DNA of 63,742 bases from Bacillota bacterium. GTDB lineage: Bacteria > Bacillota > Clostridia > Eubacteriales > Eubacteriaceae. Both the position numbers and the translations under genes were made by a program. The notes under the pieces were generated by a model, which ran no database searches, was not told where the DNA came from, and saw only the letters and a list, made by a program, of their open reading frames with translations. Location: NCBI GenBank assembly GCA_018903255.1, contig JAHIQT010000104.1, forward strand, positions 1-63,742, written 5' to 3'. Shown here piece after piece: positions 1 through 63,742 of this stretch; position 1 is the first letter of the stretch; every line of letters starts with the position of its first letter.

Positions 1-1366
1 TAATGTCAGGAGTAGGCGACTGTTTGATAATACTTAAAGCGTCTGTGCCGCTGTTTGCTACGATGATTTCAAATTTTTCCACCAAAGCCTGGGTCAGTAG
101 CTGGGTATTAGTCGGGGCATCATCGACAATTAGGATCCGTTGCCGGCTGTTACTAATGCTGTTGTTAGAGCTCTTATCCTGCTCACTTTTCAAGTGCTCA
201 ATGGCTTGAAGTTCTTCAGCTTTCAACCGGATATTCTGGTTATACATGGGTAGCACCCGGCTGATCCCATGGTTGTCTTTTTTCGAATTCTTCAGGTCTT
301 CCCGAAGCAATAAAACGTGAAAAAGAAAGACATAATTGCCATCGCTGCCTTGGCTAGCCGACATCTTTCCATTCATCGTTTCAACGAGCATTTTAACAAG
401 TTCAAGACTGAAATTCAAGCTGTTTTCAATGGCCTTACCATTGGTGTTATTGATGGAAGAAGGATCATCAGTAATATCCTTAAGCGCGCTAGTCCCTGAG
501 GTTTTGACATTAAAATAAACCTTAAACACTGATTTTCCAGTATTTTCAGATGTTGCTTCGATGCTGATTTTGCCTCGCTCCAGGGATTTTATGGCGGTGA
601 GTAGCAAATAGGAAACAATCTGTTTAAGTCGTTGGGGATCGCCGACAACTTGTTTCGGGAGTTTTGAGTCAATCGACAAATCGATGCTGATGCTATGGCG
701 TTTGGCGCTGGCAATCAGCGGGATGATTGCATCTTCTACAGCAGTGTGAAAGTCAAAAGAACGGACATCATGACCGGCTTGATTGTGGTTAGTTGTCAGC
801 ATGCCGTTAATGAGATTGTCTAACAACTCTGAGGCGAGTCGGATGTTTTCCAGGCAGATTCCTTGATCAGTAGCAGACTTCGTCTTGCTAATTAATTCCA
901 GGAACAGTGACAAGTTCTCGAGCGGCTCCTGTATTTCGTTGGATAAAATAGAAAGCAGCTGGTTTCTTGAGAAGTCTGCTGCTTCGGTACTTTTCTTTGC
1001 ATGATAAAGTTCGGTCAAATCTTTACCAGCGCAGAAAATTAATCCACTCTTCCATTGAAACTGCCAGTTAATCATACGATAGTTACCGTCATGCGAACGC
1101 ATTCGGGTAGAAAGTGACAAAATTTCGTTTTTATCAGGGAGTTTTTTGATAGCAAGAATCAGGCTTGCACTATCATTGGGGTGGACAAAATTAATAATAT
1201 TTTGTCTAATCAAGTCGGCAAGCAGATAACCCAGTTTCATTTCCCAAACGGGATTTGTCTTTAGAATTTCGCCCACTTCATCAGTAATGCATAGCAGCTC
1301 GGTGCTAACTGAGAAGATAACATCGAGTAGTTGTTGGTTGTTCGTCTTGGAAAGGTCGCCCTTCAT
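1..1366 (-). CDS. Hybrid sensor protein (PAS, degenerate histidine kinase, receiver), truncated by window edge
   Basis: Read on the minus strand from ATG at 1366, the frame stays open for 455 codons to the window edge, so the C-terminus is missing. Residues about 10-125 look like a PAS sensor domain. A kinase-like dimerisation helix and ATPase domain follow (about 135-330), then a linker and the start of a receiver domain with the acidic ILIVDD motif. The kinase core is degenerate. The H-box position carries Asn143 (SNEIQEPL) instead of His. The N-box reads SYLLLTAIKSL where NLLxNAIKFT is usual. No DTGIG or GLGL glycine box is visible. It lies 39 bp behind the metallo-hydrolase gene on the same strand, so the two may be cotranscribed. 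Autophosphorylation looks unlikely; a scaffold or phosphate-sink role is inferred. The receiver phospho-acceptor Asp lies beyond the edge. Confidence 0.8.
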   Translation of the reverse strand, partial: MKGDLSKTNNQQLLDVIFSVSTELLCITDEVGEILKTNPVWEMKLGYLLADLIRQNIINFVHPNDSASLILAIKKLPDKNEILSLSTRMRSHDGNYRMINWQFQWKSGLIFCAGKDLTELYHAKKSTEAADFSRNQLLSILSNEIQEPLENLSLFLELISKTKSATDQGICLENIRLASELLDNLINGMLTTNHNQAGHDVRSFDFHTAVEDAIIPLIASAKRHSISIDLSIDSKLPKQVVGDPQRLKQIVSYLLLTAIKSLERGKISIEATSENTGKSVFKVYFNVKTSGTSALKDITDDPSSINNTNGKAIENSLNFSLELVKMLVETMNGKMSASQGSDGNYVFLFHVLLLREDLKNSKKDNHGISRVLPMYNQNIRLKAEELQAIEHLKSEQDKSSNNSISNSRQRILIVDDAPTNTQLLTQALVEKFEIIVANSGTDALSIIKQSPTPDI

Positions 1367-1405
1367 GGCTATACCTCTTTCATCTTATTTGGAAGAACCA
1401 ATTAA

Positions 1406-2104
1406 TCAGCCCCCGTAAGACCAGGTGTTCTTAATCTTGACATTGCGCTCTTTAAATTCTGGAATAACGGTTTCAGTATTTCCGATTTTGTCCTTAAACT
1501 GTTTGATGATTGCAAAGTCATCCCGGAAATGCATCGGAATCATGACCTTGGGATGGAAGGTTTCAATAAAGTATTGGCCAGCTTTATAAAAGGATTCGCC
1601 GAGACGGGGATCCACAGGAATAAAGGCGAATTCCATCGGCAGGCTCTTCATTTTGTCCAGTTCGGATTTGAAATCACTTTCTTCCTGCGCCGGATCAATG
1701 TTCGGTTTTTCGTTGGTGTCCCAGTCCCACCAGTTCAGATCGCCAGCATGGAAAATGCGGTGAGAATTGGTGGCGATATAAAAAGAAAGACCTTGATCAG
1801 TGGATCCGAAGGTTTTGATATCCATTCCACCCAGCGACATGTGCTGGTAGGGGCTAAGGCAGTGAGTTTTGTGGCTTGAGGAATTGGGAATATCGTCACT
1901 TAATATATAGCTGGGATGATAAATCCGGTCGGTCGAAAAAATATCGGCGTTGTAGTGGTCTCCGTGGCCATGAGAGACAAAGAAAAAATGAGGAATCCCC
2001 TTACGCAGAAGACTAGTAGGGATATGGGTAAAACAATCAAAAATAAGGGTCTTATCCTCGAATTGAATTAAAAAGCCGCTATGATGCAAATGGAAAATTT
2101 TCAT
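1406..2104 (-). CDS. Metallo-beta-lactamase-fold hydrolase (UlaG/COG2220-like)
   Basis: A 232-residue cytosolic protein with a single metallo-beta-lactamase domain. The N-terminus has HHSGFLIQFEDKTLIFDCF, then the metal-binding SHGHGDHYN (HxHxDH), a later FHAGDLNWWDWD segment and a C-terminal PMHFRDD histidine. This layout fits UlaG-like or RNase Z-like MBL hydrolases; the substrate cannot be deduced. A ribosome site GAGAGGTAAT precedes ATG at 2104. Upstream on the minus strand there is a TATAAT box (2178-2183) and an 8-bp inverted repeat. The degenerate sensor gene follows on the same strand. Confidence 0.85.
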   Translation of the reverse strand: MKIFHLHHSGFLIQFEDKTLIFDCFTHIPTSLLRKGIPHFFFVSHGHGDHYNADIFSTDRIYHPSYILSDDIPNSSSHKTHCLSPYQHMSLGGMDIKTFGSTDQGLSFYIATNSHRIFHAGDLNWWDWDTNEKPNIDPAQEESDFKSELDKMKSLPMEFAFIPVDPRLGESFYKAGQYFIETFHPKVMIPMHFRDDFAIIKQFKDKIGNTETVIPEFKERNVKIKNTWSYGG

Positions 2105-2138
2105 ATATTACCTCTCGAGTATCTTAAATTTTCTAAAT

Positions 2139-2160
2139 ATATAGTTGGATAAAACTATAT
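2139..2160. repeat. Inverted repeat ahead of the MBL hydrolase gene
   Basis: Arms ATATAGTT (2139-2146) and AACTATAT (2153-2160) are perfect complements around a 6-nt loop. It sits between the hydrolase start and a TATAAT box at 2178-2183 on the minus strand, so it would be in the 5' untranslated RNA or act as an operator. The AT-rich composition makes chance possible. Confidence 0.35.
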
Positions 2161-2259
2161 TACCCAATTACAGTTCAATTATACTCGATATCATACAATA
2201 TTAGTGAAAAACTTATAAATTCGCGAATTAAACGCTAACATAGCTGGCTTATAAAAAAA

Positions 2260-2303
2260 TAATCCGAACGTTTTAAAAAATGTTGATATTATTGTTCGGA
2301 AAT
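2260..2303 (+). promoter_or_regulatory. Two inverted PurR boxes (pur operon operator)
   Basis: Core CCGAAC at 2264-2269 on the plus strand and the same core on the minus strand at 2299-2294, separated by 24 nt. Read on the minus strand, the second site (2303-2291) is ATTTCCGAACAAT and fits the Bacillus PurBox consensus AWWWCCGAACWWT at every position; the first fits less well. The two-box inverted arrangement and spacing match PurR operators of Firmicutes, where purine repression is relieved by PRPP. The distal box overlaps the promoter spacer. No guanine riboswitch is visible. Confidence 0.8.
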
Positions 2304-2311
2304 AGTAAAAT
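2283..2311 (+). promoter_or_regulatory. pur operon sigma-A promoter
   Basis: TTGATA at 2283-2288 and TAAAAT at 2306-2311 with a 17-bp spacer. The downstream PurR box sits inside the spacer. Transcription would start near 2318, about 24 nt before the purL GTG. Confidence 0.75.
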
Positions 2312-2341
2312 GAGTTTATCATTTAAAAAGGTGGAATAATT

Positions 2342-5300
2342 GTGATAAAACGAATTTTTGTAGAAAAAAAAGATAAATTTGAAGTAGAAGCCAAATCGCT
2401 GCGACAAACCTTTCAACGTATTTTAAAGATTCAAAAACTGGAATCGATGCGTATTCTATACCGTTATGATGTGGAAGGTGTCGCTGATGATTTGTTTAAT
2501 CAAATTATTGGCACCATCTTGTCCGAACCCAATGTTGATCAGGTTTTTGAAGAAGTCCTTCAGATTAAAGATAATGAAAGAATTTTCGGAATTTCTTATC
2601 TACCCGGCCAATATGATCAGCACGGTGATTCTGCGATTCAGTGTATTCAGATCGTGTCCGGGGAACGGGCGCTGGTTAAGGTAGCAAAAATTGTTGTACT
2701 CACAGGTGAACTGACACAAAAGGAATTTGACAGTATCAAGCATTATATGATCAATCCAGTCGATTCTCAGGAAGCCAGCCTGGAACCTTTTATCACCCTG
2801 GTTGATGAGGTACGGGAGCCAGCAGATATCAAGCCATTGGATACTTTCATTACTCTGACTGCAGACCAATTGGAAGCGTTTCGAGTCGAGAATGGTTTCG
2901 CGATGACCACTGAGGATATTTTATTTGTACAAGATTATTTTAATAAAGATGAACAGCGAAATCCGACCATTACGGAATTAAAGGTAATTGACACCTATTG
3001 GTCGGATCATTGTCGTCATACGACCTTTTTGACTCAAATTGAGCAGGTACGTTTCCTGGGGAAGGATCCCATTTCACAGGCGATGAAGCAGGCCTATGAT
3101 GACTACGGTCAGTCAAGAAATGAATTATATGGTGAAAATACTAAACGACCGATGAGCCTGATGGATCTGGCCGTGATTGGCACCAAGGCTCTTAAGAAAC
3201 AGGGACGGATTCCAGATCTGGATGAATCGGAAGAAATCAACGCCTGTAGCATTAAGATGATCGTCGATCATGACGGTATCGATGAAGAATGGCTGCTGAT
3301 GTTTAAAAATGAAACCCATAACCATCCCACTGAAATTGAACCCTTTGGGGGCGCCGCCACCTGTTTAGGTGGAGCCATTCGGGATCCGCTTTCAGGACGA
3401 AGCTACGTTTATCAGGCGATGCGGCTTACTGGAGCCTGGGATCCCCGGGCCGCCATTGAAGATACCTTGCCGGGAAAATTGCCGCAGCGTAAAATTTCGA
3501 CTGAAGCCGCTCAAGGCTATAGTTCCTACGGCAATCAAATCGGCCTGGCAACCGGTCAGGTTACTGAAGTTTACGATCCTGGTTTTCTGGCCAAACGAAT
3601 GGAAGTTGGTGCCGTAATAGCAGCGGCACCAAAAGAAAATGTCATCCGTGAACGCCCGACTCCCGGTGATGTCATTCTCTTAGTTGGCGGACGAACCGGA
3701 CGGGATGGCTGTGGTGGAGCCACTGGCTCATCCAAGGCGCATACTGAAGAATCGATTTTAGAGAGTGGCGCCGAAGTTCAAAAAGGGAACCCAGTCGAAG
3801 AACGAAAAATCCAACGGTTATTCAGAAGCAAAGCACTGGCCAATTTAATCAAGCGCTGTAACGATTTTGGCGCCGGCGGGGTATCAGTGGCGATTGGCGA
3901 ACTGGCCGATAGCCTGGAAATCGATTTGGACAAGGTGCCCAAGAAATATGAAGGCTTAGATGGCACTGAACTGGCCATTTCCGAATCCCAGGAACGCATG
4001 GCGGTGGTGGTTGATCCCAAAGATGTGGAGGCTTTTATCGCCATGGGACAGGCTGAAAACCTTGAGATTACCCCAGTTGCCACAGTTACCGATTCTGGCC
4101 GTCTGATTATGAAATGGCGGGGGGCAGAAGTTTTAAATATCTCCCGCGCATTTCTGGAAACCAACGGCGCCCCGCAATTTATTGATGTCTCGGTTGAACC
4201 GCCGACCCAAATAAAAAGCGATATCTTAACTGCCGATCAAGAACCGAATAAAGATGAGAACTTTAATTTTACTGAAAAGATCACAGAAACCCTGAGCGAT
4301 CTGAATGTGGCCAGTCAGCGAGGGATGGTAGAGATGTTTGACGCCACCATTGGTGCCGGCACCGTGGTCATGCCCTACGGTGGCAAAAATGCGCTTTCAC
4401 CAATGGATGGCATGGTCGCCAAGATCCCGATGATTCAAGGCGACACCACCACCTGTAGCATGATGACCTTTGGTTATAATCCGGCGATTGCTAAAAATAG
4501 TCCCTTTTTAGGCGGGATGATCGGAGTGCTTGAATCCCTGTCCAAACTGGTTGCCATTGGCGGGGATTACAAAAAAGCCCGCCTCAGTTTCCAGGAATAT
4601 TTCGAACGACTGGGCAAAGATCCGGTTAAGTGGGGTCGACCTTTTGCGGCGCTCTTAGGCGCTAATCAAGTTCAGCTGGCGATGGGAACTCCAGCCATCG
4701 GCGGTAAGGACAGTATGTCGGGCACCTTTGGAGACCTGACCGTTCCACCAACTCTGATTTCCTTTGCGGTGGCGACATCCCATGTTGACGCGGTGATAAC
4801 CTGCGAGCTCAAGTCAACCGAATCACTGCTGCAATTATTCGCCCTGCCAGTCGATCAACATGGGGTGCCAGAATTAACGGGGGTTAAAGCCGTTTATGAT
4901 CGTATCATCACAGCCAATCAGGCAGGTAAAATTTTAAGTGCCAAAGCCATCGGTTACGGCGGTCTGGCAGAAGCCGTGGCTAAAATGGCCTTTGGTAATG
5001 GTATCGGCGTAACGCTCAATGACCGGATTGATCCAGCATTTTTATTTAAGCCCTTGTATGGCAGTATTCTAATCGAAAGTTTTGAAATTCTGGAGGGATC
5101 AACTCCGATTGGAAAAACAAATGATAGCAGTAAAATTGTTTATGGCGACGATGCCATCGACATCGATGAACTTATCGAAATCTGGGAAGCGCCGCTACGG
5201 TCAGTATATCCCGAAAAAACGGAAACGACTGGTGCCGTTAAAACCTTAAGTTATAATGCTAAAGCGATTGTTTACCGTAAAGAAAAGCAGCTTAAACCGC

Positions 5301-6091
5301 AGGTCTTTATCCCGGTATTCCCGGGAACCAACTGCGAATACGACTCAGCTAAAGCTTTTGAAAACGCTGGCGCAAAACCGGTCACGACTATTTTTAGAAA
5401 TCAGTCGACCCAGGATATAAGCCAGTCCATTGATGAAATGGTCACACAGATCAGAGCATCCCAGATGATTATGATTCCCGGAGGATTTAGTGCGGGGGAT
5501 CAACCCAATGGGTCTGGAAAATTTATTGCCTCGGTCTTTAGAAATCCCAAAATGATGGATGCCGTCATGGATCTGCTCAATAATCGGGACGGTCTAATAC
5601 TGGGAATCTGTAACGGCTTCCAGGCACTGATCAAGTTAGGACTAGTACCCAACGGCGAAATCTGTCCGATCACCGATGATATGCCGACCTTAACCTTTAA
5701 TACCATTGGTCGGCATGTGTCGACCATCCCAATGACCCGGATCAGCTCAAATCTGTCACCCTGGCTAGCCAATACCAAGGTAGGAGACATTCATCGCATC
5801 CCCATGTCCCATGGCGAAGGCCGCTTCGTGGCCAGCGATGCAGTGCTGAAAAAACTCATCGAAAATGGCCAGATTGCCACCCAATATGTCAATTTTGAGG
5901 GTCAAGCCACGCTTTCGGGTCGCTTCAACCCCAATGGTTCGGTTTATGCAGTGGAAGGGATCACCAGTATAGACGGACGGGTGCTTGGCAAAATGGGTCA
6001 CTCAGAGCGGATCGGTAAGAATCTTTACAAGAATATTCCGGGGAGTATCGATCAGCAGATCTTTAAAGCCGGGGTTAATTATTTTAAATAA
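2342..6091 (+). CDS. purL: Phosphoribosylformylglycinamidine synthase, single chain
   Basis: Converts FGAR, glutamine and ATP to FGAM in de novo purine synthesis. At 1249 residues it is the large fused form, unlike the three-part PurS/PurL/PurQ of Bacillus. The synthetase half has the ETHNHP motif (about residue 324) and repeated glycine-rich ATP-site segments. A class I glutaminase domain begins near residue 983 (FIPVFPGTNCEYD), with nucleophile Cys1090 in LGICNGFQ and the catalytic His in PMSHGEGRF. The start is GTG, 7 nt after AAGGTGG. It is first in the purine operon, directly behind the PurR-controlled promoter. Confidence 0.97.
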   Translation: MIKRIFVEKKDKFEVEAKSLRQTFQRILKIQKLESMRILYRYDVEGVADDLFNQIIGTILSEPNVDQVFEEVLQIKDNERIFGISYLPGQYDQHGDSAIQCIQIVSGERALVKVAKIVVLTGELTQKEFDSIKHYMINPVDSQEASLEPFITLVDEVREPADIKPLDTFITLTADQLEAFRVENGFAMTTEDILFVQDYFNKDEQRNPTITELKVIDTYWSDHCRHTTFLTQIEQVRFLGKDPISQAMKQAYDDYGQSRNELYGENTKRPMSLMDLAVIGTKALKKQGRIPDLDESEEINACSIKMIVDHDGIDEEWLLMFKNETHNHPTEIEPFGGAATCLGGAIRDPLSGRSYVYQAMRLTGAWDPRAAIEDTLPGKLPQRKISTEAAQGYSSYGNQIGLATGQVTEVYDPGFLAKRMEVGAVIAAAPKENVIRERPTPGDVILLVGGRTGRDGCGGATGSSKAHTEESILESGAEVQKGNPVEERKIQRLFRSKALANLIKRCNDFGAGGVSVAIGELADSLEIDLDKVPKKYEGLDGTELAISESQERMAVVVDPKDVEAFIAMGQAENLEITPVATVTDSGRLIMKWRGAEVLNISRAFLETNGAPQFIDVSVEPPTQIKSDILTADQEPNKDENFNFTEKITETLSDLNVASQRGMVEMFDATIGAGTVVMPYGGKNALSPMDGMVAKIPMIQGDTTTCSMMTFGYNPAIAKNSPFLGGMIGVLESLSKLVAIGGDYKKARLSFQEYFERLGKDPVKWGRPFAALLGANQVQLAMGTPAIGGKDSMSGTFGDLTVPPTLISFAVATSHVDAVITCELKSTESLLQLFALPVDQHGVPELTGVKAVYDRIITANQAGKILSAKAIGYGGLAEAVAKMAFGNGIGVTLNDRIDPAFLFKPLYGSILIESFEILEGSTPIGKTNDSSKIVYGDDAIDIDELIEIWEAPLRSVYPEKTETTGAVKTLSYNAKAIVYRKEKQLKPQVFIPVFPGTNCEYDSAKAFENAGAKPVTTIFRNQSTQDISQSIDEMVTQIRASQMIMIPGGFSAGDQPNGSGKFIASVFRNPKMMDAVMDLLNNRDGLILGICNGFQALIKLGLVPNGEICPITDDMPTLTFNTIGRHVSTIPMTRISSNLSPWLANTKVGDIHRIPMSHGEGRFVASDAVLKKLIENGQIATQYVNFEGQATLSGRFNPNGSVYAVEGITSIDGRVLGKMGHSERIGKNLYKNIPGSIDQQIFKAGVNYFK

Positions 6092-6168
6092 TTTAAATTA
6101 AGTAGCTGATTTAATTCAGACTTTATTATAGAAAATTAAGAAATTTCAAACCATAAGGAGAATTTACA

Positions 6169-6663
6169 ATGAGTACACCAAAAGTTGCTGTTATTATGGG
6201 AAGTGATTCGGATTTTGAAGTTGTCAAAAAATGCTTGATTGCCCTGGAAAAGTTTGGCATTGATTATGACGTTCAGGTTATTTCGGCGCATCGAAATCCG
6301 CAGAAAATATTCGAATATGCTTCTACTGCCGAAGCTCGCGATATCGAGGTCTTTATTGCCGCCGCCGGAAAAGCTGCCCACCTGCCGGGAGTCATTGCCG
6401 GGATCACACCACTTCCGGTTATCGGCATTCCGATCCAAACATCCTTCCAGGGTGGCCTGGATTCGCTGTTATCGATTGTCCAGATGCCATCAGGGGTACC
6501 GGTTGCGACCGTCGCCGTCAACGGTGCCGAAAATGCCGGGATTCTAGCGGCTCAGATGCTGTCGATCAAATATCCGCAGATCCGCGAAAAAATGAAGGCC
6601 TTTAAAATTCAGCTAAATGACGAAGTTGTTGCGAAAAACCAGAAGGTTCAGGAAATTTTATAA
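6169..6663 (+). CDS. purE: 5-(carboxyamino)imidazole ribonucleotide mutase or AIR carboxylase
   Basis: A 164-residue PurE with MGSDSDFEVV at the N-terminus, SAHRNP near residue 41 and the AAAGKAAHLPG loop. These form the CO2 and nucleotide site that makes CAIR. Length and the SIVQMPSGVPVATVAVNGAENAG tail resemble the class I (N5-CAIR mutase) form. A class I enzyme normally works after PurK, but no purK is present in this operon. It may lie elsewhere, or the enzyme may carboxylate AIR directly. The start ATG follows AAGGAG. Confidence 0.93.
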   Translation: MSTPKVAVIMGSDSDFEVVKKCLIALEKFGIDYDVQVISAHRNPQKIFEYASTAEARDIEVFIAAAGKAAHLPGVIAGITPLPVIGIPIQTSFQGGLDSLLSIVQMPSGVPVATVAVNGAENAGILAAQMLSIKYPQIREKMKAFKIQLNDEVVAKNQKVQEIL

Positions 6664-6690
6664 ATAATTGAAGCCAACATCAAAAATTCA

Positions 6691-6716
6691 ATTCAAAGAT
6701 TCGATTCAAAGATTCA
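6691..6716 (+). repeat. Short tandem repeat in the purE-purC gap
   Basis: Two adjacent 13-bp units ATTCAAAGATTC(G/A) followed by ATT. It lies just before the purC ribosome site AAGGAG. No function is evident; strand slippage is a sufficient explanation. Confidence 0.5.
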
Positions 6717-6738
6717 ATTAAAATTTAAGGAGATTAAG

Positions 6739-7446
6739 ATGGAAAAGTTAGAACAATTGTACGAAGGCAAAGCAAAAAAAGTTTTTAAAACCGATAACCC
6801 CAACGAATTTATCATTGAATATAAGGATGACGCCACAGCCTTTAACGGCGAGAAAAAAGGCAGCATTGGTGGTAAAGGTGTGATCAACAACAAAATGACT
6901 GGTGTTGTTTTCACAATGCTCGAAGAAAAGGACATTCCTACACATTTTATTAAAATTCTCTCTGAAAAGGAACAGTTAGTTAAGGCAGTGACGATCTTCC
7001 AGCTGGAAGTGATTATCCGCAACACCGCCGCTGGTTCGATTTGCAAGCGCCTAGGTCTGGAAGAAGGCTTGAAATTAAAGTCACCAATCTTTGAATTCTG
7101 CTATAAGAACGATGATTTTGGCGATCCGGTCATCAATGATTATCACGCCATCGCGATGGAACTAGCGACCGCTGAAGAAATTGCAGTGATCCGCGAAATG
7201 ACCTTTAAGATCAATGATATTTTAAAAGCATATTTCCTTGATAAAGGCATCAACCTGGTCGACTTTAAAATCGAGTTTGGTAAAACCAATGACGGGCAAA
7301 TCGTATTGGCCGATGAAATTTCACCCGATACCTGTCGCTTCTGGGATGTCGAAACCAATGAAAAATTGGACAAAGACCGTTTCCGAAGAAACCTCGGCCA
7401 TATTGAAGAGGCCTACGAAGAGATGCTTAAACGGGTTCAATCATAG
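6739..7446 (+). CDS. purC: SAICAR synthetase
   Basis: Joins CAIR and aspartate with ATP to give SAICAR. The 235-residue length is normal for bacterial PurC. Recognised by the N-terminal [13 protein letters not shown] segment, [18 protein letters not shown] in the middle (near residue 94) and the [10 protein letters not shown]...[14 protein letters not shown] block that forms the nucleotide and aspartate site. ATG follows AAGGAG. It sits after purE, as is usual in Firmicutes pur operons; purB, which acts next, is not in this window. Confidence 0.97.
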
Positions 7447-7524
7447 CATCCATCACTGTGCACAGTTGAAAAATTAAGAAATCAGGAAAATTAAAATCTA
7501 ATACCTGGAGGGTACAACACACCA

Positions 7525-8913
7525 ATGATAAATGACAAGTTTCGCGATGAATGTGGAATAATGGGGGCTTATCTCAAATCCAAAGAGACGAACTGTGCTT
7601 CCTATATCTATTATGGACTTTATGCGCTTCAACACCGAGGTCAGGAAAGCGCCGGCATATCGGTTAACAAAGACGGAAAAATCTTAACCCATAAAGAGAC
7701 TGGCCTGGTCTGTGATGCCTTTAAAGGCAATGTATTAAAACAGCTCAAAGGAAATATCGGAATCGGTCACGTCCGTTACTCGACCTCAGGCGAAGATGGG
7801 GTAACCAACGCCCAACCCTTAACGGTCAATCACAGTGTCGGTCAAATTGCCTTAGCTCACAACGGAAATCTCATCAATGACAACGCGCTGCGAAACATGC
7901 TAGAGGATTCCGGGGTAGTCTTTCAAACTACCATTGATACTGAGGTGATGGTAAATATTTTGGCTAGAAGTTTGCGCCACGGTATGATTGAAGCGATTCA
8001 GCGGATGGTTGAGATTATTAAGGGCGCCTATGCCCTGGTCATCACCGTTGGTGATAAGTTAGTTGGTGTGCGAGACCCCTATGGTTTGCGTCCCCTGTGC
8101 ATTGGCAAAAAAGACGAAGATTATTTTCTGGCTTCGGAAAGCTGTGCCCTGGATGCGATTGGGGCAGAACTGGTTCGTGATGTTGAGCCTGGCGAAATTG
8201 TCGTCATTGACGAAAACGGCTTAACCAGCTATGGCCAAAAAAACTGGGTAAAAAAGAAAGCCTGTATTTTTGAGTTGATTTATTTTGCCCGTCCGGATTC
8301 GGTCATGGATGAAACCTCAGTTTACGCAGCCCGGCATAAAGCTGGCGAAATTCTGGCTAAAGAGTCACCGGTCGAAGCTGACGTGGTCATTGGTGTGCCG
8401 GATTCAGGAATTGGTGCCGCGATTGGCTATGCCGAAGCATCGGGTATTCCTTATGGTGTCGGTTTAATTAAAAACAAATATATTGGCCGAACCTTTATTC
8501 AGCCGAATCAAAAGTTGAGAGAAGAAGGGGTGCGAATTAAGCTCAATCCTTTAAAAGAAACCATTAAAGATAAACGGGTCATTATTATTGACGACTCGAT
8601 CGTTCGCGGAACCACCTCTAGACGTTTGGTTGAGATATTAAGACAGGCCGGCGCTAAAGAAGTTCATTTCCGGGTAACCAGTCCGCCGGTAGCGCATACC
8701 TGTCATTTTGGGATTGACACCCCGCGCCGAAAATACCTGATCGGTGCCAAGAAAACCGTGGAAGAAATCCGGGAAATTTTAGGAGCAGATTCGCTGGCCT
8801 ATATTTCACTGGAAGGCTTAACCGAATCAGTCGGCGGAAAAACAACCTTCTGTCGCGCTTGCTTTGACGGCGAATACCCGATGGAAGTACCAATTTTAAA
8901 TGCCAACGACTAA
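7525..8913 (+). CDS. purF: Amidophosphoribosyltransferase
   Basis: Catalyses the committed step, PRPP plus glutamine to phosphoribosylamine. The 462-residue protein has a short N-terminal propeptide (residues 1-9) ending before Cys10 of ECGIMGAY. This matches the Bacillus-type class in which the propeptide is removed to free the N-terminal nucleophile Cys. The glutaminase domain includes GIGHVRYST. The phosphoribosyltransferase domain has the PRPP loop VIIIDDSIVRGTTSRR near residue 352. Cysteines after CHFG and near the C-terminus (FCRACFDG) fit the structural Fe-S cluster of this class. GGAGGG lies 12 nt before ATG. Confidence 0.97.
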   Translation: MINDKFRDECGIMGAYLKSKETNCASYIYYGLYALQHRGQESAGISVNKDGKILTHKETGLVCDAFKGNVLKQLKGNIGIGHVRYSTSGEDGVTNAQPLTVNHSVGQIALAHNGNLINDNALRNMLEDSGVVFQTTIDTEVMVNILARSLRHGMIEAIQRMVEIIKGAYALVITVGDKLVGVRDPYGLRPLCIGKKDEDYFLASESCALDAIGAELVRDVEPGEIVVIDENGLTSYGQKNWVKKKACIFELIYFARPDSVMDETSVYAARHKAGEILAKESPVEADVVIGVPDSGIGAAIGYAEASGIPYGVGLIKNKYIGRTFIQPNQKLREEGVRIKLNPLKETIKDKRVIIIDDSIVRGTTSRRLVEILRQAGAKEVHFRVTSPPVAHTCHFGIDTPRRKYLIGAKKTVEEIREILGADSLAYISLEGLTESVGGKTTFCRACFDGEYPMEVPILNAND

Positions 8914-8965
8914 AATGCAAAAGAAACATAGCTAGCTGGAAGTTATAAAAACAGATGGAGGAAAC

Positions 8966-10012
8966 ATGTCAGAAAATCAGATAAAAACAGATGCATATCG
9001 ACAGGCCGGAGTGGACGTGGAAGCGGGTTACGAATCGGTTAAATTGATGAAGGATGATGTCAAACGGACCTTTAATGATCGGGTGCTTTCTCACCTGGGA
9101 GGATTTGGAGGACTTTTTGAACTGCCGGAAGGCTATCAGAAACCCGTCCTGGTTTCCGGAACCGATGGAGTCGGGACTAAATTGCGATTGGCTTTTATGA
9201 TGGATCGCCATGATACCATCGGCATTGATTGTGTCGCGATGTGCGTTAATGATATCTTATGTCAGGGTGCCCAACCGATGTTCTTTTTAGACTACATCGC
9301 CTGCGGCAAAAACTATCCCGAAAAAATCGCCACCATCGTTAAAGGAATTGCCGAAGGCTGTATCCAGGGAAATATGGCCTTAATTGGTGGAGAAACCGCT
9401 GAAATGCCGGATATGTACGGCCTCGATGAATATGACCTGGCTGGTTTTGCCGTCGGCATCGTCGAGAAAGACGATATTGTCACTGGCGCAGCGATTGCAC
9501 AAGGTGATGTTCTGGTGGGACTGCCATCCTCGGGTGTTCACAGCAATGGCTTTTCGCTGGTGCGAAAGGTTTTATTTAAAGATCTGTCTCTGGATGTCAA
9601 TACCTATGTCGACGATCTGGGGATGACCCTGGGTGAAGCCCTGCTGACACCAACCCGGATTTATGTGAAAGCCTTGGCTGATCTGATCAAACCCTGTAAA
9701 ATCAAGGGCATGAGTCATATTACCGGCGGCGGTTTCTATGAAAATATTCCCCGAATGATTCCCGACGGACTTTGTGCCAAGGTTGATGCCAGCGTAATCG
9801 AAACGCTACCGATTTTTAATTTTATTCAGGAAGCTGGAAAAATTTCAGATCAGAGCATGTACGCCACCTTTAATATGGGGATTGGTCTAGTGGCGGTTTT
9901 GCCAGTTGATCAGGTTGAGAATTTTATTTCCGGTTTAACAGCCAAGGGCGAAAAACCGGTTATTCTTGGTTCGATTGTTAAGGGAGAGGAAAAAATCGAT
10001 TTATGTCTGTAA
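8966..10012 (+). CDS. purM: AIR synthase
   Basis: Closes FGAM to 5-aminoimidazole ribonucleotide using ATP. At 348 residues it has the expected length and the PurM landmarks [37 protein letters not shown] and [19 protein letters not shown] follows GGAGG. Its stop overlaps the purN start by 10 bp, so the two are translationally coupled. Confidence 0.97.
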
Positions 10013-10635
10013 AAGCTTTAAAAAAAATCGGCGTGCTGGTTTCTGGCGGCGGAACCAATTTTCAGTCCCTGATTGATACCATTCACCAGCAAGATGGCGA
10101 AATTGTGGTAGTGATTTCCAATAACCGCCAGGCCTTTGGTTTGGAAAGGGGGCGAACTGCCGGGATTCCGGCAGTGGCCATCAATCCTAAAGGTTATCCT
10201 AGCAACGAAGCTTATGATGAAAAACTGGTCGAAATTTTAAAAGGCTATGAAGTCGATCTGGTGGTGCTGGCCGGCTATATGAAAATCATTACATCAGCCT
10301 TTGTAGAAGCCTATCCCAATGCCATTATCAACATTCATCCAGCCCTGATTCCAGCTTTTTGTGGACCCGGATTTTATGGCTTGCACGTTCATCAGGCGGT
10401 CATCGATTATGGCGTCAAGGTTACCGGGGCAACGGTTCATTTTGTGAACGAGGTTGCCGATGGCGGTCCGGTTATTTTTCAGGAAACCGTCGCGGTTGCA
10501 GACGATGATACGCCGGAATCGATCCAGCAGAAAGTTCTTAAAATCGAGCACGAGCTTTTGCCAAAGGCGGTGAAGGCTTTTTGTCGTGACCAGCTGTCGG
10601 TGGTAGGTCGACTGGTTAAAAATCGAAAAGAGTAG
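10003..10635 (+). CDS. purN: Phosphoribosylglycinamide formyltransferase
   Basis: Transfers a formyl group from 10-formyl-THF to GAR. The 210-residue protein has [13 protein letters not shown] at the N-terminus and the catalytic block [22 protein letters not shown] (Asn, His), followed by [17 protein letters not shown] with the catalytic Asp. The CGPGFYG insertion is common in Firmicutes PurN. In an acetogen the formyl-THF donor links this step to the methyl branch of the Wood-Ljungdahl pathway (established for such organisms, not shown here). The start overlaps the end of purM. Confidence 0.96.
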
Positions 10636-10746
10636 CATTGAAAATAGACGTTTCAAAAATATAGGTCAATAAAAATAGATCAAATTAAACAAATTTAGTT
10701 AATTAAAATCGGGGAACTTGTTAAGCAATAAATTTGGAGGAATAAT

Positions 10747-12276
10747 ATGAGAGCATTATTAAGTGTATCGGATAAACGTGGGATTGTCGAATTTGCATCA
10801 AAATTGGCAGCAATGGGATGGGAAATCCTATCCACCGGGGGAACTGCCAAAGCGCTGCGCGAAGCAGGACTGACGATTACTGGGGTTTCCGAAGTGACCG
10901 GCTTTCCGGAATGCCTGGACGGACGGGTCAAAACCCTGCATCCTAAAATTCATGGTGGGATTTTAGGAATTCGCAACAATCCGGATCATCAGAAACAGAT
11001 GGCAGAGCTTGAGATTACCCCGATTGATTTACTGGTTATTAACCTCTACCCATTTAAAAACACCATCTTAAAAGAAGCGGTTGCCTTTGAGGATGCGGTC
11101 GAAAATATCGATATTGGCGGACCGACGATGCTGCGCTCGGCTGCCAAAAACTTTAATGATGTGACCGTCGTGGTCGATCCGGATGACTATGCTGTGGTCC
11201 TATCTGAGCTCGAAGCAAACGGAGCAACAAACTATCAAACCCGCTATAAGCTGGCCTTGAAAGTCTTTGAAACGACCGCCAACTATGACACGATGATCGC
11301 CGACTACTTAAGAAAACGAGTCGCTGGTGAAGTCTTACAAGACACCATCACGATGACCTTTGAAAAGGTTCAAGATCTCCGTTACGGTGAAAATCCCCAC
11401 CAGAAAGCCGCTTTTTACGGCGAAGTGGTGCCAGTTAAAGGCGCCCTCACCGCAGCGAAGCAAGTCCAGGGAAAAGAGCTTTCCTATAATAATATCAACG
11501 ATACCAACGGCGCCTTGGAAATTTTAAAGGAATATGGCGACGAACCGACCATTGTCGCGGTTAAGCATGCTAATCCCTGTGGCATTGCCAGCGACGAAAA
11601 AATTGCGATGGCTTATAAAAAAGCCCATGACAGCGATCCGGTTTCTATTTTTGGTGGTATCATCGCGTCTAATCGGCTGATTGATCAAGCCGCGGCCAAA
11701 GAAATGGTCGCAACCTTCCTGGAAGTGATTGTTGCGCCGGGATTTACACCAGAAGCCTTGGCAGTGCTGGCAGCGAAGCCAAATCTGCGGTTATTAGAGC
11801 TGGCCGATATCACCCACAATGAACCGAGCTATGAAGTGAAAAAAGTCATCGGTGGGCTGCTGGTTCAGGAACGGGATACCAAGCTATATGATGAACTAAA
11901 AGTGGTCACCAAGCGTCAGCCCAGCGAGGCCGAAATGGAAGAATTGCTGTTTGCCTGGAAAGCGGTTAAGAACACTAAATCAAACGCCATCAGCCTGACT
12001 AAAAATAAATGTTTGATTGCCAACGGACCAGGCCAGGTCAATCGGGTCGGTGCTTTGGAAAACGCCATCCGCCAAGCCGGTCAAAAGGTTAAAGGGGCAG
12101 TGATGGCATCCGATGCCTTCTTCCCCTTTGACGACAGCGTCAAAGCCGCCGCTGCTGCCGGTATTACCGCAATCATCCAGCCGGGTGGGGCTGGTAAGGA
12201 TGAGGATTCAATCAAGGCTTGTGATGAGGCTGGAATTGTGATGGTATTTACGGGCATGCGTCACTTCAAACACTAG
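10747..12276 (+). CDS. purH: Bifunctional AICAR transformylase / IMP cyclohydrolase
   Basis: Performs the last two steps to IMP. The 509-residue fusion has the N-terminal IMP cyclohydrolase domain ([39 protein letters not shown]) and the C-terminal transformylase with [12 protein letters not shown] and [11 protein letters not shown], holding the catalytic Lys-His pair. ATG follows TTGGAGG. A 111-bp gap separates it from purN. The gap has no clear terminator. Confidence 0.97.
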
Positions 12277-12326
12277 TTTTGCGTCGATAATTGCCCGACT
12301 TCAGCGTTGGAGTCAGTTTTGGCCTT

Positions 12327-12505
12327 GAATTCGAACAATTCTCTTAGCAAAACAGGTTGGTCACAGTTTTATTTTTTGGTTACGTATGTTAGATATGCTC
12401 CCGTCGGACAAAACTATTTCCGCCTGGTGCTAAAGCAATTCTGAAGAAAAAAATGGGTCAAAGTAAATGATTCTGAATTTGAACAATTCTCTTAGCAAAA
12501 CAGGT
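12327..12505 (+). repeat. Direct repeat pair in the purH-purD gap
   Basis: Two 31-bp copies at 12327-12357 and 12475-12505 differ at one base. Both contain GAACAATTCTCTTAGCAAAA followed by CAGGT. They begin 148 bp apart and bracket about 117 bp of unique sequence. The second copy runs into a small palindrome CAGGT-ATAA-ACCTG at 12501-12514, 29 bp before the purD start. No ORF is evident between them. Possible meanings are a duplicated regulatory site or the scar of a lost insertion; nothing here decides. Confidence 0.7.
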
Positions 12506-12543
12506 ATAAACCTGAAAAATTAAGCAAAAACGAGGAGCGATAA

Positions 12544-13809
12544 ATGAAAGTATTAATGATAGGATCCGGTGGTCGGGAACATGTTTTAACTTGGAAGCTT
12601 GCCCAAAGCCCCCGGGTTGACAAAATATATGCCGCCCCGGGTAACGGTGGGATCGCCGATTTGGCCGAATGTGTCGATTTAGCGGTTGAAGATATTGCTG
12701 GCTGTTTGGCCTTTGCCAAAGACCATCAGATTGACCTGACCGTTGTCGGCCCCGAAGTTCCGCTGGTGATGGGGATGGTTGATGCATTTGAAGCCGCTGG
12801 TTTAAAAGTCTTTGGTCCCAACAAGCATTGTGCCCAGTTTGAGGGCAGTAAGGCCTTTACCAAGGAATTTTTATTCCGTCACAAGATCCCCACGGCCGCC
12901 TATAAAGAATATACCGATTTTGATGAAATCATCAAAGATTTGGGCGTTTACGGCTATCCGATGGTGATCAAGGCGGATGGTCTGGCCGCCGGAAAAGGCG
13001 TGTTGATCCCCGAAAACGAAGCCGATGCCCGAGAAGGCATGGAAATGATCATGAAAAAACGGGAATTCGGCGAAGCCGGCGACAAGGTGGTTATCGAAGA
13101 ATTTCTAACCGGCCAGGAAGCCTCGATGCTTTGTTTTGTCGATGGCAAAACGATTGTCCCGATGGAAAGTGCGCAGGATTACAAACGCGCCTATGACAAT
13201 GATGAAGGCTTGAACACCGGCGGCATGGGAACCTATTCCCCTAACGTGTTGTTTGCCGATGAAGCCTTAAACCAGCGCATCAAAGCAGAAATTCTTGATC
13301 CGATTATAGGTGGTTTTATTGCCGATGGCATGGATTTTAAAGGCATTCTCTTTATCGGATTGATGATCGAAAACGGTGTCCCAAAGGTGCTGGAATTCAA
13401 CGTCCGTTTCGGTGATCCCGAAGCCCAAAGCGTCCTGATGCGGATGGAATCCGATCTGGTCGACATCATGGAAGCCGTCATCGATGGCAAACTAGCTGAC
13501 TGTGAAATCAAGTGGAGTAACAAAGAAGCAGTTTGCGTGGTGATCGCCTCCGGTGGCTACCCCGGCGACTACGAAAAAGGAAAGCTCATCACTGGCATTA
13601 AAGACGTAAAAGACTGCGTCGTCTTCCACGCCGGAACAAAACTGGTAAATGGTCAACTACAAACCAACGGCGGCCGGGTTCTCTGCGTCACCGCCCTGGG
13701 CGAAAACCGTGAAGCAGCCAGAAAAACCGTCTACGCCAACATCGACAAAATCCACTTCGAAGGTGCTCAATATCGAACCGATATTGCATCGTTTGAGAAT
13801 ATTGATTAA
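12544..13809 (+). CDS. purD: Phosphoribosylamine-glycine ligase (GARS)
   Basis: ATP-grasp enzyme making GAR from phosphoribosylamine, glycine and ATP. The 421-residue length is standard. Landmarks are VLMIGSGGREHVLTWKL at the N-terminus, the PMVIKADGLAAGKGV ATP-grasp loop, GQEASMLCFVDGKT, NTGGMGTYSP and EFNVRFGDPEAQ with metal ligands. ATG follows CGAGGAG. It is last in the purine cluster, after an unusually long 267-bp gap from purH that holds a duplicated 31-bp sequence. Confidence 0.97.
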   Translation: MKVLMIGSGGREHVLTWKLAQSPRVDKIYAAPGNGGIADLAECVDLAVEDIAGCLAFAKDHQIDLTVVGPEVPLVMGMVDAFEAAGLKVFGPNKHCAQFEGSKAFTKEFLFRHKIPTAAYKEYTDFDEIIKDLGVYGYPMVIKADGLAAGKGVLIPENEADAREGMEMIMKKREFGEAGDKVVIEEFLTGQEASMLCFVDGKTIVPMESAQDYKRAYDNDEGLNTGGMGTYSPNVLFADEALNQRIKAEILDPIIGGFIADGMDFKGILFIGLMIENGVPKVLEFNVRFGDPEAQSVLMRMESDLVDIMEAVIDGKLADCEIKWSNKEAVCVVIASGGYPGDYEKGKLITGIKDVKDCVVFHAGTKLVNGQLQTNGGRVLCVTALGENREAARKTVYANIDKIHFEGAQYRTDIASFENID

Positions 13810-13902
13810 CTGAGCCAAATTTTACTTCGGTTTTGTGTAAAAGAGATAAAGCAGTACCGACAATTGTGATATCGTGAAACGAATTTAATATGGAGGGCTA
13901 CC

Positions 13903-14790
13903 ATGCAAAAGAGTATTATCAGCGCCATGATGGCATATGTTTTATGGGGAATCCTCCCGATTTACTGGAAGGCACTCAAAGCAGTGTCGCCGCTTTACAT
14001 CCTGTCTTCACGGATTTTCTGGTCCTTCATATTTTGTGTGATTTTTGTTACCATCATCAAAAAATGGCCAGAAATAAAAACGGTTATTCTAGACAAGAAA
14101 AGATTTATTTATTGCATTCTCAGTGGATTGATGGTGTCGCTTAACTGGTATACCTATATCTGGGCCGTGAATGCTAATTTTATTATTGATGCCAGTCTGG
14201 GCTATTATATCAACCCGCTGGTGGTGGTCTTATTCAGCGCCCTTTTCTTTGGAGAACGGTTTAACAAATGGGAAAGCCTGTCAGTCTTGCTGGCACTGGT
14301 CGGGGTTGTATTTATCACCCTGAAAATTGGTAAATTTCCGGTAGTGGCGATCATTTTGGCGCTCACCTTTGCCTTGTACGGCGTCTTTAAGAAGAAGCTC
14401 AATGCCAGCCCGATTGTCTCACTGATACTCGAAACTGCGGTGGTGGCACCCTTTGCTTTTGCTGCTATTATATATATCGAAGCTCAGGGTCAGGGAATCG
14501 TAGCTTTAGCTAATCCCTTAGTTTCCGCCCTGGCTGTTTTAGCAGGGGTAGTCACCGCGATCCCGTTACTGCTTTATGCGAAAGGGGTTCAGGAAATATC
14601 TTTTTCATTATTAGGCTTTTTTCAATACATTACACCTACCATCATGCTGTTTCTCGGGGTATTTCTTTATGGTGAAGCCTTTACAATGGTAGATCTGATT
14701 GGGTTCGGATTTATTTGGATCGCACTAATTATTTTCACCATGTCAAAAATACGTAGCGGAACCAAAGAAATCGTCGAAGCCGATTTATAA
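13903..14790 (+). CDS. rarD: RarD-type EamA family transporter
   Basis: A 295-residue, ten-helix drug/metabolite transporter. MAYVLWGILPIYWKAL with SSRIFWS near the start, then LNWYTYIWAVN and GYYINPLVVVL, are hallmarks of RarD within the EamA superfamily. The N- and C-terminal halves are the two EamA repeats. The substrate is unknown; family members export amino acids or other metabolites. ATG follows TGGAGGG. It is 93 bp after purD and is followed by a terminator, so it may be the last gene read from the purine promoter. Confidence 0.88.
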   Translation: MQKSIISAMMAYVLWGILPIYWKALKAVSPLYILSSRIFWSFIFCVIFVTIIKKWPEIKTVILDKKRFIYCILSGLMVSLNWYTYIWAVNANFIIDASLGYYINPLVVVLFSALFFGERFNKWESLSVLLALVGVVFITLKIGKFPVVAIILALTFALYGVFKKKLNASPIVSLILETAVVAPFAFAAIIYIEAQGQGIVALANPLVSALAVLAGVVTAIPLLLYAKGVQEISFSLLGFFQYITPTIMLFLGVFLYGEAFTMVDLIGFGFIWIALIIFTMSKIRSGTKEIVEADL

Positions 14791-14816
14791 AAAAAGATAA
14801 AAGCAAGTTGTTGATT

Positions 14817-14848
14817 AACCCATTAATTTAAGAATTAGTGGGTTTTTC
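14817..14848 (+). terminator. Rho-independent terminator after rarD
   Basis: Stem AACCCATTAATT / AATTAGTGGGTT (one T-G pair) followed by TTTTT. It ends the transcription unit that includes rarD. Confidence 0.8.
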
Positions 14849-15030
14849 CATTTTAGGTTTGCACTGGGTTGAATTAAAGTCTAAAATAGAGGGTATAAAG
14901 ATTAAGAAAGATTAAACTAAAAATTAATCGGCCTAGCAGTGAATTGCGAAACCCATCAGTAACAAAAAATGATTGTAATACTTGGGGGCAGGTCTGTGAA
15001 AGCTGATTAACATAAGTAATGAGGAGTTAA

Positions 15031-15846
15031 ATGAAAAATAATATTGGTTTTATCGGTTGTGGAAATATGGCAAAGGCGATGATTGGTGGTTTGGTAAAGG
15101 GGGAATTATTCAAGCCAGAAAATATTTTGTGTTATGATCCCTCTGAAGCGGCAAGAATTCAAGTAGCGGAAGATTATGGGGTCAGTATTCAAAAATCAAA
15201 TGTCACGGTGGCAAAACAAGCTGATTATCTGGTTTTAGCAGTGAAGCCTTTTTTGTATGCCAAGGTGCTTGAGGAAATTGCCTCGAGTATTAAACCGTCG
15301 GTGATTATTATTTCGATTGCGGTGGGCGTTGGATTTGAAGACATTAAAGAATTCTTGGGCAGGGATGTCAAGGTGATCAGAACCCAACCCAGCACTCCCG
15401 CTTTTGTCGGCGAATCCGATTCCACCCTTTGTCCCGATGGTCACATGACAGCCGAAGATACCCAGGATATCATCAAGATCTTCGAAAGTTTTGGAAAAGC
15501 TGAAATCATCAGCGAAAAGCTGATGGATGTAGTTCCCGGAATTGCCAGCTCAGCACCAGCGTATACGATGCTGCTGATTGAGGCGATGGCCGATGGCGGG
15601 GTACTCCATGGTTTTCCCCGCGATCAAGCCTATCGGATATCAGCTCAGGCGGTTTATGGTGCCGCTAAACTGGTGCTGGAATCCGGCGAGCATCCGGGTA
15701 AACTTAAAGATCAGATCTGTACCCCCGGGGGAACCACGATCGAAGCCGTCCGGGTTTTAGAAGCCAAAGGTTTTCGAGATGCGGTAATCTCAGCGGTAGA
15801 CGCCTGTGCTAAGAAATCTTTAGCGATGAGTAAAAAACAAATATAA
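15031..15846 (+). CDS. proC: Pyrroline-5-carboxylate reductase
   Basis: Last step of proline synthesis, NAD(P)H reduction of pyrroline-5-carboxylate. The 271-residue protein opens with a Rossmann motif IGFIGCGNMAKAMIGG, has AVKPFLYAKVLEEI, and near the C-terminus DQICTPGGTTIEAVRVLE, the conserved ProC signature. ATG follows GAGGAG. It stands between two unrelated genes and probably has its own promoter in the gap after the rarD terminator. Confidence 0.96.
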   Translation: MKNNIGFIGCGNMAKAMIGGLVKGELFKPENILCYDPSEAARIQVAEDYGVSIQKSNVTVAKQADYLVLAVKPFLYAKVLEEIASSIKPSVIIISIAVGVGFEDIKEFLGRDVKVIRTQPSTPAFVGESDSTLCPDGHMTAEDTQDIIKIFESFGKAEIISEKLMDVVPGIASSAPAYTMLLIEAMADGGVLHGFPRDQAYRISAQAVYGAAKLVLESGEHPGKLKDQICTPGGTTIEAVRVLEAKGFRDAVISAVDACAKKSLAMSKKQI

Positions 15847-15887
15847 ATTTATTAAATTTGGTTAATCCACTAAGGAGATGATTAATC

Positions 15888-18491
15888 ATGGATGACGGAT
15901 TAATTAAAAAAGTACGAAGAAATATGAGTCTCGAAGAAATGGTAGCCTTGTGCTCGGGTCGAACGGACTGGGAAACGGTAGGCTATTCCAAATATGGCAT
16001 CGAGCCGGTGTTTATGGCCGACGGCCCCCATGGTATGCGGGTAATTGAAAATGAAGGAGCCCTGGGGATTCCCCAGGGTAAGCCGGCTACCTGTTTTCCC
16101 CCGGCAGTCCTCACCGCCTGTTCCTGGGACGAAGACCTGCTCGAGTTTGTGGCCAAAACCATCGCTCTTGAGGCTCGGGCGATGGGGGTCGATCTGATTC
16201 TAGGTCCAGGGATCAACATCAAGCGATCACCGCTTTGCGGGCGGAATTTTGAATATTTTTCGGAAGACCCGCTGCTGTCAGGGCGATTAGGAAAAAGTTT
16301 TATTCTGGGCGCTAAAGAGCATGGCGTGGGTACTACGGTTAAGCATTATCTGGCTTACAATCAGGAAACCCGACGGATGACCGTCGATGCCAAAATTGAT
16401 ATTCGGGCGCTGCGGGAGATTTATTTAAAGCCCTTTGAGATAGCCATAAAAGAAGGCCAGCCGATGGCCGTGATGTGTTCTTATAACAGCATCAATGGCA
16501 AATTTGTCTCTCAGAGCAATTATTTTCTGACCCAACTACTCAGGAATGAATGGGATTTTGATGGAATTGTCATGTCTGATTGGGGTGCCGTCTATGATCG
16601 CGTCAGAGGGGTGTTCGCTGGATTGGATCTGGAAATGCCGGGTAACGGTGGTGTCAATAACCGGAAGATATTTGATCGAGTCAAGGAAGGCAAACTTAAA
16701 GTTACCATTCTAAATGAAATGGCCGAACGGCTGATCCGGTTTGCTTTTCAGGCTCAGGAAAACCGCAGAAACCATGCCACACCGACAGAAATTGAGCCCC
16801 AGGGGCACCATAAAATTGCCCAGTTAGCGGCGGTTGAAAGTATGGTTTTACTGAAGAATGAAGATCAGATCCTGCCTATTGATGGGACAAGAGTAAAAAA
16901 ACTGGCGATTATTGGCAGTATGGCTTTTGATCCCCGTTATCAGGGTAGTGGTAGTTCAAAAATCAACCCTTATCATATCGAGTCGCCTTATGAACACATC
17001 AAAAGATTGGTTGGTTCTGATATTCAGCTGTTCCCCCATCAGGGTTATTTCTATGATGAAGTGGTGGAACAGAAAAACCTGGCCGATCAGGCGGCGGAGG
17101 TGGCAAAAAACTCAGATCTGGCGATCGTATTTGTCGGTTTGCCGGATCACGACGAATCGGAAGGGTATGATCGTAACCATTTAAATTTGCCGTCAAAACA
17201 GCTTGATCTGATCGATAAGATCTGCAAGGTTCAGCCCCAAACTGTGGTGATTGTTCAAAATGGCGGGGTTGTCGATATCAGCTGGGAAGACCAGCCCAAG
17301 GCGATTGTCGAGATGTTTTTAGGCGGTCAGGGTGGCGGCGATGCGATTGCCCGGCTTTTACTAGGTGAAAATAATTTTTCTGGCAAGCTGGCTGAAACTA
17401 TTCCGATGCGTTTAGAAGATAGCCCGGCTTATATCAATTTTCCGGGAATTCATGATGAGGTGGTATATGGGGAGAGTATTTTTGTCGGGTACCGCTACTA
17501 TGACTTCACAAAAAAGAAGGTGCGATTCCCCTTTGGCTTTGGACTTAGCTACACCGATTTCGACTATCAGCCGATCGAAGAAACAAAACTGATAATTGAT
17601 GCCGAAAAAACAGTTACTGTTAAATGCCGGGTCGCCAATATCGGTGCTTTCAACGGCAAAGAAGTCATTCAACTTTACACCGGAAAACGCGATACAGCGA
17701 TCCTTCGTCCAGTCCGCGAATTGCGAGGATTTAAAAAAGTGTTTATCCCCGCTGGACGTTTCACCGAGGTCAGTTTTGAGTTGGGACTCAGTGATTTTAG
17801 TTACTATAATCCCACTACCAAATCATGGGAGCATGAGTCTGGTAGCCACCAGATCTATATTGGTTCATCTAGTCGAGATTTACCGATCGTCTATCCGGTT
17901 CAGATTAACAAGGATTTGATTCATCCGATCAACCCCTTGTCCTATCTCAGCGATTTCGAGAAAACCGATCGCGGACAGATCATCTTAAAACTGTTGCTGT
18001 CTGGCTTTGAAGAGATCATGGGAAATGATCAAACCAGAGAAGATGACTTTTTTATGACGATGCTGGCCAACACGCCATTGCGCAAGCTAGTTGAATTCTC
18101 TAATGGCATCTTTACGGAAGAGTGTATTGATAAGATAATCGAACTGGTCAATTCAGAAGAAGCTCTAGAAGGGGTGACCTTTGAAAAGCTGGTTAATTGT
18201 ACGGAAAAGAAAAAGGGCTTTTTTAAAAGTCTTTTCGGCGGTAATCAGGAAGAATACCTCTCTATCTATTCTAAAGTGCGTGAGCTGGTCGAGGATGAGG
18301 ATGTCATGAAGATTCTTCGGAATTATTTTGGTGATGAAACCTTTGAAAGCGACTATCTGCAAATGGCTATCAAAATGGGAATTTGTTTTGATAAGGCGCA
18401 GAAATTACTTCCCGATGATTTTTTCTCTGACGAAAAGCTTAGAAATATTGAACGCGACCTCAATGCATTGGCAAAACCTAAAAGGAAGTAA
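15888..18491 (+). CDS. Glycoside hydrolase family 3 beta-glucosidase-like protein
   Basis: An 867-residue cytosolic GH3 enzyme (no signal peptide). The barrel domain contains GPHGMR, NIKRSPLCGRNFEYFSEDP, TVKHYLAYNQE and the nucleophile Asp231 in GIVMSDWGA. The alpha/beta sandwich has KNSDLAIVFVGLPDHDESEGYDR, where a Glu may be the acid/base. A fibronectin III-like domain follows (VTVKCRVANIGAFNGKEVIQLY, about 575-675). After about residue 690 there is a 175-residue, mostly helical, acidic extension not needed for GH3 catalysis. Likely releases terminal beta-linked sugars from imported oligosaccharides; specificity is unknown. ATG follows AAGGAG. Confidence 0.92.
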   Translation: MDDGLIKKVRRNMSLEEMVALCSGRTDWETVGYSKYGIEPVFMADGPHGMRVIENEGALGIPQGKPATCFPPAVLTACSWDEDLLEFVAKTIALEARAMGVDLILGPGINIKRSPLCGRNFEYFSEDPLLSGRLGKSFILGAKEHGVGTTVKHYLAYNQETRRMTVDAKIDIRALREIYLKPFEIAIKEGQPMAVMCSYNSINGKFVSQSNYFLTQLLRNEWDFDGIVMSDWGAVYDRVRGVFAGLDLEMPGNGGVNNRKIFDRVKEGKLKVTILNEMAERLIRFAFQAQENRRNHATPTEIEPQGHHKIAQLAAVESMVLLKNEDQILPIDGTRVKKLAIIGSMAFDPRYQGSGSSKINPYHIESPYEHIKRLVGSDIQLFPHQGYFYDEVVEQKNLADQAAEVAKNSDLAIVFVGLPDHDESEGYDRNHLNLPSKQLDLIDKICKVQPQTVVIVQNGGVVDISWEDQPKAIVEMFLGGQGGGDAIARLLLGENNFSGKLAETIPMRLEDSPAYINFPGIHDEVVYGESIFVGYRYYDFTKKKVRFPFGFGLSYTDFDYQPIEETKLIIDAEKTVTVKCRVANIGAFNGKEVIQLYTGKRDTAILRPVRELRGFKKVFIPAGRFTEVSFELGLSDFSYYNPTTKSWEHESGSHQIYIGSSSRDLPIVYPVQINKDLIHPINPLSYLSDFEKTDRGQIILKLLLSGFEEIMGNDQTREDDFFMTMLANTPLRKLVEFSNGIFTEECIDKIIELVNSEEALEGVTFEKLVNCTEKKKGFFKSLFGGNQEEYLSIYSKVRELVEDEDVMKILRNYFGDETFESDYLQMAIKMGICFDKAQKLLPDDFFSDEKLRNIERDLNALAKPKRK

Positions 18492-18509
18492 GGTAATTGA
18501 TCAGAAAGT

Positions 18510-18541
18510 GTACCGATTCGTTTACAATCAATGATCGGTAC
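18510..18541 (+). terminator. Possible terminator after the GH3 gene
   Basis: Perfect 8-bp arms GTACCGAT and ATCGGTAC around a 16-nt loop, followed by CTTCTCTTT rather than a clean T tract. Could be a weak terminator or an operator. Confidence 0.4.
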
Positions 18542-18611
18542 CTTCTCTTTGTAAAGCTTAGGGATTATTTTTAATACCAAAGCAGAATATAATCAAGAAG
18601 GAAAGATAAAA

Positions 18612-19298
18612 ATGAATACACTCACCATAGATACATCAAGCATTGTTGCATCGGTTGCAATACTAAATGAAGAAAAATTAGTAGGCGAAATAATTATCAA
18701 TCATCAAAAAAAACATTCCGAAAAACTAATGACTGCCATCGATCATTTGCTCAGTGATGGCGGTCTTTCAATTGCGGATATCGATGTTTTCGGGATTGTC
18801 TCCGGTCCCGGTTCCTTTACCGGGCTGCGGATAGGGATGGCGACCGTTAAGGGCTTTGCCCAGGCGCTCAATAAGCCGGTGGTAGGGGTATCAACCCTGG
18901 AAGCCCTGGCAATGAATATTCCCTTTGCCAATGGCCTGATCTGCCCGGTTCTGGATGCTCAGCGCAACCAGACCTATACCGGTGTTTTTCATTTTGAAGA
19001 GGGACAGCTGGTAAGAGACATGGCCGATGCAGTGATGGAAATTGATGATCTCATTGCTTTTTTAAAAGCGAGAAGTGAGACCATCTATTTTTTAGGTGAT
19101 GGCCTACCGCGATTTTCGCAAGTCTTGCTGGCCGCCTGCCCAGGAAGTCGGATTGTGCCTAATTATCTCAATATGAATCGGGCGTCATCAGCGGGAGCCT
19201 TGGTATTGGAACGGGCATTAAAAGGCGAGACCAGCCATTATCGGGAAGTAGAACCCTTTTACATCCGCCCTTCCTACGCCGAAGAGCATAAAAAATGA
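18612..19298 (+). CDS. tsaB: tRNA t6A biosynthesis protein TsaB
   Basis: A 228-residue ASKHA-fold protein needed with TsaC, TsaD and TsaE for N6-threonylcarbamoyladenosine at tRNA position 37. It has MNTLTIDTSSIVASVAIL and GPGSFTGLRIGMATVKGFAQAL, the TsaB signature. The C-terminal YIRPSYAEEHKK is also typical. The stop overlaps the rimI start by 4 bp, and tsaD is two genes downstream. tsaE, usually just upstream, is not found here. Confidence 0.95.
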   Translation: MNTLTIDTSSIVASVAILNEEKLVGEIIINHQKKHSEKLMTAIDHLLSDGGLSIADIDVFGIVSGPGSFTGLRIGMATVKGFAQALNKPVVGVSTLEALAMNIPFANGLICPVLDAQRNQTYTGVFHFEEGQLVRDMADAVMEIDDLIAFLKARSETIYFLGDGLPRFSQVLLAACPGSRIVPNYLNMNRASSAGALVLERALKGETSHYREVEPFYIRPSYAEEHKK

Positions 19299-19738
19299 TG
19301 ATCAGCTATCGTTTAATGCAAGCCCGCGATGTTCCAGGCGTTTTTAAGGTTGATCAGGCCTGTTTTATTCATAATTGGAGCCAGGATTCCTACCAGGCGG
19401 AAACAAAAAATATCCTCTCTAATTATATTGTGGCCGAAGCCGATGGTGAAATTATTGGTTTTGGCGGCTTCTGGCAGGTGATTGATGAAGCGCATATTAC
19501 CAATATCGCAGTACTAAAAGAGTATCGCCAGACCGGGGTGGGGCAAAAGATCATCAACGCGATGCTGGCGCTGGCGCTAGCAAAAGGCTGTGTCGGAATG
19601 ACCCTAGAAGTAAGGGGAGATAATCAGCCGGCCATTAATTTTTATCTGAAAAATAAATTCACCCGACAAGGCCGGCGAAAAGACTATTATGGCGCGGGAC
19701 TAGACGCGATTATTATGTGGAGGTATGGGCTTGAATAA
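19295..19738 (+). CDS. rimI: GNAT acetyltransferase RimI-like
   Basis: A 147-residue GNAT-fold N-acetyltransferase. The motif A segment ITNIAVLKEYRQTGVGQKIINAML and the later LEVRGDNQPAINFYLKNKF match RimI, which acetylates the N-terminal Ala of ribosomal protein S18 in E. coli. Position between tsaB and tsaD is the usual Firmicutes arrangement. The start overlaps tsaB by 4 bp and the stop overlaps the next membrane-protein gene by 14 bp, so all are probably cotranslated. Confidence 0.92.
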   Translation: MMISYRLMQARDVPGVFKVDQACFIHNWSQDSYQAETKNILSNYIVAEADGEIIGFGGFWQVIDEAHITNIAVLKEYRQTGVGQKIINAMLALALAKGCVGMTLEVRGDNQPAINFYLKNKFTRQGRRKDYYGAGLDAIIMWRYGLE

Positions 19739-20474
19739 AACCATCAAAATTTGTGCGGTGTTGCTGGGAATGCTGTTTCCGGTAATTATTTTTATCAGCG
19801 CCATCGAGGTGGCGGTATTTGACAAAGCTTTTTATACAGATCAGATGGCAAAAAATCAGGTTATTAAAAACACCGGGATTTATCCCCCGGATATGGATCT
19901 GGTAGTCGATGAAATGATCAGCTACTTAAAGGGAGACCGCCAGGATTTTGACATCAAAGCCCGTTTGGCTCCGGAAAATGCCAAAAACGTCGTCGATCGC
20001 GTGTCCATTTTCAATGACAAAGAAATTACCCATATGGATGATGTCAGAAACCTGCTGCTATTCTTTCTCGGCCTGCGGGACGCCGCTATGATTTTAGCGC
20101 TGATTAGCTTTCTGATGCTTTTGAAAGATCACCAGCAGGCCATCATCAAGGCGCTATTCTATGGATCGACCATTTTTATAGTGTTATTTCTGGTCATTGG
20201 TGCAAGCTTTGTTTTTAATTTTAATGACACCTTTATTCTGTTCCATCAGTTGTTTTTTACGAATGACTTATGGATTATGGATCCATCAATTGACCGACTG
20301 ATCTGGATAGTGCCCGAGCCCTTCTTTTTCGCGATGATCAGCCGGATGGTCATCTACACCCTGGTACCCCTGGGGCTCACTACACTGGCATCAGGTTTGG
20401 TGTTGTTCAAGAACAAAGAAAAGAAAAAAATGCATAAAACAAAAATGCATAAAACAAAAATGCATGAACTATAA
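19725..20474 (+). CDS. TIGR01906/DUF1461-like integral membrane protein
   Basis: A 249-residue membrane protein of unknown function. One membrane segment spans residues 7-26, an extracytoplasmic region follows (about 27-105, with YPPDMDLVVDEMISYLKGD) and three more helices fall near 110-128, 140-160 and 205-225. Sequence and topology fit the TIGR01906 family of Firmicutes membrane proteins. The start lies inside the rimI gene, 14 bp before its stop. The C-terminus is odd: lysine-rich, ending in repeated MHKTK units encoded by a 15-bp tandem repeat that was probably added by slippage. Confidence 0.75.
   Translation: MGLNKTIKICAVLLGMLFPVIIFISAIEVAVFDKAFYTDQMAKNQVIKNTGIYPPDMDLVVDEMISYLKGDRQDFDIKARLAPENAKNVVDRVSIFNDKEITHMDDVRNLLLFFLGLRDAAMILALISFLMLLKDHQQAIIKALFYGSTIFIVLFLVIGASFVFNFNDTFILFHQLFFTNDLWIMDPSIDRLIWIVPEPFFFAMISRMVIYTLVPLGLTTLASGLVLFKNKEKKKMHKTKMHKTKMHEL
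20430..20466 (+). repeat. 15-bp tandem repeat at a gene 3' end
   Basis: Two full ATGCATAAAACAAAA units (20430-20444, 20445-20459) and a partial third. They encode the MHKTK repeats at the tail of the membrane protein. Confidence 0.85.
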
Positions 20475-20498
20475 ATAGTAATTTTAATCGAGGTAAAT

Positions 20499-21512
20499 AT
20501 GAAAATTCTTAGCATTGAGACATCCTGTGACGAAACTTCTGTGGCCATTGTCGAAGACGGCCGGAAAATATTGACCAATCGGATCTATTCCCAGATTGAT
20601 ATTCATCAGAAATACGGTGGCGTGGTACCGGAGATTGCCTCTCGCAATCATGTCACCAAACTGCCCTATATCATCGATGAAGCCCTGGAAGAAAGTGGGC
20701 TGACGCTAGCCGAAGTGGATGCGATTGCCGTGACTAATGGCCCAGGACTGGTGGGGGCACTGCTGATTGGCCTCTCGACGGCCAAAGCGATCGCTTACAG
20801 TTTGAGCAAACCGCTGATTGGGGTGCACCATATTGAAGGCCATATTGCCGCTAATTTTTTGCAATATCCAGAACTCGAACCACCTTTCTTAACGCTGGTG
20901 GTATCCGGCGGTCATAGTCATCTGGTTCTGGTGGAAGACTACCAGACCTTTAAGGTGCTGGGACGAACCATCGATGATGCTGCTGGCGAAGCCTTTGATA
21001 AAATCTCCCGGGTTTTGGGTCTAGGATATCCCGGCGGCCCGGCCATTGATGCGGCAGCAAAAAATGGCAACCCCGCTGCGATTGCTTTTCCACGAGTGAT
21101 GCTGGATAAAAGCCAGTATGATTTTAGTTTCAGTGGCTTAAAATCAGCGGTGCTGAATTATCTCAACGGCAAAAAAATGAAAGAGGAAGAAGTCAACCCC
21201 AATGATGTAGCGGCCTCTTTTCAGCTGGCTGTCATCGAGGTGTTGGTCAGCAAAACCATTGCCTGCGCTAAAAGCATTGGCATGAAGACCATCTGTATGG
21301 CTGGTGGGGTATCCTGCAATTCGCTGTTACGAGATATGATGGGACAAGCAGCTGCCAAAGCGGGTATGACCTTGTACTTTCCTGATCCGATTCTCTGTAC
21401 TGACAACGCTGCGATGATTGGTTCGATGGCCTACTATAATTATATCAACGGGGAAGAAAGCGACCTGAGTCTCAACGGCATCCCCGGCCTTAAAATTGGA
21501 AGCCGGCAATAA
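20499..21512 (+). CDS. tsaD: tRNA t6A threonylcarbamoyltransferase TsaD
   Basis: Transfers the threonylcarbamoyl group from its AMP adduct to tRNA A37, together with TsaB and TsaE. The 337-residue ASKHA-fold protein has the metal-binding HxxxH pair (His111, His115 in HHIEGH), VVSGGHSHLVLV, AAGEAFDKISRVLGLGYPGGP and a C-terminal FPDPILCTDNAAMIG with a metal-binding Asp. ATG follows a GAGGT site 24 bp after the membrane-protein gene. Members of this family are essential in most bacteria. Confidence 0.96.
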   Translation: MKILSIETSCDETSVAIVEDGRKILTNRIYSQIDIHQKYGGVVPEIASRNHVTKLPYIIDEALEESGLTLAEVDAIAVTNGPGLVGALLIGLSTAKAIAYSLSKPLIGVHHIEGHIAANFLQYPELEPPFLTLVVSGGHSHLVLVEDYQTFKVLGRTIDDAAGEAFDKISRVLGLGYPGGPAIDAAAKNGNPAAIAFPRVMLDKSQYDFSFSGLKSAVLNYLNGKKMKEEEVNPNDVAASFQLAVIEVLVSKTIACAKSIGMKTICMAGGVSCNSLLRDMMGQAAAKAGMTLYFPDPILCTDNAAMIGSMAYYNYINGEESDLSLNGIPGLKIGSRQ

Positions 21513-21650
21513 GCGTAGTCCGGGAATATCGGCTGATAATAAAAGCTGGCGTTAAAAGCGTAGACACATTTATATAAAGAGCTCTCTACCATCTTTAAAA
21601 ATTAAAACAAACTTAAAAAAAATTAAGATGTTCAAAAAGGGAAAAAAAAC

Positions 21651-21679
21651 TTGCAATCAACCTGCAAATCATTTAAAAT
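21651..21679 (+). promoter_or_regulatory. groESL promoter
   Basis: TTGCAA at 21651-21656 and TAAAAT at 21674-21679, 17-bp spacer. The predicted start (about 21686) falls within the CIRCE operator, as expected for HrcA repression. Confidence 0.8.
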
Positions 21680-21683
21680 ACTA

Positions 21684-21710
21684 TTAGCACTCAGGTAGAA
21701 TGAGTGCTAA
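21684..21710. promoter_or_regulatory. CIRCE operator (HrcA site)
   Basis: TTAGCACTC, 9 nt, GAGTGCTAA: a perfect match to the CIRCE consensus. HrcA repressor is expected to bind here and release on heat shock or GroEL titration. Confidence 0.97.
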
Positions 21711-21761
21711 TAAATGAAATAAAAGGTACAGCGTACCCAATATAATCAAATGGAGGAAAAA

Positions 21762-22046
21762 ATGAGTTTAAGACCTTTAGGTGACAAAGTAGTAATTAAA
21801 GTTAAAGCTGAAGAAGTAAAAACTGCAGGTGGAATTGTTTTACCAGGATCAGCCCAGGAAAAACCGCAGCAGGGTAAAGTCGTTGCAGTTGGAACGGGAG
21901 AAGTTATCGATGGCAAAAAAGTGCCACTTGACGTTAAGGTAGATGATGAGGTTATCTATTCTAAATATTCCGGCAATGAAGTAAAAATTGGCGATGAAGA
22001 GTTTTTAATTATCCGTCAGGCTGATATTTTAGCAATCGTAGAATAA
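21762..22046 (+). CDS. groES: Co-chaperonin GroES
   Basis: The 94-residue Cpn10 cap of the GroEL cage. [14 protein letters not shown] at the start, the mobile loop around [21 protein letters not shown] and [13 protein letters not shown] near the end are typical. The frame is open from an ATG at 21750, but that ATG overlaps the ribosome site GGAGG (21752-21756). The start at 21762, six bases after it, is correct and gives the usual length. groEL follows after 30 bp. Confidence 0.97.
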
Positions 22047-22049
22047 TAA

Positions 22050-23708
<1,659 letters not shown>

Positions 23709-23785
23709 GCCTCAGGCTACATTAACATATAAATTAGTATAAAAAATAGTAAAATAATTTAGTTCCCAATAAATAAAGTCAAATA

Positions 23786-23818
23786 AAAAGGCAGTCTCTT
23801 GCGAGGCTGCCTTTTGTT
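23786..23818. terminator. Terminator after groEL, usable from both sides
   Basis: Stem AAAAGGCAGTCTC / GAGGCTGCCTTTT with loop TTGC. Complementary A and T tracts let it serve groEL and the convergent minus-strand unit. Confidence 0.9.
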
Positions 23819-23837
23819 TGTCTGATTTTAGAACAGT

Positions 23838-24071
23838 TTAGTCAACATCATAAGGGATGCCAGCAAACAAAACTTCCATTTCTGCTTGTTCCAATTCGGC
23901 CAGTTTGATGATCAGACCGTTAAGCAGGGTGATCATCGCTTGGGCATCGGGCGATTCGTCATCGGTTGGTTTAGCGGCATATAGGGCAATTAGCATGGTA
24001 TTGCGGGTAGTGCCGGTAACATCTTTAAACAGGGTATTTAAGACTCTTTTTTCATTGGTTGTCAGTTCCAT
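23838..24071 (-). CDS. Small hypothetical protein (77 aa)
   Basis: Not recognised. Start chosen at ATG 24071 because TTGGAGGAAACT precedes it; the open frame reaches an upstream TTG at 24083 that overlaps the ribosome site. The product is acidic and mainly helical, with LTTNEKRVLNTLFKDV, a polar middle (KPTDDESPD) and a leucine/glutamate-rich helix LNGLIIKLAELEQAEME. No membrane segment or metal motif. It lies 51 bp behind the ABC-F gene on the same strand, so it is probably cotranscribed with it. Confidence 0.7.
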   Translation of the reverse strand: MELTTNEKRVLNTLFKDVTGTTRNTMLIALYAAKPTDDESPDAQAMITLLNGLIIKLAELEQAEMEVLFAGIPYDVD

Positions 24072-24122
24072 AGTTTCCTCCAAATTATTGTTGAATTTTT
24101 TTATGTTTTTATTAAATTTAAG

Positions 24123-26051
24123 TTACTCCGTTTCCAGCGCCATTAAGGCGATCTCCCAGGAATCAGTGAGTTCGGCTAATTGCTGCTTGAGTTCCTCATA
24201 AGAAAGATTGATTTCAGACGCCAGGGTAAGGTTGTCGTAGAAATCCGGGGCACACATCGTCGCTTCGATCGATTCAATTTTTTGTTCGGTCACCAGAATG
24301 GTTTCCTCGATTTCTTTAACCTGCTTCTTTAAAAGCCGGATTCGAGCTTCCTCGTCCTTTTGTTTCTTGCGGTCGGTTTTCTGCTGGGTTTTAGTCACAA
24401 TCGTTTTGTTTTCGGCAGCCAGAACAGCATCCCGATCTGAGGCATCAGCCTTATGTTTTAAGTAATCGTCATAGTTGCCCAGATGGATTTCGATTCCGGT
24501 AGCTGAAAACTGATAGATCTGGCTTGCGATTCGGTTTAAAAAATAGCGGTCATGGGAGATAAACAGCAGGGTACCCTCATATTGGCTTAAGGCACTTTCG
24601 AGAATTTCTTTGGTATCCATATCGATATGATTGGTGGGTTCATCCATCAGCAGGAAATTAGACTGGGAAATCATCAACCGTGCCAGCAGCAACCGTGCTT
24701 TTTCGCCGCCAGAAAGGGTGTTGATCGGCTTAAAGACGTCATCGCCGACAAATAAAAAGGCTGCCAGGATATTACGCAATTCGCCTTCAGTCAGCTTGGA
24801 ATCGACATCCCACAGGGCTTCGAGCAGGTTTTCGTTATAAAACTTCTTGAGCGCTTGATGTTCCTGATCGAAATAGCCGATATGAACCTTCTGGCCGAGC
24901 CGGATTTCGCCAGCATCAGCGGCCAGCTTGTGCTGTAAAATGCGAAAAAGGGTGGTCTTGCCGGCGCCATTGGGCCCGATGATACCGATTTTATCGCCGC
25001 GATGCATTTCAAAACTGATATTCTGGAAAAGCAGACGATCGTCAAAGGATTTTTTAATCCCCGTTACCGCCAAAACGTCATTGCCGCTTTTAACCCGGGG
25101 GACAAAGCTGAAATGACTATTATGGGCGGTTTCAACCTTGTCGAGCAACTCGATCTTACTGAGCGCTTTTTCGCGGCTAGAAGCCCGTTTTGAGCTTTTT
25201 ATCGAGTTATAGGCGCGGAACCGGTTGATAACTTCCTGCTGATGCTTGATCTCTTTCATCTGCTGCTGATATTGATGATTCTGCTCGATCATATCCTGAC
25301 GTTTTTTAATGGCGTATTGGGTATAATTGCCATGGTATTCTTTGACATTCTGCTGGCTTACCTCGATGATCGAGGTGCACACCTTGTCAATAAAATAGCG
25401 GTCATGGGAAACGATGATAAAGGTACCAGGGTAATTCTTTAGATATTGTTCAAGCCATTGCAGGGCATCAATATCGAGGTAGTTGGTTGGTTCATCCAAT
25501 AGCAGCAGTTCCGGTTCCTGAAGTAGGATCTGACCCAGGGTAGCACGGGTTTTTTCACCGCCGCTGAGCATGCAAAAAGCTTTGTCCTGATCTTCCGGTT
25601 TAAAACCGAGGCCATTGATGACCCCACGGATCCGGCTGGGATATTCATAGCCACGTTCTTCGGCAAAGCGTTCCTGTAGCTCGCCAAACTCCAGCATCAA
25701 ATTATCCTGAGCCGCTGGCGGGGCCTGGGCAATGGCATCGCCGATTTGTTTGATCCGCTTTTCCATTTCAAGCAGCGGACTAAAAACATCAGTGAGCATT
25801 TCAAGCAGGCTGGTATTTTCGGCGATATTGGACTCCTGCGATAAATAGCTGATCGATAGTTCGCTTTTCTTGCTGATGCGTCCGGTGTCGGGAAGTAGCT
25901 CGCCGGTAATCAGTTTGAGCAGGGTTGATTTACCGGTGCCGTTACGTCCGACCAGGCCAATCTGCTTTTTTTCATTAATGGATAGATTCAGATCATTAAA
26001 GACTTCATGGATGCCATAACTAAAATGTAATTTTTCTATATTGACTAGCAT
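24123..26051 (-). CDS. ABC-F family ATPase
   Basis: A 642-residue soluble protein with two ABC domains and no membrane segments. Walker A is GRNGTGKST in domain 1 and GPNGAGKTT in domain 2. Signature motifs are LSGGEKTRATLGQ and LSGGEKARLLLAR. A charged linker (about 240-320) and a C-terminal coiled coil follow the YdiF/Uup layout. ABC-F proteins act on the ribosome, as translation factors or antibiotic-protection proteins; general YdiF-like is more likely than a resistance type. Start chosen at ATG 26051 preceded by AGGTGA; the frame is open 23 codons further, without a good ribosome site or similarity. Confidence 0.92.
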   Translation of the reverse strand: MLVNIEKLHFSYGIHEVFNDLNLSINEKKQIGLVGRNGTGKSTLLKLITGELLPDTGRISKKSELSISYLSQESNIAENTSLLEMLTDVFSPLLEMEKRIKQIGDAIAQAPPAAQDNLMLEFGELQERFAEERGYEYPSRIRGVINGLGFKPEDQDKAFCMLSGGEKTRATLGQILLQEPELLLLDEPTNYLDIDALQWLEQYLKNYPGTFIIVSHDRYFIDKVCTSIIEVSQQNVKEYHGNYTQYAIKKRQDMIEQNHQYQQQMKEIKHQQEVINRFRAYNSIKSSKRASSREKALSKIELLDKVETAHNSHFSFVPRVKSGNDVLAVTGIKKSFDDRLLFQNISFEMHRGDKIGIIGPNGAGKTTLFRILQHKLAADAGEIRLGQKVHIGYFDQEHQALKKFYNENLLEALWDVDSKLTEGELRNILAAFLFVGDDVFKPINTLSGGEKARLLLARLMISQSNFLLMDEPTNHIDMDTKEILESALSQYEGTLLFISHDRYFLNRIASQIYQFSATGIEIHLGNYDDYLKHKADASDRDAVLAAENKTIVTKTQQKTDRKKQKDEEARIRLLKKQVKEIEETILVTEQKIESIEATMCAPDFYDNLTLASEINLSYEELKQQLAELTDSWEIALMALETE

Positions 26052-26137
26052 TATTTCACCTGTTTTCGTTTTTGTTCGATTATTCTTGTTTATTGCTACT
26101 ATTCTATCAAAAAAAACCATAAATTAAAATGAATAAT

Positions 26138-26166
26138 TTGACGTACTTGGTACATATTGATATAAT
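26138..26166 (+). promoter_or_regulatory. rex promoter
   Basis: TTGACG at 26138-26143, 17-bp spacer, TATAAT at 26161-26166. No Rex-type TTGTTAA/TTAACAA operator is visible, so autoregulation is not supported. Confidence 0.8.
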
Positions 26167-26199
26167 TAACTGATTATCCGAAAGAAAGGAGAAGTTATC

Positions 26200-26829
26200 A
26201 TGCATCGCTTCTCAAAAAAAGTATCGATGACCGTTGTTAAACGGTTGCCAAAGTATTACCAATATTTAAGTGATTTACAGCTCAATGATATCGAAAAAAT
26301 ATCATCCCGGGAATTAGCAAGTTTAATGGGACTGACAGCTTCTCAAATACGTCAGGATTTAAATTCTTTTGGAGGTTATGGCCAACAAGGTTATGGTTAT
26401 AATGTAGGAGAATTAAAGGAGGCGATCAAGGAGATTCTTGGTCTTGATAGTGAATATAATTGCATTATTATCGGTGGCGGTAATATGGGTCATGCCATTG
26501 CTAACTATGAACGATTTAAGCGGGAAGGCGTTATTTTAAAAGGAGTCTTCGACATTGATCCACTGACAGTTGGCACGGTTGTTGGTAGCGTCGTTGTCAG
26601 ACACATGGATGAGATTGATGAATTTATTAAGGCCAACGAAATAGACATTGCGATTCTATGTGTACCTCGGGAGGTTGGCCAGAAGGTGGCAACCCAGGTG
26701 ACTGAATTAGGGGTGAAGGGGATCCTCAATTTCAGCCCTTTAGATTTGGATGTGCCCAGTGATGTTGTTGTCGAAAATGTAAACATAACCGATAGTTTGT
26801 TCACCTTGACCTATCTGTTGGGCGAGTAA
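26200..26829 (+). CDS. rex: Redox-sensing transcriptional repressor Rex
   Basis: Senses the NADH/NAD+ ratio and represses fermentative and redox genes. The 209-residue protein has a winged-helix DNA-binding domain (residues 1-80, with ISSRELASLMGLTASQIRQDLNSFGGYGQQGYGY). A Rossmann domain follows, with CIIIGGGNMGHAIANY and GVFDIDPLTVG, and a C-terminal helix that swaps in the dimer. ATG follows AAAGGAG. In acetogens Rex homologues would be expected to tune energy and NADH-consuming pathways (inferred). Confidence 0.95.
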   Translation: MHRFSKKVSMTVVKRLPKYYQYLSDLQLNDIEKISSRELASLMGLTASQIRQDLNSFGGYGQQGYGYNVGELKEAIKEILGLDSEYNCIIIGGGNMGHAIANYERFKREGVILKGVFDIDPLTVGTVVGSVVVRHMDEIDEFIKANEIDIAILCVPREVGQKVATQVTELGVKGILNFSPLDLDVPSDVVVENVNITDSLFTLTYLLGE

Positions 26830-26833
26830 AAGA

Positions 26834-26866
26834 TAGCAAAGAAATAGCAAAGAAATAGCAAAGAAA
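26834..26866 (+). repeat. Three tandem 11-bp units after rex
   Basis: TAGCAAAGAAA repeated three times without interruption, starting 5 bp after the rex stop. Probably slippage; it shifts the terminator away from the stop codon. Confidence 0.85.
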
Positions 26867-26871
26867 TAGGT

Positions 26872-26908
26872 AAGAGTTTGATTAGCGATCAGACTCTTTA
26901 TATTTTTC
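26872..26908 (+). terminator. rex terminator
   Basis: Stem AAGAGTTTGAT / ATCAGACTCTT (one mismatch) with loop TAGCG, then TTATATTTTT. Confidence 0.75.
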
Positions 26909-26930
26909 TTCAAAATTAAAAAAACATTAA

Positions 26931-26959
26931 AAAAGAAACACGTTTTACGTGTTTCTTTT
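26931..26959. terminator. Second terminator between rex and the XRE gene
   Basis: Perfect 12-bp stem AAAAGAAACACG / CGTGTTTCTTTT with loop TTTTA. It lies downstream of both convergent genes; A and T tracts on either side allow use from both strands. Confidence 0.8.
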
Positions 26960-27002
26960 ATTTATAACAAGTTATGTAAACATGATTTTCATCGTTTTTG
27001 AT

Positions 27003-27383
27003 TTACTTTCCACTGGCGCTTTTGAAATTAATAAAATCCAGGACTTCCTGCTTATAGCTTTCCGGGAAAGAGAAATAGGAAGAAAAAGAATCAACTTCTT
27101 CGTTGGAAAACACATAAGATTTCAAAAATTCTTCACAGGACATCGGTTTGGGATTGCTTGGTAAAAGTTTGGGTTGGTCAGTTCTGCATAGTAAGTAGTC
27201 AACAGATACTTCAAAAAAATCAGCGATCTTGATCAGCAATTGATTTTCTGGTAAATTTTTGTCTTTCTCATACTTAGAAATAGAACTCTTATTAAGATAG
27301 AAAAGATTGGCAAAATTTTCCTGGGTGAGTCGTTTCGAAATTCGCAACGCCTTTAATCGCGTACCAAAAGTATTATTTTCCAT
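27003..27383 (-). CDS. XRE family transcriptional regulator
   Basis: A 126-residue protein. Residues 6-65 form a Cro/CI-type helix-turn-helix (FGTRLKALRISKRLTQENFA, SSISKYEKDKNLPEN, ADFFEVSVDYLL). The remaining 60 residues are unassigned, with an aromatic and Ser/Glu-rich stretch that may mediate dimerisation or ligand response. It has its own near-consensus promoter. The minus-strand lipoprotein gene lies upstream and rex is convergent. Its targets are unknown. Confidence 0.85.
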   Translation of the reverse strand: MENNTFGTRLKALRISKRLTQENFANLFYLNKSSISKYEKDKNLPENQLLIKIADFFEVSVDYLLCRTDQPKLLPSNPKPMSCEEFLKSYVFSNEEVDSFSSYFSFPESYKQEVLDFINFKSASGK

Positions 27384-27439
27384 TTTTTCACCTTCTTTCA
27401 GTTTAGAATTGTTGGCATAAATGCACTGCCTATTAACCC

Positions 27440-27467
27440 ATTATAACACGACTTTAACATTTGTCAA
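27440..27467 (-). promoter_or_regulatory. Promoter of the XRE regulator gene
   Basis: On the minus strand TTGACA (27467-27462), 16-bp spacer, TATAAT (27445-27440): both boxes are consensus. Confidence 0.8.
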
Positions 27468-27512
27468 GAATTTCAGTTGAATTTAAGTAAGGGATCTTAA
27501 ATTTGCAAAGCA

Positions 27513-28340
27513 TCAAAAGGGCGATCTTGCTTCCCTTAATAGCCGCAGGCACTCTTCATATTTAGCTTTCTCATGAGCTGCCTCATTGGCAGGAAATGGC
27601 GGTTCTAGGGATTGATTATTTACAGCCGTTTCTGTCATTGTGTCAAATAAAGCATTGAAATCCGCACTTTCCGGGGAATCAGTTGATTTACGTTTTGATT
27701 TTCCGTCTTCGCTTATAATTTCATCATAACTGAGGGAAGTCAAGGTTGATCCGATAAAAGTGGCTTCCAGAAGCCCCTGATAACCTTCAAGGTCTGGGGA
27801 ACTGATGATCGCATAGGTATCGAGGGTATCAATTTTTATTGGTTCTTGATCACCTTTCTCTGCCTGAGTCAAAATTTCTCTTGCTAATTTGATATATCGC
27901 TCGGATGTTTGGGTCGCCCCTGAGACAGCATCTATTTCATCAGGTTTTTGCGAAAGCATCAGCTCATTGTTAAGCCGAAGATAGAGGGCGCCGATATTCG
28001 AAACAGCCAGGTTCTCCCATGTTTTATCATTACCCTCGACAGTCAGACGGTCGGCTTTGTTGCGATCGATTTCTTGAAAATTGACTCTGGTAATCAGGCC
28101 ATTTTTAATAGCGATGCTTAACTGTTGGCCATATCCCCTGGCATCATAATAGTTTGTGGCAGCAGAATACTGACCGTCGATCAGAGGTTCTAAATATTCT
28201 GAAGGTAAAATTGAACCAGTAGCGGGATCGTTAATCAATTCTTTTTCGGCACAGCCGGCAAATAAAAACGGTATCAAGGCAGTGACCAGGATATAGCAGA
28301 AAAACCGAAGAGGTGGATTCATAAATTTATTTTTTAACAT
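27513..28340 (-). CDS. Lipoprotein with FMN-binding (flavinylation) motif
   Basis: A predicted exported lipoprotein of 275 residues. The signal peptide ends in the lipobox LFAGC with lipidated Cys30. Residues about 55-155 resemble an FMN-bind domain, with the ApbE-type attachment motif DAVSGAT at 138-143, so Thr143 would carry covalent FMN. A second region (about 170-270) has similar strand patterning but lacks the motif. The closest known architecture is PplA-like flavoproteins of extracellular electron transfer; Rnf subunits share the motif. Start ATG at 28340 is chosen from GGTGA five bases upstream. The CBS-pyrophosphatase gene is upstream on the same strand with a 70-bp gap. Confidence 0.7.
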   Translation of the reverse strand: MLKNKFMNPPLRFFCYILVTALIPFLFAGCAEKELINDPATGSILPSEYLEPLIDGQYSAATNYYDARGYGQQLSIAIKNGLITRVNFQEIDRNKADRLTVEGNDKTWENLAVSNIGALYLRLNNELMLSQKPDEIDAVSGATQTSERYIKLAREILTQAEKGDQEPIKIDTLDTYAIISSPDLEGYQGLLEATFIGSTLTSLSYDEIISEDGKSKRKSTDSPESADFNALFDTMTETAVNNQSLEPPFPANEAAHEKAKYEECLRLLREARSPF

Positions 28341-28410
28341 CATTATCACCAATTTTCATCTATCTTTAGGCAGTGTTAACTAATCATTCAGTGCTTATTT
28401 CGTGCTTAAA

Positions 28411-30033
28411 TTAATAGGCGGAGGCATTCATCAGTGGTGGAACAATCTGTTTTTTTCGCGAAAAAACGCCATTCATATACTTGCTGAATTCACCTGCCTG
28501 GAAACCAAACGCCAACTGAGCAAGGTTTTTTGCCTCTCCGGCGACAATCAGCTCGGTTCCTCCTAAAATGATGTCAGTGACCATTAAAATCGCCAGATCA
28601 AGACTTTCTTCGGTACATAATCGCTCCATTTCCAGCAGCACACCATCAAGCTTGTCAAATATTCCCCGGAAATCGCCCGTGTTAATTTGCGAAACCGCAA
28701 TTTTATAAGCCCCCATAGTGAACAATTTACGATCGGTAGAGATGATCTCGGAGGGCGGCATTTCTTTTAAATTGCTGCCGGCGACCAGCATTTTTTCACC
28801 GTAGCTCTTAATATCGAGATTTAGAATCTTAGCCAATTCCCGGGCAATGGTGCGATCTTCTTTGGTGCAGGTGGGCGAATTAAATAATAGTGTATCGGAG
28901 ATGATCGCGCTGAGCATCAGACCAGCCATGTTTTTGGGAATCGCGATCTTGTTTTCATGATACATTTTAGCAACGATGGTGGCCGTACAGCCAACCGGCT
29001 CAATGCGTAGATAAAGAGGGGTAGCGGTTTGTATTTCGGCCACCCGGTGATGGTCGATGACTTCAACGATTTCGGCTTCTTCGACACCGATAATCGACTG
29101 ATTCCGTTCATTGTGATCAACCAGAATGACTTTTTTTCGACTGAAGTCGATCAGGTTGCTGCGAGAAATGGTTGAAATGACCTTGCCATCTTCAGCCACT
29201 ACCGGGAAACGGTCATGATCAGAGGTTAGAATATTCTTTTTTACATCATCAATGGTTTCATAGGTCATGAAGTATTCCAGATGGTTTTTCTGGTAATAAT
29301 TTTTGATCGGAATTCCCTGACAGAGAAGCCGGATCACTTCGAAGGGACCAAAGGCCACAATCAGAACAGCGCCAGGGTAGTCATCAGGGATTTGAAAGAC
29401 AATATCCGCTGAGGCATTGGCGACTATGATGATACCAGCGCCGGTAGCAAAAGCCTGATCCATATATCGACCCTGCTGAACCGTTATCAGAATATCCTGG
29501 CTGTCCAGGGTTTGACCCTCTTCAATTTCGGTAATGGTGTAGACATCGCCCTGAACCAGTTCCGATTGGATTAAACCATAAACCTGGGCTTCTAGTAAGT
29601 CGATGATGTTATCGAGTGGGGTGTCACTGTCGCGAAGCAGCGATTTTGAAAAAGCATCAGTATAGGCCGGGATTATATCCGATAGTGAAACCATCCCGAT
29701 CAGTTTTTTATCATCACTAATCACTGGCAGCGAGCGGCCAGGGTGATCAATGATCTGTCCCATCGTTTTTGAAACCGAGTCATTTTCGTAGGCCATCGAA
29801 AAATCGGTCAGCACCAGGTCCGAAACCTGGGGTTTGACGTCCTTGATCAGCTCAGGAATATCAGCTTGAAAGGTATCTAGAATAAATTGGGTCTCTTTAT
29901 TGATTGACCCCAAACGGGCTGGGAAGACCTGGGAATGTCCCAGGGCCTGTTTTAAATGGGCATAGGCAATGGCAGAACAGATCGAATCGGTATCTGGATT
30001 GCGATGTCCGAAGACATATATTTTCTGGGTCAT
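28411..30033 (-). CDS. ppaC: Manganese-dependent inorganic pyrophosphatase with CBS and DRTGG domains
   Basis: Family II pyrophosphatase of the regulated type, 540 residues against about 310 for plain PpaC. The DHH core is split: VFGHRNPDTDSICSAIA at the N-terminus and VIDHHRVAE near residue 330 supply Mn ligands. Between them lie two CBS motifs and a DRTGG domain (about 70-300). In clostridial CBS-PPases these bind AMP, ATP or diadenosine polyphosphates to tune activity. The C-terminal DHHA2 domain closes the site. ATG follows a strong GGAGG. It would pull biosynthetic reactions forward according to energy charge. Confidence 0.93.
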   Translation of the reverse strand: MTQKIYVFGHRNPDTDSICSAIAYAHLKQALGHSQVFPARLGSINKETQFILDTFQADIPELIKDVKPQVSDLVLTDFSMAYENDSVSKTMGQIIDHPGRSLPVISDDKKLIGMVSLSDIIPAYTDAFSKSLLRDSDTPLDNIIDLLEAQVYGLIQSELVQGDVYTITEIEEGQTLDSQDILITVQQGRYMDQAFATGAGIIIVANASADIVFQIPDDYPGAVLIVAFGPFEVIRLLCQGIPIKNYYQKNHLEYFMTYETIDDVKKNILTSDHDRFPVVAEDGKVISTISRSNLIDFSRKKVILVDHNERNQSIIGVEEAEIVEVIDHHRVAEIQTATPLYLRIEPVGCTATIVAKMYHENKIAIPKNMAGLMLSAIISDTLLFNSPTCTKEDRTIARELAKILNLDIKSYGEKMLVAGSNLKEMPPSEIISTDRKLFTMGAYKIAVSQINTGDFRGIFDKLDGVLLEMERLCTEESLDLAILMVTDIILGGTELIVAGEAKNLAQLAFGFQAGEFSKYMNGVFSRKKQIVPPLMNASAY

Positions 30034-30051
30034 CGAAGAACCTCCTTTTTT

Positions 30052-30987
30052 TTAAATAAGTGAATGCGTATCGAGAAATCGTAGTACATCGCCATAGACA
30101 AGGTCACGTTTTTCTTCATTTAGAATTTCGTGCCGCATCAGCGGGTATAGTATCAGATCAACGTTGATAACACCAGCATGCTTTAATTGCTGGGTGATCT
30201 GGATCACTTCTTTGCCCATACTACCGACCGGATCGTCCCGGCCGGCTAAAAAAAGCAAGGGAAAATCTTGGGGGATCTTTTTTAGATTGGTCTGCTTTGT
30301 TGTGTAGTCCAGGCCATAAAACAAATCCCGATAAAAGCCGGCGCTGCAGGTAAAGCCACACAGGGTATCCTCGATGTAGGCATCGACATTGCTTTTGCTC
30401 ATCGAGAGCCAATCATATTCGGTACGGTTGGGTTTAAACTTTTTATTGTAACTACCAAAGGACAGATCAGACAGCAGTTTAGACGGCGTTTGCTCACCCT
30501 TTTTTCGGATCTCGCGGTGGGCAATCAGGCTGGCGGCTTGACGCATGAATTTGCTGATACCAAGGGTGGTGCCAATAATAATTGCCCCATCATAGAGTTC
30601 AGAATAATCAATGACAGCCGTTCGGGTTACCACCGAACCCATGCTGTGTCCGGCGATAAAGAGGGGTAGATCCGGATAGCTTTCTTTAAGCATGCAAGAG
30701 ATTTCTCTGACATCAGAGACAACCCGTTTCCAGCCGTTGCCGCTTGAAAAAAAGCCCAGATCACCGGAGTCTCTACCGGTTTGACCATGGCCCCGCTGAT
30801 CGTGGATCACAACCAGATAGTGATGTTGATACAAGAAATCCATAAACTCATGATAGCGGCGGGCATGCTCGGCCATCCCGTGAACGATCAGAACAACAGC
30901 CCTTGGGTTGGCTGGGCAGGGGGTTTCGTAATAAGTCAGCTTCGCCTCATCGGATGCATAAAAAGTATTGGTGGTTAAATCAATCAT
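30052..30987 (-). CDS. Alpha/beta hydrolase, monoacylglycerol lipase-like
   Basis: A 311-residue cytosolic serine hydrolase. VLIVHGMAEHARRYHEFMDFL and HDQRGHGQTG are typical of the lysophospholipase/monoacylglycerol lipase group (PldB-like). The nucleophile elbow is GHSMGS, the acid Asp is probably in AGRDDPVGS and the His in MRHEIL near the C-terminus. The start ATG at 30987 follows AAGAAGGGA. It ends 18 bp before the pyrophosphatase gene on the same strand; cotranscription is likely, with no obvious functional link. Confidence 0.88.
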   Translation of the reverse strand: MIDLTTNTFYASDEAKLTYYETPCPANPRAVVLIVHGMAEHARRYHEFMDFLYQHHYLVVIHDQRGHGQTGRDSGDLGFFSSGNGWKRVVSDVREISCMLKESYPDLPLFIAGHSMGSVVTRTAVIDYSELYDGAIIIGTTLGISKFMRQAASLIAHREIRKKGEQTPSKLLSDLSFGSYNKKFKPNRTEYDWLSMSKSNVDAYIEDTLCGFTCSAGFYRDLFYGLDYTTKQTNLKKIPQDFPLLFLAGRDDPVGSMGKEVIQITQQLKHAGVINVDLILYPLMRHEILNEEKRDLVYGDVLRFLDTHSLI

Positions 30988-31130
30988 TGGCAGTCCCTTC
31001 TTTCATGTTGTCTTTAATCTATTTTCACATTATAACAAAATATCTTAAAAAAAACAGTGTTCACCGTACTAAAAAAACAATAATCAGTGTATAATTAAGA
31101 TAAAAATCATTGGACTAAGGGGTAATCAAA

Positions 31131-31178
31131 ATGAATTTAGTGGTACTTGGTAATAATAAACCCTCAAAATGTTTTTAA
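31131..31178 (+). CDS. Possible 15-residue leader peptide before comEC
   Basis: ATG at 31131 preceded by AAGGGG, 15 codons (MNLVVLGNNKPSKCF), then TAA directly followed by the comEC ATG in the same frame. comEC itself has no ribosome site, so its translation may depend on ribosomes finishing this ORF. A sequencing error or nonsense change in an N-terminal extension would look the same. Confidence 0.35.
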   Translation: MNLVVLGNNKPSKCF

Positions 31179-33590
31179 ATGAAGCGACCGTTATTTTGGG
31201 GATTTGTCACCCTGGGTCTTGGAATTGTTGGGGCTTTTTACCGCTTGCCAGTTTGGGCGATGCTTGGTTTTGTCGGCCTGCTGGCAGCGATGCCGTTTTT
31301 TATCAGAGCAATCAAAGTAGCCCAAATGGTATTTGTTCTTGGTTTGTTCGGGTTGGGTGTCTTCTTGGGCTACAGCGCATTTCCGGAAACAGACCGTCTC
31401 GAGGCCTTCTATCAAAAGGATGTTTCTCTTGTCGGGGTGGTTACTGATTATCCAATCCTGACAGAAAACCGTTTAACCTTCAATCTTGTCACTAAAGAAA
31501 CGATTGCTGACGCGGATGAAAATAATCGTCTTGCGGACGCCATCGGGATCCGGGCGACCATCTATTACCCTTCAGATGAGGACACAAGTGGCGAGCATCA
31601 AGCGTCAAAGACCGATGAAGAGCGATTAGAGCTTCTTCCTGGCGATCTGCTATTATTACAGGGAAAACTGTCAAAGCCCCCCGGCAAAAGAAACCCCGGT
31701 GGTTTTGATTATGGACTGTATCTTAAATCCCAGTCGATTGACGGGATGCTGGCTGTCACGAGTATTAAAGCTGTCGGTCATGAAAGGATCCTGCTTTATC
31801 AGATTATGGGAATAAAAAGAGCACTACAGGATCAATGCGAGGCCAGTTTTTCAGATGATGTCGCGGATTTACTGAAGGGAGTCTTATTTGGGGAAAAGAA
31901 TATTAATGAAGATCTTGCCAAGCGCTTTCAGGATGCTGGTGTCACCCATGTTTTAGCGGTCTCTGGTCTTCATGTCGGGTATCTGTTTCTGGCGCTTTCT
32001 GGCCTGCTGATCGCTGTTAAAATCAATAAGCGGCACTGGATCCTTTTTTTGACCCCGGCATTGTTATTTTACAGTGCGATCACCGGGTTTGCCCCGTCGG
32101 TGATCCGGGCGTCGATCATGCTTTTGTGTCTGACCTGGGGGCAGGGCATCCATCGCGAACAGGATGCCTTGAATCAGCTGTGCCTGGCCGGACTGGTGAT
32201 CTTAGCGATTTGGCCGGCGCAGCTTTTTCAGGCGGGATTTCAACTATCGATGGGCGCAGTGCTGGCAATTATCCTGTTTTATAGGCCGCTACTGTACGCT
32301 TATGAAAAACATCGGAATAACAAGCGGGTACACAATAAAATAAAAGCAGGGCCAGTGGTTCAGGGTCTGCTTCTGACATTTTGCGCGACAGTCGGCACAG
32401 TGCCGACGCTATTGTATCATTTTAAAAGCTTTACACTGATGGGTTTCTTTTCCAATTTGCTGGTGGTGCCCCTGATCGGCGTGTTTCTGCTGGCCGGGAT
32501 GGGATTTCTGGTGATTGTGGTCATCTTGCCTTTTTTAGCGCCGATTTTAGCGCTACCGGTAGCATTTTTGGGCGAATCGATCATTGTCGTGCTCGATGGG
32601 ATCAATGATCTGGGAAAGGCTGTAAATTTTTTATGGATCAATCGGGGTCAACTGTCACTGGCTGAAATGGCACTGTTTTTACTGCTGGTCTTTCTGATTT
32701 CAGGCTATTTTTATCTGCGACAAGCCTATGTCCGGAATACGGTGATCAGTTTGGGACTGGTACTGGTGGTGATTCTGATGGTAACCCCACTGTTTCCCAA
32801 AAATCTGGTGGTTACCGTTTTGGATGTCGGGCAGGGTGACAGTATTTTAATTGAGACCCCCGGTGGCCTGAACTATTTGGTCGATGGGGGCGGTTATCTT
32901 TTTGAGCGATCCCACCGGATCGCGGATCAGGTACTGTATCCGGCTCTGTATTCTAAAAACATCCGAGCCCTGGACGCCATCTTTTTAACCCATAACCATG
33001 TCGATCATAGTCAGGGTCTTGAGGAGCTGGTCTTTGATGGTTATCCGGTTAAAAATCTGTTTATGAGTATTCATACAAATAACCAAGAGCTCCTTAATCA
33101 AGAGTTGGTTCCAGTCTCGCTACTTAAAAAGGGATCGGTGATTGAAGGGAGTGACGGTGTGACCATTAAGGTGTATAATCCCGATGGACAGATCATTCCC
33201 AAAGAGGAAGACCACCAGAATAATGCCTCGCTGGTGATATCGGTATCCTATCAAAAAACTAATCTGCTTTTATGTGGGGATATCGAAGCTGAGGCAGAAG
33301 AACGGCTGACTGAAGAGTTACAAGCTTTAAGCAAGCAAAATGATTTTCAGATCATTAAAATTCCCCACCATGGCAGTAAAACCTCATCCAGTCAGGCCTT
33401 TATTCAGGCGATTGACCCGGAAACAGCGGTGATTTCGGTGGGGTCAAACAATTTCTATAATCATCCCAATGATGTAGTGATCGATCGTCTAAATGAGCAA
33501 GGCATCAAAATACTGAGAACCGATCATCAGGGTGCCGTCGAAATTACCAGCAATGGTGAGCTTATTCGCATCAAAAACTACCTGGATTAA
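31179..33590 (+). CDS. comEC: DNA internalisation protein ComEC/Rec2
   Basis: The membrane channel for single-stranded DNA in natural transformation. The 803-residue protein has N-terminal membrane helices and a DUF4131 OB-fold-like part (about 60-190). The Competence domain follows (GVLFGEKNINEDLAKRFQDAGVTHVLAVSGLHVGYLF) with several helices. The C-terminus is a metallo-beta-lactamase domain starting VTVLDVGQGDSILIETPGG and continuing LTHNHVDHSQG and KIPHHGSKTSSS. Standard ComEC order and length. The start has no Shine-Dalgarno site and follows a 15-codon ORF. comEA is not seen nearby. holA follows after 64 bp, as in many Firmicutes. Confidence 0.93.
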   Translation: MKRPLFWGFVTLGLGIVGAFYRLPVWAMLGFVGLLAAMPFFIRAIKVAQMVFVLGLFGLGVFLGYSAFPETDRLEAFYQKDVSLVGVVTDYPILTENRLTFNLVTKETIADADENNRLADAIGIRATIYYPSDEDTSGEHQASKTDEERLELLPGDLLLLQGKLSKPPGKRNPGGFDYGLYLKSQSIDGMLAVTSIKAVGHERILLYQIMGIKRALQDQCEASFSDDVADLLKGVLFGEKNINEDLAKRFQDAGVTHVLAVSGLHVGYLFLALSGLLIAVKINKRHWILFLTPALLFYSAITGFAPSVIRASIMLLCLTWGQGIHREQDALNQLCLAGLVILAIWPAQLFQAGFQLSMGAVLAIILFYRPLLYAYEKHRNNKRVHNKIKAGPVVQGLLLTFCATVGTVPTLLYHFKSFTLMGFFSNLLVVPLIGVFLLAGMGFLVIVVILPFLAPILALPVAFLGESIIVVLDGINDLGKAVNFLWINRGQLSLAEMALFLLLVFLISGYFYLRQAYVRNTVISLGLVLVVILMVTPLFPKNLVVTVLDVGQGDSILIETPGGLNYLVDGGGYLFERSHRIADQVLYPALYSKNIRALDAIFLTHNHVDHSQGLEELVFDGYPVKNLFMSIHTNNQELLNQELVPVSLLKKGSVIEGSDGVTIKVYNPDGQIIPKEEDHQNNASLVISVSYQKTNLLLCGDIEAEAEERLTEELQALSKQNDFQIIKIPHHGSKTSSSQAFIQAIDPETAVISVGSNNFYNHPNDVVIDRLNEQGIKILRTDHQGAVEITSNGELIRIKNYLD

Positions 33591-33654
33591 GTAAAATGAC
33601 CAAATAAATAGATAAAAAAATAGTAATACAAACCAAAATTAATGGAGAAACAAC

Positions 33655-34671
33655 GTGAATTATAAAGAATTAAGTAAAAGTATCAAAAACCAGGAGATCA
33701 GCCCGGTCTATTTATTTACTGGATCGGAACATTATATCGGCCATATGATCGAAAAAACGTTGATTGCTAGCGAACTGGCAAAGGGTCTGGAACCCTTAAA
33801 TCTGACCACCTACAATGATAAGAATCTCGATCTGTCAGAATTGTTGGCGACCTGTGAAACCCTGCCGATGATGAGCAATAAGCGAATCGTAATTGTCCGG
33901 GAAGAGGCGCATCTCGATAAAATCATCGATAAAAAGGATCTTGATCGGCTTGTTGCCTACCTGGAGAACCCTTGTCCATCGACACTGTTAATTATCTATT
34001 GGGAACAGCCCGACAAGCGCAAAAAGCTATATAAAAGTCTGACCAAAGCGGGTAGCCTGGTGGTATTTGACAAACTCGATGCCAGTGATCTACAAGCCTG
34101 GATTATCCGGCGCGTTAAAAATGCCGGGAAAAAAATCAGCCATTCCGAAGTGGAACTATTTATCCAGCGATCGATGTACTTAATGAACGAGAAAAAAACC
34201 ATGGAGATGGTCGACAATGAACTCAATAGCCTGATTGATTACGCCGGGGATTGCAATGAGATAAGTAAAGAAGATATCTTGCTGATCTTGCCGCAGTCGA
34301 TTGAAGAAGGGATCTTTAAGCTGATCGACTACGCCATCAGCGGCCAAAAAGATCAGGCGCTGCTGATGCTTAATCATTTCTATCTGGAAGGGGAATCCCC
34401 CTTTGGGGTTTTTAGTCTGCTGCTCCGACAAATCCGGATGCTGTTGATGGTCAAGATTTACAGTGCGCGGGGACTGCCAGCTAAAACAGTTGCGACGGAA
34501 ATGAAACTGGCTCCCTTTATTGTTAATAAGATTTTAAAAACTGGAAAGAATTATCCCATCGATAATTTATGGGAGGTTATGATCATCGGCGCAGATCTCG
34601 ATGCCCAGATGAAACTGGGTGAAATCGATCAAAATTTTGCCCTGGAATTATTTTTAATAAAGCTTGGATAG
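33655..34671 (+). CDS. holA: DNA polymerase III delta subunit
   Basis: Clamp-loader delta subunit that opens the beta sliding clamp. The 338-residue protein has IKNQEISPVYLFTGSEHYIGHMIEKTL at the N-terminus and a LPMMSNKRIVIVRE segment, followed by a helical collar domain. Start is GTG at 33655 preceded by TGGAGAAA. Located between comEC and convergent rpsT, the usual Firmicutes order. Confidence 0.9.
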   Translation: MNYKELSKSIKNQEISPVYLFTGSEHYIGHMIEKTLIASELAKGLEPLNLTTYNDKNLDLSELLATCETLPMMSNKRIVIVREEAHLDKIIDKKDLDRLVAYLENPCPSTLLIIYWEQPDKRKKLYKSLTKAGSLVVFDKLDASDLQAWIIRRVKNAGKKISHSEVELFIQRSMYLMNEKKTMEMVDNELNSLIDYAGDCNEISKEDILLILPQSIEEGIFKLIDYAISGQKDQALLMLNHFYLEGESPFGVFSLLLRQIRMLLMVKIYSARGLPAKTVATEMKLAPFIVNKILKTGKNYPIDNLWEVMIIGADLDAQMKLGEIDQNFALELFLIKLG

Positions 34672-34696
34672 CTGGCAGAGCGGGTCGTTGCCTTCA

Positions 34697-34730
34697 CGCA
34701 AAAAAGATGTACCTGAGTAAGTACATCTTT
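34697..34730 (-). terminator. rpsT terminator
   Basis: Perfect 10-bp stem AAAGATGTAC / GTACATCTTT with an 8-nt loop. The T tract is present only on the minus strand (TTTTTT then GCG), so it serves rpsT rather than holA. Confidence 0.8.
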
Positions 34731-34777
34731 GGATAGACCCTAGAGACACGGGTTTTGGGAATATATAAATGAGGTAA

Positions 34778-35044
34778 TTAAGCAGTCATCTTGTTCATGA
34801 TTTTAGCCAAAGTACTTTTTTTACGTGCTGCAGTGTTTTTATGTAAAACACCTTTTGTAACAGCCATATCAATTTTCTTTGTTGCTAAACGAAAAGCTTC
34901 CTGCACTGCTTCTACGTTACCTTCAGTAACTGCAAGATCAAATTTCTTTACAGAAGTCTTAAGATTAGTTTTTACCATCTTATTTCGTAGACGACTGATT
35001 TCATTTGTTTTAGCTCGTTTCATAGCCGATTTAATGTTAGCCAT
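34778..35044 (-). CDS. rpsT: 30S ribosomal protein S20
   Basis: An 88-residue basic helical protein binding 16S rRNA. MANIKSAMKRAKTNEISRLRNK and the C-terminal GVLHKNTAARKKSTLAKIMNK are diagnostic for S20. ATG follows GGGGGGTGA. It has its own promoter and terminator and is divergent from lepA. Confidence 0.97.
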   Translation of the reverse strand: MANIKSAMKRAKTNEISRLRNKMVKTNLKTSVKKFDLAVTEGNVEAVQEAFRLATKKIDMAVTKGVLHKNTAARKKSTLAKIMNKMTA

Positions 35045-35078
35045 GGGTTCACCCCCCTCATTTATTTATAACATAGCA

Positions 35079-35107
35079 ATTCTAACACATTTACAGAATA
35101 TTATCAA
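35079..35107 (-). promoter_or_regulatory. rpsT promoter
   Basis: On the minus strand TTGATA (35107-35102), 17-bp spacer, TAGAAT (35084-35079). Confidence 0.75.
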
Positions 35108-35140
35108 GAAAAAACGTGACAAAAAAAATATTTCTTGATA
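35102..35140. repeat. Inverted repeat between divergent rpsT and lepA
   Basis: Arms TATCAAGAAA (35102-35111) and TTTCTTGATA (35131-35140) are perfect complements 19 bp apart. The left arm is the rpsT -35 region. The right arm overlaps the candidate lepA promoter (GTGACA at 35116-35121, 17 bp, TAGAAT at 35139-35144). One regulator or one DNA structure could touch both promoters. Confidence 0.55.
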
Positions 35141-35225
35141 GAATATTGATCTAGGTATAAAAAACCTGTGATTGATAGAAGATTCCCATCATTTATATAG
35201 ATTTGAAAGTAGAGGATTTTAAAAA

Positions 35226-37031
35226 TTGACAAATAAACAAGATCATACACGAAATTTTTCGATCATTGCCCATATTGATCATGGTAAGTCAACCCTGGCC
35301 GATCGACTGATTGAAGATACCGGGCTAATGAGCAAGCGGGATATGGAAGAACAGTTTTTGGATAATATGGATATTGAGCGTGAGCGGGGCATTACCATCA
35401 AGCTTCAGGCTGTCCGTTTGCTGTACACCGCCGATGACGGCGAGGAGTATATTTTGAACCTGATTGATACCCCCGGTCATGTCGATTTTACCTATGAGGT
35501 GTCCCGCAGTCTGGCCGCCTGTGAAGGGGCGCTGTTAATTGTCGATGGCTCCCAGGGAATTGAAGCCCAGACCATTGCCAATGTTTATCTGGCGCTGGAG
35601 AATAACCTGGAGGTTATTCCGGTTATCAATAAGATTGACCTGTTAAGTGCCGATCCCCAGCGGGTCAAGGATGAGATTGAACATGTCATCGGCATTGAAG
35701 CTCAGGATGCACCACTGATTTCGGCTAAAGCCGGTCTCAATATCCGTGAAGTGTTGGAGGCGATTGTCAAAAAAGTACCACCACCAAAAGGCGATGTTGA
35801 GGCACCGCTACAGGCGCTTATTTTTGATTCCTATTATGATCAATATCTGGGCGTTATTGCCTCGGTGCGGGTAGTTCAGGGGAAAATCCGCAAGGGCATG
35901 AAAATTGACATGATGGCCGTCGGCAAAACCTTTGAAGTCAATGAGGTGGGGGTTTTTGGCAGAGGCTTGATTCCCATTGATGAGCTCTGTGCCGGAGACG
36001 TTGGCTATGTCAACGCCGGGATAAAAAATGTCCGCGATACCCGGGTTGGTGATACCATCACTGAGACCGGCAATCCGTCCGCCGAACCCTTGCCAGGCTA
36101 CAAAAAAGTGACCTCGATGGTTTTCTGCGGGATTTATCCGGCTGACGGCTCGCGTTATGAAGATTTAAAAGAAGCCCTGGCCAAATTACAGCTAAACGAT
36201 GCCGCCCTACTTTATGAGGCGGAAACATCGATGGCGCTTGGTTTTGGTTTCCGCTGCGGTTTCCTTGGTCTGCTCCACATGGAAATTATCCAGGAACGGC
36301 TGGAACGGGAATTCAATCTCGATCTGGTCACGACCGCCCCTAGCGTTATTTATAAGGTCATCAAGACCGATGGCAGCGAATTATGGGTCGATAATCCTGC
36401 CAACCTTCCGGGTCCGGTTGAGATTAAAACCATGGAAGAACCAATTGTCAATGCCGATATCATGGTGCCTTCGGAGTATTTGGGAGCGATTATGGAATTG
36501 TGTCAGGAACGCCGCGGTGTTTATCTGACCATGGATTACGTTGAAGAAAACCGGGTTATCCTGAAATATGAATTACCGCTTAACGAGATTATCTATGATT
36601 TCTTTGATGCGCTTAAATCGCGGACCCGCGGTTATGCGTCCTTTGACTATGATATCAAAGAATATCGGCCATCAGATCTGGTTAAGCTGGATATTCTGCT
36701 TAATGGTGAACTGGTCGATGCCTTATCCTTTATTGTTCATCGCGAAAAGGCCGCAAACCGGGGACGGTTGATTGCTAAAAAACTAAAAGAAGAAATCCCC
36801 CGGCAGATGTTTGAAATACCGGTTCAGGCTGCCATTGGCACCAAGGTGGTCGCCCGCGAAACGATCCGGGCGATGCGCAAAGATGTACTGGCTAAATGTT
36901 ATGGTGGGGACATCAGTCGTAAACGAAAATTGCTAGAAAAACAAAAAGAGGGTAAGAAGCGGATGCGTCAGGTTGGTAATGTGGAAGTACCGCAAGAAGC
37001 ATTTATGGCGGTGCTTAAGCTGGATTCCTGA
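35226..37031 (+). CDS. lepA: Elongation factor 4 (LepA)
   Basis: Ribosome-associated GTPase that back-translocates or rescues stalled ribosomes. The 601-residue protein has the G1 [15 protein letters not shown]3 DTPGHVDF and G4 NKID motifs, then EF-G-like domains II, III and V. It ends in the LepA-specific C-terminal domain with [21 protein letters not shown]. Start is TTG at 35226 after AGAGGA, giving the normal length. A strong terminator follows. Confidence 0.95.
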
Positions 37032-37066
37032 TTTAATAAAAAATTTAATAATAAGAATTTAATAGT

Positions 37067-37110
37067 AAAAAGCTGTCCTGGATGAAATGTTCACCCAAGA
37101 CAGCTTTTTT
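37067..37110. terminator. Terminator between lepA and the lsrF-like gene
   Basis: AAAAGCTGTC / GACAGCTTTT stem with inner TGG/CCA pairing and T tract. Convergent genes can share it. Confidence 0.85.
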
Positions 37111-37132
37111 ATCGTGATCAACAAGTAAGTGA

Positions 37133-38011
37133 CTAGCGGGAAGAAAGATCAGTGTAAAATTCAAAGGCTTCGGTGCCGGTGAATTTTTCGTGAACAACCT
37201 TACGAATGCTCTGGATCATCGCAACCGGGTTAGCGGCCTTGAAGACGTTGCGACCCATATCGACGCCGGCAGCGCCTTTTTGAATAGCCTGATAGGTGAT
37301 TTCCAGGGCTTCCTGTTCCGGCACCTTTTTGCCACCGGCGATAACAATCGGCACCGGACAGGCGGCGGTGACCGCTTCAAAGTTATCGCAATAGTAGACC
37401 TTGACAATCTGAACCCCGAACTCAGCCAACATTCGGGTAGCCAGCGAAAAGTATTTGTTGGTTCGTTCCATATCCTTGCCAACTGCCACCACCCCAAGTG
37501 TGGGAATACCATAACGGTTGCCGGCATCGACGGTTCTGACAATATTCTCAATGCTTTGGCATTCGTTCTCAGATCCGATAAAGGCCTGAATTGCCATACA
37601 GGTGGCGTTCATCCGGATCGCCTCTTCGACATTGACGCCGATGATTTCCTTGCTCATATCCTCTTGTAAGACCGAACTTCCGGCCGAACAACGCAGCGCG
37701 ATGGCTTTGCCGTGATCTGGTCGGATACAGGTTCGTAGTGCTCCGCGGGTGGCCATCAGGACGTCGGCATAGTCCTGCAGCGGCGGGATCGCCAAATCGA
37801 TCCGTTCCAATCCCTGGGTAGGCCCCATGATATAGCCATGATCAAAGGCCAGCATGACAGTATGACCACTGAGGGGATCAAATATTTTTGATAGCCGGGT
37901 TTTCATGCCCCAATCCACATCATCCATCCCTTTGACATGAAAATTTCGTTTTTTCATGGGTTGGTCTAAGCCGAAGTGTTTCGGAATTTTGATTGCATCC
38001 TGATCGGCCAT
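37133..38011 (-). CDS. LsrF-like class I aldolase/thiolase
   Basis: A 292-residue (beta/alpha)8 protein recognised by close resemblance to E. coli LsrF: MADxDxIK start, LKG-like VKGMDDVDWGM, TVMLAFDHGYIMGPTQGLERID, GSE...QSIENI, VGKDMERTNKYFSLATR, PVPIVIAGGKKVPEQEALE and GAAGVDMGRN. The Schiff-base lysine aligns with Lys204 in QIVKVYY. LsrF moves an acetyl unit from the processed AI-2 signal phosphate (3-hydroxy-5-phosphonooxypentane-2,4-dione) to CoA, giving DHAP and acetyl-CoA. No LsrK, LsrG or Lsr transporter is present here. The gene is last in dhaL-VOC-dhaK-lsrF, starting 2 bp after the dhaK stop with no clear ribosome site, so it is coupled. The true substrate may be a related hydroxy-ketone phosphate. 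Confidence 0.88.
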   Translation of the reverse strand: MADQDAIKIPKHFGLDQPMKKRNFHVKGMDDVDWGMKTRLSKIFDPLSGHTVMLAFDHGYIMGPTQGLERIDLAIPPLQDYADVLMATRGALRTCIRPDHGKAIALRCSAGSSVLQEDMSKEIIGVNVEEAIRMNATCMAIQAFIGSENECQSIENIVRTVDAGNRYGIPTLGVVAVGKDMERTNKYFSLATRMLAEFGVQIVKVYYCDNFEAVTAACPVPIVIAGGKKVPEQEALEITYQAIQKGAAGVDMGRNVFKAANPVAMIQSIRKVVHEKFTGTEAFEFYTDLSSR

Positions 38012-38013
38012 AA

Positions 38014-39012
38014 CTATCGACTCAAATAAGGGGTCTTAGCTGGGGCTTCCCAATAAGCCAGTTTCTCCGAATCCATTCGGGCAAAGAAGAGTTGAAAGCC
38101 GGCCTGTTCCTGAACGGTTAAAACTTCTTCTACCCAACTGGCGACAATTTTGATGCCCTTTTCGCTGAGATACATGTGAACCCGACGGAAAACCAGCAGC
38201 ATTTCCATAATCGTGGTAGCACCGGTACCGTTGACAATGACCATCACTGCTTCGCCGGATTTCAGATCCAGATCTTTGACTAGCGCATCCGCCATGATTA
38301 CAGCAGTTTCGTCGGCCGTAGCCATTTTCTGGCGCCCGCCACCGCCTTCGCCATGCTGACCCATCCCGACTTCCATTTCATCTTCGCCGAGTTCGGCAAA
38401 GGAAGCGCCATTCTGGGGATGGGTAGCGGTTTTACAAGCGACCGCAATGGTCGCCATATTATCGGCAAAATCCTGGGCAAGGGCAGCGACTTCGGCCAAC
38501 GATTTGCCCTGGGCGGCAGCGGCGCCACAGATCTTGTAGAGCGGCACACAGCCAACCAGACCACGGCGGTTGGCAGCGTCAGATCGGGGCGCATTGGCAA
38601 TATCTTCCTGGGTGACCACCTTGATGACATTTAATCCCAGCTTTTCGACCTCTTTCATGGTTCGATCACCGGCTAACATATCTCCGGCATGGTTTAACAC
38701 CACAAAAAGCACACCCTTGCCTTTATCGGCTAGCTTCAAGGCTTCTACGACGGCTTTGTAACCGGGAGCCGCAAAAATATCGCCAACCACTGAAATATCG
38801 ATCATTCCTTCACCGACAAAACCTTCTAGCGCCGGTTCATGACCAGCTCCACCAATGGTGACGATGGTAACCCGATCAGCAGTGGCCAGACCCTTATTGA
38901 TGATCAGATTGTGTTCAGTCACCTCAAGAATATTGGGATTTGCCAAGGCCAGACCTTCTAATAATTCAGCCGTAATGTTATCTGGATTGTTAATAAATTT
39001 TTTCATCGTCAT
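38014..39012 (-). CDS. dhaK: Dihydroxyacetone kinase subunit DhaK-like (copy 1)
   Basis: The 332-residue substrate-binding subunit of a two-part ATP-type ketone kinase. Residues match E. coli DhaK functional positions with a shift of two: His58 in GGAGHEPALEG, Asp111 in NHAGDMLAGD, and His220 in GMGQHGEGG, the residue that binds the carbonyl covalently. The surrounding loop (GQHGEGGGG) differs from the usual GIHGEPG, so this is a divergent subgroup and the substrate could be a DHA-like ketone such as erythrulose or a diketone. ATG follows AAGGAGAA. The neighbours dhaL and lsrF suggest a phosphorylate-then-cleave route. Confidence 0.9.
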   Translation of the reverse strand: MTMKKFINNPDNITAELLEGLALANPNILEVTEHNLIINKGLATADRVTIVTIGGAGHEPALEGFVGEGMIDISVVGDIFAAPGYKAVVEALKLADKGKGVLFVVLNHAGDMLAGDRTMKEVEKLGLNVIKVVTQEDIANAPRSDAANRRGLVGCVPLYKICGAAAAQGKSLAEVAALAQDFADNMATIAVACKTATHPQNGASFAELGEDEMEVGMGQHGEGGGGRQKMATADETAVIMADALVKDLDLKSGEAVMVIVNGTGATTIMEMLLVFRRVHMYLSEKGIKIVASWVEEVLTVQEQAGFQLFFARMDSEKLAYWEAPAKTPYLSR

Positions 39013-39059
39013 TTTATGTTCTCCTTAAATTATTATTCTAAATAGATGAGTTGGAGTAA

Positions 39060-39380
39060 TTATTTCATTTCCATTAATTCAATAACCGTGCCGTCAACTT
39101 TAACAAAGGCAATATCGAGGTGTTCATCAACCGTCATCCGTTCATTTAGAACAATCGCCTGGTGATCTTTAATAAAGCTATCGATATTAGGAACCTTGTA
39201 GGCAATGTGAGTAAAATTTACCACATCTGGGTGAAATGGGGTGCCTTCTTCAAATCTGAGATACTCAAATTTGAAAGGGTTGTTGTCCGGTCCTGAGATA
39301 TGAACTTTTAATCCCTCAGCGTAAAACTCTTCCAATACCGGTTCCTTAACCGGAACACCAATGTGCATGATTTCGTACAT
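39060..39380 (-). CDS. VOC (glyoxalase-fold) family protein
   Basis: A 106-residue single-domain VOC protein: MYEIMHIGVPVKEP start, FTHIAYKVPNIDSFIKDH in the middle and AFVKVDGTVIELMEMK at the end. His and Glu residues at the ends of strands (MHIG, FTHIAY, IELME) resemble the metal ligands of glyoxalase, epimerase or isomerase VOC enzymes. It sits between dhaL and dhaK, so it probably isomerises or protects the same carbonyl substrate. The reaction is unknown. ATG follows GGGAGAA. Confidence 0.8.
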   Translation of the reverse strand: MYEIMHIGVPVKEPVLEEFYAEGLKVHISGPDNNPFKFEYLRFEEGTPFHPDVVNFTHIAYKVPNIDSFIKDHQAIVLNERMTVDEHLDIAFVKVDGTVIELMEMK

Positions 39381-39415
39381 TTTGTTCTCCCTTCAGATTA
39401 TAAATTGAGAATTTT

Positions 39416-40042
39416 TTATGCTGAATATCCTTTGGCCAGGCCTTCGTAAAAATAGGCGAAGGTAACCGAGCCAGGATCCTGATGACCTAAACAGCGCTCG
39501 CCAATATAACGGGCGCGACCATATTTTGCCAGCATTTCGGCGGTGTTGTCAGATCCAGCCCGGGCAGCCTGGGCGGCTTTTTGCAGGGTTGTTTTCATAT
39601 CGGCGGTAGAAGTACGGATTACCTCGGTGGCTGGATAGATAGCATCCATCATGGTTTTGTCGCCAACAACTGCTTTGGAGGTTATAAAGAATTCGTCATA
39701 GGCACCGAGCAGGATGCTTTTAATAAAGGCGTCAGTACTTGGGGCATTGGGATCGGCGGCCGCTGCCATACCATAAATAAAAGCTCCAAACAAGGGTCCG
39801 GCTGAACCGCCGCTAACATCTTCGAGCGCGTCGTTGAGGGATTCAAGCCCTTCTTTCAGGTTGGTTGTTTGATCCCAGCTTTCTAGTTTGTCAAACATGA
39901 CATTGGTCAGCTTTTTCATGGTTGTCCCATGATCGCCATCGCCCAGCGCGCAATCCAGATCAGTCAGAACATCAACATGAGCGGCAATTTCCCGGGCGGC
40001 AGCAAGCAGTAGATTTTTTACTTTCACTGGTTCTAGTGACAT
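39416..40042 (-). CDS. dhaL: Dihydroxyacetone kinase ATP-binding subunit DhaL
   Basis: A 208-residue helical barrel protein that binds Mg-ADP/ATP and phosphorylates the substrate held by DhaK. Asp30, Asp35 and Asp37 (TDLDCALGDGDHG) match the Mg-binding aspartates of E. coli DhaL. DVSGGSAGPLFGAFIYGMA and GERCLGHQDPGS are also conserved. No dhaM phosphotransferase gene is present, so ATP exchange rather than PTS phosphate is likely. Start chosen at ATG 40042 after GGAGGTGA; the frame is open 39 codons further upstream across the promoter. First gene of the operon, with a good promoter at 40107-40079. Confidence 0.92.
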   Translation of the reverse strand: MSLEPVKVKNLLLAAAREIAAHVDVLTDLDCALGDGDHGTTMKKLTNVMFDKLESWDQTTNLKEGLESLNDALEDVSGGSAGPLFGAFIYGMAAAADPNAPSTDAFIKSILLGAYDEFFITSKAVVGDKTMMDAIYPATEVIRTSTADMKTTLQKAAQAARAGSDNTAEMLAKYGRARYIGERCLGHQDPGSVTFAYFYEGLAKGYSA

Positions 40043-40078
40043 TAGTTCACCTCCACAATCGTTTACATCTTTGTCACC

Positions 40079-40107
40079 AGTATAACAAGTGGCAAAGGGG
40101 AAGTCAA
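40079..40107 (-). promoter_or_regulatory. Promoter of the dhaL-VOC-dhaK-lsrF operon
   Basis: Minus strand TTGACT (40107-40102), 17-bp spacer, TATACT (40084-40079). It lies inside the longest open frame of dhaL, which supports the shorter start. Confidence 0.8.
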
Positions 40108-40117
40108 ATAAAAATAG

Positions 40118-40187
40118 CATATGTTTAACATGAATAAAGAGAAATCCAATAATATACACTAAATAATGGATATACTTGACATATGTT
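40118..40187. promoter_or_regulatory. Paired CATATGTT sites in the dhaL/sorC divergent region
   Basis: The octamer CATATGTT occurs at 40118-40125 and 40180-40187, 62 bp apart, about six helical turns. The first continues as TAACATG, making a near-palindrome upstream of the dhaL -35. The second overlaps the -35 of the SorC regulator. Candidate binding sites for that regulator, allowing looping. Confidence 0.5.
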
Positions 40188-40204
40188 AGGTATTGTTATA
40201 TATT
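40176..40204 (+). promoter_or_regulatory. Promoter of the first SorC-type regulator
   Basis: TTGACA at 40176-40181, 17-bp spacer, TATATT at 40199-40204. Confidence 0.8.
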
Positions 40205-40246
40205 AGACAATAAGAAGATGACAACCAAAGAGATTGGAGTAGACAA

Positions 40247-41170
40247 ATGAAAGCAAAAGAATTGTTGCGACTGATCGAAATTTCAAAATTATATTATGAA
40301 GAAAATAAGACCCAGGCAGAAATCGCCAGGATCATGGATATTTCCAGACCTTCAGTAAGTAGTTTATTAAGCAAGGCCAGAAAGGAGGGGATTGTAAAAA
40401 TTGATATCCTCGCCTATCAAGAATCCAACATGGGATTGTCTCAGGGCTTATCTCGCCGTTTTAATCTTAAAACCTGTCAGGTGGTGGAATCGGCAGAAGC
40501 TTTCCACCAGGAGTCAGCAACGGTTTTATTAAATTATCTTGATAAAACCAGGGTTTTGGGTTTGGGATGGGGCTATAATATTAATAAAATGATTGAAGCT
40601 ATGCCTCAGAAAAATGACAACGAAACTGCCCAGGGGATTGTCTGCCCGATAATCGGCACGGCCACTGTCCCCCATCGCGGGTATCATCCCAATGAATTGG
40701 CCACCGATCTATCCCATAAAACCGGGTTTCAAGCGGAATATTTAATCAGCCCGGCCTTTCCAACCACCGAACAAGATCAGGATTTGTTCATGAACACCAA
40801 TAATTATCTTGATATTCTAGAACGATGGCGGAAAATGGATACAGCGATTATCACGGTCGGCAGTTTTCCCTTGGTACCGGATCATGGAACCGCACTGCGG
40901 TTTGGCAAGAAATTGATTCAGGAAAAAGCAGTTGGCAGTCTGCTGTCCTATTTTTTTAATCTTCAGGGTGAGCAGATTTTGGGGGATGATGATTATGCCA
41001 TCCAGATTCCCTTAAGGCTTTTGGCACGGATCAAAGATGTTATCGGTATTGTTCCGCCGGAATCCAATATTAATGCCGTTGTCAGTTGTTTGCAAAGCGG
41101 TTATATCCGACATCTGGTAATTACCGAACAGAATGCCAAGGATGTTCTTAAGCAAATTGAAAGCAATTGA
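40247..41170 (+). CDS. SorC/LsrR-family sugar-responsive transcriptional regulator (copy 1)
   Basis: A 307-residue regulator with an N-terminal helix-turn-helix (LYYEENKTQAEIARIMDISRPSVSSLLSKARKEGIV, about 15-50). The larger C-terminal phospho-sugar-binding domain contains the GLGWG phosphate loop and a later CLQSGYIRHLVITE. SorC proteins include LsrR, DeoR of Bacillus and CggR, which sense phosphorylated metabolites. Divergent from dhaL-VOC-dhaK-lsrF, it is the natural candidate to control that operon in response to the phosphorylated product. A close paralogue lies at 49236-50168. Confidence 0.92.
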   Translation: MKAKELLRLIEISKLYYEENKTQAEIARIMDISRPSVSSLLSKARKEGIVKIDILAYQESNMGLSQGLSRRFNLKTCQVVESAEAFHQESATVLLNYLDKTRVLGLGWGYNINKMIEAMPQKNDNETAQGIVCPIIGTATVPHRGYHPNELATDLSHKTGFQAEYLISPAFPTTEQDQDLFMNTNNYLDILERWRKMDTAIITVGSFPLVPDHGTALRFGKKLIQEKAVGSLLSYFFNLQGEQILGDDDYAIQIPLRLLARIKDVIGIVPPESNINAVVSCLQSGYIRHLVITEQNAKDVLKQIESN

Positions 41171-41204
41171 TACCTGATTCCAAAGTTATTGTGGTAGGTA
41201 ATAC

Positions 41205-41233
41205 TTGCATTAAGGGGGATTTATCGGTACAAT
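41205..41233 (+). promoter_or_regulatory. Candidate promoter of the DeoR-type regulator
   Basis: TTGCAT at 41205-41210, 17-bp spacer, TACAAT at 41228-41233. A second possible -10, TATAAT, sits at 41235-41240. Confidence 0.5.
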
Positions 41234-41348
41234 TTATAATCGTAGCGGTGTTCTAAATGAGTTTTGGCTAAGCCAGCGAAAAATGTCCGTGATGATCCGA
41301 GAAAAATTCAGGCCGGTTCAACAAAGGGCATTTTGTAAGGAGAAAAAA

Positions 41349-42116
41349 ATGTTGCATATTGACCGTAGAAAAGAAATTTTAAATACAATTATGGGCAAAG
41401 GTTCGGTAAAAGTCGCCAGTCTTTCAGAAAAATATGGCGTCGGTGAGGCAACCATCCGCCGGGATTTAAAATACCTGGCTGAAGAGTATGGGATTACCCT
41501 ATCCTATGGTGGCGCTTACCGGAAAGAAAAGATCAACTATCAAACGACCTCGGAAATGGATATTTATAAAAAGCGCACCCAGAATATCGAGGAGAAACGC
41601 TTCATTGCCGAAAAGGCCGCCAAACTGATTGAAAATGGTGATACGATCGCATTAAATGCGGGTAGCACCGTGGAACTGATGCTTGATTATCTTGACGATA
41701 CATCCGAGATCAATTTAATTACGCTTTCGCTTAATGTCGCTTTAAAAGCATCCGCTATCCCAGGTATCACAGTCTACATGCCGGGCGGCAAGTTGCGCAA
41801 TTTTTCCGGGGCATTTTATGGCAAAGAAGCCAATGCGTTTCTAAAGAGCTTCAATATCGACAAAGCGTTTATGGGGGTTATGGCGGTATCGATTGATAAG
41901 GGGATCACCCATGGTGCCTTTGAAGAAATCGAAATCAATCAAACGATTTATGAAATCAGCCGGAAATGTTACCTGATGGCAGATTATTCCAAGTTTGATA
42001 AGGTTTCGCTGACCAAAATGGTTGATTTGAATGTCTTTGACGGTTTTATTCTGGATGATAAGACTCCGGAGCTTTATCGGGAATACTGTAAAAGTAATAA
42101 TATTGCGGTCATTTAA
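41349..42116 (+). CDS. DeoR/GlpR-family transcriptional regulator
   Basis: A 255-residue repressor-type protein. The N-terminal winged helix (RRKEILNTIMGKGSVKVASLSEKYGVGEATIRRDLKYLAEE) fits the DeoR signature, and the C-terminal sensor domain has IALNAGSTVELMLDYL and GGKLRNFSGAFYG. Such proteins usually respond to a phosphorylated sugar or polyol, for example G3P for GlpR. Start at ATG 41349 after AAGGAG; the frame is open upstream to 41283 but that would exceed the family length. It precedes the GlpK-like kinase and methyltransferase genes and probably represses them. Confidence 0.9.
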   Translation: MLHIDRRKEILNTIMGKGSVKVASLSEKYGVGEATIRRDLKYLAEEYGITLSYGGAYRKEKINYQTTSEMDIYKKRTQNIEEKRFIAEKAAKLIENGDTIALNAGSTVELMLDYLDDTSEINLITLSLNVALKASAIPGITVYMPGGKLRNFSGAFYGKEANAFLKSFNIDKAFMGVMAVSIDKGITHGAFEEIEINQTIYEISRKCYLMADYSKFDKVSLTKMVDLNVFDGFILDDKTPELYREYCKSNNIAVI

Positions 42117-42169
42117 AAGCTAGCCGACCATGCCAGAATACAAAGACAAATTAAAAAGAAATAATAGCG

Positions 42170-42198
42170 ACGCATCGAATCTGACGATGCGTTTTTTT
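42170..42198 (+). terminator. Terminator after the DeoR-type gene
   Basis: Stem ACGCATCG / CGATGCGT, loop AATCTGA, then seven T. It separates the regulator transcript from the kinase operon. Confidence 0.9.
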
Positions 42199-42240
42199 AT
42201 GGAAATTTCTAGTGTGTCACTGATGGTAGTACTGTGATTT

Positions 42241-42268
42241 TTGACGCAAAGATAAAAAAACATATAAT
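42241..42268 (+). promoter_or_regulatory. Candidate promoter in the 570-bp gap before the kinase gene
   Basis: TTGACG at 42241-42246, 16-bp spacer, TATAAT at 42263-42268. It would drive a short transcript over 42275-42430, which holds only a 25-codon ORF. Confidence 0.45.
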
Positions 42269-42352
42269 CGGAGCAAAAACAACTGATTCGTAAAATAATG
42301 GGTATAATTATTTCGAAAACGAACGGATTGCAAAAGAGTAAAGGAATAAACA

Positions 42353-42430
42353 TTGAAAAAATACAGAAGTGAACACGAACTCATTATAAAATCACTACAA
42401 AAACGACATAAAACGATTGACAACGATTAA
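42353..42430 (+). CDS. Possible 25-residue ORF upstream of the kinase promoter
   Basis: TTG start preceded by AAAGGA, 25 codons beginning MKKYRSEHELIIKSLQKRHK. Basic and polar, not recognised. Its last codons overlap the -35 box of the kinase promoter. It could be a remnant of a lost gene. Confidence 0.2.
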   Translation: MKKYRSEHELIIKSLQKRHKTIDND

Positions 42431-42445
42431 TTATCGTGATATATT
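42417..42445 (+). promoter_or_regulatory. Promoter of the GlpK-like kinase operon
   Basis: TTGACA at 42417-42422, 17-bp spacer, TATATT at 42440-42445. Transcription would begin near 42452, leaving a 5' leader of about 235 nt. The leader has no recognised riboswitch but contains a hairpin at 42591-42626. Confidence 0.8.
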
Positions 42446-42476
42446 CTAGCTAATAGATAGTAAATCGTGATATATT
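42433..42476. promoter_or_regulatory. Repeated operator candidate at the kinase promoter
   Basis: ATCGTGATATATT occurs twice, at 42433-42445 (covering the -10 box) and at 42464-42476 (just downstream of the start site), 31 bp apart, about three helical turns. The second copy extends to ACGA and is a near-palindrome TCGTG-ATATAT-TACGA minus one pair. Likely repressor sites, probably for the adjacent DeoR-type protein. Confidence 0.6.
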
Positions 42477-42590
42477 ACGAAAATGCTGTGTTTCAGTTTT
42501 CCCTCGACGATAAAGAGCCATTCGATTACAACTGCGTGAAGTGCTTCCTCCAAATAAATCAAATGATCCGCGTGTAAATTCAAAAATTCA

Positions 42591-42626
42591 GTCTGAATTG
42601 CTATGATGGCATTTCATAAATCAGAC
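42591..42626 (+). promoter_or_regulatory. Hairpin in the kinase leader RNA
   Basis: GTCTGA / TCAGAC arms with an inner ATGA...TCAT pairing, about 60 nt before the kinase start. No T tract follows, so it is not a terminator. Confidence 0.4.
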
Positions 42627-42686
42627 AGCTAAGATAGAGCAGGCCAGGAGATTCCCATATCCAAATAATTTTAAAGGAGTAGAAAA

Positions 42687-44174
42687 ATGGAAAAGTATGT
42701 ACTCGTTATTGATGAAGGGACTACCGGTACCAGAGCTTTGATTTTCAATCAAAAACTGCAAATTGTTGCTCAAAGCTATGATGAATTCACACAGTACACA
42801 CCAGGGGAAGACAAGGTTGAGCATGATGCTTTAGAAATTTATGAAAAAAGCGTCGCAATGTGCAAAAAAGCCATTGGCGAGGCGATGATTGCGCCGGAAG
42901 AAATTGCCTCGATCGGGATTACCAATCAACGGGCAACCTGTCTGGTTTGGGATAAGAATACCGGTGAGCCCCTGTACAACGCAATCGTTTGGCAGGATAC
43001 CCGAACTGCCGCTTTTTGCCAGGAACTCAATGCTGGCGAGTGGGGAGAAAAAGCCAGAAAAACAACGGGCTGGACTTTAGCACCAGTTTATTCTTCGATG
43101 ATGCTCAACTGGTATATCAACAATGTTCCCCTTATCAAAGAAAAAATTGAAGCTGGGGAAGCGCTCTTTGGTACCATTGACACCTGGCTGATCTGGAAAT
43201 TAACCGGCGGAAAGAAACATGCGGTTAGTTACTCCAATGCCTCGGTTATGGGAAGTCTCGATTTAAAAACCGGTCAATGGTACGACGAATTCCTGACCTA
43301 TCTTGGCATCGACACAAAAATATTCCCTGAAATAATTACTGATTCAGGAGACTATGGGATCACGCTAAAAGATATTCTCGGCGCAGAAATTCCGATTAAT
43401 GGCGTTATTGCAGATCAACATGCCGCCTTATTTGCCCAGGGTTGCCGAACCGCCGGAACCGGTAAGATTACCAATGGCACCGGCTCCTTCTTAGATATTA
43501 ATGTCGGTACAGAATGTGTTATTTCGGATCAGGGACTTAACACGGTTATTGCCTGGAAACTTGGTGACACAATGACCTATGCCCTGGAGGGCTATGAGTC
43601 GGTTACCGGTTCAGCAGTACAATGGCTCAGAGACGGTCTGGAAGTGATAACCGAGTCCAGCGAAACTGAAGCATTGGCACGATCAGTCGAAGACGCCAAT
43701 GGTGTATACTTTGTCCCAGCTCTTGCCGGTTTAAGTGCCCCATATCATGATCCCTATGCTCGCGGTACGATTTTCGGGATTACCAGAGGGACAAAAAAAG
43801 CCCATCTGGTTAGAGCAACATTAGAAGGAATTGCTTTTCGGCTCAAAGATATTATGGATGTTGTCGGCAACGAAGCAGGGATTAAAATGAAAACCATTCG
43901 GATCGACGGTGGCGCCTCCAAAAATAATCTACTGGCTCAAATGATGGCTGATATGATGGATGTTCAGGTAGATCGTCCTTTCTCGGTTGAAGCGACCAGC
44001 TTAGGTGCGGCTGAAATGGCCGGTCTTTATATCGGGTTATGGAACGAAGCCGATTTTGATGCAGCACTGACCATCGATGCCAGTTTTATTCCCGAAATAT
44101 CACAAGAAAAGCGCACGAAAGCCTACAAAGGCTGGCAAGAAGCGATCAAACGTTCAATGAACTGGAATGTTTGA
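42687..44174 (+). CDS. FGGY-family carbohydrate kinase, GlpK-like with altered substrate pocket
   Basis: A 495-residue ASKHA-fold kinase whose overall sequence resembles glycerol kinase (VIDEGTTGTRALIF, GITNQRA, NAIVWQDTRTA, IDTWLIWKLTGG, TNGTGSF, DGGASKNNLLAQMMAD). By eye alignment, of the five E. coli glycerol contacts Arg83, Asp245 and Gln246 are kept (Arg82, Asp243, Gln244). Glu84 is replaced by Ala83 (NQRAT for NQRET) and Tyr135 by Val134 (LAPVYS for LDPYFS). The pocket should be larger and less polar, so a substituted glycerol or other polyol is plausible. No glpF or glpD is nearby. ATG follows AAAGGAG. Annotating this as plain glpK would be risky. Confidence 0.88.
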   Translation: MEKYVLVIDEGTTGTRALIFNQKLQIVAQSYDEFTQYTPGEDKVEHDALEIYEKSVAMCKKAIGEAMIAPEEIASIGITNQRATCLVWDKNTGEPLYNAIVWQDTRTAAFCQELNAGEWGEKARKTTGWTLAPVYSSMMLNWYINNVPLIKEKIEAGEALFGTIDTWLIWKLTGGKKHAVSYSNASVMGSLDLKTGQWYDEFLTYLGIDTKIFPEIITDSGDYGITLKDILGAEIPINGVIADQHAALFAQGCRTAGTGKITNGTGSFLDINVGTECVISDQGLNTVIAWKLGDTMTYALEGYESVTGSAVQWLRDGLEVITESSETEALARSVEDANGVYFVPALAGLSAPYHDPYARGTIFGITRGTKKAHLVRATLEGIAFRLKDIMDVVGNEAGIKMKTIRIDGGASKNNLLAQMMADMMDVQVDRPFSVEATSLGAAEMAGLYIGLWNEADFDAALTIDASFIPEISQEKRTKAYKGWQEAIKRSMNWNV

Positions 44175-44347
44175 TTTAAAGTCAATCGCTAAATGAATCA
44201 ATGCTGAGATGCGCAAAATAAAACAATTGTATGGCGATTATCAATTTCTCGGTTGATGAGATTGAACGTTTCAAGAAAATTAATCATTTTAATGACCGGC
44301 TGATCCTTGCTTCATTTGAATGAAATGATTGATACAAGGAGGAAAAA

Positions 44348-45499
44348 ATGAATTCACGAGAAAGAGTTATGACTGCAGCCAATCACCGGGAACCCGATCG
44401 GGTACCGGTGGATATGGTGTTAACCATCGATGTGTATCGGGATATGAAAAAGGTGCTAAATATGGAGCACCTGCCTGAATCTCCAAGAATGGGGCGGTGG
44501 ACAGAAGTACAGATGCCCATCGAAATGATAAAAAAATTAGGAATAGACATGTATTATATTTCTCCGCGATCAGGCGTTTCGATTCATACCAAAAGTTTTG
44601 ATGATGGCAGCTTTATTGACGAGTGGGGATGTTACTGGAAAAAAACCGCCATTGACGGCGGCCACTTCTATTTCGAACTGGTCAATCCGCCACTGGAAAA
44701 TGCCACGATAGCAGATCTGGACAGCTATGACTGGCCAGATCCGGAAGACCCCAAACGTTATGCTGGTCTCAAGGAAGAAATGAAAGAGGTGCGTGAAACC
44801 ACCGATTTGGCAATTCTAGCAAAATTTGCCGGAGCAGTTTTTGAACTGGCCACCTATATGAGAGGTCACGAACGGTGGTATCGCGATATTATCAACAACC
44901 AGGAATTTGCCCATGCCTTAATGGATAGAATCTGTCAGATTCAGAAGCGCACCAATGAGGTGATTATGGCTGAGGTGGGAGAATATGTTGACATCCTCAG
45001 GCTCAGCGGTGAAGATCTGGGGATGCAAGATCGGCCGCTGATTTCGCCTAAAACATTTAAGAAAGTCGTTAAGCCCCATTTGCAGGAGCTTTGGGAACAT
45101 GCTAAAAAGACCCTGCATCAGTATAATCCTGAAGCCAAAATCATGTTGCATACCTGTGGAGCGGTACGTCCCTTTATTCCGGATTTGATTGAAAGCGGAG
45201 TCGACATCCTGGATCCGGTGCAGCCAGGCGCCAAGGACATGAATCGCTTTGAATTAAAAGCAGCCTTTGGTGATGCGATCGTTTTTCATGGCAATATTGA
45301 CATTCAGAAGATTCTTCCTTTTGGTAGCAAAGAAGATATTACCAATGAGGTGCGCGAGGCAATCAAAGCACTAGCTCCCGGTGGTGGATTCTTGTTGGCA
45401 CCGGCACATAATGTCCAGGGCGATGTGAGTGCCGAAAAATTAGTGCACATGGTTAATTGTGTCCATGAATTTGGAAATTATCCGATCCAATTGGACTAA
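44348..45499 (+). CDS. UroD-fold corrinoid-dependent methyltransferase
   Basis: A 383-residue uroporphyrinogen-decarboxylase-superfamily protein of the kind that moves methyl groups to or from corrinoid proteins. This superfamily includes MtaA/MtbA and, as I recall, methyltransferase I of acetogen O-demethylases. The Zn site appears as His268 and Cys270 in LHTCG, with His354 in APAHN as a probable third ligand, where MtaA has Cys. MNSRERVMTAANHREPDRVPVD at the start is the usual UroD N-terminus. The corrinoid-protein gene starts 22 bp after its stop. A role as substrate-specific demethylase is favoured because the partner is adjacent. ATG follows AAGGAGG. Confidence 0.88.
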   Translation: MNSRERVMTAANHREPDRVPVDMVLTIDVYRDMKKVLNMEHLPESPRMGRWTEVQMPIEMIKKLGIDMYYISPRSGVSIHTKSFDDGSFIDEWGCYWKKTAIDGGHFYFELVNPPLENATIADLDSYDWPDPEDPKRYAGLKEEMKEVRETTDLAILAKFAGAVFELATYMRGHERWYRDIINNQEFAHALMDRICQIQKRTNEVIMAEVGEYVDILRLSGEDLGMQDRPLISPKTFKKVVKPHLQELWEHAKKTLHQYNPEAKIMLHTCGAVRPFIPDLIESGVDILDPVQPGAKDMNRFELKAAFGDAIVFHGNIDIQKILPFGSKEDITNEVREAIKALAPGGGFLLAPAHNVQGDVSAEKLVHMVNCVHEFGNYPIQLD

Positions 45500-45521
45500 A
45501 TTAAATGACGGGAGAATAGAA

Positions 45522-46157
45522 ATGGAAATTCTAAAAAAGATAACCGAAACCCTCTATGATGGCGATGAATTTGCCATGCCGGAACTTGTTAAGGAAGCCA
45601 TAAAAGCAGGTGCAAGCCCGCAGCAGGTGCTCGATGCGATGATGGACGGCATGGCCATTGTCGGAGATGAGTTCAGCCGCGATGAGTTATACATACCAGA
45701 AGTGCTGTGCTCTTGTCACGCCATGATGGAAGGATCAAAAATTCTAAAGCCACTATTAACAGATAGCGATGCCAAAGCTCTGGGAACTGTTATTCTTGGC
45801 AGTGTTCAGGGCGATATGCATGACATTGGCAAGAATTTAGTCGGAATGATGTTAGAAGGCCGGGGCTTAAAAGTCATTGACATCGGTATTGATGTACCTG
45901 CTGAAAAATTTGTTGAAGCAGCTATAAAACACCAGGCCGATATTGTCGCCTGTTCAATTTTGCTCACCACCACCATGCCAGAGACACCCAAGGTGGTCAA
46001 GGCTTTTGTCGATGCCGGGATCCGCGATCAGGTAAAAATTATGATTGGCGGGGCACCAATTACCCAGGAATTCTGTGACCGGATGGGCTGTGATGCTTAT
46101 GCTAAGGATGCCGGAGCAGCTGCCGCAATGGCGGTAGCCCTGGTCAGTAAAGCATGA
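45522..46157 (+). CDS. Corrinoid protein (methyltransferase partner)
   Basis: A 211-residue B12-binding methyl carrier. Residues 1-85 form the helical cap domain (MDGMAIVGDEFSRDELYIPEVL). Residues 88-211 form the Rossmann-like cobalamin domain with GDMHDIGKNLV, where His100 is the lower axial Co ligand, and TTTMPETPKVVK and MIGGAPIT further on. Start at ATG 45522 after GGGAG; the open frame extends back into the methyltransferase gene but without a ribosome site. Length and motifs match MtaC/MttC/MtvC-type proteins. No second methyltransferase or reductive activator is encoded nearby, so those functions must be supplied from elsewhere. Confidence 0.94.
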   Translation: MEILKKITETLYDGDEFAMPELVKEAIKAGASPQQVLDAMMDGMAIVGDEFSRDELYIPEVLCSCHAMMEGSKILKPLLTDSDAKALGTVILGSVQGDMHDIGKNLVGMMLEGRGLKVIDIGIDVPAEKFVEAAIKHQADIVACSILLTTTMPETPKVVKAFVDAGIRDQVKIMIGGAPITQEFCDRMGCDAYAKDAGAAAAMAVALVSKA

Positions 46158-46257
46158 AATTTTATACCTTGAAATATCGTGCTCTAAAAATATCATAATA
46201 AACATTTTTGATTAAAAAGACAAGAACAGCTTGAACAGCTTTAAACTCAATAATAAG

Positions 46258-46297
46258 AAGGCAGCTAATCGATTTCTGATTGGCTGCCTTATATTTT
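46258..46297. terminator. Terminator between the corrinoid gene and convergent dhaK copy 2
   Basis: AAGGCAGC(T)AATC / GATT-GGCTGCCTT stem, loop GATTTCT, then TATATTTT. Both strands have suitable flanks. Confidence 0.8.
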
Positions 46298-46351
46298 GGA
46301 TAAAAGTATAGTTGACAAGGAAGGCCTTAAAAAGCATGCAAATACATATTT

Positions 46352-47350
46352 TTATCGTACCAGATAGGGCGTTCGGGCTGGCGCATTCCAATAACAGAGG
46401 GTCTGATTATTCATGCGGGCAAAAAACAATTGAAAGCCGGCTTGTTCCTGAACGGTCAAAACTTCTTCAACCCAATTTGCGACAATCTTGATACCTTTGT
46501 CATTTAAATATTTGTGAACACATCTAAAAATGATCAGCATCTCCATGATGGTGGTGGAGCCGGTGCCATTGACAATCACCATGATTTCCTCACCGGCACA
46601 AAGATTTAGATCAGCAATCAGCAAATCTGTCATCAGGATGGCCGTTTCATCCGCATTCTTCATTTTTTGACGGTCACCGCCGCCTTCACCATGCTGACCC
46701 ATACCAATTTCCATTTCATCAAAACCAAGTACCCAAAAAGCCGAGCCGTTTTGGGGATGGGTTGCCGTTTTGGAGGCCACCGCAATGGTTGCCATATTAT
46801 CAGCAAAGTCCTGGGCAATGGCAGTGACTTCGCAAAGCGATTTTCCCTGGGCGGCAGCAGCACCGACAATTTTGTACAGTGGGACACATCCCACCAGGCC
46901 GCGCCGTCGTTCTGCCGCAGAACGGGGTGCAAAGGCAACGTCCTCACGGATAACAACCATCGAAACCGCAATTCCGGCACGACGGGCTTCTGCGACGGTT
47001 CTGGTGCCGGCCATCATATCACTGGCGTGGTTTAAGACAATTAGAACAACACCCTTACCCTTATCAGCAAGCCGAAGCGCTTCAAAGACTGCCTTATAGC
47101 TTGGCGCTGCAAAAATATCACCAACCACCGCAACATCAATCATCCCATCACCAACAAATCCTTCGCAGGCGGGTTCATGACCAGATCCACCCAAGGTCAC
47201 GATGGTGACGCGGTTAGCGTTATGAAGGCCTTTGCTGACGACAAGATTATTGGGTCTGACCTCAAGAATAAATGGATTGGCAAGAGCCAGCCCTTCTAGT
47301 AACTCAGAGGTGATGTTTTCCGGTTTATTAATGAATTTTCTTAGATTCAT
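46352..47350 (-). CDS. Dihydroxyacetone kinase subunit DhaK-like (copy 2)
   Basis: A 332-residue paralogue of the protein at 38014-39012, colinear along its whole length. His58, Asp111 and His220 are all kept (GGSGHEPACEG, NHASDMMAGT, GMGQHGEGG), so it should bind a carbonyl substrate. There is no dhaL beside it, so it must share the DhaL at 39416-40042 or one elsewhere, or act as a binding or sensing protein. DhaK-DhaL complexes also regulate transcription in some bacteria. It is transcribed alone, divergent from the LytTR regulator, with three 21-bp repeats in the shared upstream region. Start ATG 47350 follows AAAGGAA. Confidence 0.9.
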   Translation of the reverse strand: MNLRKFINKPENITSELLEGLALANPFILEVRPNNLVVSKGLHNANRVTIVTLGGSGHEPACEGFVGDGMIDVAVVGDIFAAPSYKAVFEALRLADKGKGVVLIVLNHASDMMAGTRTVAEARRAGIAVSMVVIREDVAFAPRSAAERRRGLVGCVPLYKIVGAAAAQGKSLCEVTAIAQDFADNMATIAVASKTATHPQNGSAFWVLGFDEMEIGMGQHGEGGGDRQKMKNADETAILMTDLLIADLNLCAGEEIMVIVNGTGSTTIMEMLIIFRCVHKYLNDKGIKIVANWVEEVLTVQEQAGFQLFFARMNNQTLCYWNAPARTPYLVR

Positions 47351-47416
47351 GGCAGGGTTCCTTTTTATTTCATAGTTTGTTTCATCGGTTATTCTATGAT
47401 TAATACTAGCAAAAAT

Positions 47417-47478
47417 TTGTCATTAAAACAATCATGGTGTCACGAAAACAATGTTTAGTGTCACCAAAAATCATGTTA
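47417..47478. promoter_or_regulatory. Three tandem 21-bp repeats (candidate LytTR binding sites)
   Basis: Repeats start at 47417, 47437 and 47458. Units 2 and 3 begin GTGTCAC(G/C)AAAA; unit 1 begins TTGTCATTAAAA. Each has a second conserved part near AAT(C/G). The 20-21-bp period equals two helical turns, like the direct repeats bound by LytTR proteins. The block lies upstream of the LytTR regulator promoter and also upstream of divergent dhaK copy 2. Confidence 0.65.
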
Positions 47479-47501
47479 AAAGGATAAATGAGAGTAAATG
47501 A

Positions 47502-47530
47502 TTGTAACAGCGACTGAGATACGTTATAAT
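47502..47530 (+). promoter_or_regulatory. Promoter of the LytTR two-component pair
   Basis: TTGTAA at 47502-47507, 17-bp spacer, TATAAT at 47525-47530. The three 21-bp repeats end 23 bp upstream, in an activator-like position. Confidence 0.75.
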
Positions 47531-47576
47531 TATTTAATTGTTAAGTATAGTTTTAACTGGAATAATAGGTGAAAAG

Positions 47577-48290
47577 ATGTTAAAAATAGCGGTCTGCGAA
47601 GACGAGGAACAACATAGAAGAATATTGGTTGACTTGATTAGTCGTTATCCATTTAAAAGCGACTATTGTTTAACTACCTTTTCGTTTGGTTATGAACTCG
47701 TTGCAGCGATTAACAATCGTCGAGATTTTGATGTTATTTTTCTAGATATGCGATTAGATCAGGAAGATGGCATTGATATTGCAAATGAAATCAGAAAAAC
47801 TGGTAATACCGCCCGAATTATCATTACAACATCCTTAATAGAGTATGCAGTACTGGGTTATTCCGTTAATGCCAGTGATTTTTTATTAAAACCATTTCCT
47901 GAAGATAAATTGTTTCAGGTTTTAGAAAAGCTCGAAAATGGCATCAGTCAGTCACGATCCAAGGTTCATGAGATCGATTATAATGATGAAAAAATACTAC
48001 TTAGAAGTGATGAGATCTTATATTTTGAGAGTCTCGGCAGAAAAATAAAGGTCGTCACCTTTGAGGCTGAATACACCTATAACTACACCATCTCGGCGCT
48101 GGAAAAGGAACTCGATCCAGTCCGCTTTGTTTTATGTCATCGCTCTTATATTGTTAATCTAAAAAATGTAAAAAGTATCAAGACAAGAATGGCAGTATTA
48201 AAAAATGGTGTCATGCTGCCCATCAGTCCTAAAAGGAATCAAAGGGTTTATGATGCTTTTACTCGTTATATGGCAGGAACGATCGAATGA
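47577..48290 (+). CDS. LytTR-family response regulator
   Basis: A 237-residue regulator of the AgrA/LytR type. The receiver domain has VCEDEEQHR, phospho-acceptor Asp57 in VIFLDMRLDQEDG and the conserved Lys in FLLKPF. The C-terminal LytTR DNA-binding domain (about 137-237) includes ILYFESLGRKIKV, FVLCHRSYIVNL and MLPISPKRNQRV. Start at ATG 47577 after AGGTGA; the open frame runs back to 47538 without support. The kinase gene overlaps its end by 4 bp. Probable targets are the three repeats upstream and hence dhaK copy 2. Confidence 0.9.
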   Translation: MLKIAVCEDEEQHRRILVDLISRYPFKSDYCLTTFSFGYELVAAINNRRDFDVIFLDMRLDQEDGIDIANEIRKTGNTARIIITTSLIEYAVLGYSVNASDFLLKPFPEDKLFQVLEKLENGISQSRSKVHEIDYNDEKILLRSDEILYFESLGRKIKVVTFEAEYTYNYTISALEKELDPVRFVLCHRSYIVNLKNVKSIKTRMAVLKNGVMLPISPKRNQRVYDAFTRYMAGTIE

Positions 48291-49147
48291 AAAGGTCATC
48301 AAAGATTCGCAATATTGTCCTTTTTAGCATTCCCCTTATCAGTTTGATTGTCGGCTTAAACCTGTATTACATCGATGTCTACGTCGAAGGCAGGCATCTG
48401 GTCGGCTTCGTATCCTTGGCTGCGTTGGTCTATATCAATGTGGTTATTTTTGCAATCTTAAAAGTATGGGATCATGAAAGCAAGAAGATAAGCGAATACA
48501 AGACTGTCAATATTCAGCTCGAACTGCAACAAAAACACTATAAAGAAATGCTCGAAAAAAATTATGAGGTGAGAGGCTTATGGCATGATATGAACAACCA
48601 TATCATTACCATGCAATATTTAATCAAAAACCAGGCCAGTGACGAAATCGAGGTTTATTTACAACAATTTCATGAGTTGCTCCAGAATGCGGTGGATCAT
48701 AATCGCTCTGGAAATTATGTTGTGGATGCGCTGCTGAATTATAAAATTAAGGTTGCGTCAGATAATCAGATAAACTTTGTCCATTATATTGCTATTCCGG
48801 AAAAACTTAAAATGAACAGCATTGACCTGTCAATTATTCTGGGTAATGTTTTAGACAATGCCATCGAGGGATGTCTGCGTGATTCGCGTCAACATCAGGA
48901 AAAAATAATTAAGTTTAATATGTACTACAAGCGCGAAAGCCTGCTGATTGATATTGAAAACACCATTGATGTAAAGACAATCCAAAAAGCGGGAAACAAC
49001 ATGGTCAGCAGCAAGCGGATTGATGGTGATCAAAACGGCTATGGGATTTCAAATGTTAAACAAGTTTTAAAGAGATATGAAGGAAACATGGTTACTCAAA
49101 TCCTTGAAGATCGCTTTAAATGCACCATTCTGATACCCTTGGATTAG
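48287..49147 (+). CDS. GHKL-type sensor histidine kinase with minimal membrane sensor
   Basis: A 286-residue AgrC/CitS-like kinase. Two membrane helices (about 8-30 and 38-61) are joined by a loop of only about eight residues, so there is no extracellular sensing domain. A coiled coil follows (62-95), then the phospho-accepting His100 in RGLWHDMNNH. The ATPase N-box is NVLDNAIEG (187-195) and the G-box is GYGISNV near 253. Most relatives have five to seven helices, so this is a reduced sensor. It starts 4 bp inside the response-regulator gene and surely acts with it. The signal may be membrane-borne, or cytosolic through a partner such as DhaK copy 2. Confidence 0.88.
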   Translation: MKRSSKIRNIVLFSIPLISLIVGLNLYYIDVYVEGRHLVGFVSLAALVYINVVIFAILKVWDHESKKISEYKTVNIQLELQQKHYKEMLEKNYEVRGLWHDMNNHIITMQYLIKNQASDEIEVYLQQFHELLQNAVDHNRSGNYVVDALLNYKIKVASDNQINFVHYIAIPEKLKMNSIDLSIILGNVLDNAIEGCLRDSRQHQEKIIKFNMYYKRESLLIDIENTIDVKTIQKAGNNMVSSKRIDGDQNGYGISNVKQVLKRYEGNMVTQILEDRFKCTILIPLD

Positions 49148-49150
49148 CTT

Positions 49151-49167
49151 GAATCGAGAACCGATTC
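49151..49167. repeat. Small inverted repeat after the sensor kinase gene
   Basis: GAATCG / CGATTC arms, loop AGAAC, immediately after the kinase stop and just upstream of the second SorC promoter. No T tract; operator or weak processing site. Confidence 0.35.
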
Positions 49168-49170
49168 AAA

Positions 49171-49199
49171 TTGACAAAAGCTGATCAATGCGATATATT
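49171..49199 (+). promoter_or_regulatory. Promoter of the second SorC-type regulator
   Basis: TTGACA at 49171-49176, 17-bp spacer, TATATT at 49194-49199: the same boxes and spacing as the promoter of copy 1. Confidence 0.8.
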
Positions 49200-49235
49200 A
49201 TATCTGCATTTACATAGTCAAGGTGAGGTAATTTG

Positions 49236-50168
49236 TTGAAAGAAAAAGAATTGTACCGTTTAATACATGTTTCGCAGTTATATTATGAGCAAAATAAAAC
49301 CCAGTCCGAAATTGCTAAAGAGTTAGATATATCTCGTCCCGCGGTCAGTTATCTGTTAAATAAGGCCAGAAAAGCGGGGATTGTGAAAATAGATGTGCTT
49401 TCCTATCATCGTACAATCAGAGGGATCAGGCATGAATTGTGCCACCGCTTTAACCTGCAAAGCTGTCGTGTCGTCACCTTGCCAGATGATCTATATCAAA
49501 TTGGCGCGGATGTGCTGCTCGAATTTTTGCCAAAGACCAAGATTCTTGGTTTGGGTTGGGGTTATAATATCGATAAGATTATTGCTAAAATTTCTCCTCA
49601 ATATCTGGTTGAGAACAATAGTGGCATTATTTGTCCGCTAATTGGTGCCACAACCGCGCCGCAGCGGGGTTACAACCCGGATGATTTGGTGAAGGAGCTG
49701 GCGCTAAGAACAAATCGGCAAGGACTATTTCTCAATTGTCCGGCGATTCCCGCTACCGCGGAAGAACATGCCGAGGTGATAGCTTCTGATGATTATCTGT
49801 GCATTGAAGAGTATTGGAGAAAAACAACAACGGCATTGATAACCCTGGGTAGTTATCCCTCAGTGCCAGATCATGCTTCGGCAATGCGCTTTGGCAGAAA
49901 GCTAATAGAAGAAAAGGCGGTTGGCTGCTTGCTGACCTATTTCTTTAATCCTCAGGGGGAATTGATTGATAGCGAGGATGACTATGCCATCCAGATTCCC
50001 TTAGAACTATTAGCCCGGGTTAGAGATGTGATCGGATTTGTACCTCAGGAAGCCAACGTTGATTCAATTATTAGTGGTTTGAAAAGCGGTTATTTCAAAC
50101 ATCTGATTATTACCGAAACGCTGGCAAGTCAAATAATTAAACAGCTCGATAGCGAGCAAGCTGTCTAG
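49236..50168 (+). CDS. SorC/LsrR-family transcriptional regulator (copy 2)
   Basis: A 310-residue paralogue of the regulator at 40247-41170, alignable end to end (HTH KTQSEIAKELDISRPAVSYLLNKARKAGIV, GLGWGYNIDK, VPDHASAMRFGRKLIEEKAVG). TTG codons occur at 49233 and 49236; the second is chosen because it gives MKEKELYRLI, matching MKAKELLRLI of copy 1, and sits about 8 nt after AGGTGAGG. Likely senses a phosphorylated ligand made by the nearby kinases. A strong terminator follows, closing the island. Confidence 0.9.
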   Translation: MKEKELYRLIHVSQLYYEQNKTQSEIAKELDISRPAVSYLLNKARKAGIVKIDVLSYHRTIRGIRHELCHRFNLQSCRVVTLPDDLYQIGADVLLEFLPKTKILGLGWGYNIDKIIAKISPQYLVENNSGIICPLIGATTAPQRGYNPDDLVKELALRTNRQGLFLNCPAIPATAEEHAEVIASDDYLCIEEYWRKTTTALITLGSYPSVPDHASAMRFGRKLIEEKAVGCLLTYFFNPQGELIDSEDDYAIQIPLELLARVRDVIGFVPQEANVDSIISGLKSGYFKHLIITETLASQIIKQLDSEQAV

Positions 50169-50188
50169 AAGCTGTTTATAGTTGCAAA

Positions 50189-50224
50189 AAAAACGTCGAA
50201 TCATATTATGATTCGACGTTTTTA
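50189..50224. terminator. Strong terminator after SorC copy 2
   Basis: Perfect 14-bp stem AAACGTCGAATCAT / ATGATTCGACGTTT with a 3-nt loop, A and T tracts on the two sides. Confidence 0.92.
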
Positions 50225-50320
50225 AGTTGTTGTTTTTTTGCGAGATCTCTGATGTTGAAAAATAGCAGCTATTTAAGCTGGTCAACCGAAGCGATGGTCG
50301 TCTAAAGGTGTAAGTTGCGC

Positions 50321-52246
50321 TTACCAGCTACCACCACCACCACCACCACCGCCGCCGCCGGAGAAACCGCCGCCACCGGAGAAGCCACCGCCACCAAATC
50401 CGTCAGAACCGGAGTGGGGCGGAACAATCATCGATGAAGAGATGTTGTTCATGCTGCGGGTTAAACTAGAGACAAACAAGAGTGAGGTAAAGTTGTTGCC
50501 ATAGCTTGAGCCATAATACCAGCTGGGCTGTTCAAGGGCAATCGACTCAAAATTTTTGGCCCACTTATCGGTAACCCCTAAAACATAAGCATAGGGCAGG
50601 ATATTATAAAAATACTGGGGGTTTTCATTGACCAAAGCAAGAATCCGATCTTTTTCAGCTTTTTCAATAAAATTCTTAAAGCCCAGCACCTGTCCCAGCC
50701 AAAGACGTCCGGTTTCGGTACGTTTCGTGGCTATGATCTGGAAGAATCCGATACCATAGGTGGTCAGTAGCGCCAGTATCAAGGGCAGGGGCGAGGGATC
50801 ATCTAATATCAAGCCGACAACCGTCAGTACCAGTGCTGAAACGATCCCCAGAATGATGCCGGTAATCAGCCGCATGACTGTTTTTTTACGGGCGATACCC
50901 TTGCGATTTCTAATCGCCCGGCTGATCCGATTGGCAGAGAAGACTGTCGGGGCAATTCCAAATACGGCAGTGATACCCAGAAAGAACAAACCTTCAAATA
51001 AAGAGGTCATGGCACCGATCCGGTAGTTACCGTTGATGGCATAGGCCAAAAGTGGTAGGGTCATCAAAATGCTGATAAAAACCAGACCAGCCTTAGATGA
51101 TTTTGTAAAAATCTGATTTTCGGGAATATCGAAATACCCTTTAATCTGACTCTTAGTAGCAACAATGGTATCATAGAAACTTTCCGGCACACTTGCGGTT
51201 GAAAAGCTATCTCGATGATCAAATAGATTGACAAACAGGGTGTGTTCAAAATCTTCTGCTGAGTCGGGTAGATTCTTGACTTTATGAAAGATGAACTTCT
51301 TTTTACTGACTTCTTCAATGGTCATGTAGCCTTTATCTGCCCAATACATCAGCAGTGATAAAACCTCAGGGTTGTCAAGTGAACCATTGACAATAAAACC
51401 AATTTGCGAGGGCGTAAAATTTTGGGGTGGATAAAATTCAACCGTTTCGACCGGTTTTTTATCGCGTCCGGTAAAGAACCAGATCAGCGCACCACCCAGT
51501 AATGAGAGAATGAAGGTGGCGTACATAAAGGGTTCCAATTCATTGCCGGTAAAAGCGCCGACAAAATAACCTTCCGGTAGATTGATTTTAAGTGTGACGC
51601 CCTGATAGTTAGAAAGGGGCTGTTTCAGTGTTCCTTCAATAGTGTTTCCTGTGACTGTGAAGTCAACAGCATCGGTGATGGTACTGCCGTACCCACCGGT
51701 GATAAACTCCACCTGGTTTGCGTCGAAGGGTTTGGGCATGGTAATTTTAAAACTGGCGTTTTCGATAGTGGTATCCCAGTTTTGCGGAATAATATTAAAA
51801 TAGACATCATCCATACTGTCGATTTTATCATCGCCAGGATTCCAGACATATGAAATCGGATAGGTTTGGGTGCCGCTGACATAGACATCGGCGTCACCGA
51901 TTTTAATCATGACATTGTTGTTTTCATATGAGGTTTCAAAATTGAAGTTGTCAACATTAATTTTGGTGAGCCGGGCAGTGTAGGGAGTTTCGACTGGCTG
52001 TCCGTTAATTTCCCGGTAAAAACTGCCTTTGTAGGGAATGTAGCGAAAGATCCCGCGGCGTGGTTCAGAAAAGGTGACGGTGATGTTTTCCTGAACTTGA
52101 TAGGCATGATTCTCCTGAACGTCAATAATGACATCGTACTGATTGATATCAAAATATTCCTGGGCAAAAGCGTTTACAGGGAAAATAATTCCGCTCAGCA
52201 GCAGGCCAAGCAGGCCAAGCAGGATCGGGGTGCTTTGCTTTTTCAC
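50321..52246 (-). CDS. DUF2207 membrane protein with glycine-rich tail
   Basis: A 641-residue membrane protein. The signal peptide ends near VNAFA, followed by an extracytoplasmic DUF2207 domain (about 28-230, with INQYDVIIDVQENHAYQVQENITVTF). A membrane helix lies near 245-262, a cytosolic region follows, and four more helices fall between about 395 and 510. The C-terminus is almost pure glycine and serine. Start chosen at GTG 52246: GGAGG lies eight bases before it, while the upstream ATG at 52261 overlaps that site. The LemA gene lies directly upstream; the DUF2207-LemA pair is widespread but of unknown function, perhaps envelope stress. Confidence 0.85.
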   Translation of the reverse strand: MKKQSTPILLGLLGLLLSGIIFPVNAFAQEYFDINQYDVIIDVQENHAYQVQENITVTFSEPRRGIFRYIPYKGSFYREINGQPVETPYTARLTKINVDNFNFETSYENNNVMIKIGDADVYVSGTQTYPISYVWNPGDDKIDSMDDVYFNIIPQNWDTTIENASFKITMPKPFDANQVEFITGGYGSTITDAVDFTVTGNTIEGTLKQPLSNYQGVTLKINLPEGYFVGAFTGNELEPFMYATFILSLLGGALIWFFTGRDKKPVETVEFYPPQNFTPSQIGFIVNGSLDNPEVLSLLMYWADKGYMTIEEVSKKKFIFHKVKNLPDSAEDFEHTLFVNLFDHRDSFSTASVPESFYDTIVATKSQIKGYFDIPENQIFTKSSKAGLVFISILMTLPLLAYAINGNYRIGAMTSLFEGLFFLGITAVFGIAPTVFSANRISRAIRNRKGIARKKTVMRLITGIILGIVSALVLTVVGLILDDPSPLPLILALLTTYGIGFFQIIATKRTETGRLWLGQVLGFKNFIEKAEKDRILALVNENPQYFYNILPYAYVLGVTDKWAKNFESIALEQPSWYYGSSYGNNFTSLLFVSSLTRSMNNISSSMIVPPHSGSDGFGGGGFSGGGGFSGGGGGGGGGGSW

Positions 52247-52339
52247 ATGGTTTACCTCCATAAATTTGTAACTGACGGCATCAAATAAATGCCGCCAGTT
52301 TTGTTGTTATCGCTTTTTCTGATTGGTTTACGGTAACGA

Positions 52340-52897
52340 TTAGTTAAATTTAACCTGAACGTTTTCGCGTTCTGCGGCAGAGCCAACCTCAAAGAAGGGT
52401 TGCTTTTTAAAGCCGAAGATACTGGCAATCAGATTGCTGGGGAAGGATTCAACCTTCGTGTTCATGGTGCGGACAACCGCATTATAATACTTACGGGAGT
52501 TGGCAATTTCGTCTTCTAACATTTTTAGCTGTTGTTGTAAATCCAGAAAATTTGTATTGGCCTGGAGTTGGGGATAGGCTTCAGCCACCGCAAAAAGGCT
52601 TTTCAGGGTGCCGGATAAAGCATTTTCATTGGCGATTTTTTCATCAATGCTGGTGGAATTCATGGCCGCCGTTCGAGCCGCTGTTACCTTAGTAAAGGTT
52701 TCCGATTCATGGCTGGCATAACCTTTGACGGTTTCAACCAAGTTGGGAATCAGATCGTATCGCTTCTTAAGATAAACATCCATAGTCGAAAAAGCCTCTT
52801 CAACCTGATTCTTAATACTGACAAAGCTATTTCGAGATAAGATAAGCCACAGGCCGATAATCACAATTAGACCGAGTATAACTAGAATAGCAATCAT
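52340..52897 (-). CDS. lemA: LemA family protein
   Basis: A 185-residue protein with an N-terminal membrane anchor (residues 2-18) and a long helical bundle. The segment RNSFVSIKNQVEEAFSTMDVYLKKRYDLIPNLVETVKGYA is the LemA signature, and FPSNLIASIFGFKKQPFFE closes the domain. Function is unknown across the family. ATG follows AGGAGG. First gene of a two-gene operon with the DUF2207 protein. Confidence 0.94.
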   Translation of the reverse strand: MIAILVILGLIVIIGLWLILSRNSFVSIKNQVEEAFSTMDVYLKKRYDLIPNLVETVKGYASHESETFTKVTAARTAAMNSTSIDEKIANENALSGTLKSLFAVAEAYPQLQANTNFLDLQQQLKMLEDEIANSRKYYNAVVRTMNTKVESFPSNLIASIFGFKKQPFFEVGSAAERENVQVKFN

Positions 52898-52933
52898 TTT
52901 TTATAATCCTCCTTAAACAATTTTACTGCTAAT

Positions 52934-52962
52934 ATTATATCACGTCCCCATTCAGGTCACAA
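52934..52962 (-). promoter_or_regulatory. lemA promoter
   Basis: Minus strand TTGTGA (52962-52957), 17-bp spacer, TATAAT (52939-52934). Confidence 0.7.
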
Positions 52963-53052
52963 TAAAATTAAGGGATACTTTTAAAAGGGTAGCAAACAGA
53001 CAAATATTATCAGCGTTAAGCAATTTAATCCAGCTAAGAGTAATATTTTGTC

Positions 53053-53081
53053 TTGTTGGATGGATGCTTCTATATTATAAT
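53053..53081 (+). promoter_or_regulatory. Promoter of the HAD phosphatase gene
   Basis: TTGTTG at 53053-53058, 17-bp spacer, TATAAT at 53076-53081. Confidence 0.6.
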
Positions 53082-53139
53082 TAATAAAAAAAAGATCTTG
53101 GCAATTGCGCTTAGATAAAGTTGTGCCAAAGGAGAAATA

Positions 53140-53790
53140 ATGAAGTACACACATATACTATTTGATCTTGACGGAACCATCATCGATTCGCGCGAAACGG
53201 TGCGAATTTCGTTTGAATATGCATTAGAAAAAATGAAGGTTCCCAACCCGAAAATTCTCGACATCGATCCGCTGATCGGACCGCCGATCCTTAAAACCTT
53301 TCAGGAGGTTTATGGTTTTTCTCTAGAACAAGCACGACAAGGTTATCAATTTTACTTAGAAGAGTATGTTGGCAATGGCCAGATGTATCACGCCAAGCTT
53401 TATGACGGGGTCAGAGAAACCATCCATACCCTCTATACAGAAGGATGCTTTTTAGGCGTTGCGACAACTAAAAATGAAGCCAATGCCCGGAAAATAATCG
53501 AAAATCTAAAACTGGATATTGCCATTGATCGGGTCTATGGAACCTACAATGACGGCACCCGTAGCAATAAAAAAGAGATTATTAGCAATCTCCTGGAGGA
53601 TAATGATGTGCTGGATTTAGCAGCCGTATTAATGGTTGGGGATCGCCATTATGATATTATCGGCGCTAACGAGGTCGGTATTGATTCGGTCGGGGTGACC
53701 TACGGCTGCGGCAGCGAAGACGAACTGCGAGCGGCCGGAGCCACTCATCTGATTGACGGGATTACCGAATTATTGGCGATAATAAAATAG
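53140..53790 (+). CDS. HAD-superfamily phosphatase (Gph-like)
   Basis: A 216-residue HAD hydrolase with the nucleophile motif FDLDGTIIDS at the N-terminus, a helical cap (about 15-80), TTKNEANARK (motif II region) and MVGDRHYDIIGANEVGIDSVGVTYGCG (motif IV). This is the phosphoglycolate phosphatase / pyrophosphatase PpaX subgroup; it probably acts on small sugar phosphates or nucleotides. ATG follows AAGGAG. The P-loop protein gene starts 12 bp later, so the two are one operon. Confidence 0.9.
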   Translation: MKYTHILFDLDGTIIDSRETVRISFEYALEKMKVPNPKILDIDPLIGPPILKTFQEVYGFSLEQARQGYQFYLEEYVGNGQMYHAKLYDGVRETIHTLYTEGCFLGVATTKNEANARKIIENLKLDIAIDRVYGTYNDGTRSNKKEIISNLLEDNDVLDLAAVLMVGDRHYDIIGANEVGIDSVGVTYGCGSEDELRAAGATHLIDGITELLAIIK

Positions 53791-53802
53791 GAGGTAGCAA
53801 AA

Positions 53803-55578
53803 ATGGAATCAAAAAACATGAATTTAAAACGAACGGCTTTAATTAAAGGAGATTTAAAATTTACTAATTTTGGTCAGATTGTCAAATCCACCTTATTTAG
53901 AAAATTGATCAAAACCTTTATTGACGAACTGACCGTAAAAAAATCGCATTTATTAAAGGTATTAGAACCCTTTAATAATGAGCAAGGCGAATTCAACGAA
54001 ACAGCCTTTATCGATTTTGTATATCTGCTAAATATCAACCCCCTCGATGAGATCATGCAGTCCGGTTATTTTGAGATTCGCTTTAGCCATCAAGAATATG
54101 CACAGCTGTTTCTAGGGTTTTTGGAAGGGCTTTACAACTACTGGCGCAGTATTCAGCGATTTATGATTAAAACGGACGCGTATAATCCAGATGAAAAAAC
54201 CAAGCGCTCTAAGGCTTATTCGCTGGCATCCAACAATGATGCCTTTAAAAAAATGGTCTTGGATTTATATCGAAATATTCATTTTAACGTCACCGGAAAA
54301 AGCTTTAGCATTTACCGGCAGCTCCCCAGTGGTGCTCAGGTGGCTTTTTTAACCGATAAGTTTGAATTTGATCGCGGCGTAAAGAGTAAAAATGATTCGC
54401 TCTATCAGGTGCCCTATGTCTGGGAGGCAATCTTTGAACCGCCGGTTATTTTTTACACCCAGTCCAGTAAACGGGATGGGATTTTTCCAGTCAAGGACAA
54501 ACGGATGCTGCAGAAATTTTATCTTGATTGCGAGGAGTGGTTTGCTATTCCCGTAAAGGTCGGGAGACTGTTGGCAATTGTTTATGTGCATAAAGAATTT
54601 CTGGCTCTGGGTGCTGGTTTGTTCAATCTTTTTGAAATGGCCACACCCGAAGAATTTACCTCCAAAAAACCAGACGCAGTGGTTTTCTTTGGTCTCGATG
54701 AGGTGCTATTTGAAGAGGATGAAAAACTGGGCTTTGTCGTTAAAGAAGATGATGTCTATTACGGGCTGCTCCCGGATACCGCCCAGGTTGATTACTTTGG
54801 TTATATGAAGAAAATGATGCTGACCCTCCACAATATTATTCAGATCGAAAAGCAGGATATGCCGGTGCACGGTGCCTTTGCCAAAATTCGTGTTGGTGGC
54901 AAGAAATCAACCAACATTATGCTAATTGGCGACAGTGGAGCTGGTAAATCCGAAACCCTGGAAGCCATCAATAAGCTGCCCAAAGAATTAGCCTGTGATT
55001 TTGACATTTTGATTGATGATATGGGTTCCCTGCATTTCAATAAGGAAGGCGATTTGATGGCCGTGGGCACAGAAATCGGTGCCTTTGTAAGGCTCGATGA
55101 CCTCCAGCCCGGCTATGCTTACAGCACCATGGATCGGAGTATTTTTATGAACCCCAATATTGTCAATGCTCGGGTTATTGTACCGCAGATGTCTTATGAA
55201 GAAATATCAAAGTCGACTCGGGTGGATTATGTTTTCTACATTAATAATTATGAAGAAATCAGTGAAACGGCACCGCCAATAGAAATGTACGATGATTTAG
55301 ATGAAGCCTATGCGGTCTTTTCTGAAGGCAAACGGATGGCTAAGGGTACCACGGGGGAGGTCGGCATCACAACCACCTATTTTGCCAACCCCTTTGGGGC
55401 AGTCCAGTTTAAAGAAGAGCATGAAAAGATTGCTAAAAATACCTTTAAAAGAATGCGTGAAAGGGGTGTTCAGGTTGGGATGATTAGAACACAGTTAGGG
55501 ATACCCGGCTACGAACAAGATGGTCCCTTTTTCGCTGCTCAGGCGCTGATTGCCTTTATTGACCAATTAAATAAATAA
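53803..55578 (+). CDS. Large P-loop protein of the PEPCK/HPr-kinase fold type
   Basis: A 591-residue cytosolic protein. The first 370 residues carry no motif I recognise. From 376 there is the loop GDSGAGKSETLEAI, closely resembling HPr kinase (GxSGxGKSET). LIDDMGSL at about 405 could be the acidic Walker B site, and INNYEE and TTYFANPFG come later. In clostridial genomes such proteins are, as I recall, often labelled phosphoenolpyruvate carboxykinase; the canonical PckA active site is not evident. It may be a kinase or phosphorylase acting on a protein or a small acid. ATG follows TAGGAGGT. Pairing with a HAD phosphatase could mean opposing phosphorylation and dephosphorylation (inference). 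Confidence 0.7.
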   Translation: MESKNMNLKRTALIKGDLKFTNFGQIVKSTLFRKLIKTFIDELTVKKSHLLKVLEPFNNEQGEFNETAFIDFVYLLNINPLDEIMQSGYFEIRFSHQEYAQLFLGFLEGLYNYWRSIQRFMIKTDAYNPDEKTKRSKAYSLASNNDAFKKMVLDLYRNIHFNVTGKSFSIYRQLPSGAQVAFLTDKFEFDRGVKSKNDSLYQVPYVWEAIFEPPVIFYTQSSKRDGIFPVKDKRMLQKFYLDCEEWFAIPVKVGRLLAIVYVHKEFLALGAGLFNLFEMATPEEFTSKKPDAVVFFGLDEVLFEEDEKLGFVVKEDDVYYGLLPDTAQVDYFGYMKKMMLTLHNIIQIEKQDMPVHGAFAKIRVGGKKSTNIMLIGDSGAGKSETLEAINKLPKELACDFDILIDDMGSLHFNKEGDLMAVGTEIGAFVRLDDLQPGYAYSTMDRSIFMNPNIVNARVIVPQMSYEEISKSTRVDYVFYINNYEEISETAPPIEMYDDLDEAYAVFSEGKRMAKGTTGEVGITTTYFANPFGAVQFKEEHEKIAKNTFKRMRERGVQVGMIRTQLGIPGYEQDGPFFAAQALIAFIDQLNK

Positions 55579-55593
55579 GTATAATTAAATAGG

Positions 55594-55622
55594 TTTCATT
55601 TCTTTGAAAGCTGGTATATAAT
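55594..55622 (+). promoter_or_regulatory. Rubrerythrin promoter
   Basis: TATAAT at 55617-55622 with an upstream TG, and a weak TTTCAT at 55594-55599 (17-bp spacer). Confidence 0.5.
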
Positions 55623-55657
55623 AAGGTAAGTTTATAATCATTATAAAGGAGGAAAAA

Positions 55658-56254
55658 ATGGGTAAATTACAAGGAACACAGACGTTAGTTAATTTAATGA
55701 CATCTTTTGTTGGTGAATGTCAGGCAAGAATGCGGTACACGTATTTTGCATCAATCGCAAAAAAAGAAGGTTATGTTCAGATCAGTGAATTTTTCACAGA
55801 AACAGCAGGCAATGAAAAAGAACATGGTGAATTGTTCTATAAGCACATTGCCGCCAATGAATACACATCCGGCAATGCGGTTGAAATTCCCGTGAGTGCG
55901 ACCTTTCCGGTAGCTCTAGGGGATACTAAAAACAATTTATTGCATGCTGCTTCCGGTGAAAATGAAGAATGGAATGAGCTCTATCCAAAGTTTGCAAAAA
56001 TTGCAAAAGAGGAGGGCTTTGATGAAATTGCGGAGACCTGGCTGGAAGTATGTATTGCTGAAAAAGCCCACGAAACTCGCTATCTCAAATTGGCTGCCAA
56101 CATTGAACTGGGTCGAACCTTTAAACGGTTTAGCGATGTGAGATGGAAATGTGGCAATTGTGGCTATATTTATGAAGGCGCTGAAGCCCCTGAATTATGC
56201 CCGGCATGCAAACATGCTCAGGCGTATTTTGAACTATTTGCTGAAACCTATTAG
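55658..56254 (+). CDS. rbr: Rubrerythrin
   Basis: A 198-residue non-haem iron peroxidase that protects anaerobes from H2O2. The ferritin-like diiron domain has GECQARMRY, ETAGNEKEHGELFYKH and EVCIAEKAHETRY, giving the paired ExxH ligands. The C-terminal rubredoxin-like domain has CGNCGYIYEG and CPACKHAQAYFE for Fe(Cys)4. Order and length match classical rubrerythrin. ATG follows AAGGAGG. Monocistronic, with its own promoter and terminator. Confidence 0.96.
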   Translation: MGKLQGTQTLVNLMTSFVGECQARMRYTYFASIAKKEGYVQISEFFTETAGNEKEHGELFYKHIAANEYTSGNAVEIPVSATFPVALGDTKNNLLHAASGENEEWNELYPKFAKIAKEEGFDEIAETWLEVCIAEKAHETRYLKLAANIELGRTFKRFSDVRWKCGNCGYIYEGAEAPELCPACKHAQAYFELFAETY

Positions 56255-56288
56255 AAAAAATGAAACAAACATAAACAAAAAAGAAACA

Positions 56289-56323
56289 AAAAGGAAACGG
56301 CATCTTGTCCGTTTCTTTTTTGT
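56289..56323 (+). terminator. Rubrerythrin terminator
   Basis: AAGGAAACGG / CCGTTTCTTT stem (one G-T pair), loop CATCTTGT, then TTTTTTGTTTT. Confidence 0.8.
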
Positions 56324-56343
56324 TTTAGAAATAATTTATCAAA

Positions 56344-57462
56344 TTAATTCTCAAAAGGGAAGTGGTAGTGATCGAGACCCAATTCGGCCTTAATATCGAG
56401 GATGTCTTTGATCAGGGCATCATTTACCGGGGTGCCCTGATCTTTACGATCCAGCCAGGCCTCGTATTCCTTTTCGCCGGCGGTATAGATCCGTTCCTGA
56501 CCGGGCATTTTTTCTGAGGCGCGCAGGTCTCTTAAAATATCGCCGGTAATTTTTTTAAAGGATTCCGGTTCGGTAAAGTTTTCAATATTAATCGCAATAA
56601 AGAAATGACCCAAGTGGTAGGGCTGAGCCTTGCCGAGGGCATCAAAACCGAGCAGGCCTTTTAAGAACGAGCCACTTTGCAGGGCGGCCGAGAGGATTTC
56701 CACAAAGGTAGCATAGCCATAACCCTTATAACCGCCGGTGTCTTCACCGATCCCGCCTAGCGGGGTCAGCGCCGCCTCGCCTTTAACTAAGTCAATCAGG
56801 ATCTGTTTGGTATCGGTGCGGCTGTTGCCTTGCCGATCGATGACCCAGCCATCGGGCAGATCCTTGTTTTCGCGATCATAAACCTCTATTTTGCCGCGCT
56901 GTGATACCGAGGTCGCACAATCGAGAACAAAGGGGAAGGGCTCATCGCTAGGAACACCAACGGTGATCGGGTTGGTACCGAGCATGTTTTCAACCCCAAA
57001 GGTTGGCGCGATCGAGGGACGGGCGTTGGTGCCGGTCATTCCTATCATATCGTTTTCGATCGCCATCAGCGGATAGTAGCCGGCAAACCCATAATGGGTG
57101 GAATTCCGCACAACGGTCATTCCCATGCCATAGACCTTGGCTTTGTCAATCGCCATTTGCATGGCTTTTTTGGCAATAACATGACCCATACCATCATGGC
57201 CATCAATCACGGCGGTGGTGAAGGTGTCTTTGACAACTTCAAATTCAGTCACCGGATTTTGGATGCCCTGTTTGATGCGGTCATAGTAGATTGGTTTTAA
57301 ACGGCCGATACCGTGGGAATCGATCCCCCGTTTATCAGAGCTGATTAAGATGTCGGCACAAATTTTGGCGTCTTCTTCGGGAACGCCGATGCCTTTTAAG
57401 GCATCGGTCATGAATGCTTCAAGAATGTCAAAGGGGATTCGGTAGGTGGTTTCGTCTTTCAT
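56344..57462 (-). CDS. Malate/L-lactate/ureidoglycolate dehydrogenase family protein (Ldh2)
   Basis: A 372-residue NAD(P)-dependent dehydrogenase of the non-Rossmann Ldh2/YlbC/ComC family. Landmarks are RGIDSHGIGRL with the catalytic His, GMGHVIAKKAMQMAI, VVRNSTHYGFAGYY, GTNPITVGVPS and GIGEDTGGYKGYGYA. Family members reduce 2-oxo acids or cyclic imines. The gene follows the ornithine-racemase-like gene by 26 bp on the same strand, so the substrate may be a 2-oxo acid or imine from a D-amino acid. Start ATG 57462 after AAGGAGAA; a TTG three bases upstream is less likely. Confidence 0.9.
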   Translation of the reverse strand: MKDETTYRIPFDILEAFMTDALKGIGVPEEDAKICADILISSDKRGIDSHGIGRLKPIYYDRIKQGIQNPVTEFEVVKDTFTTAVIDGHDGMGHVIAKKAMQMAIDKAKVYGMGMTVVRNSTHYGFAGYYPLMAIENDMIGMTGTNARPSIAPTFGVENMLGTNPITVGVPSDEPFPFVLDCATSVSQRGKIEVYDRENKDLPDGWVIDRQGNSRTDTKQILIDLVKGEAALTPLGGIGEDTGGYKGYGYATFVEILSAALQSGSFLKGLLGFDALGKAQPYHLGHFFIAINIENFTEPESFKKITGDILRDLRASEKMPGQERIYTAGEKEYEAWLDRKDQGTPVNDALIKDILDIKAELGLDHYHFPFEN

Positions 57463-57488
57463 CAATAATTCTCCTTGTCTAATGCGCT

Positions 57489-58625
57489 TTATATTAATTG
57501 GTTGATAACAATTTTGTCAACATAGGATGAGGTGGCGGCGTGAAGCGCTCCGACATAGTCGCAGCGGAGGCTGATGATATCGCCAACCTGATAAGTCATT
57601 TGGTAAGTCGTCTCGGCATCGCTGACGTCGATGACCAGGTGATCGGAGCTCGAACCGACAATCGTCAGTCCGGGAATGAGGGGGAAAAGATGATCCGTAT
57701 CGGTGTCCTGACGACCCAGCCCGCAGATTGCCCGGCGTCTGATCCCCTTGTCTTCAAAGCTGGGGATTTCGCCAAAGGCGTTGCGGCCAATTTCACCGAC
57801 TGGATAGGTGGGTTTGTCTTGCAGCTCGAGGATTTCGACATCCAGAATAAAGGCATCCTGATGGAGGTAATCGTAGCAGTGATAATAGGCCGATTCGCGT
57901 CCAAAAAGGATCACATCACCGAGTCTGAGGTTATTGATTTCAGCGGGCAGTGTTTCATCATCGACGAGATAATAGGCGCTGGAATTACCGCCGGAAATAA
58001 TCTCGCAGGGGCGCTGATATTTTTCTTCGAGCATCGTTTTGATCTTAAAAAAGGCGCCAAAGGTCTGGGCGTTAGGGATGGTGGCGCCGACACAGGTGGC
58101 GTTGGTGGCGATACCGCGCAAGCTGATGTTTGTCATCGCCGCAATTTCCTCAAAATCCTGATCCAGTTTAGCAAAAGATGCTAAAACCAAGGCCTCAATT
58201 TCGGCTTTTGCCGGACTGCCGTCGCCGATAAAAAGACCTTCACGAAGATCCCCAAGGTCAAGCATGTAAAGGATGCCGTGGGTTTTGCCCTGCGCCTTGG
58301 CCGCCTGGTTTAATAGCCGAATGGTTTTGATTTCAGAGTTTAAAGAAAGCGTGGCGTAGGCGACGGTATGATTGACCTCGCTGGGCATGGGCATTCGGAT
58401 TAGCCATTTTTCACAGGCTAGCGGAGCCAGGTTCCTGAGATTGCTAATCCGGGAATCGCCAATTGAGGTGGCGCCACCGTCCAGGAAGGCCTGGGCAATC
58501 TCTAAGTTGCCGCCAGTACACTTGGTGACGGCGGTGACCTCAACTCCCAGTTTTTTAGTCCGTTTTATAATCGCTTTGGTATTTTCGAGTATTTTTTGTT
58601 TGTTGATTTTAAGTAAGGGATACAT
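57489..58625 (-). CDS. Alanine/ornithine racemase-like PLP enzyme (fold III)
   Basis: A 378-residue PLP-dependent protein. The N-terminal barrel has VTAVTKCTGG, in which the Lys forms the PLP aldimine, then IGDSRISNLRNL, MLDLGDLREGL and SGGNSSAYYL for phosphate binding. The C-terminal beta domain has EIGRNAFGE and CDYVGALHAATSSYV. The pattern matches the Orr ornithine racemase / YhfX group rather than biosynthetic Alr. Likely interconverts an L-amino acid and its D form for catabolism or as input to the following dehydrogenase. ATG follows AGGAGC. It has its own promoter at 58698-58670. Confidence 0.85.
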   Translation of the reverse strand: MYPLLKINKQKILENTKAIIKRTKKLGVEVTAVTKCTGGNLEIAQAFLDGGATSIGDSRISNLRNLAPLACEKWLIRMPMPSEVNHTVAYATLSLNSEIKTIRLLNQAAKAQGKTHGILYMLDLGDLREGLFIGDGSPAKAEIEALVLASFAKLDQDFEEIAAMTNISLRGIATNATCVGATIPNAQTFGAFFKIKTMLEEKYQRPCEIISGGNSSAYYLVDDETLPAEINNLRLGDVILFGRESAYYHCYDYLHQDAFILDVEILELQDKPTYPVGEIGRNAFGEIPSFEDKGIRRRAICGLGRQDTDTDHLFPLIPGLTIVGSSSDHLVIDVSDAETTYQMTYQVGDIISLRCDYVGALHAATSSYVDKIVINQLI

Positions 58626-58669
58626 AAATGCTCCTTTGCAGTTTCTATGACTAAAAGGTCATCGATTAA

Positions 58670-58698
58670 ATTATACCATAAGCGAAAAAAAAGCACAA
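58670..58698 (-). promoter_or_regulatory. Promoter of the racemase-dehydrogenase operon
   Basis: Minus strand TTGTGC (58698-58693), 17-bp spacer, TATAAT (58675-58670). It lies only a few bases from the divergent leuS promoter. Confidence 0.7.
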
Positions 58699-58702
58699 AT
58701 CA

Positions 58703-58740
58703 TTGACAGCTCATCCCCCCTTATTTATAATGAGGGATGA
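58703..58740 (+). promoter_or_regulatory. leuS-side consensus promoter with inverted repeat over the -10 box
   Basis: TTGACA at 58703-58708, 17-bp spacer, TATAAT at 58726-58731: both boxes perfect. TCATCCC (58711-58717) and GGGATGA (58734-58740) form a 7-bp inverted repeat around the -10 box, an operator-like layout. Start site expected near 58738. Confidence 0.8.
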
Positions 58741-58765
58741 AGATCATTTAGGAGACCGAGAAAAG

Positions 58766-58798
58766 TTCGTCCCTTATCGGGGAGCGGATTTTTTTTTC
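58766..58798 (+). terminator. Terminator-like hairpin in the leuS leader
   Basis: Stem TTCGTCCC / GGGAGCGGA (one bulged A, G-T pairs), loop TTATCG, then nine T. Only about 30 nt after the predicted start, so most RNA would stop as a transcript of about 60 nt unless regulated. The CGTCCCTTATCGGG core resembles T-box leader terminators of aminoacyl-tRNA synthetase genes, but no intact T-box sequence or specifier stem is present. The next 230 bp up to leuS hold no other feature I can name. Confidence 0.65.
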
Positions 58799-59028
58799 GC
58801 AGATGCCAAACCTGAGAATCTAAAAAATGGCGAAAATTCATTCTATGATTCTGTTAGCTTTTATATACATCTTTGATAAACGATATTGTTTAGATACGAT
58901 ATAGATAGTCGCAAAAGATCACCTGAACCGATAATTCGAAAATTAAGAAAGCAAGGCTCACCACTGTTTCAGATTTGATCACTGTTAAAGGCAAAAAAGA
59001 AACGTGTAAGCGAGTAAATGGAGGAAAT

Positions 59029-61440
59029 ATGTCAACATATCAGCATAAAAGAATTGAAGCACATTGGCAAAAATATTGGGAAGAAAATGAGACCTTTCGG
59101 ATGGAAGAAAACTCAAACAAAGAAAAATTTTACGGGTTGGTTGAATTTCCTTATCCATCTGGAATAGGTCTCCACGTTGGTCATGTGCGAGCCTATACAT
59201 CGCTAGAAGTAATCGCCCGAAAAAGGCGGATGGAAGGCTTTAATGTGCTCTTTCCAATCGGCTGGGATGCCTTTGGATTACCGACCGAAAATTACGCCAT
59301 TCAAACTGGTCGTCATCCCCGGGAAGTAACCGATGAAAACATTAAGGTCTTTACCAATCAGCTAAAACGGATTGGCTATGCCTTTGACTGGGATAAGGAG
59401 ATCGATACGACCGATCCCAAGTACTATAAATGGACTCAATGGATATTTTTACAGCTGTTTAAGCATGGGCTGGCCTTTAGAGACCGCACCTATGTCAATT
59501 TTTGTAATGGCTGTAAGGTGGTGTTGGCCAACGAAGATTTCCGCGATGGCAAGTGTGACCGGTGCGGCAGTGAAGTGGTGCAACTCGAAAAAGACGTGTG
59601 GTTTTTAAAAATCAGAAACTATGCGGAAGAACTGCTTAAAGGTTTGGATGACGTTGATTATCTGCCGCGGATTCGACTGGAGCAGGAAAACTGGATTGGC
59701 AAATCGGTCGGTGCCGAGGTCGATTTCAACATCGCCGGTTACGACAAAACGCTGCGGGTATTTACGACCCGTCCCGACACCCTTTTTGGAGCGACCTTTA
59801 TGGTTATCGCGCCTGAACATCCGCTGATTAATGAGCTGTCAGAGTCGATCACCAATCTCGCTGAACTGGTCGATTATCAGGAACAGGCCAAACGAAAAAC
59901 CGAATTTGAGCGGGTTCAGCTGGCCAAGGATAAAACCGGAGTGCGAATCTTAGGCATCCAGGCGATTAATCCGGTGACCAACACCGAGATCCCCATTTTT
60001 ATCGCCGATTACGTCATGATGGGCTACGGCACCGGTGCGATTATGGCCGTGCCTGGTCATGATAACCGCGACTGGGATTTTGCCAAGAAATTTGACCTGC
60101 CGATCATTGAAGTCATCAAGGGTGGGGATGTCAGCGAAGCCGCCTACACCACGACCGATACCGGTGAAATGGTTAATTCCGGATTTTTAAACGGGCTGGA
60201 AGTCAAGGATGCAATCCAGAAAACAATCGACTTCCTGGAACATGAAAAATTGGGTAAACGAACCATAAATTATAAAATGAAGGACTGGGCCTTTAACCGA
60301 CAGCGCTATTGGGGCGAACCGATTCCGATTATTCATTGCCCAAAATGCGGAATGGTAGCAGTGCCCGAAGATCAGCTACCGCTGGAATTACCGATGGTGG
60401 AAAGCTACACCCCCACCGATACCGGAAAATCACCGCTGTCTAACATCCCCGAATGGTACCAAACCACCTGTCCGGAATGCGGCGGGGCAGCAGAACGGGA
60501 AACCGATACGATGCCTCAGTGGGCGGGCTCCAGCTGGTATTTCCTACGCTACTTTGACAACAAGAACGACGACGCCTTTGCCTCCCCGGAAAAACTGAAA
60601 TATTGGATGCCAGTCGACTGGTATAACGGCGGCATGGAACACGTCACAAGGCATCTGCTTTACTCCCGCTTCTGGCATCAGTTCCTCTTTGATATCGGCT
60701 GTGTGCCGGTACGCGAGCCCTATGCCAAACGAACCGCTCAGGGTTTGATTCTAGGCAACGACGGCGAAAAAATGTCAAAGTCCAAGGGCAACGTGGTCAA
60801 CCCTAACGTGATCATTGAAGAGTTTGGAGCCGATACCCTAAGAACCTATATTATGTTTATCGGTGATTATGAAAAATCAGCTCCCTGGTCAGATAACGGT
60901 GCTAAAGGTTGTCGCCGTTTCCTCGATCGGGTCTGGAAACTTCAGGAGATGGTCAGTGATGAAGCCGGTTACGGCAAAGCGCTAGAAACCGCGATTCATA
61001 AAACCATTAAAAAAGTCAACGATGATTATGAAGAAATGAAATACAACACTGCGATTGCGGCACTGATGACCTTGCTAAATGAGTTTAATCGCGTTGGCGC
61101 AATTACCAGAGATGCCTTTAAGACATTTTTGCAATTGCTTTATCCGGTCGCTCCCCATATCAGTTCCGAAATTTGGCAAAATATGGCAATGGGCGGAGCA
61201 CTTGATGATGCCGCCTGGCCGCACTATGACGAAGCTAAAACCGTCGATGATGTGATTGAGATGGCGGTTCAGATTAACGGCAAGGTGCGCGGGACGATTA
61301 CGATTCCGGTTGACGCCGATAAGGATCAAGCCAAGGTCATTGCCCTGGCTCAGGAAAATATTCAGGCCTATACGCAAGGTAAAACCATTGTTAAAGAGAT
61401 TTATGTCCCCGGAAAGATTTTTAATATCGTGGTAAAATAG
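59029..61440 (+). CDS. leuS: Leucyl-tRNA synthetase
   Basis: Charges tRNA-Leu. The 803-residue class Ia enzyme has the HIGH-type motif GLHVGH in PYPSGIGLHVGH near residue 45. The CP1 editing domain (about 220-420) has VFTTRPDTLFGATF and GYGTGAIMAVPGHDNRDWDFA. The KMSKS loop is GEKMSKSKGNVV, and an anticodon-binding helix domain and C-terminal tRNA contact follow. Cys pairs at about 160-180 and 435-485 fit zinc fingers. Start is ATG 59029 after GGAGG; the frame is open to 58975 but those residues are not conserved. rnhA follows after 7 bp. Confidence 0.97.
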   Translation: MSTYQHKRIEAHWQKYWEENETFRMEENSNKEKFYGLVEFPYPSGIGLHVGHVRAYTSLEVIARKRRMEGFNVLFPIGWDAFGLPTENYAIQTGRHPREVTDENIKVFTNQLKRIGYAFDWDKEIDTTDPKYYKWTQWIFLQLFKHGLAFRDRTYVNFCNGCKVVLANEDFRDGKCDRCGSEVVQLEKDVWFLKIRNYAEELLKGLDDVDYLPRIRLEQENWIGKSVGAEVDFNIAGYDKTLRVFTTRPDTLFGATFMVIAPEHPLINELSESITNLAELVDYQEQAKRKTEFERVQLAKDKTGVRILGIQAINPVTNTEIPIFIADYVMMGYGTGAIMAVPGHDNRDWDFAKKFDLPIIEVIKGGDVSEAAYTTTDTGEMVNSGFLNGLEVKDAIQKTIDFLEHEKLGKRTINYKMKDWAFNRQRYWGEPIPIIHCPKCGMVAVPEDQLPLELPMVESYTPTDTGKSPLSNIPEWYQTTCPECGGAAERETDTMPQWAGSSWYFLRYFDNKNDDAFASPEKLKYWMPVDWYNGGMEHVTRHLLYSRFWHQFLFDIGCVPVREPYAKRTAQGLILGNDGEKMSKSKGNVVNPNVIIEEFGADTLRTYIMFIGDYEKSAPWSDNGAKGCRRFLDRVWKLQEMVSDEAGYGKALETAIHKTIKKVNDDYEEMKYNTAIAALMTLLNEFNRVGAITRDAFKTFLQLLYPVAPHISSEIWQNMAMGGALDDAAWPHYDEAKTVDDVIEMAVQINGKVRGTITIPVDADKDQAKVIALAQENIQAYTQGKTIVKEIYVPGKIFNIVVK

Positions 61441-61447
61441 GCAGATC

Positions 61448-61912
61448 ATGAAAGTAATTCATCTCTATACCGATGGCGGTTGCCGCGGCAATGGCAAAGA
61501 AGGGGAGAATCTCGGCGCCATTGGCGGCGTCCTGATTTATCCCGAAAAGAACGTCACAAAAGAGTATAAGCGGGCCTATGAAAACACCACCAACAACCAG
61601 ATGGAGCTGTTGGCGGTGATTGAAGGCTTAAAGTTATTAAAGGAACCTTGTGAGGTGCATATTTTTAGCGATTCTGCCTATGTTGTCAATGCCTATCTAC
61701 AAAATTGGATTGGCGGCTGGAAAGCCAAGAACTGGAGTCGCGGAAAAGCCGGCGCCTTGAAAAACCGCGAGATCTGGATCGAACTGGACCAACTGGTCAA
61801 TCGTCATAAGGTGACCTTTCACAAGGTTAAAGGCCATGCTGATAACCCCTATAACAATCAAGCCGATTTATTAGTCAATCAGGCCATGGATGAGTACCGC
61901 TTTTCTGATTAA
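61448..61912 (+). CDS. rnhA: Ribonuclease HI
   Basis: Cleaves RNA in RNA-DNA hybrids. The 154-residue protein has the DEDD metal residues: Asp in YTDGGCRGNG, Glu in NNQMELLAVIEG, Asp in FSDSAYVVNA and Asp in the C-terminal GHADNPYNNQADLL. The basic handle WIGGWKAKNWSRGKAGALKN is also present. Seven bp after leuS, thus cotranscribed; a strong terminator follows. Confidence 0.95.
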   Translation: MKVIHLYTDGGCRGNGKEGENLGAIGGVLIYPEKNVTKEYKRAYENTTNNQMELLAVIEGLKLLKEPCEVHIFSDSAYVVNAYLQNWIGGWKAKNWSRGKAGALKNREIWIELDQLVNRHKVTFHKVKGHADNPYNNQADLLVNQAMDEYRFSD

Positions 61913-61965
61913 AGCAAAGCGTAAAAAAATAAAATAAAATAAAAGATAATATAAAAACAAAAAGC

Positions 61966-62005
61966 AAAAAGACTTAAACCAGAAATCAGGTTTAAGTCTT
62001 TTTTT
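61966..62005. terminator. Terminator between rnhA and convergent degV
   Basis: Perfect 15-bp stem AAAAAGACTTAAACC / GGTTTAAGTCTTTTT with loop AGAAATCA. Confidence 0.92.
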
Positions 62006-62051
62006 CGTGTTGATAAAGGATCAAAGTAATAAACTTAGCAAAAGTACGTCT

Positions 62052-62897
62052 TTAAAAGGCCATTAACAGTCCCTTATCGTTGGAATAGTAAGTCGTTAAG
62101 CCGTGCATCGGGAAGATATAGATTTCATTGAGATCAAACCGTTTCTCCAGTAGATCTTTAAGGATCTCAGCCTGGCTGAGGTTGTTGCAATGGGTAATCA
62201 CGACCGGGAACTGGGGCTGGATTTTAACCTTATCCTCGACCATATTGGCAAGACTAGACAGGGCTTTTTTGATGCCGCGAGCCTTGCTAACCAGTTGAAT
62301 TTCGCCCTTATCATCGGATCTGAAAATGGGCATAATTGAGAGCACTGAAGCAACTGCGCCAGCGACCCGGTTCATCCGGCCGCTTTTTACCAAATTGGAA
62401 AGATCCTGGAATAAAAAACGGAGGTTTAAGGTCTCAAGATAGGCGGCCAGTTTATCGCTGATGGTGTCAAAATCGATATCGCCAGCTTTGATCATATCAC
62501 GAAGCTTCATCACCATTAAAATCATCAGCGGTGAGGTTGAATGGGTGTCAAACAAGCTGATTTTCAGGGAAGCATCTTCTTCGAGTACCATGTCTTTGGC
62601 CACTCGGGCACTGTTATAGGTGCCACTTAAGCCTGAAGTCATGGTGATCACATAGCTTTCTTTGTTTTTTCGAAGTTCAGTGGCAAAATCTTCAGGGGAG
62701 GGGCAGGACGAAGAGCTCGCCGTTTTTTCAGCCTTCATGGCGGCAATCAATTCTTTGGTGTTCAGGGTTTCATCATCTATAAATTCGCGATCGCCGACGA
62801 TAATTTTCAAAGGAACGAGTGAAAAATCAATACCGTCCTTGTCCAGAAAATCTTTTGGCAAATCACATGAGCTGTCACTGATAATTCGTGGTTTCAC
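62052..62897 (-). CDS. DegV family fatty-acid-binding protein
   Basis: A 281-residue soluble DegV protein. It opens with IISDSSCDLPKDFLDKDGIDFSLVPLKI, has TASSSCPSPEDF and TMTSGLSGTYNSARVA, and a basic LVKSGRMNRVAGAVASVL segment. DegV proteins present fatty acids to the FakA kinase; no fakA is in this window. Start is GTG 62897 after GAGGAAA; an overlapping ATG two bases upstream is out of frame. A 7-bp inverted repeat (AACTGTT / AACAGTT) lies 57 bp upstream and may be an operator. Confidence 0.93.
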   Translation of the reverse strand: MKPRIISDSSCDLPKDFLDKDGIDFSLVPLKIIVGDREFIDDETLNTKELIAAMKAEKTASSSSCPSPEDFATELRKNKESYVITMTSGLSGTYNSARVAKDMVLEEDASLKISLFDTHSTSPLMILMVMKLRDMIKAGDIDFDTISDKLAAYLETLNLRFLFQDLSNLVKSGRMNRVAGAVASVLSIMPIFRSDDKGEIQLVSKARGIKKALSSLANMVEDKVKIQPQFPVVITHCNNLSQAEILKDLLEKRFDLNEIYIFPMHGLTTYYSNDKGLLMAF

Positions 62898-62953
62898 ATT
62901 AATTTCCTCTTTTCAATCATTTATCTCTTGAGATTTATTTTACTAGGCTGACC

Positions 62954-62972
62954 AACTGTTCGGCCAACAGTT
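62954..62972. repeat. Inverted repeat upstream of the DegV gene
   Basis: AACTGTT / AACAGTT arms around CGGCC. No T tract on either strand, so more like an operator than a terminator. Confidence 0.35.
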
Positions 62973-63045
62973 ACTTTCAATGTACATTCAACGGATCTGA
63001 TAAGTCAATATTAAATCATTTTGCTTAAAACGATCTTTTACTGTC

Positions 63046-63742
63046 TTAAATCGATTCGGTCAAGTATGTTATGTTTTCAGGCATATATAATTGGCTTAGA
63101 ACATCCTGACTGATCAGACTGGTAGCATGACCATTGAAGATCTTGCCAAGACTGTTCTTCATTGAAAAACGTTTGATATCATTATCCTTGAGGGCATCAA
63201 TGGCCAGCACCAGCTCGGTAAAGTTATGGGCGACAACGGCCGCACCCTGCTGTTTAAACCACTGGGCATTTTCGCCTTCCTGACCAGGAGTGGGATTGTA
63301 TAAGATTACCGGAATTTTTTTTGTTACTACCTCGCTAAGCGTAATTCCTCCGGGCTTGGTCACCATTAAATCACCGATCGAATAGAATTCATGAATATCC
63401 GGAACGAAACCAAAAATCTTAGTATTGGCCAAATTTTCCATTTCAAGTTCGCGTTGCAGACTCTGATTTTTTCCGCAAACGACAACGGTCTGGAGCTTAT
63501 CCATCTGATCGGTACGTTGACAGATTTCTTTGATGTTTTTTAGAACCCCATAGGTTCCGGCAAAGATAATCAGAATTTTTTTATCGGGGTCGAGATCGTA
63601 TTTGCTGACGATGGTATTGCGATTTTCCCGGGCATAAAAGGCATCACGCAGGGGAATTCCGGTTTTCAAGATCTTTTCCTGGGGAATCCCTTCCTCTAGC
63701 AGCGTAGCTTTAACATTTTCGCAGGCCACATAATAGCGGTCA
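63046..63742 (-). CDS. Glycosyltransferase, UgtP/MGDG-synthase-like (C-terminal part)
   Basis: The 3' part of a GT28-type lipid glycosyltransferase; the 5' part lies beyond the window edge and the frame is open to the last base (DRYYVACENVK). About 231 residues are visible. The donor-binding half has ILIIFAGTYG, VVCGKNQSL, FVPDIHEFYSIGDLMVTKPGGITLSEVVTKKIPVIL and TPGQEGENAQWF, the UDP-sugar signature. Closest known function is diacylglycerol glucosyl/galactosyltransferase making membrane glycolipids and lipoteichoic acid anchors. A GTG at 63729 is internal, not the start. Confidence 0.85.
   Translation of the reverse strand, partial: DRYYVACENVKATLLEEGIPQEKILKTGIPLRDAFYARENRNTIVSKYDLDPDKKILIIFAGTYGVLKNIKEICQRTDQMDKLQTVVVCGKNQSLQRELEMENLANTKIFGFVPDIHEFYSIGDLMVTKPGGITLSEVVTKKIPVILYNPTPGQEGENAQWFKQQGAAVVAHNFTELVLAIDALKDNDIKRFSMKNSLGKIFNGHATSLISQDVLSQLYMPENITYLTESI

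Follow-up and report, generated by a model that had tools for sequence, protein, structure and literature searches.

An Acetobacterium gene island carrying LsrF-, GlpK- and corrinoid methyltransferase-type genes, read as three adjoining blocks

Gene content of the island and its described relatives

The described systems closest to this locus are the lsr operon of E. coli, the PTS-dependent kinase DhaKLM, the corrinoid O-demethylases of acetogens (MtvB, OdmB, VdmB) together with CdmBCA, the glycerol kinase GlpK, and DhaQ, a DhaK paralogue that acts as a coactivator. Genes related to each of them adjoin one another in the window analysed here, a stretch of 63,742 nucleotides (assembly GCA_018903255.1, contig JAHIQT010000104.1) from an Acetobacterium metagenome-assembled genome (MAG) that is 83% complete. 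Within an island spanning positions 37133-50168, 13 genes were identified, their families set by Pfam and NCBIfam profile scans of the open reading frames and, for one of them, by predicted fold. Every gene named in the original prediction was thus recovered within 13 kb, including its five regulators if the GHKL sensor kinase is counted as one. Searches of the window against Rfam (gathering threshold) and for tRNAs gave no matches. Gene families, block independence, retained residues and a predicted VOC fold were all computed here, and we read the island as three adjoining, separately inherited gene blocks (A, B and C). No description of block A or block B was found in open-licence literature.

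Block A, a variation on the LsrF theme

Block A is a variation on the LsrF theme, consisting of a SorC-type regulator gene (sorC1; 40247..41170, + strand; Sugar-bind, 114.5 bits) and, divergent from it on the - strand, the genes dhaL, voc, dhaK1 and lsrF. Like the E. coli lsr operon, it combines kinase-isomerase-lyase logic with a SorC/LsrR-type regulator and an LsrF orthologue bearing the same proposed catalytic residues; unlike that operon, it has DhaK-DhaL for the FGGY kinase LsrK and a VOC-fold protein for LsrG. The lsrF product, of the class I aldolase/thiolase family (37133..38011, - strand), scores 425.5 bits on the thiolase equivalog NF006081 (cut-off 297), shares 55% identity with the E. 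coli protein and retains D57, K203 and D251; all three residues are found in each of the 45 LsrF frames of 270-340 amino acids from the fetched loci.

The kinase subunits share with DhaKLM their DhaK and DhaL families and key residues. DhaK1, a divergent DHA-kinase-type substrate-binding subunit (38014..39012, - strand; Dak1, 318.7 bits), keeps H56, D109 and H218 of E. coli DhaK, while the nucleotide-binding subunit DhaL (39416..40042, - strand; Dak2, 137.4 bits) keeps D30, D35, D37 and H38 of its E. coli counterpart. The dhaL frame is open to 40159, and its start lies probably near 40042, since the alignment with E. coli DhaL begins at residue 40 of the frame. In contrast to DhaKLM, the island DhaK is partnered with a VOC protein and a lyase, is 33% identical to E. 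coli DhaK, and scores 269.5 bits against a dhaK1 equivalog cut-off of 406.25 (265.9 for the second copy, DhaK2), so that both copies match Pfam Dak1 and fall below the equivalog; DhaM was not found among the island proteins scanned.

The product of voc (39060..39380, - strand), a protein of 106 amino acids, matched nothing in Pfam or NCBIfam at E <= 0.001, nor any PDB sequence, and its structure was therefore predicted. The model (mean pLDDT 96.1) places it by predicted fold in the VOC superfamily, in keeping with the gene order first proposed. In Foldseek, a Rhodococcus protein without a name and one that binds mitomycin ranked highest, followed by glyoxalase I, with methylmalonyl-CoA epimerase and HPPD further down. 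H6, E39, H58 and E101, a His/Glu set that we take to have a metal role, are unchanged in 50 of 50 aligned sequences. Because a drug-binding protein is among the best Foldseek matches and a dioxygenase follows lower down, it is as a guess that we suggest the VOC protein is probably a metal-dependent isomerase or epimerase.

Among the 77 best-scoring loci, which were those inspected, dhaL was present in 72 and the VOC gene in 70, and a SorC-type regulator lay within 2.8 kb in 49. The lyase gene varied: lsrF was found in 47 loci, a class II aldolase in its stead in 14 and a DeoC aldolase in one, and no locus of the 77 carried lsrF together with a class II aldolase. That one lyase can stand in for another suggests cleavage of a ketose 1-phosphate into DHAP and a small fragment; a small keto-sugar is probably what block A phosphorylates and cleaves. 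Counting against this reading, 15 of the 77 loci have no known lyase near dhaK; L092-L094 among these are copies of block C, 3 lie near a sequence edge and 9 are unexplained. The cassette reaches far beyond acetogens, with examples in C. difficile, Phascolarctobacterium and Synergistaceae, and, with another lyase, in Eggerthella. We propose that the ligand of DhaK1 would be a small ketose or diketone, which DhaK1 and DhaL together would phosphorylate on the hydroxyl adjoining the carbonyl; the VOC protein may then shift or invert the adjacent carbon by way of a metal-bound enediolate, and LsrF, or the class II aldolase in other species, would cleave the chain to DHAP and a small fragment, with SorC1 perhaps sensing the phosphorylated product.

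We consider it unlikely, if a serious alternative, that block A breaks down AI-2 (DPD), with DhaK1-DhaL standing in for LsrK, the VOC protein for LsrG, and the LsrF thiolase releasing DHAP and acetyl-CoA. The thiolase score, identity and catalytic residues of LsrF described above are all consistent with such a route, as are the position of voc after lsrF in most relatives (the window excepted), matching that of lsrG after E. coli lsrF, and the presence of LuxS in 37 of 40 family genomes, that of the window included. However, LuxS was not found in 30 of the 50 block A host genomes tested (76 loci; genomes whose completeness is not known), and to our knowledge the class II aldolase that replaces LsrF would not carry out the thiolase step. 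None of LsrK, LsrG and LsrACDB was found among the thirteen island proteins scanned, the lack of the Lsr transporter telling against this explanation. A tie between block A and self-made AI-2 was set aside, LuxS being found in only 20 of the 50 tested hosts. Once named, the substrate of block A would explain LsrF genes otherwise read as AI-2 processing, some of which sit in genomes where LuxS was not found.

Block B, a kinase-linked variant of O-demethylase systems

Block B, a variant among O-demethylase systems, resembles these and CdmBCA in its UroD-type methyltransferase (MT1) and corrinoid protein and, in some relatives, a methyl-THF:corrinoid methyltransferase (MT2). It begins with a gene for a DeoR-type regulator (41283..42116, + strand; DeoRC and HTH_DeoR), an orthologue of which (67-90%) lies beside block B in L060-L063, L065, L066 and L068, all of them without block A. 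Next is a GlpK-type FGGY kinase with an altered glycerol pocket (42687..44174, + strand; NF000756, 580.7 bits), which scores 106 bits against an AI-2 kinase cut-off of 528. This kinase is 42% identical to E. coli GlpK and keeps R83, W103, D245 and F270; E84 is replaced by A83 and Y135 by V134, so that of R83, E84, W103, Y135 and D245, which we take to be the glycerol-contacting residues of GlpK, two are changed. Both substitutions were found in 14/14 aligned orthologues, and the motif NQRAT of the window kinase, compared with NQRET in 13/13 canonical family loci examined, bears out its original description as an altered FGGY kinase.

The UroD-superfamily protein, a probable MT1 (44348..45499, + strand; URO-D, 110 bits), has H268 and C270, unchanged in 17/17 sequences, and a glycine at the position of the third cysteine of MtaA (4ay7). 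Its putative zinc site is accordingly His-Cys-Gly rather than His-Cys-Cys, which by a rule given in PMC10418091 fits O- rather than S-methyl transfer. It shares 20.6-26.4% identity with ten in-genome paralogues, an eleventh that aligned over 20 residues only being excluded from this range; seven of the ten form one group of 52-83% identity, and on these values membership of that group was set aside. The corrinoid protein gene (45459..46157, + strand; B12-binding and B12-binding_2) overlaps uroD, its GTG start at 45459 being uncertain; the protein scores 183.1 bits on pyl_corrinoid, below the cut-off of 215.3, and its best solved-structure match is 1y80 (181.4 bits).

Unlike the described O-demethylases and CdmBCA, block B is tied to a GlpK-type kinase. 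Across genomes, uroD and the altered glpK occur together in 16, one without the other in 1 and 1, and neither in 22 (p 4e-9, uncorrected for relatedness), and the kinase gene stays beside uroD despite changes of gene order among loci; E. aggregans and E. barkeri carry the two on separate contigs. Of the 15 uroD loci fetched, 8 also have an MT2 gene (348 bits against a cut-off of 259 in the one scanned), which the window cluster lacks, and a Eubacterium operon (L065) has GlpP, two FAD oxidoreductases and DUF1667, giving GlpABC-like neighbours. ACS was detected in 16/16 other uroD genomes and 18/18 other genomes of the genus, and was not found in the window's own MAG, 83% complete. By profile search, the stretches that hold distant UroD relatives in the class have no corrinoid protein; like the missing MT2 and ACS of the window genome, this counts against the block B reading. 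According to PMC4791908, neither glycerol nor 2-methoxyethanol supports growth of E. limosum SA11, a further point against it if that strain carries block B.

The demethylation of a methoxylated compound, as first put forward, is supported in part: the UroD and corrinoid proteins look like an acetogen methyltransferase system, and with uroD tied to the altered GlpK a methoxylated polyol is a fair guess; the part placing DhaKL and LsrF in the same pathway was not supported. Block B probably demethylates a methoxylated glycerol-like compound. The methyl donor would be an aliphatic ether, methoxylated glycerol or a similar polyol being the likeliest; the UroD protein would transfer its methyl group to the corrinoid protein, from which that group would pass to tetrahydrofolate for the Wood-Ljungdahl pathway; the altered GlpK may phosphorylate the glycerol-like part, and in Eubacterium the GlpABC-like enzymes may oxidise its product. 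If true, this would widen acetogen methyl donors to aliphatic polyol ethers, and both blocks A and B are open to clear enzyme tests.

It seems improbable that the UroD protein takes its methyl group instead from a haloalkane, as the Cdm type does, from an aromatic ether or from some other donor, with GlpK an incidental neighbour. The order MT1, corrinoid protein, MT2 in A. dehalogenans (L028) matches the cdmBCA order that PMC13222342 gives for this species, and cdmB is also said there to occur in Eubacterium. That text describes CdmB as close to O-demethylases, however, and the UroD protein is only 21-26% identical to its ten in-genome paralogues, a comparison into which CdmB, WP_026395866, enters by description only and in which the seven-member group is assumed to hold O-demethylases. 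Moreover, the altered GlpK keeps with uroD through the gene order changes, and both are present even in E. aggregans and E. barkeri; CdmB structure entries were not among the PDB sequence search matches. We give similarly poor prospects to an ordinary glycerol/DHA dissimilation island holding spare copies of known enzymes. The GlpK-like kinase, DhaK and DhaL do belong to glycerol-metabolism families, and GlpP accompanies the Eubacterium operon, but the kinase pocket is changed in every aligned orthologue and DhaK1 lies far under the DHA kinase equivalog cut-off. Furthermore, dhaK and dhaL of ordinary type with a DhaM-like gene (assigned by reading, not by family scan) and a GlpK with NQRET occur elsewhere in the same genome (L222, L203, L202), which suggests that plain DHA or glycerol is already served.

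Returning to the methoxylated-polyol reading of block B and the keto-sugar reading of block A, we think it doubtful, and advance it tentatively, that both are new in full: block A as a widespread and so far undescribed route through a ketose 1-phosphate, in which the VOC protein is a new type of sugar-phosphate isomerase and the lyase can be exchanged, and block B as the first route by which corrinoid enzymes use O-methylated polyols, its glycerol kinase remodelled to take a methyl glyceryl ether.

Separation of the blocks and the DhaK2 block

All three blocks lie between lepA and DUF2207 in four other family genomes (L028-L031), in gene order identical to the window in L029 only, and this recurrence at the same place indicates that the composition of the island is beyond chance. 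Co-occurrence across relatives, which the original prediction had set as a check, holds for these genomes and fails elsewhere: L033 has A and C without B, L060 has B alone, L061 has B and C, and L093 and L094 have C alone, while A and B are far apart in Eubacterium (e.g. G024) and no block B genes accompany block A in loci from Eggerthella, Phascolarctobacterium and Synergistaceae, among others. Across 40 genomes, lsrF and uroD occur together in 11, lsrF alone in 4, uroD alone in 6 and neither in 19 (p 0.003); the corresponding counts for lsrF and the altered glpK are 12/3/5/20 (p 0.0003), both tests being uncorrected for relatedness. The association is not nil and counts against the three-block reading. 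Nevertheless, since the blocks occur without each other in relatives, the single pathway first envisaged, in which DhaKL and LsrF would process the backbone left after demethylation of a methoxylated polyol or ketone, is not supported, and despite the shared lepA-DUF2207 site and these overlaps we regard it as very improbable. The three-block reading as a whole, with the roles proposed for A, B and C, is in our judgement finely balanced.

Block C comprises dhaK2 (46352..47350, - strand; Dak1, 318.1 bits), encoding a second DhaK-like subunit without its own DhaL, and genes for a LytTR response regulator (47538..48290, + strand; LytTR 70.3 bits, Response_reg 62.7 bits), a GHKL sensor kinase (48287..49147, + strand; HATPase_c_5, 69.0 bits) and a second SorC-type regulator, SorC2 (49233..50168, + strand; Sugar-bind, 85.3 bits). 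L061, L093 and L094 likewise combine SorC2 with dhaK2 and the LytTR/GHKL genes. In adjoining regulators without a DhaL of its own, DhaK2 resembles a DhaQ-type paralogue; its neighbours differ, being the LytTR/GHKL pair and a SorC protein, and a comparable role is putative. DhaK2 is 73% identical to DhaK1, and H56 has become Asn in 3 of 11 copies, the window copy keeping the histidine. This loss suggests that block C is probably a sensor of a related sugar, in which DhaK2 would sense the sugar on behalf of SorC2 and the LytTR/GHKL pair. On the same Asn-for-H56 replacement we lean towards setting aside dhaK2 as a plain duplicate of dhaK1.

Three blocks within the island

The window, contig C46 of a 2.9 Mb genome (83% complete) whose nearest named relatives are Acetobacterium, carries the island (37133-50168), which is flanked by lepA (35226-37031) on one side and by a gene for a DUF2207 protein (50321-52261) on the other. 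ORF calls and family scans recovered all the genes listed in the original prediction. Its reading of them as a single pathway, demethylation followed by DhaKL and LsrF, was not supported: the island resolves into three blocks, as block A (sorC1, dhaL-voc-dhaK1-lsrF), block B (deoR, an altered glpK, uroD and a corrinoid protein gene) and block C (dhaK2, a LytTR/GHKL pair and sorC2) occur without each other in relatives. For comparison with the window, we took from relatives fourteen stretches spanning lsrF (17-20 kb) and eleven spanning uroD (7.7-20 kb). Loci L028-L031 possess all three blocks, with varying gene order within block B, while L033 comprises A and C with only deoR of block B, and L032 A and C with deoR and a uroD remnant. 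Block B occurs alone in L060, with block C in L061, and in L062 and L063, where neither lepA nor DUF2207 was seen; L093 and L094 retain only block C (neighbours assigned by size). Among Eubacterium, blocks A and B lie far apart; in G024, for example, lsrF is located at 1.82 Mb but uroD at 0.24 Mb.

The gene co-occurrence proposed as a check was borne out in part over 40 family genomes: presence of lsrF and uroD is associated (both 11, lsrF alone 4, uroD alone 6, neither 19; Fisher p 0.003, ignoring relatedness), but physical linkage of blocks A and B was observed in only part of Acetobacterium. Counts for lsrF and altered glpK were similarly skewed (both 12, lsrF alone 3, altered glpK alone 5, neither 20; p 0.0003, ignoring relatedness). 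Blocks A and B are therefore not independent in the statistical sense, the p values being uncorrected for kinship. Neither cluster was found described among the open-licence literature matches listed, and two of the blocks merit bench work because each poses a sharp substrate question. Outside the island, a 591-aa protein (53803-55578) with only a sub-cut-off PEPCK_ATP match adjoins a HAD gene and has 82-88% relatives in neighbouring genomes.

Lyase exchange in block A

Contigs of GTDB genomes were scanned with a DhaK alignment; of 415 relatives the best 80 were kept, representing 76 distinct loci, and the resulting counts therefore describe close relatives only. Within 2.8 kb of dhaK in these best-scoring loci and L083 (77 in total), we identified dhaL in 72, voc in 70, a SorC-type regulator in 49 and lsrF in 47. 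Other lyases occurred as a class II aldolase (14/77) or DeoC (1/77), and lsrF and class II aldolase were never found together (0/77). Against the cbbA subfamily cut-off (215.6 bits), the class II aldolase of L116 scored 222.9 bits and its L095 counterpart fell just short (213.6 bits); the L156 lyase exceeds the DeoC cut-off. None of the three lyases was present within 2.8 kb in 15 of the 77 loci, comprising three Acetobacterium copies of block C (L092-L094), three near a sequence edge and nine without explanation. Among the hosts, as identified from record titles, are Eubacterium, Lachnospiraceae, C. difficile, Phascolarctobacterium, Eggerthella and its relatives, Synergistaceae, Propionibacteriaceae, Anaerolineae, Planctomycetaceae and Desulfovibrio. 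DhaK enzymes phosphorylate a hydroxyl adjacent to a ketone. As three unrelated lyases occupy an equivalent position, the simplest common chemistry would be cleavage of a ketose 1-phosphate to DHAP.

Alternatively, LsrF of block A might act in AI-2 breakdown. LuxS is encoded in the window's genome and in 36 of 39 other family genomes, but in 20 of 50 block A hosts (50 of the 76 loci, genome completeness not given). Thus, AI-2 breakdown may be the role in hosts that bear LsrF, but it fails to account for the cassette in general. An apparent true lsr operon was observed in the Clostridia genome G206 (L084), with LsrK-like kinase, LsrR-like regulator and transporter-sized genes assigned by reading; its lsrF (L084:12072-12956) is split by one in-frame stop.

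Three LsrF residues proposed as catalytic in PMC2728841 are kept in the window and in 45/45 frames of 270-340 aa, the length range counted. Four DhaL residues are kept in 67/67 frames of 190-260 aa, and DhaK-like frames of 300-380 aa retain D109 and H218 in 70/70 and H56 in 67/70, two of the three exceptions being block C copies. The 106-aa VOC protein yielded a confident predicted structure, for which the first Foldseek hits were an unnamed protein of Rhodococcus and one that binds mitomycin, followed by two C. acetobutylicum glyoxalases (one Ni-bound) and, lower, methylmalonyl-CoA epimerase and the dioxygenase HPPD. Residues H6, E39, H58 and E101, which we take to be the metal set of glyoxalase I, are invariant in 50 aligned sequences, made up of the window's own and 49 from a list of 58 frames.

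Further genes were observed beside block A. A DUF1097 membrane protein, possibly a permease, separates lsrF from voc at loci of Anaerolineae and Propionibacteriaceae (L142:11910-12464; L144:6120-6710, the latter just under the Pfam cut-off). In the Propionibacteriaceae locus, GldA-type dehydrogenase, DeoC-like, HAD-like and FGGY kinase genes come after block A (L144:7126-11598), and L204 holds a similar HAD-DeoC-FGGY set. In one Phascolarctobacterium locus (L111:13400-18035), block A precedes a PF04392-type ABC binding protein and, by reading, another of these and transporter-like genes.

DhaK2 of block C

DhaK2 shares 73% identity with DhaK1. D109 and H218 are present in 11/11 copies, while His56 is kept in eight, including the window's, and replaced by Asn in three (L030, L031 and L032, the latter two also catalogued as L088 and L090). 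DhaK2 may be catalytic with a borrowed DhaL, as G017, which possesses block C without A, encodes two DhaL-sized PF02734 genes elsewhere. Nevertheless, because two regulators and a sensor kinase adjoin it and DhaL does not, the simplest reading is that DhaK2 is a putative sensor.

Altered GlpK and the UroD protein of block B

The block B kinase shares 42% identity with E. coli GlpK and keeps R83, W103, D245 and F270, but E84 is replaced by Ala and Y135 by Val in 14/14 aligned orthologues. Other family GlpK copies (approximately 46% identity) retain NQRET in 13/13 loci examined (L183-L195, a subset of many copies listed), and NQRET is likewise present in two further copies encoded by the window's genome (L202, L203); four paralogues (L196-L199) have Ser or Asn at the Glu84 place. 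The latter neighbour, by reading, SDR-like and transketolase-like genes, an FAD-linked oxidase, or a gene resembling a glycyl radical enzyme. Of 40 genomes, 16 carry both altered glpK and uroD, one only altered glpK, one only uroD and 22 neither (p 4e-9, ignoring relatedness); the unpartnered uroD (G007) is fragmentary and contains a stop, and the unpartnered altered glpK (G026) sits at the end of a contig. The two genes are on different contigs in E. barkeri and E. aggregans. In one Acetobacterium-like genome, altered glpK is flanked by two copies of the uroD-corrinoid pair (L030:7445-14268).

Eight of the 15 loci whose uroD is intact also have a methyl-THF:corrinoid methyltransferase gene (MT2) in block B, and the L028 copy exceeds its family cut-off. 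In four Eubacterium loci (L065, L066, L068, L069), a gene of 189-212 aa comes first, then uroD, another FGGY kinase, the corrinoid protein, altered glpK and additional oxidoreductase-sized genes; three of these loci also show deoR. Family scans of L065 identified GlpP, two FAD oxidoreductases, the first of them with BON and BFD domains, and DUF1667; we label the oxidoreductase genes 'GlpABC-like'. ACS was found in 27/40 family genomes, 18/18 other genus members and 16/16 other uroD genomes, and not in the window MAG (83% complete).

The UroD protein shares His-x-Cys with MtaA, but has Gly in place of the later Cys, presumably the third Zn ligand. The O-type methyltransferases deviate from His-Cys-Cys, according to PMC10418091. 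Scoring at most four candidates per genome, we identified eight distant matches at E <= 1e-60 among 391 class genomes, orthologues aside, one being a second E. aggregans protein. Profiles detected no corrinoid protein in the eight surrounding stretches; several include genes that read as ABC or TRAP transporters and genes of sugar type. These stretches hint at a carbohydrate-related clade and speak against certainty of a methyltransferase role everywhere. Another type of UroD gene (354 aa) occurs in the window's genome beside a short corrinoid-like gene (L222:6778-8384); an ordinary dhaL and a DhaM-like gene lie 5 kb away.
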